IMG/VR virus record: IMGVR_UViG_3300009702_000797
Span: 1-29,884 of that record
Length of the DNA stretch: 29,884 nucleotides
Strand: one strand, 5' to 3'
Source of the DNA: a virus
Of the stretch, positions 1 to 29,884 are shown piece after piece; position 1 is the stretch's first letter; each line of letters begins with the position of its first letter. Below the pieces are notes generated by a model. It was given only the letters and a program-made list of their open reading frames with translations, was not told where the DNA came from and searched no databases. A program made the translations under genes and the position numbers.

Positions 1-462
1 AAGAACCGCTGTTTCCCAAATACTCATGAAGGCTGCAACATTGCCATCGTTCATGCTGAATAGATCCTGCACTCTAGACAACACGTCAGAATTATGGGGA
101 TTGCTTATACGATCAATCATATCCCGTGCGTACACAGCCGCAGTGGCATCGAGTCCTGGGCGATAAGATTCATAGTCTAAGACACAGTGCTCCACGATTT
201 CTCCACCAGGCGCATTTTCTCGCACAGATCGTGCTATGTCTTTTCTGAATCTCGCAGATTGATCTGAAAAGGAGGTGAATACAGGGCTTCCTCCGTTGAC
301 TGGCTCACCTTCTGCATTGAACTTGGGGAACTTGCCGTCTCCTTCTGACACAAAGAGGACGCGACCATCTAAGACTTCTGAGCCTAGATCCTTTCTGTAT
401 CCTCTCCATGGAGAGTCTTCAGGCACACGACTCCGATTCGCGATATACACAAAGATGTTCAT
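1..462 (-). CDS. Putative glycoside hydrolase, GH56 hyaluronidase-like, N-terminal part (runs off left edge)
   Basis: Translating the minus strand from the ATG at 462 gives 154 codons with no stop up to the window edge, so the gene is incomplete. The ATG overlaps the stop of the dockerin-like gene by four bases (ATGA), which supports the start. Visible landmarks in order are a first beta strand (NIFVYIANRSR), DGKFP at residues 42-46, NGGSP at 56-60 and LDYESYRP at 95-102. In GH56 enzymes the same order occurs: GEFP, NGG(V)PQ, then the catalytic (I)D(F/W)ExWRP with Asp and Glu two residues apart, here D96 and E98. Those enzymes cut glycosaminoglycans such as hyaluronan or chondroitin. Inferred role: breaking down a host surface polysaccharide. 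A related TIM-barrel hydrolase outside GH56 is equally possible, since the C-terminal half is not visible. No signal peptide is apparent. Confidence 0.5.
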   Translation of the reverse strand, partial: MNIFVYIANRSRVPEDSPWRGYRKDLGSEVLDGRVLFVSEGDGKFPKFNAEGEPVNGGSPVFTSFSDQSARFRKDIARSVRENAPGGEIVEHCVLDYESYRPGLDATAAVYARDMIDRISNPHNSDVLSRVQDLFSMNDGNVAAFMSIWETAVL

Positions 463-914
463 GACGTTGTCCTTTCGTCGATGCTGTCCGCCCACACGGC
501 CGGTGGAGGGTCATAGGTCACGTCGCGCAGCGACCGTCGCCAGAACTGCCGACCGGCGATGGTCGGCAGTGGGTAAACGTCGATGACGAGGTAGGTGATC
601 GGGGGAGGATCAACGTCGTGCCGCGCCATCCAGCGCATGCATCCCACGAACGGAGACGGCTCTCGCTTTGCACCCGCCCCAACGATCCACCACGCTCCGT
701 CGGCCGTGCTCAAGACCAGGTGCTCTCCGAAGTGATTTAGAACCGTGCTCAGGTCTCCGCCGTCGGTGTGGCCGTCGCCGTTGAGATCCGTCGTCGCGAT
801 TCCCCCGCCCCACGCGCTGAGGATCATGGAGAGATCACCCCCATCGATGCGACCGTCTCCGTTGAGGTCGATGGTGTTGAATATGGCGAGCAGTGCGGCA
901 GTGGCTAGGACCAT
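459..914 (-). CDS. Small protein with two dockerin-like calcium-binding repeats
   Basis: This 151-residue protein starts at ATG 914 behind AGAAGG. Residues 16-28 read DLNGDGRIDGGDL and residues 43-55 read DLNGDGHTDGGDL, 27 residues apart, each followed by a hydrophobic helix ending in WG or FG. This is the duplicated F-hand calcium-binding pattern of type I dockerins. The N-terminus (MVLATAALLAIFN) is hydrophobic but short for a signal peptide. The C-terminal 85 residues match nothing I recognise. In cellulosomes dockerins bind cohesins. In planctomycetes, especially Phycisphaerae, single proteins with this exact style of repeat are common and usually secreted. The gene is markedly GC-richer than its neighbours (42 of 60 bases at 481-540, against 27 of 60 at 241-300), which suggests recent capture from a host. 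Its stop overlaps the start of the hyaluronidase-like gene, so the two are probably co-translated. Confidence 0.8.
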   Translation of the reverse strand: MVLATAALLAIFNTIDLNGDGRIDGGDLSMILSAWGGGIATTDLNGDGHTDGGDLSTVLNHFGEHLVLSTADGAWWIVGAGAKREPSPFVGCMRWMARHDVDPPPITYLVIDVYPLPTIAGRQFWRRSLRDVTYDPPPAVWADSIDERTTS

Positions 915-927
915 GGTCTTTCCTTCT

Positions 928-1239
928 TTATGGTGTGTTTGATAATGATGAGACTCCCGTACCTCGGCAGGCTGAACATGTTTTCGCGATCAAACCAGGC
1001 CCGCATAGACGGCTCTCTCTGGATACAACCATGAATCCGCTCCCTCCGCATAGTTGACAGCGGCGCCTTCCTGATTGTTCGTCAGTGTCGCGCAGAGTAA
1101 GATCGTAGATGGAAGGCGAGAATCGTCCGACGTACGACCGATAGATATCGCTGCATGAGTTGAAGCCACGGTTCCAGCCGAAATGCCAGCCCAACCAGAA
1201 GACGGGACCGCAGACGACAAGCATGTAGATATAGATCAT
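928..1239 (-). CDS. Membrane-anchored CxxCxGxG (DnaJ-type) zinc-binding small protein
   Basis: The 103-residue product starts at ATG 1239 with a strong AGGAGG upstream, and the start overlaps the stop of the preceding 30-codon ORF. Residues 1-22 (hydrophobic, with GPVFWLGWHFGW) look like an N-terminal signal anchor or transmembrane segment. The C-terminal half has CQLCGGSG and CSACRGTG. These are two CxxCxGxG motifs, the repeat unit that binds zinc in DnaJ and in many small phage proteins. One zinc site made from both motifs is likely. Function is unknown; a cysteine-rich domain held at the inner membrane fits a regulatory or superinfection role, but nothing in the sequence settles it. It lies between tiny accessory ORFs and the dockerin-like gene. 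Confidence 0.7.
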   Translation of the reverse strand: MIYIYMLVVCGPVFWLGWHFGWNRGFNSCSDIYRSYVGRFSPSIYDLTLRDTDEQSGRRRCQLCGGSGFMVVSRESRLCGPGLIAKTCSACRGTGVSSLSNTP

Positions 1240-1328
1240 GGATCTTCCTCCTGAAACTCCATGATGTTTCCACGAGCAAGAACATAATCATCGTCGTTGG
1301 CACATCGGATCGAATAGACCAGGGTCAT
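1236..1328 (-). CDS. Tiny 30-residue ORF paralogous to the N-terminus of the upstream gene
   Basis: The minus strand from ATG 1328 encodes a 30-residue peptide beginning MTLVYSIRCANDDDYVL. Its start shares ATGA with the stop of the upstream gene, and its own stop shares ATGA with the start of the downstream gene, as for real coupled genes. The peptide contains SIRCANDDDYVL, and the upstream 104-residue protein begins with SIRCAPDEYVL. The two stretches differ at many synonymous positions in the DNA, so the similarity is at the protein level and argues that the short ORF is translated. The Shine-Dalgarno of the next gene (AGGAGG) lies in its last codons. Function is unknown. Confidence 0.55.
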   Translation of the reverse strand: MTLVYSIRCANDDDYVLARGNIMEFQEEDP

Positions 1329-1639
1329 GCCATTGCCTCCTTGTTATGTTCGCCTGAGGGTATGCCATTGCCAGAATAGTCAACGTTCTTCCGTTGATAA
1401 AGCCATTCCACAAGTCTCCGCTTTCCTAGGATTGTGTAGTGGTTTTCCCACGGGAGCCTGTAGCCCAGATGGGTCTGTTTTCGGCAATTTATGCGGGTGC
1501 GCCACACACGCACATGCACGCCACAGATACACGCATCGGCCCTGTCGTAGTCGCCCATGTTCAATTCTCGGTAGAGATTTTCTATCCTTCGTTGAATCAG
1601 CACGTATTCATCGGGCGCGCAGCGTATGCTGTTGCTCAC
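1325..1639 (-). CDS. Hypothetical small phage protein (104 residues)
   Basis: The ORF starts at GTG 1639 with CGGAGAATAGAA just upstream, giving a GGAG ribosome site at normal distance. The product is basic, rich in Arg, Tyr and Trp, with cysteines at CICG and at NCRK, which could bind a metal. There is no membrane segment or signal peptide. The N-terminal block SIRCAPDEYVL recurs in the tiny ORF immediately downstream, so the two share ancestry. It follows the MazG-like gene after a gap of 18 bases and is probably in the same transcript. I do not recognise the family. Confidence 0.6.
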   Translation of the reverse strand: MSNSIRCAPDEYVLIQRRIENLYRELNMGDYDRADACICGVHVRVWRTRINCRKQTHLGYRLPWENHYTILGKRRLVEWLYQRKNVDYSGNGIPSGEHNKEAMA

Positions 1640-1657
1640 TTCTATTCTCCGTTGCTG

Positions 1658-2188
1658 TTATCTTGATCCGCGAGCTTCTTGCAGTACTCGAGCGAGATTT
1701 GGGGGTGTCCAGTCACCTTTGTCTCTCATGCGAGGATTAGCGACAGGATCTCTGCGCTTCTTAGACATATTGGCACGATGAACTTCTACTAGAGAAGCAG
1801 CGATAGGCATATCGAAGGTACGGATAGATCCCAATACAACATACAGAAGATCAACGAGGCCATCCAACAGATCTGTTTCATCTCCTGCTGATAGAGCTTC
1901 GCACACTTCTGCGAACTCTTCAGATATCAGGTACAATCTATACAGACGATCATCCTTTCTACGTTGTTGCGTTGTGGCCATTCTTTCTATAAAGCGCGCA
2001 GTGTATCGCAGACGGATGGATATGTCATCAATCATATCGATGACAGACGACTCGATCTTGCCAGATTGTGCGTGTTGTTCGAGCCTCTTAGCAGAAAATC
2101 CATTGCGATCGTGGAATTCGTCGAGCATGCTCTCAAGATGTGTCAGGCAGAAAGCACGAATTTCTTGCAGCCCTTCAGTGGTGGCCAT
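1658..2188 (-). CDS. MazG-like / phosphoribosyl-ATP pyrophosphohydrolase-like NTP pyrophosphohydrolase
   Basis: The 176-residue form starting at ATG 2188 is chosen because TAATG joins it to the primase stop and AGAAGGAGAACC supplies a ribosome site; an in-frame extension to 2374 lies inside the primase gene. Residues 85-150 carry the all-alpha NTP pyrophosphatase signature: EEFAE (90-94) and DGLVD (109-113), which would hold Mg2+, then LLYVVLG and EVHRANMSK (135-143), a block typical of phage-encoded members of this fold. Such enzymes hydrolyse nucleoside triphosphates to monophosphates and pyrophosphate. The N-terminal 80 residues are helical and not recognised. Beside primase and helicase, a role in nucleotide-pool control or in lowering host alarmone levels is plausible; the substrate cannot be read from sequence. 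Confidence 0.8.
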   Translation of the reverse strand: MATTEGLQEIRAFCLTHLESMLDEFHDRNGFSAKRLEQHAQSGKIESSVIDMIDDISIRLRYTARFIERMATTQQRRKDDRLYRLYLISEEFAEVCEALSAGDETDLLDGLVDLLYVVLGSIRTFDMPIAASLVEVHRANMSKKRRDPVANPRMRDKGDWTPPNLARVLQEARGSR

Positions 2189-5061
2189 TAGAATGGTTCT
2201 CCTTCTGGTTCTTTCAGCCTCATGCTTCGCAACGAATCGCTCTGTTCTAGCCGCTTCAACAATGCGATGAATGCAGGAGACTTTACATATGAGCGGCCCT
2301 TCCGTACAATAGCACGTTTGCGCACAAAGAAAGACTGTATTCTTTGTGCTTCTTCTCTGTCCGTATCGCACCAATCACAGAAATCAGAAGGCACTATGGA
2401 ACTTGTACAGAGCATGCTCTGTACAAAATCTAAAGGATACGACAAAGAAGTGATCTTCCGCTTTATCTCCTGCTCATCGCCAAGAAGAGAACTAGTGCGT
2501 TCGCTTTCAGAATACGCATCATATCCGAAGTGATCTGAGGAATACATACTCCTCAGATAAGTCACAGCGTATCTGACGTGTTCTGGCCTAACCACAAGAC
2601 GGTGCATATTATCTGTAGAAAACAGCCGAGCAGCTAGAGCAGCGGCCATTCGGGCCAACTTATGTTTAGTCGTGCCTTTGTCTAGGAGAGGCATAGAGTC
2701 AGAGAATTGAAGCACCAACTTTTCTGCTTCATCTAGTACTGCATCACTTGTCTCATCGAGAAAATCTATATCTTCATGGTGGCGTGTCCAAGACCACAAC
2801 ACCAATCGGCGACAAAGTTCAGCAGAGAATTTAGGTACGCCAATCTGTTTCCTTGACGACTTCTTGATCTCTTTATCATCTATCTCTTCTGATGAAACCA
2901 GCACGGCGAAGTCAAAACGACGTATGTCTTCAAGAGAACCCATAAGTTCGCGTATGACTTCACAACCATAAGAATATGACGATAAGGGCCTGTCTGATCT
3001 CGGATTAGATAGGAACACCAAGCGCGTACGAGCATGTGTCTTTCGCCTTTCTATCTTAGGTATTTCTGCTATGCCTGAAGATCTCATATCTGTCAACTTG
3101 CCTATGATCTCAACAGGAGCACCTTTGACTTCTTCTAAGACCACTAGTCTCTTATCGTGCGTAGGGATGAGGCCCCACACCACAAACCATCTCTTGCCTA
3201 TATTCTCTAGGCCACCCACTAGGCCAGCTACGGAAGCATTCTTACAGTCTACTCGTTCTCCTAGTCCGTAGTGACCCATCAAGCGTATGGCCGTTTCGGA
3301 TTTCCCCTGAGAAGAATCTCCGCATATAAGAGTATTGATCCATCCCTTCTCTACTCGCCCCCACAAGGGAATGAACAAAGGTGAATGATAGGTCAAGTCT
3401 ATGGCGAGGTGTAGATCTTGTCTTTGAAATATCCTCGTGACATTCCTCGATAGATCTGAGTATATTTCTCGCAACTTTTCGGCCACTAATTCTTCTGATC
3501 GCCCCGCTTGAAACAAACATAATTCCTCTAACTGTTCGTCATCTGGTTGAAAGGTAGACAAGCTGTCATCGGTCAAGGCTGTGCGATCTGAGATGAATAC
3601 AGATTGTTGGGACGATGGCGAAGGATACGTTCTACCTTGTAACTGATAGAGCGCGTTGGATTCTGGCGCATCTCCTACCACAAGCGCTGGCTGTACAACT
3701 GGGTCGCTGGCATCAGCGCCCAAAGATACTTCGGGCGACAATCTGACGTCCCACACATTGTAGTGTTCCCTTACATTAGCCATGCGCACGGATCGACACA
3801 CAGGAATACCTAAAGATTCTCGTACAGCATCCTTCTGTGCTTTGCGAGACGTGTTCACCATTTCTAAGATGCCTCTGCTCGTAGAATGGATGACCATCTC
3901 TACGAGACCCTTGTCATCTGGATCCTTCGTCAATACAGGGCACTCATGACAGTTAGGCTGATCTCTGGTGCAAGACAAGGCAACCCTCTTAGCCACCAGG
4001 TATGGATTGCTGTCAAGTGCCACTATCTGTCCTACAGTGCGCAGCTTCTTTCCTACACGAGAAGCCTGGGATACTTCTGTGAGAGAAACATCTTCCGGCT
4101 CAGCGGTCTCGTCGAACTTCAGATCTAGCTCTTCAGGCTTCCACTCTAGAGCTGTTTCTTGTGCGCTTAGAAAATCTGTATCCGTCGCGCCCTCCATCGC
4201 CACCCAATCATTTATGTCTCCCTTAGTGTACTTTTCTGTGTCTAGTGGCAGATCTACGATAAAGACTTTCTGGCAGTGATGATAGATCTGAGCTGCTACA
4301 GCGCGTGCACCTTTCTTTCCTCCGTAGTCTACATCGAAACAAATATAGACCACCTTGTCTTTCATCTTCTTGGAGAAGAGTCCGTCCCAAGATCCTTCAC
4401 TACCTGTAACAGAAACAGCACCTACACCATGAGCATTCAAGAGGCGAGAAGCAACAATCGCTTTCATCTCTCCACCACAAATCCAGATGGTGTTGTAGGA
4501 CAAGTCCTCCTGATTGTACAATCTAGGCTGTCCGTATCCCCGTTCATTCCGCATCTTCTCTTTACCTGGAGCACCCGGCAGATATTTCCGTATATTCACG
4601 CATCTAGATTTGTCGTCATACACAGGTATGGTGATACGCGGACCCGACATGCCCAAGCGGAATCTTCTGATATCTTCTTCCAGCACACCCCGATCTTTCA
4701 ATGCCTGACGCAGAGGTCCGTCGTCTAAAAGCAGCTTCTCATGATACTCCTCTACTCGGGCTTGCGAGATCGTCTTTACAATCTCTATGTCGTATCTGTC
4801 GCAAAGATCATACACAACAACTGATCGCTCTGTGTTTGTGATCAGAGCTATGAGAGTTGCTATGTCTCCCTTCGCACCACAGTTAGCAGCATGACAACAC
4901 CACAAGTTATTATCAGTGTTCAAACTAGCAGAAGGAGATGTATCTTCATGCGCTGGGCATCGGAAGGATACTTCGCAGCTTCCTGCGGAGCTCCATTCTA
5001 AGCCCAAGCGATCTAATTCTGCTAAGGCGCTCACTCTAGTCAAGTCGAGTTTAGCAGGCAT
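2188..5061 (-). CDS. Primase (CHC2 zinc finger plus Toprim) fused to MCM-like AAA+ helicase
   Basis: This is a 957-residue replication protein. Residues 35-66 form a CHC2-type primase zinc finger (C35, H38, a Cys/His group at 55-57, C61, then GAKGD). Toprim motifs follow: GGEMK at 196-200 and CFDVD at 241-245. Residues 338-440 resemble the MCM OB-fold region, with an embedded cysteine cluster (C364, C371, C374). The AAA+ part has Walker A GDSSQGKSET (581-590), a Walker B-like LVVLEE (639-644), sensor 1 LSNP (684-687) and RRFD (714-717), which matches the MCM arginine-finger motif SRFD. This is unlike the RecA-fold helicase of T7 gp4. It likely primes and unwinds phage DNA at the fork. A hairpin with a U-tract lies directly before its ATG. 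Confidence 0.85.
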   Translation of the reverse strand: MPAKLDLTRVSALAELDRLGLEWSSAGSCEVSFRCPAHEDTSPSASLNTDNNLWCCHAANCGAKGDIATLIALITNTERSVVVYDLCDRYDIEIVKTISQARVEEYHEKLLLDDGPLRQALKDRGVLEEDIRRFRLGMSGPRITIPVYDDKSRCVNIRKYLPGAPGKEKMRNERGYGQPRLYNQEDLSYNTIWICGGEMKAIVASRLLNAHGVGAVSVTGSEGSWDGLFSKKMKDKVVYICFDVDYGGKKGARAVAAQIYHHCQKVFIVDLPLDTEKYTKGDINDWVAMEGATDTDFLSAQETALEWKPEELDLKFDETAEPEDVSLTEVSQASRVGKKLRTVGQIVALDSNPYLVAKRVALSCTRDQPNCHECPVLTKDPDDKGLVEMVIHSTSRGILEMVNTSRKAQKDAVRESLGIPVCRSVRMANVREHYNVWDVRLSPEVSLGADASDPVVQPALVVGDAPESNALYQLQGRTYPSPSSQQSVFISDRTALTDDSLSTFQPDDEQLEELCLFQAGRSEELVAEKLREIYSDLSRNVTRIFQRQDLHLAIDLTYHSPLFIPLWGRVEKGWINTLICGDSSQGKSETAIRLMGHYGLGERVDCKNASVAGLVGGLENIGKRWFVVWGLIPTHDKRLVVLEEVKGAPVEIIGKLTDMRSSGIAEIPKIERRKTHARTRLVFLSNPRSDRPLSSYSYGCEVIRELMGSLEDIRRFDFAVLVSSEEIDDKEIKKSSRKQIGVPKFSAELCRRLVLWSWTRHHEDIDFLDETSDAVLDEAEKLVLQFSDSMPLLDKGTTKHKLARMAAALAARLFSTDNMHRLVVRPEHVRYAVTYLRSMYSSDHFGYDAYSESERTSSLLGDEQEIKRKITSLSYPLDFVQSMLCTSSIVPSDFCDWCDTDREEAQRIQSFFVRKRAIVRKGRSYVKSPAFIALLKRLEQSDSLRSMRLKEPEGEPF

Positions 5062-5093
5062 AAAACAACCCTGAGACTTTCATCCCAGGGTTG
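5062..5093 (-). terminator. Hairpin with U-tract directly before the primase start (terminator or attenuator)
   Basis: On the minus strand CAACCCTG and CAGGGTTG form an 8-bp perfect stem, extended to 11 bp by GGA pairing with TCT (one G-U), with a 6-base loop. TTTT follows at once and then the primase ATG at 5061. It sits after the stop of the ssDNA-binding-like gene (5105), so it looks like an intrinsic terminator that lets part of the transcription through. The only purine-rich stretch that could serve the primase as a Shine-Dalgarno (CAGGG) is inside the stem, so translation could also be gated. Confidence 0.65.
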
Positions 5094-5104
5094 CGAGCAT
5101 CGCA

Positions 5105-5932
5105 TCACATGTCCACAGGCTCATCCACAACAGCACGATGCTCTCGCGCAACTTCCTCCTTGGACTCTTCCTCAATGACCATCAATTTCTCAGCATGCTT
5201 CTGAGAAATCGCCTTGTACATCTCACAGTATGTGTCGACCTCTTCTGGCGATATGAACAAAGGATCACCGTCTTCAGGATCTGAGAAGTCTAAGCCCCAC
5301 CACTTCTTATCTGCGCTCGGCTCTCGAAACGCTGAACGAATCTGCCAGACCTGGCCCCACATAGGCTCTCCACGCATCTTCACAGCACTGTTGAAGTTTG
5401 TGCCCTGATAGAATTCTCCGACTTGAAACTGCATTGCAGCCATGGTGTCGTGGAACTTTTCGTTGTGATACAAAGCAACAATGTAGTTGAATCTCTGGAT
5501 GTACGTGAAACACATCGCCTTGGGGCGATCTTCTTGTCCGGGATACACCTCTTTCCGTTTATCAGGCAACATGCACCGTCTCGCAAGAGGTGAATACGGA
5601 TCGAGCGTATGCTCTACAGTGAGAGGCAGTTCGGTATCCCTGAGATCACTGCGCTTGTAGTAGTCCACCCAGAAAAAGATCGGCACAACGAGAAACGGTT
5701 CTTCAGGAGTGGCCAGTCGTTGATCCCCTGGTCGCAGAATAACAGCACCATCCCCTCCGACGTTCTTCTTCAATGTTCCGTCGGACGTGCCTTGTATGAC
5801 CTTCAATCTTGGCAGAACAACGTGTTGTGACACTGCTTCCAGTGTGTTGTCTTCTGTGTAAGATTGAAGATGCGCAGGCACATTGCTGCGAACCTTGGTG
5901 ATCTCTTTGTCTCGCGCCGCTGCTTTCGCCAT
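5105..5932 (-). CDS. Candidate phage ssDNA-binding-type replication/recombination protein
   Basis: The start at ATG 5932 (275 residues) is preferred because AGGAG lies 8 bases upstream; an in-frame ATG at 6067 would sit far inside the previous gene. The N-terminus is charged and is followed by VVLPRLKVIQG, then a beta-rich body with LVVPIFFWVDYY, and in the second half FYQGTNFNSAVKMRG, WGQVWQIRSA and WWGLDF. The C-terminus is strongly acidic. A short PRLKxxQG opening, a beta-rich core and an acidic tail are what I associate with a widespread phage protein encoded next to helicase and primase genes and thought to bind single-stranded DNA. The functional assignment rests on this pattern and on position, not on a catalytic motif. 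A hairpin with a U-tract follows the gene, consistent with a high-copy product. Confidence 0.5.
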   Translation of the reverse strand: MAKAAARDKEITKVRSNVPAHLQSYTEDNTLEAVSQHVVLPRLKVIQGTSDGTLKKNVGGDGAVILRPGDQRLATPEEPFLVVPIFFWVDYYKRSDLRDTELPLTVEHTLDPYSPLARRCMLPDKRKEVYPGQEDRPKAMCFTYIQRFNYIVALYHNEKFHDTMAAMQFQVGEFYQGTNFNSAVKMRGEPMWGQVWQIRSAFREPSADKKWWGLDFSDPEDGDPLFISPEEVDTYCEMYKAISQKHAEKLMVIEEESKEEVAREHRAVVDEPVDM

Positions 5933-5934
5933 GT

Positions 5935-6492
5935 CTATTCTCCTAGAGGTGTACCTGTCTTTTTCCGGATCGTCAGCGTGTGGACTTTCTTCATAGCACC
6001 AGAAGATACGGGGATCTTCTTCCCCTGTGCAAGTCGCTCGTCCACCCATTCTCCTAGTCTCTTCCAATGTACTGCCAAGGGCATTCTGCTATCCACGGGC
6101 ACACCCAGCTTTGTCATCATGATGTCGAAGGCTTCCGAGCCATACTTAGGGGGATTGATCCTGGTGGTCAGCCCGACAGTACCTGTTCCAAGTTGTCCTT
6201 TCACGGTTAGCTCATTGTCATCTCCTCTCGCTATGGCGATAGACGTTCTGCGCAAGCCCACTATCAGTGTAAACAGTTCGTAGAGCTTGTTACTTTCTTT
6301 GCGCAATTCTTCTGACTTCTCGCGTAGAAGGCGCACTCCTAAAGCAAGATCCACAGATTGTGTGTCCGTGTACTCGCCCTCTCGACAACGATCTCGCACC
6401 ACGCAATAGTGATCGTATATGTCTATCCAAAGACGATACATCTCTCTATTCAGAGACACCATTTTGTCTATGTCTTCGTGTGAATAGTTCAT
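5935..6492 (-). CDS. Conserved hypothetical phage protein of the replication module (185 residues)
   Basis: ATG 6492 overlaps the upstream stop by four bases, which decides the start over an upstream in-frame codon at 6510. The first 90 residues are charged and helical with a likely coiled coil (REKSEELRKESNKLYELF). Then follow a short basic segment, GTGTVGLTTRINPPKYGSEA, and a C-terminal part with LAVHWKRLGEWVDERLAQGKK and a final beta strand HTLTIRKK. Proteins with this plan (helical front, a Gly-Thr-rich turn, 'hW..l..w......G..lP' near the end) are common beside phage helicase and primase genes, but no function is known to me. No membrane segment or signal peptide. Two bases separate it from the next gene's ATG, and the AGGAG for that gene is in its last codons. 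Confidence 0.65.
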   Translation of the reverse strand: MNYSHEDIDKMVSLNREMYRLWIDIYDHYCVVRDRCREGEYTDTQSVDLALGVRLLREKSEELRKESNKLYELFTLIVGLRRTSIAIARGDDNELTVKGQLGTGTVGLTTRINPPKYGSEAFDIMMTKLGVPVDSRMPLAVHWKRLGEWVDERLAQGKKIPVSSGAMKKVHTLTIRKKTGTPLGE

Positions 6493-6842
6493 GAGAAAGA
6501 GTCGACACAAGGGTGTTCGTTGTTGAAAAGTCGTTTTCTGAAGTATTTGTTTCTCTTAGCCTCGAATAACAGCACATGAAGAGATTGATGATAGCGATGC
6601 GCAAACATTCCCGCCGCAAAGCACAATAGAGTGACTCCCGTCATATGCCCTGTCAGACATATATTATCTGTTTCTGGCTCATACAGCTGTTCGGCTAATC
6701 TCTCGGAGATTTGTTCCAACAGCATTTCAGTGTCGAAGAACTTGATATCTTCGTCTGGGGGATACAGCTCTATGATGTGTCCCCAATTCTCTAGATCTGT
6801 ATAGTCGTATCTTTCGTTTTTCTGTAGCACAAACGTCTTCAT
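6489..6842 (-). CDS. Conserved hypothetical phage protein (117 residues)
   Basis: The ATG at 6842 shares ATGA with the stop of the helicase gene, and the stop shares ATGA with the next start, so it is locked into a coupled chain. The central part DNICLTGHMTGVTLLCFAAGMF followed by LHVLLFEAKRNKYFRKRL looks like an alpha/beta unit with a glycine turn after a strand. This resembles small phage proteins of the style 'D.lvltG.p....l.a........v.lL.wd....y' found near replication genes. The hydrophobic segment is short and interrupted, so I do not call it a membrane protein. Function is unknown. Confidence 0.6.
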   Translation of the reverse strand: MKTFVLQKNERYDYTDLENWGHIIELYPPDEDIKFFDTEMLLEQISERLAEQLYEPETDNICLTGHMTGVTLLCFAAGMFAHRYHQSLHVLLFEAKRNKYFRKRLFNNEHPCVDSFS

Positions 6843-8884
6843 GATTCCTCCGTGTCTATGTCAGATACAGCTTTCAGAATTCCTCGTACATCCTGCACGG
6901 CTAAGGCGTGCAGTCTCTTCGCCGTCACTCTTGCGCGTATTTCTTCATCAATAGTGCCCGGAATCATGAGGTCAATGATCTGCACCGGCATCTTCGTTCC
7001 CATGCGATGCGCACGCGCTTCTGCCTGAGAACGCTCTATAGCCGACCAGGTCTGGCTGAAGAATACTTCCGTGGCTGTATATGTACTCTGTTCACTATTC
7101 CCTGGTTGATAGCCCAACAGATTCAAGCCCTCTCCCGCACACCGTGGATTCCCGACAAAGACGCGACATTTAGGATCATTGTTATATTTGTACACAGCTT
7201 CTTCGCGCTCTTTTTCACTGGTTTGTCCATGATAGCAGACATGGCCTATATCATGCGATGTCAGCGCCTCAGATATGGCTTCTATGTCTGGCACCCAACA
7301 GGCCCACACAATCATCTTCGCTTCTGGCAGTCTATCCTCGTCTAAAAGAATCTCATTCACCAGGGCTTCTATCTTCGGATTGAGACCTGGGATTATGCGC
7401 AATTCACCCGCAGCTAATGTTCGTCCATCTTCGTCCTTCACCGGATCTGTGCGATAATGGCCAGATGTAATCTGTGAAAGCCGCAGCAACCTGGTGAGTA
7501 TATTTTCTACAGATACAGTATCATCTTGTTCTATCAGGGTAGACAACTCCGCGACCAGTCTCTGTGCGACAGCATTGTACACACTACTTTGCGTCTTGGT
7601 CATAGAAACTTCGTGGATGGAATAAGTCTTATCTGGCAGATCGAGTCCGGCCTCTTTCTGGCTACACACGAAAGACATCCTTGCCAGTCGCTCATGTAGC
7701 AGAGGAATATTTCTATGCCGTAACAATTTCTCCACACCTCTACCGGTGCTCTTGTACACACCATAGAACTTGCGGAATCGTTCTCGACTCAAGAATCCTG
7801 ACGCGCCTTCTCCCAGATATTCGAGTTGGGACCATAAGTCATTCAGACTGTTCGCAACAGGTGTACCAGTCAATACCAATCTTTGCTGACCTGCGTCTCT
7901 CAGCGCATGTGCTGCCAAGGTGCGTTGAGCGCGTGCTCCTTTTATTTTATGCGATTCGTCTAGAACTATCAAGTCCCAAGGCACCATGTTCAATGCCTGT
8001 AAAGTGGTCGGCATGGAATCATATGACATGATGGCCACACCATATTTGCAGTCGCTTTCTTGTCTCACAACATCTCGCAGAATCTTAGTGCGAGACAGTG
8101 GACCACCACGCATGACCGCCACTTTCCCATCTTCGGTAGCGAAACGATGAAATTCAGTTCGCCAGTTTGCTCGCACTTGTCCTGGACATATAATGAGCAC
8201 TCTATAGAGCCCTTCTCTCTGTTCTTTGCGATACAAACCACGTGATTTGCGAGACGCTTCTAAGCACACCCTGGCGATCACAGTGTATGTCTTGCCTACA
8301 CCTTGTTCCATGAACAAAGCAAAGTATTCTTGTTCTAATGAAGCCAATAAGCCTACTCGTTGTGCACCAGTCATCTGCATGTCGGAGTCTGGATGCTCAT
8401 AGAAGTCGTCGGGCATGTCAGGAACAATGCGTTCATTGCTCCAGTCTCGCAGCACCTTGGCAGACACACTTGTGGCCAGAAAGCGAGTAAGAAGATACAG
8501 ATACATATTCTCTGCATGCTGGTCGTAGAACACAAGACGATTCGCTATCTCTGTTCCCTCATCTGTTCGTCTTGTATTCCAAGCGTGATGAAGAATAAGA
8601 GCAGACACATCTGTGCCTGCTATCTGAAGGCGCCCACCAGTCAATCGTTTGCACTCTGGCAGTCTGGAGGGCAATGCGACCTGCGCTGTGTAGGATGGAA
8701 GCAGCCTATCGTCAGAAGAAAACGGGCGCGCGACGAAGTTCGTGAAAGTGTCGTCCATTTCTAGAAATAGACGGTCGTTGTCTGATAAGTGTAGAGGTTC
8801 CAGCAGCTTCTTCGTCGCTGGACAAAGTGGCTGTATCACGTTCTCGCTCAGGCGATGCAATCTGGTTACAAGGGCATCGTTCAC
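6839..8884 (-). CDS. SNF2-family DNA helicase/translocase
   Basis: The product has 681 residues; start is GTG 8884, with GGAG 8 bases upstream and a strong promoter about 40 bases before. Superfamily 2 motifs appear in order: MTGAQRVG (Q/motif 0 region, about 171-178), GVGKT (Walker A, 195-199), LIVLDESHK (DEAH-type Walker B, 305-313), LVLTGTP (motif III, 336-342), VGNPRCAGEGLNL (motif V) and QAEARAHRMG (motif VI, about 620-629). This is the SNF2 arrangement found in many phage replication modules. The first 165 residues are not recognised. It probably moves along double-stranded DNA using ATP, in replication, recombination or displacement of bound proteins. It is the first gene after the promoter and heads the replication operon. 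Confidence 0.9.
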   Translation of the reverse strand: MNDALVTRLHRLSENVIQPLCPATKKLLEPLHLSDNDRLFLEMDDTFTNFVARPFSSDDRLLPSYTAQVALPSRLPECKRLTGGRLQIAGTDVSALILHHAWNTRRTDEGTEIANRLVFYDQHAENMYLYLLTRFLATSVSAKVLRDWSNERIVPDMPDDFYEHPDSDMQMTGAQRVGLLASLEQEYFALFMEQGVGKTYTVIARVCLEASRKSRGLYRKEQREGLYRVLIICPGQVRANWRTEFHRFATEDGKVAVMRGGPLSRTKILRDVVRQESDCKYGVAIMSYDSMPTTLQALNMVPWDLIVLDESHKIKGARAQRTLAAHALRDAGQQRLVLTGTPVANSLNDLWSQLEYLGEGASGFLSRERFRKFYGVYKSTGRGVEKLLRHRNIPLLHERLARMSFVCSQKEAGLDLPDKTYSIHEVSMTKTQSSVYNAVAQRLVAELSTLIEQDDTVSVENILTRLLRLSQITSGHYRTDPVKDEDGRTLAAGELRIIPGLNPKIEALVNEILLDEDRLPEAKMIVWACWVPDIEAISEALTSHDIGHVCYHGQTSEKEREEAVYKYNNDPKCRVFVGNPRCAGEGLNLLGYQPGNSEQSTYTATEVFFSQTWSAIERSQAEARAHRMGTKMPVQIIDLMIPGTIDEEIRARVTAKRLHALAVQDVRGILKAVSDIDTEES

Positions 8885-8904
8885 GGTAGTATCTCCGCAA
8901 GGAT

Positions 8905-8918
8905 CGGCGGTATCGCCG
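8905..8918 (-). promoter_or_regulatory. Small hairpin in the 5' leader of the replication operon
   Basis: CGGCG-GTAT-CGCCG is a perfect 5-bp inverted repeat with a 4-base loop. It begins just after the expected transcription start of the promoter at 8927-8955 and ends about 20 bases before the GTG of the helicase. It could be a leader hairpin or part of an operator. Confidence 0.35.
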
Positions 8919-8926
8919 TCCCCTAT

Positions 8927-8955
8927 AGTATAGCGTATAATAGGCTCTGTGTAAA
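8927..8955 (-). promoter_or_regulatory. Sigma-70-type promoter for the replication operon
   Basis: On the minus strand TTTACA (8955-8950) and TATACT (8932-8927) are separated by exactly 17 bases, one mismatch each from TTGACA and TATAAT. The expected start is near 8920, leaving a leader of about 35 bases before the GTG at 8884. It lies in one of the few real gaps in the window, between the last tail gene and the helicase, where an early promoter is expected. Confidence 0.75.
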
Positions 8956-8960
8956 GACGA

Positions 8961-8972
8961 CTACAATTGTAG
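8961..8972. promoter_or_regulatory. 12-bp perfect palindrome upstream of the replication promoter (candidate operator)
   Basis: CTACAATTGTAG reads the same on both strands and ends 5 bases upstream of the -35 box. The position suits a dimeric regulator, either repressor or activator. No regulator gene is visible in the window. Confidence 0.4.
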
Positions 8973-8985
8973 GGGAATAGGCCAC

Positions 8986-9951
8986 CTATAGGTCGTCATC
9001 TCCCGCTACTGCATTCAGCGCTTTCCAGACAACACCATCAGAAACATACAACCAATCATCTGTAATCTCGGTTCCCGGATCCCCCGCATTGCCATCTGTT
9101 ACAGCAACCATACACCATGGCCAATCCGCAGGTGCATAAGAAGCGATCATTTGTGCACGAGTCTTCTTAGGCACAGGGAATGGTTTCGTCAGAGCGTCTA
9201 GCACTATGCTCAAATTCGCTTCGTGTATCACACCCCAGCCTGGTACCGAAACGTCCAGAGCAGTGTCAATACCAGATACGTCGGTTCGTGTTCCTAGACC
9301 TGGCATGCTGGTGCCGAGTCCTGCGTTTGTTCCACTCATGGACCACCATCTAGTGGTAGGCCCTGCGCCTATTCCGCCGAGATCAGAGCTGTATGTGCCT
9401 ACACTTTGCAGACTCAATACAGACGCAAGAGAATAATTCCAGTCAGAATAGAGGGGAACATCTGTCGTCATATCCAGATAGTCTACTATTCTCAGAGGCT
9501 GCGTGTCTAGCATTTGGCGCACTAGAGAGAATTGTTGTCCTATCGCTGCATCCCAATTCCCCTGCCCGACTGAGATGCGATAGACATCCGCCGGCAGTAC
9601 TTGTTTAGGCACCACCACAGTTCCGAAATCAGAATCTGTGGATGTACCCGTGACGGCCACCCACTTGAATGAATCTGCGCTGAAGACATTTCCCGTTTGC
9701 CTCAATGGTATACTGCGCACGATCTGATGATCTCGAAATGTCGTGCCCCATACAGGATTCACGACCGCAGCTATGGCCCAAGGGCAAGAATTCGCAATGG
9801 GTAGTTTCGTCTCATCTGCATAGAACTGTAGGGGTATGGGATCTGAAAGAATCTGTTTGATCGCAGTCCAGTTGGCATTCAGAGCATTCTCGAATTGGGT
9901 CATGCCAGACACAATTCTTTTCATCTGTCCTAGTCTTTGCAGAGCAGCCAT
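8986..9951 (-). CDS. Tail tip or fibre protein (putative host-recognition protein)
   Basis: A 321-residue protein, last of the tail genes, starting at ATG 9951 one base after the stop of the hub gene. The first 40 residues are helical and could attach it to the tip. The middle is rich in Gly, Ser, Thr and aromatic residues without a recognised fold. Near the C-terminus are DWPWCMVAVTDGNAG, then DDWLYVSDGVVWKAL. This 'MV.VTD.......YVSDG..W..L' block is a common ending of phage tail fibre and tip proteins. Position and composition suggest receptor contact, but no enzymatic motif is seen. It is followed by the promoter region of the replication operon. Confidence 0.6.
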   Translation of the reverse strand: MAALQRLGQMKRIVSGMTQFENALNANWTAIKQILSDPIPLQFYADETKLPIANSCPWAIAAVVNPVWGTTFRDHQIVRSIPLRQTGNVFSADSFKWVAVTGTSTDSDFGTVVVPKQVLPADVYRISVGQGNWDAAIGQQFSLVRQMLDTQPLRIVDYLDMTTDVPLYSDWNYSLASVLSLQSVGTYSSDLGGIGAGPTTRWWSMSGTNAGLGTSMPGLGTRTDVSGIDTALDVSVPGWGVIHEANLSIVLDALTKPFPVPKKTRAQMIASYAPADWPWCMVAVTDGNAGDPGTEITDDWLYVSDGVVWKALNAVAGDDDL

Positions 9952-9952
9952 G

Positions 9953-12397
9953 TTACACTTCCGTCATGGTGATGGTGTGTGGTACGCCCAATAAGAACCC
10001 GCCATCAGGATTAGGACGTCTAGTCCGCAGGCGAACCTTGAAGGCAGCAGGCACAGTTGTAAAGTCTGCTAAGAGCTGAACCCGAGTGTAAGTGAAAGTT
10101 GTAACGCCAGACAATATCAAGTTCGCCCTTTTCAATACATCTGTTGTCGAAAGTATCTCTGCGAAGAAGGCGATGTCTGTGCCTGGTGTAGTCTCAGTCA
10201 CCGCAGAGTCATACGGCCGCATCCCCGCAGAATCAGGACTTCGTTCATTGGCCCAGTCCCAATTGAAGTCTATGTCTCCGCCTGCGGTTAGATAAGTATT
10301 TCGATTTCCTGGCAGTGTGCGATCTTCCACGGACATTGTTACGTCGAAGCCCGTTAGATTGCCTACAGGATATGGCACAATTGCGCGACCTAGAAGGCTG
10401 AGACTTCTAGAAGACACAGAAGAAACATCCAAACCCGCTACATTAGTCTTCCAGAAACTATTTCGATCTTGATCCATAGCGAAGTCAGATGCGGTGACTA
10501 ACTCGGCTGATTGCTTGAACATCAAGACGTCATCGTTTACACTGTGAGCTTCTCTTACATGCCCCAGCCTATCTCTCAACACGTCTTTCATCACTATAAT
10601 CGTCGCAGATTCAGCGACTAGATGCCTGAAGAACATAATCTCTCCGTTGATACTCGCTATGTATTGGCCAGATAACCACAAATCGTCACTCAGTGCTCCG
10701 CCAAACCTGTCTAGTAGATCGGACAAAGATACAGATGAACCACCATGGGGCTGAATGCGAATGTCTAACATCTCATCATCTGTTACTGCATCCACCAATT
10801 GAGCACCCGCTTGTCCGTCTATTCGTTGCACACCTTTCTGTACGAAGCTCGTATCGTCTGGGCTGTAATGAATACTTGCCTCGTCCACCGCTGTCTTCGA
10901 TCTCTGCCTTGGCACCACCACAAGAACTCGACCTTGGGCTAATGGATAAGGCAACTCTACCGGCTTGAAGGTCAAGTCCTGTCCAGGGGCTGCTGAGATG
11001 GGAGGAAGTTGACTGCCAGAATCCGCTAGTCCAGTAGAGTCAGACACTGAAAAGAAATCTGCTATTGCCGACACTTCTACAAGAGGTGTCTCGAAACTCT
11101 TCTGTATGTCTGTCACCCTGTATAAGACACTGCTGCCTGGGATCTGGAACACATGCCCAGGATCCATGCCTCTCAGAGTACGCCCTCCCCTGAAAGTAGT
11201 CGTCCTTGTGGAGATAACATCTTGCAACATTCTGACGTCTACAATGGCGCGCACTAGATCTGGATGTGTAACCGTACGGATTTCTCGTTCTTCGGTGCGT
11301 ATGAACCCTGGTTCGTTAGCACGATCATCGTCTTGTTGAAACGCATTCTTTCGATACGACCTCTTTTCGTCCGAGAACGCATACGATACACGATTCGGAA
11401 CGCGCTCTCTCAGTTGATTCGTCTTCTTTACCACACTGCTGGCGATGACGTCATCTGTCAACAAAGAAGAAGCAGGTATCCCAGATCTAACAGGAATAAC
11501 TGTCAACAGTTTCCCACTTCTCGTCAACATTAGATTCAAGTCTTGCAGCACATCAGAAATAATGTCTCCAACACTGCGTTCATCATCTACCAATATGTTG
11601 ACTGGTCGATGTTCATTTTCCAGAGTGATCCCAAGATTCTCGAATTCCGTAGCAGACACTAGACTCGGATTGATGTCTGCGCCATAAGGATAGGGAGCAG
11701 TCAGCAACATCATAACAAGATGCGCGGGATTGACCCCTGCTGATGTAGAGTCATCCAGCCAATCGTTGGATAGTGTCAATCCAGACCCACAAGTTCTAAC
11801 CGTGAGACGGAATTCGATCTGGGGCCACGTGCGTGTAGCGCCCAAATTCTTAGGACGCCACAATACAGAGCACATCAACGGCCAACGAGAGAAAATGCCG
11901 AGCCTTGTAGACGCTCCGAGAAAGTTTACAGGGCCCTGATTCTGTTGTCCCCAATGTATCTCTATGATGCCCTGTCCGGGTATTGTGACTACACTGCCTG
12001 ATGGTGTATTGAATCCACTGGTCGTATCGTTGACTATGGGATTGTCTCCAAGTTCAACACCCCACCTTTGTTTTCCGTTCACCCAGATAGCATCTATCTC
12101 ATATCCGGGGCCTAGAGACAAGATCTGCCAGGCAGATTCTTTGAAGTGTTTGGTACCTGCTCCGCCTCTTGCTCCTTTCCCTTTACCAGAACCAGAAGTC
12201 ACTTGCAGATCGCCTGCCCAACCAAAGCTCCCACCGACTCTACGTGTACCGAATACCCTGGGTATGACCGAGCCTCTTTCTGATAGATTAGTCGGTCTGT
12301 TGTCTCGTATGAGAGCCTGTTCCTTAGGCTTCTGTATGACAGAAGCAAGCGCTCCAGCACCTACGGACAATACAGCAGATAAGGCTATTTCGGCCAC
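9953..12397 (-). CDS. Large central tail hub / tail tip protein (GTA gp15- or J-like)
   Basis: Start set at GTG 12397 (814 residues), because CTGGAG stands 7-8 bases before it and the overlap with the peptidase gene is then 13 bases; an ATG at 12448 would give 831 residues with a 64-base overlap. The N-terminus is hydrophobic (about 12 to 25) and is followed by LSERGSVIPRVFGTRRVGG, the block typical of hub proteins of the lambda J and gene-transfer-agent type ('.E.G..iP.vyG..rv.G'). Gly- and Lys-rich turns follow, then a long beta-rich body with a phage-tail-hub-like middle (ERSVGDIISDVLQDLNL, GKLLTVIPVRSG). It would close the tube end and carry the tip or fibre protein encoded next. The C-terminal 300 residues may bind receptor or saccharide. 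Confidence 0.8.
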   Translation of the reverse strand: MAEIALSAVLSVGAGALASVIQKPKEQALIRDNRPTNLSERGSVIPRVFGTRRVGGSFGWAGDLQVTSGSGKGKGARGGAGTKHFKESAWQILSLGPGYEIDAIWVNGKQRWGVELGDNPIVNDTTSGFNTPSGSVVTIPGQGIIEIHWGQQNQGPVNFLGASTRLGIFSRWPLMCSVLWRPKNLGATRTWPQIEFRLTVRTCGSGLTLSNDWLDDSTSAGVNPAHLVMMLLTAPYPYGADINPSLVSATEFENLGITLENEHRPVNILVDDERSVGDIISDVLQDLNLMLTRSGKLLTVIPVRSGIPASSLLTDDVIASSVVKKTNQLRERVPNRVSYAFSDEKRSYRKNAFQQDDDRANEPGFIRTEEREIRTVTHPDLVRAIVDVRMLQDVISTRTTTFRGGRTLRGMDPGHVFQIPGSSVLYRVTDIQKSFETPLVEVSAIADFFSVSDSTGLADSGSQLPPISAAPGQDLTFKPVELPYPLAQGRVLVVVPRQRSKTAVDEASIHYSPDDTSFVQKGVQRIDGQAGAQLVDAVTDDEMLDIRIQPHGGSSVSLSDLLDRFGGALSDDLWLSGQYIASINGEIMFFRHLVAESATIIVMKDVLRDRLGHVREAHSVNDDVLMFKQSAELVTASDFAMDQDRNSFWKTNVAGLDVSSVSSRSLSLLGRAIVPYPVGNLTGFDVTMSVEDRTLPGNRNTYLTAGGDIDFNWDWANERSPDSAGMRPYDSAVTETTPGTDIAFFAEILSTTDVLKRANLILSGVTTFTYTRVQLLADFTTVPAAFKVRLRTRRPNPDGGFLLGVPHTITMTEV

Positions 12398-12843
12398 AGT
12401 ATTCTCCAGATTCTGTCTAGCTCTAGAGTTCGCAATGGAGTACAACACACTCCAATATCATTGGTAGAATGCCAAGCCATGCCTTTACGCACATCTGCGA
12501 TCATCAAGTGACTGGGCGAGATTGAAGACTCCTGAATCAACACGATGTCTGTAGGCACCAAGTCTTGCCAAGATATGCAGCGAATAGTCTTCAGAGGCCA
12601 GCGATCGTGCAAGATCTGGGACATCTTTGCCACATTCTTAGAAGTATGAAATGCAGTGTCCGGAGGAAGAGCAGGGATTCTGCTCAAATGCTTGGTCGAC
12701 AATCCCAAATATTCGTCCACGACCGCGCCCACGAATTGAAGGCAATCGACGCCTACACCTGGAGTGCACTGAGAAGGTTTGTAGGGTGTGTTCTTCCATC
12801 TGTGGACTGCGCGTATGAATCGAAGTTGGTCTTGTCTACACAC
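12385..12843 (-). CDS. Tail-associated NlpC/P60-type cell-wall peptidase
   Basis: GTG 12843 (152 residues) is preferred: GAAGGTGAG lies just upstream and the overlap with the preceding stop is 8 bases. A TTG at 12861 in the same frame would add six residues. VDCLQFVGAVVDEYLG carries the nucleophile Cys (C34) in the NlpC/P60 D-C-x-x-F-V context, and PSHLMIAD carries the catalytic His (H112). The length is typical of the tail peptidases encoded between the two hub genes in gene transfer agents and related siphophages. The enzyme would cleave peptide stems of peptidoglycan during DNA entry. Planctomycetes have thin peptidoglycan, so such an enzyme is not at odds with that host. Confidence 0.85.
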   Translation of the reverse strand: MCRQDQLRFIRAVHRWKNTPYKPSQCTPGVGVDCLQFVGAVVDEYLGLSTKHLSRIPALPPDTAFHTSKNVAKMSQILHDRWPLKTIRCISWQDLVPTDIVLIQESSISPSHLMIADVRKGMAWHSTNDIGVCCTPLRTLELDRIWRILWPK

Positions 12844-13705
12844 TGCTCTCACCTTCTTCAATCAACGGATTGTGATTGGGCGTACCGATGCCTAAACCAT
12901 TGAAGTGTATTTCATTCTGAAACCGCCTACAATCCGCAATAGTGTGACGACATCCAGGAAATACAGATACGATTTGTCCCACCCAAGATGCAGGAGGCTC
13001 TTCTTGAAGAAGCAGTTGTTCTTGCTCTACAGCGGAATTGTAGTGACGGACTCGTATGCTGACACCGTCTCTTACCAACTGTCCCGTAGAATACAGATCA
13101 GCGACATTGGTTGTTCCACCATTCTGAGTCAATGAATCCGTCAAGCCGGCTACCCTGACTACAGTATTGGGTTGGCCAAGTCCCCATAGTGTCATGATAC
13201 CCGTGCGCTCTTGCGAAACAAGATCGTACATGCAACCGATAGCATGCCCGAACTTATTCTGGCAGAACTCAGACAGGACCATAACAGCAGGAGCATCTAG
13301 TTCGGAGCGCAGATCTTCTACTTCTATCTCTAACACGCCAGGTGCGCTGAGACTATCCGAAGAAATAGACTTAGCATATCCGAAAAGAAACACTCTTCTA
13401 ACAGTGCCTGTCAAAGTCAAGTCCGACTCTTCAATCAACACAGAGACTGTTTGTCCCGGACTATCCAAGAAAGGCGACAATTCTGCGCGAGTAGCCACTC
13501 GAATGGTAGCGGAGTCTGGAGATATCCCTGCTTTCTGTCGTCCCAACATCACTTCCATTTTAGGCTCTGCGATAAACAGATCTGAATCTACTGTCAAATC
13601 CGCATTTGATCGCACCAATCGAAGAGTCTGTGTGGGTTCTCCCCATGTGAATGTCACCAGCGCAACCGGCTGGCTTGCGGGTATAACATCCAGTTGAGTG
13701 CTCAT
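12836..13705 (-). CDS. Tail hub protein of the DUF2163 / phage BR0599 type
   Basis: Here the 289-residue protein starts at ATG 13705, sharing ATGA with the stop of the upstream gene. The N-terminal two thirds is beta-rich. Then come CQNKFGHAIGC (about 148-158) and, near the end, FPGCRHTIADCRRFQN and HFNGLG. Two cysteine pairs and a closing 'GC....C..F.N..nF.G' are hallmarks of the DUF2163/BR0599 family. In gene transfer agents the equivalent protein forms the ring joining the distal tail protein to the central hub, and its four cysteines bind an iron-sulphur cluster. The four cysteines here are compatible with that. The gene order fits the family exactly. Confidence 0.8.
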   Translation of the reverse strand: MSTQLDVIPASQPVALVTFTWGEPTQTLRLVRSNADLTVDSDLFIAEPKMEVMLGRQKAGISPDSATIRVATRAELSPFLDSPGQTVSVLIEESDLTLTGTVRRVFLFGYAKSISSDSLSAPGVLEIEVEDLRSELDAPAVMVLSEFCQNKFGHAIGCMYDLVSQERTGIMTLWGLGQPNTVVRVAGLTDSLTQNGGTTNVADLYSTGQLVRDGVSIRVRHYNSAVEQEQLLLQEEPPASWVGQIVSVFPGCRHTIADCRRFQNEIHFNGLGIGTPNHNPLIEEGESSV

Positions 13706-15663
13706 GAAAGACTCGTATAGATTGTAGGCAACATAGTATTCACAACAGAGTCAGCAGACACATCTATTTCACCCACCGCTAAGTCTCCAGAGTTGAATGT
13801 CAACATAGCTCCATTCATGTCGCTGACGGCAGTAGCCCAAGCGGAAGGAGTTGCCTGGAATGTTTCACTTCCGAAACTCAACCCTATGAAATGTCCCATG
13901 ATTTGTCTGCCTGCTATGGATGCTTTGGTGGCAGTGCTGGGGAGAGTGCCGAATCCGTCGCCCATGCCTATGATGTGTGCTTCTCCGAACGTGATGGCAA
14001 ATGGAAACGCAGTCCACAACATGTTATTTGCTGCGCTGTATGCAATATCATAATCAGTGGTGCCGCTGCCGAGACCAACTGCTGCTATATCTGCCGCCAC
14101 CTTGTCCGCGTCTAGAGTCAGCGCTGTGACTACAGCTCCTCCGAACACAGCGACCACGCCTACTTCTTTCAGAAATGGTTGCCCAGGTATACGAAGTCTT
14201 TCTACCAGATCCGCGAGCAAAGCCTTCTGCTCCAGCAGTCCACTGGCTCCGATGCTAGCCGTGTTGTCAATCATGAACACTACAGCGCCAGCCGGATGCA
14301 GAAAGTTGCTGTTATCTCCGCATATGGAGAAAGCACCAAATATGCCTCCTAGGGCTATGTCTGCAATCGGGATGGAAACACTCTTTTCTTCGAGGACTTC
14401 TACGAATGACACATCTGTATGCCAATGCTCGTCCGTAGACCACACTTCTTCTAAAACATCTTCTTCGAATCGCACAAGATAAGCGAAACAAGTACGAATC
14501 ACTGTGTTGAAGCCCGGTAAAGAGCCAACTACTGTGATCACATTACCTACTTTAGATGTGATATCGTAGAAGAAAGTTCCGGATGTCGTCTGAACTGCGA
14601 TCTTGGTGTATCTGGTGAAGTCTTCATCTATCAGATCTATGAATTGACTGCCTGCTTCAAGAGTAATCTGTGTGCCAGACATAGATACAGGAATGAAGTC
14701 GTTAGTGGGAGAAAGAATCCAGAATGGCAACGTTCGCCCTGCCGCACCATCGAACAACTGGCGTAGTTTCAATCCATCAGAGCGATTGAAGAACGTAAAC
14801 GATGTAGAAGTGCGCACCTTAGAACGAGTGCCCCGAATGTTGTACACACTTGTTAGACCAATATCTATTGTTTGTATTGGCCGGGTCACGCCGACACCTT
14901 CTTGAGTAAAGTCAGACTGTAGATCAAGAATGGGGCTGCCGTCTAACAAAGTGAACCCAGGAAAGACAGAAAAGGCAGTGAGAGGATCTAGAGCTTGCGG
15001 ACCTACGGATTGATGGACTGTCAATGTCACTTCAGATACAGATTGTGTTATCAACTGTAGATCTGTATCCGATAGCGGATCACATTCTATCATCGGGACA
15101 ATCAATAGATCTGACCGTACAATTATGTCGCCTTCTTCGTGAACAACAGATGTCAGAACAGTTGCGATGTCTAGGCCCACATGAGTTTGTTGTCCTACTT
15201 GTGTGATAGCAGATACTCTGGCGAACTCGAAGGATTCTGCTCTTTCTTTGCCCTTCTCCCATTTCACCAGTGCCACCCATTGTCCTATCTGTAATCGTCG
15301 TGTCAGATGTAGATTCAGTGTAAGCGCAAGAGTATTCGCGTCTACGCGCTTCGCAGGCAATTTGTCGTTCCACAAAGGAAACACAAAGTTGGTTGTAGTG
15401 AATCTGTGAGATTGATTCAACAACACACCTATCGTGTCATCGAACATGGCTTTGAACGTAGTCTCTACACTGAGATATGGTTTCGCTAAACGACTGAACC
15501 TTTGTTCAGATTGTGTGCGCGCTGACAACAAATCTGTCGACCATCTGGTTGTCACTACTTGTCCTTCATCTCCTGAAGGACGAGGCATGACCATAAGAGC
15601 CCACAATTCTCCCGCAGAAGGGAATTGGTCAGCAGCAATAATGTCAGAGGCGATCACAGTCAT
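13702..15663 (-). CDS. Distal tail protein with C-terminal von Willebrand factor A domain
   Basis: This 653-residue protein starts at ATG 15663, sharing ATGA with the tape measure stop. Residues 1-430 are beta-rich and, by position after the tape measure and before the DUF2163 hub, should be the distal tail (Dit-like) ring protein; phrases such as RTSTSFTFFNRSDGLKLR and TLPFWILSPTNDF are typical of that group. Residues 458-653 look like a vWA domain: VVFMIDNTASIG (D466, T468, S470, the DxSxS-type MIDAS), VGVVAVFGG, LTLDADKVAADIAAV, SGTTDYD (T536, D537) and IIGMGDG (D569). vWA domains bind ligands through a metal ion. Probable job: extra contacts at the tail tip, to host surface or other tail proteins. 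The fusion is uncommon in Dit proteins as far as I know. Confidence 0.8.
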   Translation of the reverse strand: MTVIASDIIAADQFPSAGELWALMVMPRPSGDEGQVVTTRWSTDLLSARTQSEQRFSRLAKPYLSVETTFKAMFDDTIGVLLNQSHRFTTTNFVFPLWNDKLPAKRVDANTLALTLNLHLTRRLQIGQWVALVKWEKGKERAESFEFARVSAITQVGQQTHVGLDIATVLTSVVHEEGDIIVRSDLLIVPMIECDPLSDTDLQLITQSVSEVTLTVHQSVGPQALDPLTAFSVFPGFTLLDGSPILDLQSDFTQEGVGVTRPIQTIDIGLTSVYNIRGTRSKVRTSTSFTFFNRSDGLKLRQLFDGAAGRTLPFWILSPTNDFIPVSMSGTQITLEAGSQFIDLIDEDFTRYTKIAVQTTSGTFFYDITSKVGNVITVVGSLPGFNTVIRTCFAYLVRFEEDVLEEVWSTDEHWHTDVSFVEVLEEKSVSIPIADIALGGIFGAFSICGDNSNFLHPAGAVVFMIDNTASIGASGLLEQKALLADLVERLRIPGQPFLKEVGVVAVFGGAVVTALTLDADKVAADIAAVGLGSGTTDYDIAYSAANNMLWTAFPFAITFGEAHIIGMGDGFGTLPSTATKASIAGRQIMGHFIGLSFGSETFQATPSAWATAVSDMNGAMLTFNSGDLAVGEIDVSADSVVNTMLPTIYTSLS

Positions 15664-18600
15664 CGTACAGGCACCTGCAAGATGGACAACAACACAGATC
15701 TATCGTTTCGTATGGCATCTCTTAGAGCTTCTTTGCCCGCAGCAAGTATTCTAGCAGCTGTTGTTTCATCCGCCACCAGCACGTTAGGCTCCGAAGAAGA
15801 TGTAGACCTAGCTCTTCCAACCAGATTCCCGGTATTGTAGTGTGATCGCCCTGTACCATAAGAAGTAGCATATGCTGCTAAGAGTGCACGGGGTATGCGT
15901 CTCTTGTTGATAGCCGACATAATGGACGGTCCGTAATGATCTACAGCCGATCTAGAATGAATGTATTCTCCAGGTGTAGCCCGAATAGACATGCTATCTC
16001 TATTCGGTCCGCGACCCGGAAGCAAACCTCCTTCGTTGAATCCTAAGATTCCAGGGGTTCCTTTGGCCCCACCCAAGCCTGGCAAGAAGTTCAAGAATCT
16101 CGTGACCAACTGGTTGACAAAGAATTTCTGCAATGATTGAAGTATACTGCGCATTAGATCTCGAAAAGCATCTCCGATGCTAGACACATTAGCGATTGCT
16201 CTATTGGTGAAGTCGTTGAGCCCAGTTTCTGCTGCGCCACGCAGAGTGTCTTGAAAACCAGCAATTATGCTCCCAGTGGTTTCTACCGCTCTCAGACCGA
16301 TGAGATCTAACTCCAGCGCTGTCTTAGACAACGATTCCGAAAACTCTGGGAACTCGTCTTGCAGAGTCTTCAGGCCATCACGAGATGAGTTTATCGCTGA
16401 AACGAACTCTTGTAAGGAATTGCGTGCTGCACCTTGTGCTTGCGACTGAGTGAGAATATTCTGTTCGAGTTGAAGTCTTGTCAGTTCAAGAGATTCACGA
16501 TATCTGCCTTCTGCTTCTTGTGCTTTCTGCAACAACATCGTTGCCTGTTCTACGACAGATTTTCTCACCATATTCTGTCGTTCAAGCTCTAGCGTTTGTC
16601 GAGCAAAGGCAATCTCGTTGGCACTTGCACCAGCATCCTTCAGTTGTTGTATGAGAGCCAGAGACTGTTCGCTGAATTCTATAAGAGCAGCCTGTATCGT
16701 ATTTCCGCTGGCCTCAGCAGCTCGTTTCTCGATCTCTTCGAAGAGCTGATCTAGCGTATCTTGTTGCTGTTGTCGCAACTTAGCCTGCGCTTCCAATGCT
16801 GCGCGTTTCTCTTCGGCAATGTTCGCATTCGTTCTCTGAATTTCTATGTCAACAAGAGCCAATTGTTTGGTCAGTGATAATTGTTGGGACAACAGTCCAG
16901 ATGTATCTAATACAATATCAGCGCCTTCCGCTCTCGCCTTATTCTCTTCATCTATCGCTTCTCTTATCTGGTTCAATTGAAATCGCAGACTGTCTTGTTC
17001 TCTCTTCAGGATGCCCTCTTGAAGAGCCTGTCGTATCGAGAAAAATTTCTCTACAGATACTTCACCCGCTGCGAATCTTCTCTGCAAAGATTCTATCTCT
17101 AACATCTCAAGCGCGGCCAGAGAATCTTTGTCCTTTCTTGCTTCTGCGTCTCGTATATTCGCTCGCAGTTGCTGTTCTCGAAGATCTCGTAATCGCGCGG
17201 ATCTTTCTGCTTGTGCTTGAAGAGCAGCTTCTTGATTCGCAAGTTGGTCTACTTGCTCTTCTCTAGTCCTGAATCTCGCATCTGCGCGAGCAGAGAATTG
17301 TTCTTCTAACCTTATGGCATCGTCTGCATTCTGCTCTAATTGGTCTTGTGTTGTTCTGCCGATCTCAGCGATGCGATTCTTATTGCTGAAGAACAGAGTT
17401 CCGAGATCAGAGTCTATGCTCTGCAATGTTTGCTCAAGAGCTGTAGTGTCTATGCCCTTAGTCACTAGATCATTGATGCCTGCTTGTACAAGAGAGCCTA
17501 TTCCTGCATCAATCGTAGAGATAGCCGTGGCGGCAATGGTTCCAAGTTGTCTTACAGATCGCCCAGCTTTCTGCAAGACGCTGTTCAATGCACTGAATAC
17601 CAACAATGATGCAGATACTGCTACTCTTTGCACAATCAACAAAATGCTGTTGAATCGGAACCGGATATCCTCAGCAAGCAAAGAAAAGGCAGTGCGTATG
17701 GGTATAACAACAAAGCGATCTATAAGAAGGACCGTTTTTCGTAGGGTGACGACAATGCTGTCTCCAATATCCGCAAGACTGGAGAATCCATTGCGCACAT
17801 CGTCCACTATGCTCAATAATCTTCTTCCAGAATCTCCAAGCCTGTCGAATCCCCCAGACATGCTCGCAACAGCGACCAACAAAGCACCTATGCCGATCAC
17901 CAACAGACTGAATGGAAGCAGTCCCAGCCCTATTGCTGCTGCAACCGCTTGAGCAGTTGCAGATAGACTCACCATTCCCGCAGCTAGAGCACCTACCCCA
18001 GCAGATGCTAAAGCAACAGCAGCTGTAGCCAGTTTGATCACACCAACGAACAATTTCAAGACACGGCTAGAAACGGAGATGGCCACACTCAGAGCAACAA
18101 AAGAAAGTACCAGAGCGCCTAAGTCCACCCCAAGGCGAGCGATCTCCTGAAAGACAGGGGACTGCAACAGAGTGTCTAAGGAAGCCGAGAATTTCTTGAA
18201 CTTGCCGAGAAACTTGTCGAATGCTTCATTGACAATAGGTATGATGCGTATACCTATCTCTTCAAAGATGTCTCCTAATTCATTCTGCTTCTGGATGAAC
18301 GCACCGAATGGTGTCTGCGTGAGCAGAGTGGCTTGACCCCCAAACGCTTCTAACAAAGTATCGACACCATCTTTCGCAAGACGAGATTCGTCTTGCAGAA
18401 TCTTCAACTGGCCTATCCGCTCACCGAGTTCACCTGCGCGGCCAACTTGGAAAAGACCGATTGCTTTGGCTACACTCTCTGTGGGCACACCCAAAGCCGA
18501 TGCCGTATCTACCGTTGCGATTAGTGCTTTGTCAAGATCCTGAACACGGACCTTCATATTCAGCAGCAAAGCAGCCGTCTCGTTGAGAGCTTCATTTCCG

Positions 18601-18914
18601 AAAAGAGTCTTGCCTTGCAGACTATCGGTTATCTCTCTCACACGCTCGAGTTTATCAACATTTTCTCCTAATGCTGCTGCGAGCCTTCTTCTACTCTGTA
18701 TCTCCCTCTCTGCCAGTTGGATCGACTTTCTAGCCCCAGCTGTAGAGATCAACGCAGCACCCAGTTGTGCGAATCTCCCTGTAAGAGGAGCCAGCTGGGA
18801 GTTGACTGTCTTCAGTCTAGTGCTGAACCGAGCGAACGAACGATTGACACGAGACAGATTTCTCGTGATCAAGTCGTTCAACACAGCTGTGACTGTTAGT
18901 TTGCGATCTACCAC
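15660..18914 (-). CDS. Tape measure protein
   Basis: This is the longest gene in the window, encoding 1084 residues; GTG 18914 overlaps the upstream stop by seven bases. The N-terminus (LNDLITRNLSRVNRSFARFST) has the usual tape-measure opening. Residues about 262-352 are a long hydrophobic Ala/Leu/Val/Gly stretch with several possible membrane-spanning segments. Residues about 530-830 are Gln-, Glu- and Arg-rich and predicted to form coiled coils. The end has FNEGGLLPGRGPNRDSM and IRATPGEYIHSRSAVDHYG, the standard C-terminal motif (GG..pG.g..Ds....tpGE.v....AV..yG). It sets tail length during assembly, and the hydrophobic part may enter the host membrane. At about 1.5 angstrom per residue the tail would be near 160 nm. 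No peptidase domain is seen inside it. Confidence 0.95.
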   Translation of the reverse strand: MVDRKLTVTAVLNDLITRNLSRVNRSFARFSTRLKTVNSQLAPLTGRFAQLGAALISTAGARKSIQLAEREIQSRRRLAAALGENVDKLERVREITDSLQGKTLFGNEALNETAALLLNMKVRVQDLDKALIATVDTASALGVPTESVAKAIGLFQVGRAGELGERIGQLKILQDESRLAKDGVDTLLEAFGGQATLLTQTPFGAFIQKQNELGDIFEEIGIRIIPIVNEAFDKFLGKFKKFSASLDTLLQSPVFQEIARLGVDLGALVLSFVALSVAISVSSRVLKLFVGVIKLATAAVALASAGVGALAAGMVSLSATAQAVAAAIGLGLLPFSLLVIGIGALLVAVASMSGGFDRLGDSGRRLLSIVDDVRNGFSSLADIGDSIVVTLRKTVLLIDRFVVIPIRTAFSLLAEDIRFRFNSILLIVQRVAVSASLLVFSALNSVLQKAGRSVRQLGTIAATAISTIDAGIGSLVQAGINDLVTKGIDTTALEQTLQSIDSDLGTLFFSNKNRIAEIGRTTQDQLEQNADDAIRLEEQFSARADARFRTREEQVDQLANQEAALQAQAERSARLRDLREQQLRANIRDAEARKDKDSLAALEMLEIESLQRRFAAGEVSVEKFFSIRQALQEGILKREQDSLRFQLNQIREAIDEENKARAEGADIVLDTSGLLSQQLSLTKQLALVDIEIQRTNANIAEEKRAALEAQAKLRQQQQDTLDQLFEEIEKRAAEASGNTIQAALIEFSEQSLALIQQLKDAGASANEIAFARQTLELERQNMVRKSVVEQATMLLQKAQEAEGRYRESLELTRLQLEQNILTQSQAQGAARNSLQEFVSAINSSRDGLKTLQDEFPEFSESLSKTALELDLIGLRAVETTGSIIAGFQDTLRGAAETGLNDFTNRAIANVSSIGDAFRDLMRSILQSLQKFFVNQLVTRFLNFLPGLGGAKGTPGILGFNEGGLLPGRGPNRDSMSIRATPGEYIHSRSAVDHYGPSIMSAINKRRIPRALLAAYATSYGTGRSHYNTGNLVGRARSTSSSEPNVLVADETTAARILAAGKEALRDAIRNDRSVLLSILQVPVR

Positions 18915-19129
18915 AGTTTATCCAATGCAACTTTCTGTTGTTTGCGAAAATCAGCAGCCTTCTTATCTCCCATCAGGCCTGCCAGCATAAGTTCTTGTTG
19001 GCCTACGACATAAGCCACCCTGCGCAATTCTTCCGACTTACATCGCTGATAGAAATAGTACATCTGGCTCACTCTGTAGTCCAGTATGTCAGACAAACGA
19101 TGGCCATTCGACACCAGAGTCTGTATCAC
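18908..19129 (-). CDS. Small tail assembly protein (second tail assembly chaperone candidate)
   Basis: A 73-residue helical protein between the first chaperone candidate and the tape measure. The start is GTG 19129 with TAGGAGAT immediately before it; the Shine-Dalgarno uses the stop codon of the preceding gene. The composition (many Gln, Lys, Arg; YYFYQRCKSEELRRVAYVVGQQELMLAGLMGDKKAADFRKQQ) resembles the short product encoded just ahead of the tape measure in many siphophages. The usual arrangement is a -1 frameshift fusion with the preceding ORF. Here the frame is -1 and open upstream, but I see no slippery heptamer and the gene has its own start signals, so separate coupled translation is more likely. 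Confidence 0.65.
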   Translation of the reverse strand: MIQTLVSNGHRLSDILDYRVSQMYYFYQRCKSEELRRVAYVVGQQELMLAGLMGDKKAADFRKQQKVALDKLW

Positions 19130-19134
19130 ATCTC

Positions 19135-19584
19135 CTAGACCTGTGCCTGGCCTTTCGTGAGAGCCTGGAATTGATCGCTGAGAGGCTGAAACCCCTTCTT
19201 CCAGGCTTCGACTTTTCCCTCATCTAACAGATTCTCTTGCACCCACGCTTGGATAACAGGGGCTGCCAAATGGTGTGGCAACTCTCGGAAGATGCCTTGT
19301 GGAGACACACAAGAATCTATCAGGCCCACTAACTGTGTAGAGCAGATAGGCACCAATTGTCCTAAAATCTCCACAGGCTCTTTGTGGGTATCGTCTCCGA
19401 GGACCATCATAATCCTGGGCAGTACACGAGAGATCTCTTCAGTGAAGGCTTCGATGTCTCGCACCCTTACTGTCGCAATAGTCACTTCAAGACCTGCTGC
19501 CAAGGTGAGAGGGAATCCTGGATTCAGCGCTCTAATCGCCTCCTTCATGGCTTTCAAGGCTGATTCATCTTTCGTTTCTGTCAT
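19135..19584 (-). CDS. Tail assembly chaperone candidate (gpG-position)
   Basis: ATG 19584 (149 residues) is chosen because a strong AAGGAGGT lies 6 bases upstream; a GTG at 19629 would add 15 residues without a ribosome site. The protein is acidic and helical, with LAAGLEVTIATVRVRDIEAFTEEI, then PRIMMVLGDD and a C-terminal helix rich in Gln and Lys. It has no family motif I can name with certainty. Its place after the major tail protein and before the tape measure, separated only by a tiny ORF, is where tail assembly chaperones are encoded. It would hold the tape measure during tube polymerisation. A structured gap with several hairpins separates it from the major tail gene. Confidence 0.65.
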   Translation of the reverse strand: MTETKDESALKAMKEAIRALNPGFPLTLAAGLEVTIATVRVRDIEAFTEEISRVLPRIMMVLGDDTHKEPVEILGQLVPICSTQLVGLIDSCVSPQGIFRELPHHLAAPVIQAWVQENLLDEGKVEAWKKGFQPLSDQFQALTKGQAQV

Positions 19585-19821
19585 CGCTACCTCCTTGGTA
19601 TCACATAAGACCAGGTTTACGCTTCGCACCAGTCGTCTGGACGTCGGCTAGCGGTATGGGCCTAGTATGCCTCCGACCACCGCATACAGGCCCACACGTC
19701 CTACACAGGACGAAAGACTACAGAGTCGGTACAGTGGGCCCGCCAGGGAACAGGTAGAGCCCATATTGGTAGCCTAAGAGGCATAGTCGGATTCCTCCGA
19801 CTATGACATCTCCTAAGAGTC
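19585..19821 (-). other. Structured intergenic region with four inverted repeats
   Basis: No ORF of reasonable quality fits here. The region holds hairpin A at 19657-19694 (13 bp with one bulged A, 11-base loop; arms TGGGCCT-A-GTATGC and GCATAC-AGGCCCA), hairpin B at 19697-19712 (CGTCCT-ACAC-AGGACG), hairpin C at 19782-19805 (CATAGTCGGA-TTCC-TCCGACTATG) and hairpin D at 19811-19827 (TCCTAAG-AGT-CTTAGGA), which includes the stop codon of the major tail gene. None is followed by a clear U-run on the minus strand. It looks like a structured RNA segment between a very abundant product and a scarce one. No tRNA features (T-loop GTTCGA, CCA end) are seen. Confidence 0.6.
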
Positions 19822-20625
19822 TTAGGAAAGGGGGAGCACTGCTCCCTTGAAGTGCAGCAAACGACCTGCGGGCGAAACAACATCTGTCGAGTCACTGAGC
19901 ACTGTAATGGTCAGCACGAAACTCGAGAAATCGTCCACTTGCAGATCGACAGACTCAACCGAAATGGCGGCGGAGAACTCTCGCACACTCTGACGAGCAT
20001 TGCCACCCCGGCCGAGCATGATCATGATGAACGCATTGACAGTGCCACTGCCTGTCAGAGGATTGAGCAGGCGATTGCCTGTCAGCGCGGCTGGGGTGTA
20101 GTCGATATGTAGAACTTCATCATCCGCAATAGCACCTCCTGAGATGATGCGGATAAGACCCCGTTCCAGATCGACTATCTCCCAGTCCGTATCCTTTACA
20201 TAGGTCGTCGTGCCTGGGACATCGGTGACAGCTTCGATAGACGTGATGCTGTACACAGGCACCTTCGACGCATCGACCAACTTCAACAATCGCCCCAGTT
20301 TCGCTGTGTGTGGCACGTCAACTACAGGCGTGGCTGCCTGTGTGAACGTCTTCACAGCCGAAGCGCCGAAAACAAGGGCCAAGTTATCAAGATTGAAGTT
20401 GCTCAATTGCACAGAGTAGGATTCTGTTTGGCTTGTCACCGTCTCAGCGACTCGAGTCTTGACCCCACCATTGGGATCATCGAGAGTCACCTTCTCGATC
20501 TCGAAATTCGGTGTGACCGACTGGATGACGCCCAGATCGAGCACTTCTTCGTTGGTTGTTTTCTGTTTCATCATCAGAACTCTGGCACCAACTTGCCAAA
20601 AATCCTGAGGTCCTTGTACAGGCAT
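19822..20625 (-). CDS. Major tail protein (tail tube)
   Basis: A 267-residue protein from ATG 20625 behind a strong AGGAGG. It is almost entirely beta-type and rich in Thr, Val, Ser and Asp, with no membrane segment. LDLGVIQSVTPNFEIEKVTL near the start and the regular strand pattern to the end match tail tube proteins of siphophages. Position between the tail terminator candidate and the tail assembly genes supports this. Codons mostly end in C or G (for example ATC, GTC, CTC), as in the capsid gene, consistent with high expression. No Ig-like C-terminal extension is seen. It would polymerise as hexameric rings around the tape measure. Confidence 0.85.
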   Translation of the reverse strand: MPVQGPQDFWQVGARVLMMKQKTTNEEVLDLGVIQSVTPNFEIEKVTLDDPNGGVKTRVAETVTSQTESYSVQLSNFNLDNLALVFGASAVKTFTQAATPVVDVPHTAKLGRLLKLVDASKVPVYSITSIEAVTDVPGTTTYVKDTDWEIVDLERGLIRIISGGAIADDEVLHIDYTPAALTGNRLLNPLTGSGTVNAFIMIMLGRGGNARQSVREFSAAISVESVDLQVDDFSSFVLTITVLSDSTDVVSPAGRLLHFKGAVLPLS

Positions 20626-20637
20626 GTGGCCTCCTAT

Positions 20638-21099
20638 CTAGTAATCTACACTGAAAGTCACGAAGAATCCCTGGACCTTGCGCTCCCAATCGGCGAACTC
20701 AACCGATCCGACGTGGTCCACATCCAGGACAAGGCTGTCGAGACTGCTGGCCTTCTGAGCCTGGAGAAGTGCTTGTGCTACCTTGATACAATCCTCTTCA
20801 AGACTGTCCAATACAGTATCATCAAATCCTTCTATTTGTCCAAGGGATATCCTACATGCTGCGGTGATCTGCAAGGTGGCAGATCTCCTTCCATCGGCTT
20901 CTTGTGGAAAGACTTCAGGAGTGCGCACAGACATCGCGCGAGATTTTGGCCAAGTATAACTGACCCAATCAATGGCGCCTCGTTGTACATCATACAAGGC
21001 CACATTCCGTGATGTGCTCAGCCTTCTTGCAATCTCCAAGACTTTCTTCACCCATTGTGCCCGAGCAATGTTGCTAGTCAGCCCAGATAATTCAGCCAT
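20638..21099 (-). CDS. Tail terminator / tail completion protein candidate
   Basis: A 153-residue protein; ATG 21099 overlaps the upstream stop in an eight-base ATGGCTGA. The layout is an N-terminal helix (NIARAQWVKKVLEIARRL), central strands with SVRTPEVFPQEADGRRSATLQITAACRIS, a helix (SLEEDCIKVAQALLQAQ) and a final strand VQGFFVTFSVDY. This alternation and the closing '.f.v.Y' strand are typical of tail terminator proteins that cap the tube at the neck. The identification relies on fold pattern and on the fixed position directly before the major tail protein. Confidence 0.6.
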   Translation of the reverse strand: MAELSGLTSNIARAQWVKKVLEIARRLSTSRNVALYDVQRGAIDWVSYTWPKSRAMSVRTPEVFPQEADGRRSATLQITAACRISLGQIEGFDDTVLDSLEEDCIKVAQALLQAQKASSLDSLVLDVDHVGSVEFADWERKVQGFFVTFSVDY

Positions 21100-21844
21100 T
21101 GAACACCCTTTCCACCATGACGTCGGCGATCGCTTCTAACAACTTGGGAAAATGGGACTGCAATCCATCTGTGATGAACAAGCCCGGTCGAATATCGAGT
21201 TGAAGCATGAGGATGTACAAAGCATCTATCTGTCCTAAGGATACATCTGAGCCTTCCGCAATAGCGGCTTCTCTGGCTCGTTGGTATTCTACTTCCTTCA
21301 CCAAGATGCCTATCACCTTATTTCGTCCTCGCGGTCGTCCGAATCTGATGAACTTGAGTGGTTCTGGAAACGCGCGCGGACTCGGATATCTAGCGACTCC
21401 TGCCGAGGTCAGGGCTTCTCCTACAGGCTGAGCCAATGCTTTCGCATTCCTCGGTTTGATCGTGGGAAATGGAGAATCAGGATTGAATGGCTTCGTGCCA
21501 AACTCCTGAATCCCAGCATATCTCACGGCTGGCCCACGCAGCACGCCCACTTGAATCGCAGGCGCTCCTTCTATCTGCAACGCTCGTCCTTCTATAGATC
21601 TTGCTAGAGATCCAGTACGTCGTTTCTTCCTTTTCTTATTGAAAGAACCGGGTCCGCCAAATGTTGGCGCAGGCCCTCCTCCAGACAACTGAGTCTTGAC
21701 AACATGAGACGCTGCTAGAACAGCATGCTTAGCAAAGACCTCGGAGATAAGCTGTAAAACTATCTGCCGTTCTTTGCCATGTATCTGGGCCAGCCTCTCT
21801 AGAATCTCGCTTCCCGTCGTGATGGACAAACGGATTTGGCTCAT
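21092..21844 (-). CDS. HK97 gp10-like neck / tail completion protein
   Basis: A 250-residue protein from ATG 21844 (ATGA overlap with the adaptor gene). RTGSLARSIEG, then IQVGV, VRYAGIQEFGT and PRNAKALAQPVG form the standard HK97 gp10 signature (TG.LR.Si..., V.vGv, YA...EfGT, ...G..l..P). A C-terminal PGLFITDGLQSHFPKLLEAI corresponds to the closing helix with 'PG.F...al'. A basic stretch NKKRKKRR precedes the signature. The protein is longer than usual (about 110-190 residues), owing to an insert at 165-215 between the core and the final helix. It joins head connector and tail at the neck. Confidence 0.8.
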   Translation of the reverse strand: MSQIRLSITTGSEILERLAQIHGKERQIVLQLISEVFAKHAVLAASHVVKTQLSGGGPAPTFGGPGSFNKKRKKRRTGSLARSIEGRALQIEGAPAIQVGVLRGPAVRYAGIQEFGTKPFNPDSPFPTIKPRNAKALAQPVGEALTSAGVARYPSPRAFPEPLKFIRFGRPRGRNKVIGILVKEVEYQRAREAAIAEGSDVSLGQIDALYILMLQLDIRPGLFITDGLQSHFPKLLEAIADVMVERVFNG

Positions 21845-22401
21845 GCGTTTCTGAAACCCTTCAACAGACTCAAGAAGCGCGGATGATACAAGGTATTTCG
21901 CATAGAAGCAGTGGCTCCGTCTACAGTCTTAGACACAGACACAATGTTCTCTGGATTTTCTCGCACAGCCGCATACGCTATCTGCAATCGTATGGCTTCT
22001 TTCACCTGAGCTGGCACGGTTGTTTCGTCGTATCCTCCTGTCACCTGAGCTCTGTAGAAATCATGCGGCGTGCCTAACAGTTCAACTTCTCCTGTATCCG
22101 AAAAGAATATGTAATCTGTGTCTACAGCCATAGGAGCAGAGAAATCTACAGGAGGAGTCTCTCCTTTATTCCATCTTACAAGAGCAAGCGCGGTGATCGG
22201 ATAGAGCGGAATCTGCAATATGGACTCGAATTCACCCTCTTGTCTCAATGTCACAACGAAATTGGTGCGTAGAGCCCACAAGCGCTTCGTCTTATTCTCC
22301 AATATCTCCACTGTCACGTCAATGTGGTGTTGAAGCTCTGCATCTAATGAAGGATCAAACTTCAACAGATTCCTCAATTCACTGACTTCTACCAGGCTCA
22401 T
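21841..22401 (-). CDS. Head-tail connector / adaptor protein (HK97 gp6-like)
   Basis: A 186-residue protein starting at ATG 22401 with an ATGA overlap. The first part is helical (VEVSELRNLLKF, AELQHHIDVTVEILENKTKRLWALR). A beta segment follows with ILQIPLYPITALALVRW, then GEVELL, YRAQVTGGYDE and VPAQVKEAIRLQIAYAAVRENPE. 'l..yPi..v..v......G.v.l.......v.Y..Gy....vP..lk.ai..l...wyenR' is the pattern of gp6/gp15-type connector proteins, which form a 12-fold ring beneath the portal. Confidence 0.8.
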   Translation of the reverse strand: MSLVEVSELRNLLKFDPSLDAELQHHIDVTVEILENKTKRLWALRTNFVVTLRQEGEFESILQIPLYPITALALVRWNKGETPPVDFSAPMAVDTDYIFFSDTGEVELLGTPHDFYRAQVTGGYDETTVPAQVKEAIRLQIAYAAVRENPENIVSVSKTVDGATASMRNTLYHPRFLSLLKGFRNA

Positions 22402-22742
22402 GAAACCACCTTCTTGTCCACTTCTATGAGAATTGTTTCTGATATCGTGCGTATGCCCCCTAAGTTCACATCAATGTCGCAAACATAAACGCCCGCGGTC
22501 AGCAACAATGCCGTAGCAGCAGAGATAGTCCAGTCAACACGCCCAGATGTGACAGCAATCTGAGAAGGATCCACCACAGTATCGATTTCAAGAATAGGAG
22601 ATGGGCTCAAAACAGATTTCTTGATCGCGAGTGTGACTATGGATCCTCCTGCTACTGTGTGTGTTACACCATCTTCATTCTCCAGTGTGATCTGGACTGT
22701 AACCTGAGAACCTTCTTTCAATCTTATGCGATTATCAATCAT
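22398..22742 (-). CDS. Small Ig-like beta-sandwich virion protein
   Basis: A 114-residue protein from ATG 22742 with all-beta character: RLKEGSQVTVQITLENEDG, GGSIVTLAIKKSV, VDWTISAATALLLTAGVYVCDIDVNLGG, SETILIEVD. This is the layout of the Ig-like BppU-N type domain found in many small phage proteins ('kGd...l...l...g.pvdltg......v........l.......G.y.yel...'). It is encoded between the decoration-like and connector genes, so it may decorate head or neck, but no direct motif says which. It overlaps the 43-residue ORF by eight bases at its start. Confidence 0.6.
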   Translation of the reverse strand: MIDNRIRLKEGSQVTVQITLENEDGVTHTVAGGSIVTLAIKKSVLSPSPILEIDTVVDPSQIAVTSGRVDWTISAATALLLTAGVYVCDIDVNLGGIRTISETILIEVDKKVVS

Positions 22743-22866
22743 TCTTATGCCCCGAATACACAGTCACGGTCACTCTCACGATAAACACGATTGTGACCAC
22801 CACCCCTACAGGATCTGTAAGGAGATCCTGTATTTCATTGGGATTCTTTGTTTCTGGAAGAGACAT
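22735..22866 (-). CDS. 43-residue hydrophobic mini-protein
   Basis: ATG 22866 opens a 43-codon frame. The peptide has a polar N-terminus (MSLPETKNPNEIQDLLTDPV), then GVVVTIVFIVRVTVTVY, a likely single membrane-spanning or strongly beta segment with one Arg inside it, and a polar end SGHKND. The stop TGA lies within ATGATTGA, which includes the ATG of the next gene, so translation is probably coupled. No Shine-Dalgarno is visible; the 14-bp hairpin at 22869-22900 ends two bases upstream of the ATG. Size and placement would suit a membrane peptide or small virion component. The function is unknown. Confidence 0.45.
   Translation of the reverse strand: MSLPETKNPNEIQDLLTDPVGVVVTIVFIVRVTVTVYSGHKND
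22807..22832 (-). repeat. 10-bp inverted repeat inside the mini-protein ORF
   Basis: TACAGGATCT and AGATCCTGTA form a perfect 10-bp stem around a 6-base loop. It lies within the 43-codon ORF and follows the larger hairpin at 22869-22900 by about 36 bases in transcription order. It may be part of the same regulatory structure. Confidence 0.45.
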
Positions 22867-22868
22867 AA

Positions 22869-22900
22869 ACGTATCAGACAGATTTCTCTGTCTGATACGT
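22869..22900 (-). terminator. 14-bp perfect hairpin after the decoration-like gene
   Basis: ACGTATCAGACAGA and TCTGTCTGATACGT pair perfectly around a 4-base loop. It starts 12 bases after the TAA of the decoration-like gene and ends two bases before the ATG of the mini-protein. On the minus strand it is followed by only three T bases, so it may act as a weak terminator, an RNA processing site or a stabiliser of the upstream mRNA end. Confidence 0.6.
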
Positions 22901-22912
22901 CAAGTAGTCGAG

Positions 22913-23377
22913 TTAGATGCGCGCGGCCACACCAATCTTCGTCTTGAAAGCATTGACGTGGGGAGAAGCATATGGCACTTCAGGCCAGTCGCTGAGCAAG
23001 AAACTGACACTGTGTGCTACGCCGGATGCGCCTACGACCGTGGATACTGCTCGCATCTCTTGGGCGTCGATTTCGCCCAGGGGAAGGAGCCCATACAGGC
23101 TCACAGGATCTGCGTTCGTGCGCTGAGCGAATGCCAAAGCAACCGACGCATCGTCGAGAGTGGGCACCCAAGCCCCAGAGCCTTCGACAAGGCGATGTTC
23201 GATTGCGACATCCACCGTATGTGCAGCGGCAACAGCGCCCATTTCAAGAACCACCAGGGCAACACGAGGCCGCCCAAGCAAAGAAACAGCCGAGCCGTTG
23301 ACGACTCCAGCAGCGTGAGTAAGAGGAGGAACTGAAGGCACAATCTTCAGTATCTGATGCAATGCAGTGAACTTCAA
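22913..23377 (-). CDS. Head decoration-like structural protein
   Basis: Start set at TTG 23377 (154 residues) because AAAGGAG lies 7 bases upstream; an in-frame ATG at 23443 would overlap the capsid stop and has no ribosome site. The sequence LKIVPSVPPLTHAAGVVNGSAVSLLG, then RPRVALVVLEMGAVAAAHTVDVAIEHRL, and VVGASGVAHSVSFLLSD is the pattern of a common family of small structural proteins encoded next to HK97-type capsid genes ('.ng.avdl.g...alvvl..Ga...g..dv.iE.s.dg..w'). These are thought to decorate the capsid. Codon choice resembles that of the capsid gene. A long hairpin follows the stop. Confidence 0.65.
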   Translation of the reverse strand: MKFTALHQILKIVPSVPPLTHAAGVVNGSAVSLLGRPRVALVVLEMGAVAAAHTVDVAIEHRLVEGSGAWVPTLDDASVALAFAQRTNADPVSLYGLLPLGEIDAQEMRAVSTVVGASGVAHSVSFLLSDWPEVPYASPHVNAFKTKIGVAARI

Positions 23378-23426
23378 AGCGTTTCTCCTTTCATGTTTCA
23401 GGAGAGTGAGAGAAAAGAGTCGTACG

Positions 23427-23441
23427 GATCCTACGAGGATC
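23427..23441 (-). terminator. Short hairpin overlapping the major capsid stop codon
   Basis: GATCCT-ACG-AGGATC is a 6-bp inverted repeat that includes part of the capsid TGA. A T-rich stretch (CTCTTTTCTCTC) comes eight to twenty bases later on the minus strand. It is too short and too far from the T-run for a confident terminator; it may mark the 3' end of the capsid message. Confidence 0.3.
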
Positions 23442-24795
23442 ACTCACGTGCTTGCGCGTCCTGAACCCACACAATCGCTTCATCGTGGCGACTGCCGATA
23501 TCCGCCCAGAGACGGAGCTTGATGAGGCGTACGTCTCGGATGAAGTTGTCCCCAGACATGCCATCATCTGTGACAATCTCCAGGCCAGACCAACGACCCA
23601 GCAGAATTTCGCTGAAGTTGCCACGGAAGACATCCGTGAATTTCAACACGGAATTGAAGTCCTTGACAGAAGAGATGTTGTTTGTCTTTCCGAACGAACC
23701 GATGAGATCTGCGAGGCGTGCCTGGGTGACAGGTGGCAAGCCCGCAATGTAGCCTGCACTGGTGGAGGCTTGTCCGGCGAAGTTGAGATTCCGCAACATA
23801 GCGATGTGACGGAAGAAGGCAGGAGATGAAATTGTTGCGAACGAGCCGTCGAACTCAAGATCCTGCTCCTCGATGAGGAGATCGACCTTGCTGAGCCCAG
23901 TCCAATCCAGAAGTCCGCCTACCGGAGAAGCAGGCTTCGTAGTGGATCCGGTTTCGGCCCAGAACTTCTGGACATTGGCAAGATTGACGATACCACGAGG
24001 CTCGTTGTCGTTGCCTTTGCCAAACAGAACAGTGCGATCAAGTTCTTGAGCTGCGGCACGAACCATGTCTTGACGAAGTAAGGCTTCGAAGCCATAAGCA
24101 GAGAAACGCATCTGCTCCTCGGTCATCTTGGCAAGAACCGCCAACTTCTTGGGCGTCATGGTGACTTCACCAGTGTTGACGTTGGAGATAGTAGTGGCAT
24201 CCCCTTCGCCTTGCCAGAACGCAACTGTCCCCTTCTTGAACTTCGGAATGCGAACGCGACCACCGGTCAATCCGTCAAGAGTAGTCACACGAGATGTGCC
24301 ATCTCCTGCGAGGTTGATCAGAACAGATCGGCGATAGATGGCTTCGATCACTTCTGGAATGACTTGATCGGGAACAAACCAGCCACCTTCTGCGTCAGTG
24401 CCGAGGCTTTGGCCTGCCTTTTCTCGAGCCTCCTGCATGATCTTCCACTCGGAGGACTCACCATACACCTTCCCGCTTGTCTTAGCAGAAACGATAGCGC
24501 GGATAAGACTGAAGTTATCCACGTCTTCGATGCCAGGAACATACAAACCAGTGCGAGAACGACGGATTGCTCGGCGAATCTGGCTCGAACCTTCTTTGAG
24601 CCTCTCGATCTCTTCGAGCAAGCTCTTGATATCGAGTTTCTCGTATTGGGCAAGGCGTTCGTTCTGCTTCTCGATCGTCGCCTTCATCTCTTTCTGAGAA
24701 TTCTCCATAGTGGAGAAGCGATCGGCGATTTCCTTCTGTCGGGCGATCCGCAACTTGCGGCGCTCCTCGACAGATAGTTTGGTTTTCTCAGCCAT
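23440..24795 (-). CDS. Major capsid protein, HK97 fold
   Basis: A 451-residue protein from ATG 24795 preceded by TAGGAGG. Residues 1-80 are highly charged and coiled-coil-like (VEERRKLRIARQKEIADRF, QNERLAQYEKLDIKSLLEEI), equivalent to the delta/scaffold domain of HK97 gp5 that the prohead protease removes. The mature part has GTDAEGGWFVPDQV, the usual start of the capsid domain, then the E-loop and spine, RAAAQELDRTVLFGKG ('..ld.a.l.G.G'), and a C-terminal WSGLEIVTDD / IRDVRLIKLRLWADIG strand set. Over 400 copies are made per virion in a T=7 shell; the T number here is not known. Confidence 0.95.
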   Translation of the reverse strand: MAEKTKLSVEERRKLRIARQKEIADRFSTMENSQKEMKATIEKQNERLAQYEKLDIKSLLEEIERLKEGSSQIRRAIRRSRTGLYVPGIEDVDNFSLIRAIVSAKTSGKVYGESSEWKIMQEAREKAGQSLGTDAEGGWFVPDQVIPEVIEAIYRRSVLINLAGDGTSRVTTLDGLTGGRVRIPKFKKGTVAFWQGEGDATTISNVNTGEVTMTPKKLAVLAKMTEEQMRFSAYGFEALLRQDMVRAAAQELDRTVLFGKGNDNEPRGIVNLANVQKFWAETGSTTKPASPVGGLLDWTGLSKVDLLIEEQDLEFDGSFATISSPAFFRHIAMLRNLNFAGQASTSAGYIAGLPPVTQARLADLIGSFGKTNNISSVKDFNSVLKFTDVFRGNFSEILLGRWSGLEIVTDDGMSGDNFIRDVRLIKLRLWADIGSRHDEAIVWVQDAQARE

Positions 24796-24804
24796 GTAAA
24801 CCTC

Positions 24805-26019
24805 CTAACCGACGATCGATTTGTAAAGATCGTCGTCTTCTTCGTCTTCGTCTTCGTCTTCGTCTTCGTCTGCAAAGTCTTCACCATCATCTTCCTCATC
24901 GAGGTCTTCCTCATCGAGGTCTTCACTGGTGAGATCTTCATCTTCGTCTTCGCACTCATCTTCGCACTCAGAAGTCTGACCAAGAGAAGAGGCAATTCTG
25001 TGAGCCTGAATCACTCCTTCGGTGACCTGTTCACAATGCCCTATCAATACTTCTGCCATCCTCTCGAGTGCGCATTCGACAGCATCCATTCTTGTCTCGA
25101 GGGTGTCCCCAGAAGAATCTGTCGTGTCGAGATCTTCCTTCTCTTCCTCTTCAACTACCTCTGGCGTTTCGTCGCAGCCCTTTCCGAACACATCTTTGAA
25201 TGTGTCCCTGATACATGTGAGAACATCCTCCGACACAGGAGTTGTTGCCGCTTGAACAGAATTAGCATAGATCTCTAGAAGAGGCTCTTGATGCGCAGGA
25301 GTGAACAAACCCCTACGACAACCACGTTCTAGATATCTAGACAATGCTCCGGGATGAGCAGGCACAGGCGTCAAAGAAAATTCTGCGAGTTCATTCTCGT
25401 CAAAGATGACACCCCATCGTCCTAAGCCCAGTTGTGCACGTTCTTCTTCGTCGTCTATGTGGATGACTTTATTGGGAAAGAAACCTACTGATCCAGTAGT
25501 CATCATATTGCTGTTGACAAGGCGAGCTATAGCACCTCTAAAGTCTGCATCAGCATCATCGAGCGCAAACAAGATGATTAGACCCAGAGCTGGCCCTGTA
25601 AAGTCTGCATCCTTACGAGGCTCGACTTGGTGGAAGATAGCACGCCCAATAGGAGGACGATCCCAGACATGTCCGAACAGAATAGGGCCACTCTTCGCGA
25701 AGGCTTCCAAGTGCCAATTCTGAAGAACGATGTCTCCCGCTCTGTCAGGGCGCTCATCCGAAGCCCACCATCCCCGTGCTCGAAGAAACGGAACGGAATA
25801 CCCGTCTTCCCATGGAATTCCCTTCTCTTCAGCCATCGCTTTCACGATATCCACTGTGAGCACAGTTTGTCTCATCTCACTGCGAGGCTGCTCTAGGAGG
25901 ACTCGATCATCGGGGCCCCGGTGCGAAGAAAATCCCGTCTGACGGCTAGAGAGCCATGTCTCTATAGCAGAAGGATCAGTTATTTCTCTCGCACTACGAT
26001 ATTTCGGTTCATTGGCCAT
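24805..26019 (-). CDS. Prohead protease (U35, HK97 type) with fused acidic scaffold-like tail
   Basis: ATG 26019 (404 residues) is chosen: AGGATAAG lies just before it and it starts after the portal stop; ATG 26043 would overlap the portal gene. The protease core has FGHVWDRPPIGRA with the catalytic His (H117), TGSVGFFP with the catalytic Ser (S177), and LAEFSLTPVPAHPGA, the standard U35 block. Residues about 235-345 are acidic and helical. The last 55 residues are almost only Asp and Glu. HK97-type proteases are usually 180-230 residues, so roughly the last 170 residues are extra and may serve as internal scaffold. It matures the capsid by cutting the delta domain. Confidence 0.9.
   Translation of the reverse strand: MANEPKYRSAREITDPSAIETWLSSRQTGFSSHRGPDDRVLLEQPRSEMRQTVLTVDIVKAMAEEKGIPWEDGYSVPFLRARGWWASDERPDRAGDIVLQNWHLEAFAKSGPILFGHVWDRPPIGRAIFHQVEPRKDADFTGPALGLIILFALDDADADFRGAIARLVNSNMMTTGSVGFFPNKVIHIDDEEERAQLGLGRWGVIFDENELAEFSLTPVPAHPGALSRYLERGCRRGLFTPAHQEPLLEIYANSVQAATTPVSEDVLTCIRDTFKDVFGKGCDETPEVVEEEEKEDLDTTDSSGDTLETRMDAVECALERMAEVLIGHCEQVTEGVIQAHRIASSLGQTSECEDECEDEDEDLTSEDLDEEDLDEEDDGEDFADEDEDEDEDEEDDDLYKSIVG
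24826..24962 (-). repeat. Acidic Glu/Asp low-complexity repeats in the protease tail
   Basis: The plus strand has a run of cttcgt hexamers (about 24837-24872) and two copies of an 18-base unit (cctcatcgaggtcttcct type, 24892-24927), encoding Asp/Glu strings on the minus strand. Such tracts can change length by slippage. Confidence 0.7.
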
Positions 26020-26024
26020 GGTTC

Positions 26025-28544
26025 TTATCCTGTAGCGACCCACACACAGCGACAGTTGATGACTTCTCCAGCAGGTCCGTTGATATCAGAAGGATACTGA
26101 AGAGATCCCGACTCGCCCACAACATCTAGATAGTTGAATCCGCGTTCTTGTATCCCAGACTCCTCGAATCGCACATGATGCGGCCGCACCTTTTCGTCAG
26201 AAGCTGTCGTCCAGAGGCCCTTCGAAATACTTTCCTTGTCGAAGATAATATTCCGAGCACCACCAAACATCTGAGCTGTCTCAGTTCTTGCGATGGTCAA
26301 GGTGCGACTGGCTGAAGCGGAATTGTTGAAGGCTTGATTGATCCTTCTACGCAACTGTTGCACTGTCTCACCGTTCTCTATACCATCTAAGATAGTACGG
26401 CGAACACGATTCTGCACAGTGCGATTGACTCCCTGCAACTTGACAGACTTAGTGCGCATAAAGGATATGGCATCCTCATCTTCAACATCAAATACGAAAA
26501 CTCCGCCCAGTTCAGCGCGAGTGAATTCCAACACTGTCTCAGTCATAGACTGATATTGTGCAAGAGACTCATTGGTCAACGTGGCATTAGCCTTCTTCAT
26601 GTCGAAAAGGATCGACTCTACTTCCGATGCAGACAGCACACGAGACACGAGAGTAAAGCCACGCTGCGCTTCTTCAGTGTTCGTAGCAGCATCGAACAAC
26701 TTTATCTGTTCTCTCCGCAGTCTCCCTACATGATTGCGATACATAGTGCGGAAAGGCTTTTCATGGCTCAACAAAGACCTCAAATATTGGTCGCTGATTC
26801 TAGATTTCTGAGATAAGGCTCTTTCTCTAAACCTGCGGCCAGATATACGACGAGCCAGTAAACATTGAGACATTGGAAGTCTATCGAATATGCCCGGAAA
26901 GTCAACACGTGTTCTCGCATCTTTGTCAGGAGCATCAGCGGGAGCATCCGCAGGAGCATCAGCGGGAGCATCAGCGGTAGCACCAGCGGGAGCACCAACA
27001 GGAGCATCCGCAGGAGCATCCGCAGGAGCATCCTCAGGAGCATCCGCAGGAGCATCCGCAGGAGCATCCGCAGGAGCATCCTCAGGAGCATCCGATAATC
27101 CTCCCGACAACAGATCTTCTATAGGCACCAAGCCGAAAGACACAAGTGTCACGTCGTCTCCTGGGAACTCGCCAACTTCCAAGCCCACCAGATCTATAGC
27201 GACACGAGGAGGCACGCGCAATTGTGCGACCATCTGTGTCGCAGAAGATATCTTAGATGAAAGATCTTCTCTCAATGCTTCTACAACGGAGAGGTCAAAC
27301 ATACCTACTATAGAATCAGGGGTCCCGAAGAACAGCGTAGAATTGAAGACGTTCTCGATCAAACGAATGATCGGAATGAGCCTCTTATTCCAGAAGTTGG
27401 CATCTTGCGCCAGTTGCGTGGCGAAATTCAGATCGTCTGTGATAGACAACACAGACTTTGGCACACCGATGACTGCCAAGATCTCTTCTCTATTCCATCG
27501 TCGCTGTTCGAGGAACTCCATGTCTCTATTGGTCATCCCAATAGGCACGTATTTCACACCATTTTCAAGCAAAGCAGTGCGTCCACGTGCTCGTTCGTCC
27601 TTGTATCTGTCCTCCCACTTGCGGAGAAACTTCATTCTCTCCTTATCGTCATCGAAGGCAGTGTCTGTCATGATGACACCACCGGGTTCCCCGCCATTCT
27701 CTAACATCGATGTACTGTGCGCTTGGGCAAACATGTCTTGAAGTATGCCGAAAGCGGCCGCCGATATCCATGACAACCCTCGTATCGGATCGTCAGGATT
27801 GTAGAACTTCATGTGGATAATCTCGTCCACAGTGACGAAGAATCTAGAGCCTTGATTCTTGAGCCCTAAGCCACGATTTTCTTTTCGGGTAGACACCCAC
27901 CAACCAACATGTATATTGGTCCCCGGATCTATCACAGGATCGACGGTGTCGGGATGGATGACCAACAGTTCTTCAAAATCTTCCCCTGGCACCCACAAAC
28001 TCTCTCCATCACGCGTTATGGGGAGAACGAAAGCCTCTCCTCTCAGAATCAAGTTCATGACTAAGGCCGACGTAAACAGAGATTGATCCATGAATCTGTT
28101 AGGACGGCGAAACACCACGTTGAACGGATGATCTACATCTTGTTCCAGAGATCTTACAGCTCGCCCCTTACAACGACAGCGATGATCTAAGAAGCGCTCG
28201 AATCGACGACTATAGCCCAACTTCGGCCGGAAGTCTGACTCCTTTTCGATACGACCAGAACGAAGCGCTGTAGCAATGCGTTCTTTCTCAGAGTCTTGAG
28301 TCTCCATGAACACACTAAAAGAGACTTGAGACACATTCAACGCCGCTGCGTTGACCGCAGCATACACCCAGCCGTGGCTGGTGTATGGCTTCGAAGCCCT
28401 TTGTCTCGCAGTTCCCTTCGTATCGGACACAGCATGCAAGAATGTGCCCATCCCAGATCGTCGCACACTCGCAGATTGCGAGCGCCAAGGCTGTCCATCA
28501 GGACCCAGCACCTGCAAAGAAGATGTAGCGGGTGAAGTGCTCAC
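26025..28544 (-). CDS. Portal protein fused to MuF/SPP1 gp7-type minor head protein
   Basis: An 839-residue protein from GTG 28544. Residues 1-480 are an HK97-type portal: HGWVYAAVNAAALNVS, RRPNRFMDQSLFTSALVMNLILRGEAFVLP, EIIHMKFYNPDDPIRGLSWISAAAF, and RRWNREEILAVIGVPKSVL followed by the C-terminal domain. Residues about 484-539 are 14 tetrads of the Asp-Ala-Pro type (ADAP, EDAP, with VGAP and AGAT variants), a likely flexible linker. Residues about 545-839 have the MuF head morphogenesis domain, ending with TARTETAQ-like RTETAQMFGGARN, KVRPHHVR and INCRCVWV. No toxin domain follows the MuF part. The portal is the DNA gate; the MuF part is a minor head protein that may be ejected. Usually these are two genes. 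Confidence 0.9.
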   Translation of the reverse strand: MSTSPATSSLQVLGPDGQPWRSQSASVRRSGMGTFLHAVSDTKGTARQRASKPYTSHGWVYAAVNAAALNVSQVSFSVFMETQDSEKERIATALRSGRIEKESDFRPKLGYSRRFERFLDHRCRCKGRAVRSLEQDVDHPFNVVFRRPNRFMDQSLFTSALVMNLILRGEAFVLPITRDGESLWVPGEDFEELLVIHPDTVDPVIDPGTNIHVGWWVSTRKENRGLGLKNQGSRFFVTVDEIIHMKFYNPDDPIRGLSWISAAAFGILQDMFAQAHSTSMLENGGEPGGVIMTDTAFDDDKERMKFLRKWEDRYKDERARGRTALLENGVKYVPIGMTNRDMEFLEQRRWNREEILAVIGVPKSVLSITDDLNFATQLAQDANFWNKRLIPIIRLIENVFNSTLFFGTPDSIVGMFDLSVVEALREDLSSKISSATQMVAQLRVPPRVAIDLVGLEVGEFPGDDVTLVSFGLVPIEDLLSGGLSDAPEDAPADAPADAPADAPEDAPADAPADAPVGAPAGATADAPADAPADAPADAPDKDARTRVDFPGIFDRLPMSQCLLARRISGRRFRERALSQKSRISDQYLRSLLSHEKPFRTMYRNHVGRLRREQIKLFDAATNTEEAQRGFTLVSRVLSASEVESILFDMKKANATLTNESLAQYQSMTETVLEFTRAELGGVFVFDVEDEDAISFMRTKSVKLQGVNRTVQNRVRRTILDGIENGETVQQLRRRINQAFNNSASASRTLTIARTETAQMFGGARNIIFDKESISKGLWTTASDEKVRPHHVRFEESGIQERGFNYLDVVGESGSLQYPSDINGPAGEVINCRCVWVATG
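26927..27093 (-). repeat. 12-bp tandem repeat encoding the DAPA-type linker
   Basis: About fourteen copies of a 12-base unit (ggagcatccgca on the plus strand, with variants agcg, tcctca and one block ggagcaccaaca) run in frame through the portal-MuF junction. One unit equals the tetrapeptide ADAP. Copies near both ends are the most alike, the middle ones have diverged. Confidence 0.9.
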
Positions 28545-28545
28545 G

Positions 28546-29884
28546 TCAGTTCATCCCACCTGTGACAAGAAACTCTGTCAGTTCGTCTGGAGAAGGCGGA
28601 TGATCATTGCCAAGAGCGAACCACTGCGAAAGGGCAGAAGACCCTCCGCCACCTACCATTATCTGAGCCAATGCTGGCCCAGATCCGTCGGCTTGATCTG
28701 TCGCTATCAATCCTGTGAAGCCATCTCTGATCTCGAAGACACCTGTATTCAAGCAGATATGGGCCTGTAGGTGATAGTCTAAGACGCCTGGTCCTGTCGC
28801 ACTCGTCGGAATAGACACAGGTGTAGGATCGGCACCTGGCCCAGCTGTATTATTCCATCTTAGAACCCAGTGAGTAGCATCATTGAACACGCCCTTATCA
28901 TCTCCGAGAATAGGCCATCCGCCGAAAGTGTCGAGATTGACACCAGACTGTCCTGTGGGATGCATCACTATTTCTGCTGCTACTTGTGGAACAGGACCAG
29001 TACTCCCAGTGACTGTTGTTGTTGCCAATTCTGTACCTATGCGCGGCCAGTGTCTGTCTGAATGCAAGAAAACAATCTGACCATGATAAGCCCGCAGATA
29101 CGAGAAGAACCTTTCTCTCTCTACAGGAAAGCCCATCAAGTTGTCTGTATTCGCTTGTATATCTCCCACCGGAGAATTGTGGAAGATGAGCATGGATGGC
29201 GCTGTTTCTGACGCGATAGCCACAGAAATCGCAGCATCTTGAACATCACCAAGATAAGCATTGTTAGTGGCGCCAGCATCTCGCATATGGGTGCGAGAAT
29301 CCATAACCAACAGAGCCCATTGTCCCCACCGAGTTGTGTACCACCATTCTGTGCGTTGTCCGGTAGACCCAGGATCAAGATTGGTCTGAATAGGATGGCA
29401 TAATCCGACCATACCATCCCACCACTTATTGATGTGCAACAACATGTTGCCTTTGGTGATAGTAGAGCCATCACCGATCACATCTGCCCAGATATCTCTC
29501 CAATCTGTCACCGACCCGATCATTGGCGCATTAGATCCGATATCCGGGTGTGTCCAATCATTGAATCCCCAAGAATGATCGTCAGGTGCAGGGATAAGAG
29601 GAGCGTGCCGCAGAAGATCTCTCAACAAAGGAGAAAGCAAACATATGTCGAAAACACCAGACACAGAACGAGGGCTGAAGGTCTTGATACCAACACTATC
29701 GTGATACACGAAATCGTCGCCCATTATGTAAACCACACAATTGTTCGCAGGGTCTGCTGCGAACAGTCCCATCCTGAGAAAAGAGAATCCGGGTCCTAAC
29801 GAACCATCATTGGTAAAGTTCTTAGCCCCTACTCTATTGCACCCAGATCCTACCATCGCCCAAGGGTCAGAAGATCCGAATGCT
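28546..29884 (-). CDS. PhoD-like metallophosphatase (5' part beyond right edge)
   Basis: The ATG at 29856 would give 436 residues, but the frame stays open for nine more codons to the edge (AFGSSDPWA before the Met), and the sequence around it (WAMVGSGCNRVG) looks like the first strand of the PhoD fold, so the true start is outside. Numbered from that Met: GDD at 46-48 (GD.Y-type), DDHSWGFND at 92-100 (canonical DDHD/E.G.ND), LLVMDSRTH at 182-190, and LHSDRHW at 264-270 (canonical GDRHW). These hold the metal centre of PhoD phosphatases and phosphodiesterases. The stop is one base before the portal start, so it is in the same operon. No signal peptide can be judged. Likely substrates are phosphate esters at the host surface or in nutrient form. 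Confidence 0.8.
   Translation of the reverse strand, partial: AFGSSDPWAMVGSGCNRVGAKNFTNDGSLGPGFSFLRMGLFAADPANNCVVYIMGDDFVYHDSVGIKTFSPRSVSGVFDICLLSPLLRDLLRHAPLIPAPDDHSWGFNDWTHPDIGSNAPMIGSVTDWRDIWADVIGDGSTITKGNMLLHINKWWDGMVGLCHPIQTNLDPGSTGQRTEWWYTTRWGQWALLVMDSRTHMRDAGATNNAYLGDVQDAAISVAIASETAPSMLIFHNSPVGDIQANTDNLMGFPVERERFFSYLRAYHGQIVFLHSDRHWPRIGTELATTTVTGSTGPVPQVAAEIVMHPTGQSGVNLDTFGGWPILGDDKGVFNDATHWVLRWNNTAGPGADPTPVSIPTSATGPGVLDYHLQAHICLNTGVFEIRDGFTGLIATDQADGSGPALAQIMVGGGGSSALSQWFALGNDHPPSPDELTEFLVTGGMN

Follow-up and report, generated by a model that had tools for sequence, protein, structure and literature searches.

A von Willebrand factor A domain fused to a distal tail protein, a possible metal-dependent adhesion module at the tail tip of an uncultured phage

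The von Willebrand factor A (vWA) domain uses a metal to adhere and is known above all from the integrins of animals and the adhesins of bacteria; elsewhere vWA domains also act as assembly factors and intracellular adaptors. The decorations described on the distal tail proteins (Dits) of phages are mostly carbohydrate-binding modules. In the "evolved Dits" of phages infecting lactic acid bacteria, such a module lies within a loop of the Dit, and extra Dit domains of this kind are known to serve in host binding (PMC7291167). The solved Dit of phage JBD30, gp49, forms a trimer of subunits built from two beta-sandwich lobes each, and it also has an N-terminal arm that wraps a fibre (PMC11445458). 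In a search of mostly open literature, we found no description of a vWA domain in a tail, baseplate or Dit protein; the phage vWA proteins that were found were only AAA+ partners, CobT-like proteins and accessory genes.

Here we describe a Dit with a C-terminal vWA domain, encoded in a virus record of 29,884 bases (the window, by which we mean the whole stretch of DNA analyzed) that is probably incomplete. Its tail module lies on the minus strand, in the order major tail protein, tape measure, a 653-aa protein, hub, NlpC-like peptidase and central tail protein. The gene for the 653-aa protein (13702 to 15663) is an intact open reading frame located immediately after that for the 1084-aa tape measure protein (15660 to 18914; PHROG 3547 tail length tape measure, E value of 2e-5), and its stop overlaps the start of the hub gene at TCATGA. 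Neither the baseplate hub protein (289 aa, 12836 to 13705; BR0599, E value of 1.6e-6; Gp84_N, 0.0047; PHROG 778, 3e-12) nor the central tail protein (831 aa, 9953 to 12448; Phage-tail_3, PF13550, 7e-8; PHROG 1101, 3.5e-24) contains a vWA domain. The remaining gene encodes an NlpC/P60-like tail peptidase (12385 to 12861; TIGR02219, 0.0018, under the cut-off; PHROG 329, 9.5e-5). Searches by tblastn with the whole 653-aa protein or with its vWA region gave no useful relatives among phages or plasmids, and peptide-pattern scans for the Dit, the vWA domain and the portal gave no match.

The rest of the window, also on the minus strand in the regions named here, has some features of its own. An 839-aa protein (26025 to 28544) combines matches to portal families with matches to head morphogenesis families at its C terminus, an apparent fusion of both, and the 436-aa ORF adjoining the portal gene (28546 to 29856) shows a weak match to PhoD-like phosphatases (E value of 3e-5). 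None of the window proteins scanned was recognized as a terminase. A 151-aa ORF (459 to 914) matched dockerin type I (E value of 9e-8) and EF-hand models, a calcium-binding repeat that is unexpected for a phage. Genes for an SNF2 helicase, Pam3 gp32-like and gp34-like proteins, a primase and a MazG-like protein (1658 to 8884) are common to the window, G001 to G003 and MW202657, with up to 48% identity, while the structural genes of the window bear hardly any likeness to theirs. From these sequence comparisons, we read the shared replication genes and differing structural genes as module exchange. None of these replication-module relatives matched the whole 653-aa protein, and two of them (G002 and G003) carry Dits of the same family as the window Dit, without vWA.

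Both lobes of a JBD30/Chi-type Dit could be recognized in the 653-aa protein. Residues 39 to 426 (14386 to 15549, minus strand) were matched by a profile built from 61 viral-contig relatives with an E value of 4.3e-12, against 0.35 for the best shuffle, and residues 187 to 427 by PHROG 1082 ("tail assembly protein," 1e-21). In the PDB, a profile made from two relatives (G003 and G002) finds JBD30 gp49 (8rk3_U, 4.6e-63) as well as the Chi distal tail protein (8vjh_B, 4e-12), and both share the Dit core with the window protein and are devoid of vWA. By its sequence, the 653-aa protein is a JBD30/Chi-type distal tail protein, the lobes of which would encircle the tail tube at its end, a placement modeled on JBD30 (PMC11445458). 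The Dit match begins at about the first lobe, and the fibre-wrapping arm of JBD30 seems to be absent. The original prediction had envisaged up to six vWA domains at the tip; because the JBD30 Dit is trimeric with two lobes per subunit, three are probably the likelier number, judging from homology. Two other observations were made among the Dit relatives and their operons. In one contig (L012, 8646 to 10895, minus strand), the N-terminal part of the Dit, cut by the contig end, consists of near-identical 20-aa repeats (AQAVATPAGSLSVKIPLAGT), and in another (L007, 10812 to 12197, minus strand), a glycosyltransferase-like gene (PHROG 2456, 5e-5) is located within the tail operon, adjoining the hub gene.

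With all evidence combined, residues 458 to 653 (13705 to 14292, minus strand) very probably form a vWA domain. Pfam VWA_2 matched residues 461 to 551 with an E value of 2.7e-4 on the full protein and 4.5e-5 on residues 442 to 653, where the VWA model gave 0.0025; these values already allow for 24,736 models, and both matches stay under the Pfam curated cut-offs (24.5 versus 27 bits for VWA_2). The MIDAS set is complete and in order, at the very positions that the original prediction had given, with D466-N-T468-A-S470 (14254 to 14268, minus strand) as the first motif, T535/T536 in SGTTDYD (14056 to 14061, minus strand), which aligns near the GGT loop of other tail vWAs, as the second, and D569 in IIGMGDG (13957 to 13959, minus strand) as the third. 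When the domain was aligned with 12 vWA domains of viral and bacterial contigs, D466, T468, S470 and D569 fell in invariant columns, but this set was picked among many trials for an aligned third aspartate, so that the D569 column is not independent evidence. With a profile of 12 distant vWAs, the real sequence ranked first of 2,001, yet with only 9.8 bits against 7.7 for the best shuffle. Matches to PDB sequences over short stretches (Lem17 and a delta subunit) had E values of >0.05 and were taken as chance.

The AF2 model of the vWA region (mean pLDDT of 51.7 and pTM of 0.52) has a Rossmann-like alternating alpha/beta fold, which is partly suggested by the input, since the shallow alignment with the 12 vWA domains was fed to the program. 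In this low-confidence model, strands and helices follow the order expected for a vWA domain to about residue 146 of the domain, with low confidence beyond (pLDDT is low past residue 142), and by topology the three MIDAS loops are found at strand ends and helix starts. Comparison of the model with the PDB by Foldseek gave 111 matches at an E value of 0.001 or better (best, about 1e-5), and the best ones were mostly vWA chains, among them MIC2, the LapA vWFA domain and integrin and complement domains. VIA-align gave Z scores of up to 13.2, again with mostly vWA structures as the best matches. LapA, MIC2 and the integrin I domains belong to cellular rather than virion proteins. A single-sequence AF2 model of the whole protein (pLDDT of 33.4) was set aside for claims about the fold. 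The central claim of the original prediction, a vWA domain fused to a distal tail protein, is borne out by the sequence, the gene order, the MIDAS residues and the fold search, and the structure prediction proposed along with it came out as Rossmann-like, at low confidence.

The Dit/vWA fusion is real, but it has counterparts elsewhere. When viral contigs were first scanned with the DNT motif, no vWA came up, and none of the 61 Dit relatives in viral contigs carried, at its C terminus, an extension the size of a vWA domain that contained a MIDAS-like motif (three of these Dits are cut by contig ends); nor did any ORF of at least 150 codons at their loci contain such a motif. A fold search of viral models pointed to RcTitan and PaMx28. 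RcTitan gp22, encoded directly after the tape measure, belongs to the family of the window Dit and has a vWA domain inserted between the two lobes. It has full-length matches in five Titanvirus phages (86 to 100% identity), with only partial coverage in the other matching records, and the viral contig L306 shows the same arrangement. The homologues of gp22 in QH3, PaMx28, Mallos, MW2, Elanor and Bhz59 (n = 6) have 376 to 395 aa and no motif. The Dits of the Titanvirus phages, which infect Rhodobacter capsulatus, are like the window Dit in their family, in the slot after the tape measure and in joining Dit and MIDAS-bearing vWA in one polypeptide. They differ in that the vWA lies between the lobes and not at the C terminus and has DxSGS instead of DxTxS, and there is no significant similarity between the two vWAs. 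The original prediction that few Dits have such a domain holds as a proportion (0 of 61 viral-contig relatives), but five Titanvirus phages and one viral contig do pair them; the search among related phages that it proposed did find the pairing, with the vWA placed differently in the protein.

The window Dit thus resembles an evolved Dit, the extra domain of which is absent from relatives, as is the vWA motif from the Dits of the 61 relatives (three cut short). Like the evolved Dits of lactic acid bacteria phages, it has an added domain, ligand-binding in theirs (PMC7291167), but this domain is a vWA and not a carbohydrate-binding module, unlike the type described.

Other tail proteins were also found to carry vWA domains. 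In PaMx28 and QH3, one is located on the hub, with scores over the Pfam cut-offs, and it occupies the hub N terminus in both, as it does in Mallos and in Bordetella phage MW2, where one gene is already annotated as "von Willebrand factor type A." A further, weaker vWA match in PaMx28 lies in the central tail protein, the protein that contains the domain in ZS04, Elanor and Bhz59. With the PaMx28 hub vWA as the query, 20 records were matched, the majority at two places; they come from phages of Pseudomonas, Xanthomonas, Variovorax, Stenotrophomonas, Bordetella and Erythrobacter. Pamexvirus AXL1 depends on the pilus (PMC9206674), and the type IV pilus was dropped as a candidate ligand because AXL1 is not among these records. 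In L108, a vWA domain is joined to a DUF1833 minor tail protein, and in two further contigs (L088, 1200 to 4277, minus strand; L107, 6161 to 9178, plus strand) it lies within a tail protein of PHROG 376 (about 1000 aa), in our own reading, judged from its neighbours, a podophage-type tail tube protein. Large viral-contig proteins of 500 to 2200 aa with a DYTGSM-type vWA were also seen (L106, 2102 to 3616, plus strand; also L084, L091 and L096); that of L106 matched no PHROG and, by tblastn, nothing in the phage collection.

PaMx28, Mallos, QH3 and MW2 resemble the window in that a siphophage tail-tip protein encoded in the same gene neighbourhood has a vWA domain, but theirs is on the hub or the central protein and their Dit has none. 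A common recent origin of the window vWA and these other tail vWAs is unsupported, since a profile of the latter scored the window domain below the best shuffles. The presence of vWA in different positions of different proteins suggests several captures by tail proteins. The MIDAS motifs are kept in the aligned tail vWA copies, which suggests that metal binding matters for them. Tentatively, vWA could be a general metal-dependent adhesion module of phage tail tips that has been repeatedly captured and moved among Dit, hub, central and other tail proteins, binding receptors as integrin I domains do.

In the mechanism that we propose for the window phage, a complete vWA domain would have been added to the C terminus of a two-lobed JBD30/Chi-type Dit, and three copies, by analogy with JBD30, would surround the tail tip with their MIDAS sites facing outward. 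A divalent metal bound there would complete its shell with an acidic group of the ligand, most likely a host-surface protein or glycan, and the vWA domain would help the tip to hold the cell. We favor adhesion because of the recurrence of vWA in tail-tip slots, the kept MIDAS and the precedent of evolved Dits, and consider the prospects about even that the window vWA is a metal-dependent adhesion module at the tail tip that binds the host surface, the target that we favor over a phage fibre.

It is rather unlikely, but deserves weight, that the domain is an internal adaptor whose MIDAS docks a phage protein (a side fibre, the hub or the end of the tape measure) on the Dit ring, with the partner binding the host. 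Dits are commonly docking rings: the extension of the Sf11 Dit holds tailspikes (PMC12724387), and JBD30 anchors its fibres through the Dit and upper baseplate proteins (PMC11445458). The apparent absence of the fibre-wrapping arm in the window Dit would fit such a role, and so would the 321-aa gene at 8986 to 9951, of no named family, which could encode a fibre. A single conserved internal contact would, on the other hand, sit oddly with a domain that is found in the Dit, the hub, the central or other tail proteins depending on the phage, and in two copies in several of them. We consider very improbable a partnership with a MoxR-type AAA+ chaperone in tail assembly, as in the vWA/AAA+ pairs known from archaeal viruses and jumbo phages (PMC7911831, PMC7824862), where the vWA is a separate protein beside the AAA+ gene. 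Here it forms part of a structural protein, and the scanned proteins of the window (in a record that is probably incomplete) included no MoxR-like one. Equally improbable is a C-terminal region without a functional vWA, be it a different Rossmann-like domain or a vWA that has decayed and binds no metal, a reading to which the subthreshold Pfam scores, the low pLDDT toward the end of the domain and the weak separation from shuffles lend something, against the retention of every MIDAS position, the fitting order of elements and structure matches mostly to vWA entries.

The range of cells that a phage can hold is set by its tail tip. If adhesion by the window vWA is true, a metal-dependent vWA in the role of a Dit decoration would be a second solution beside carbohydrate-binding modules, and it would bring a built-in metal dependence that lends itself to simple tests. 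Since Titanvirus and PaMx28-like phages are in culture, the question can be approached without the uncultured window phage. The vWA domains in several tail-tip proteins suggest a recurring, undescribed way for phages to grip the cell or their own fibres.
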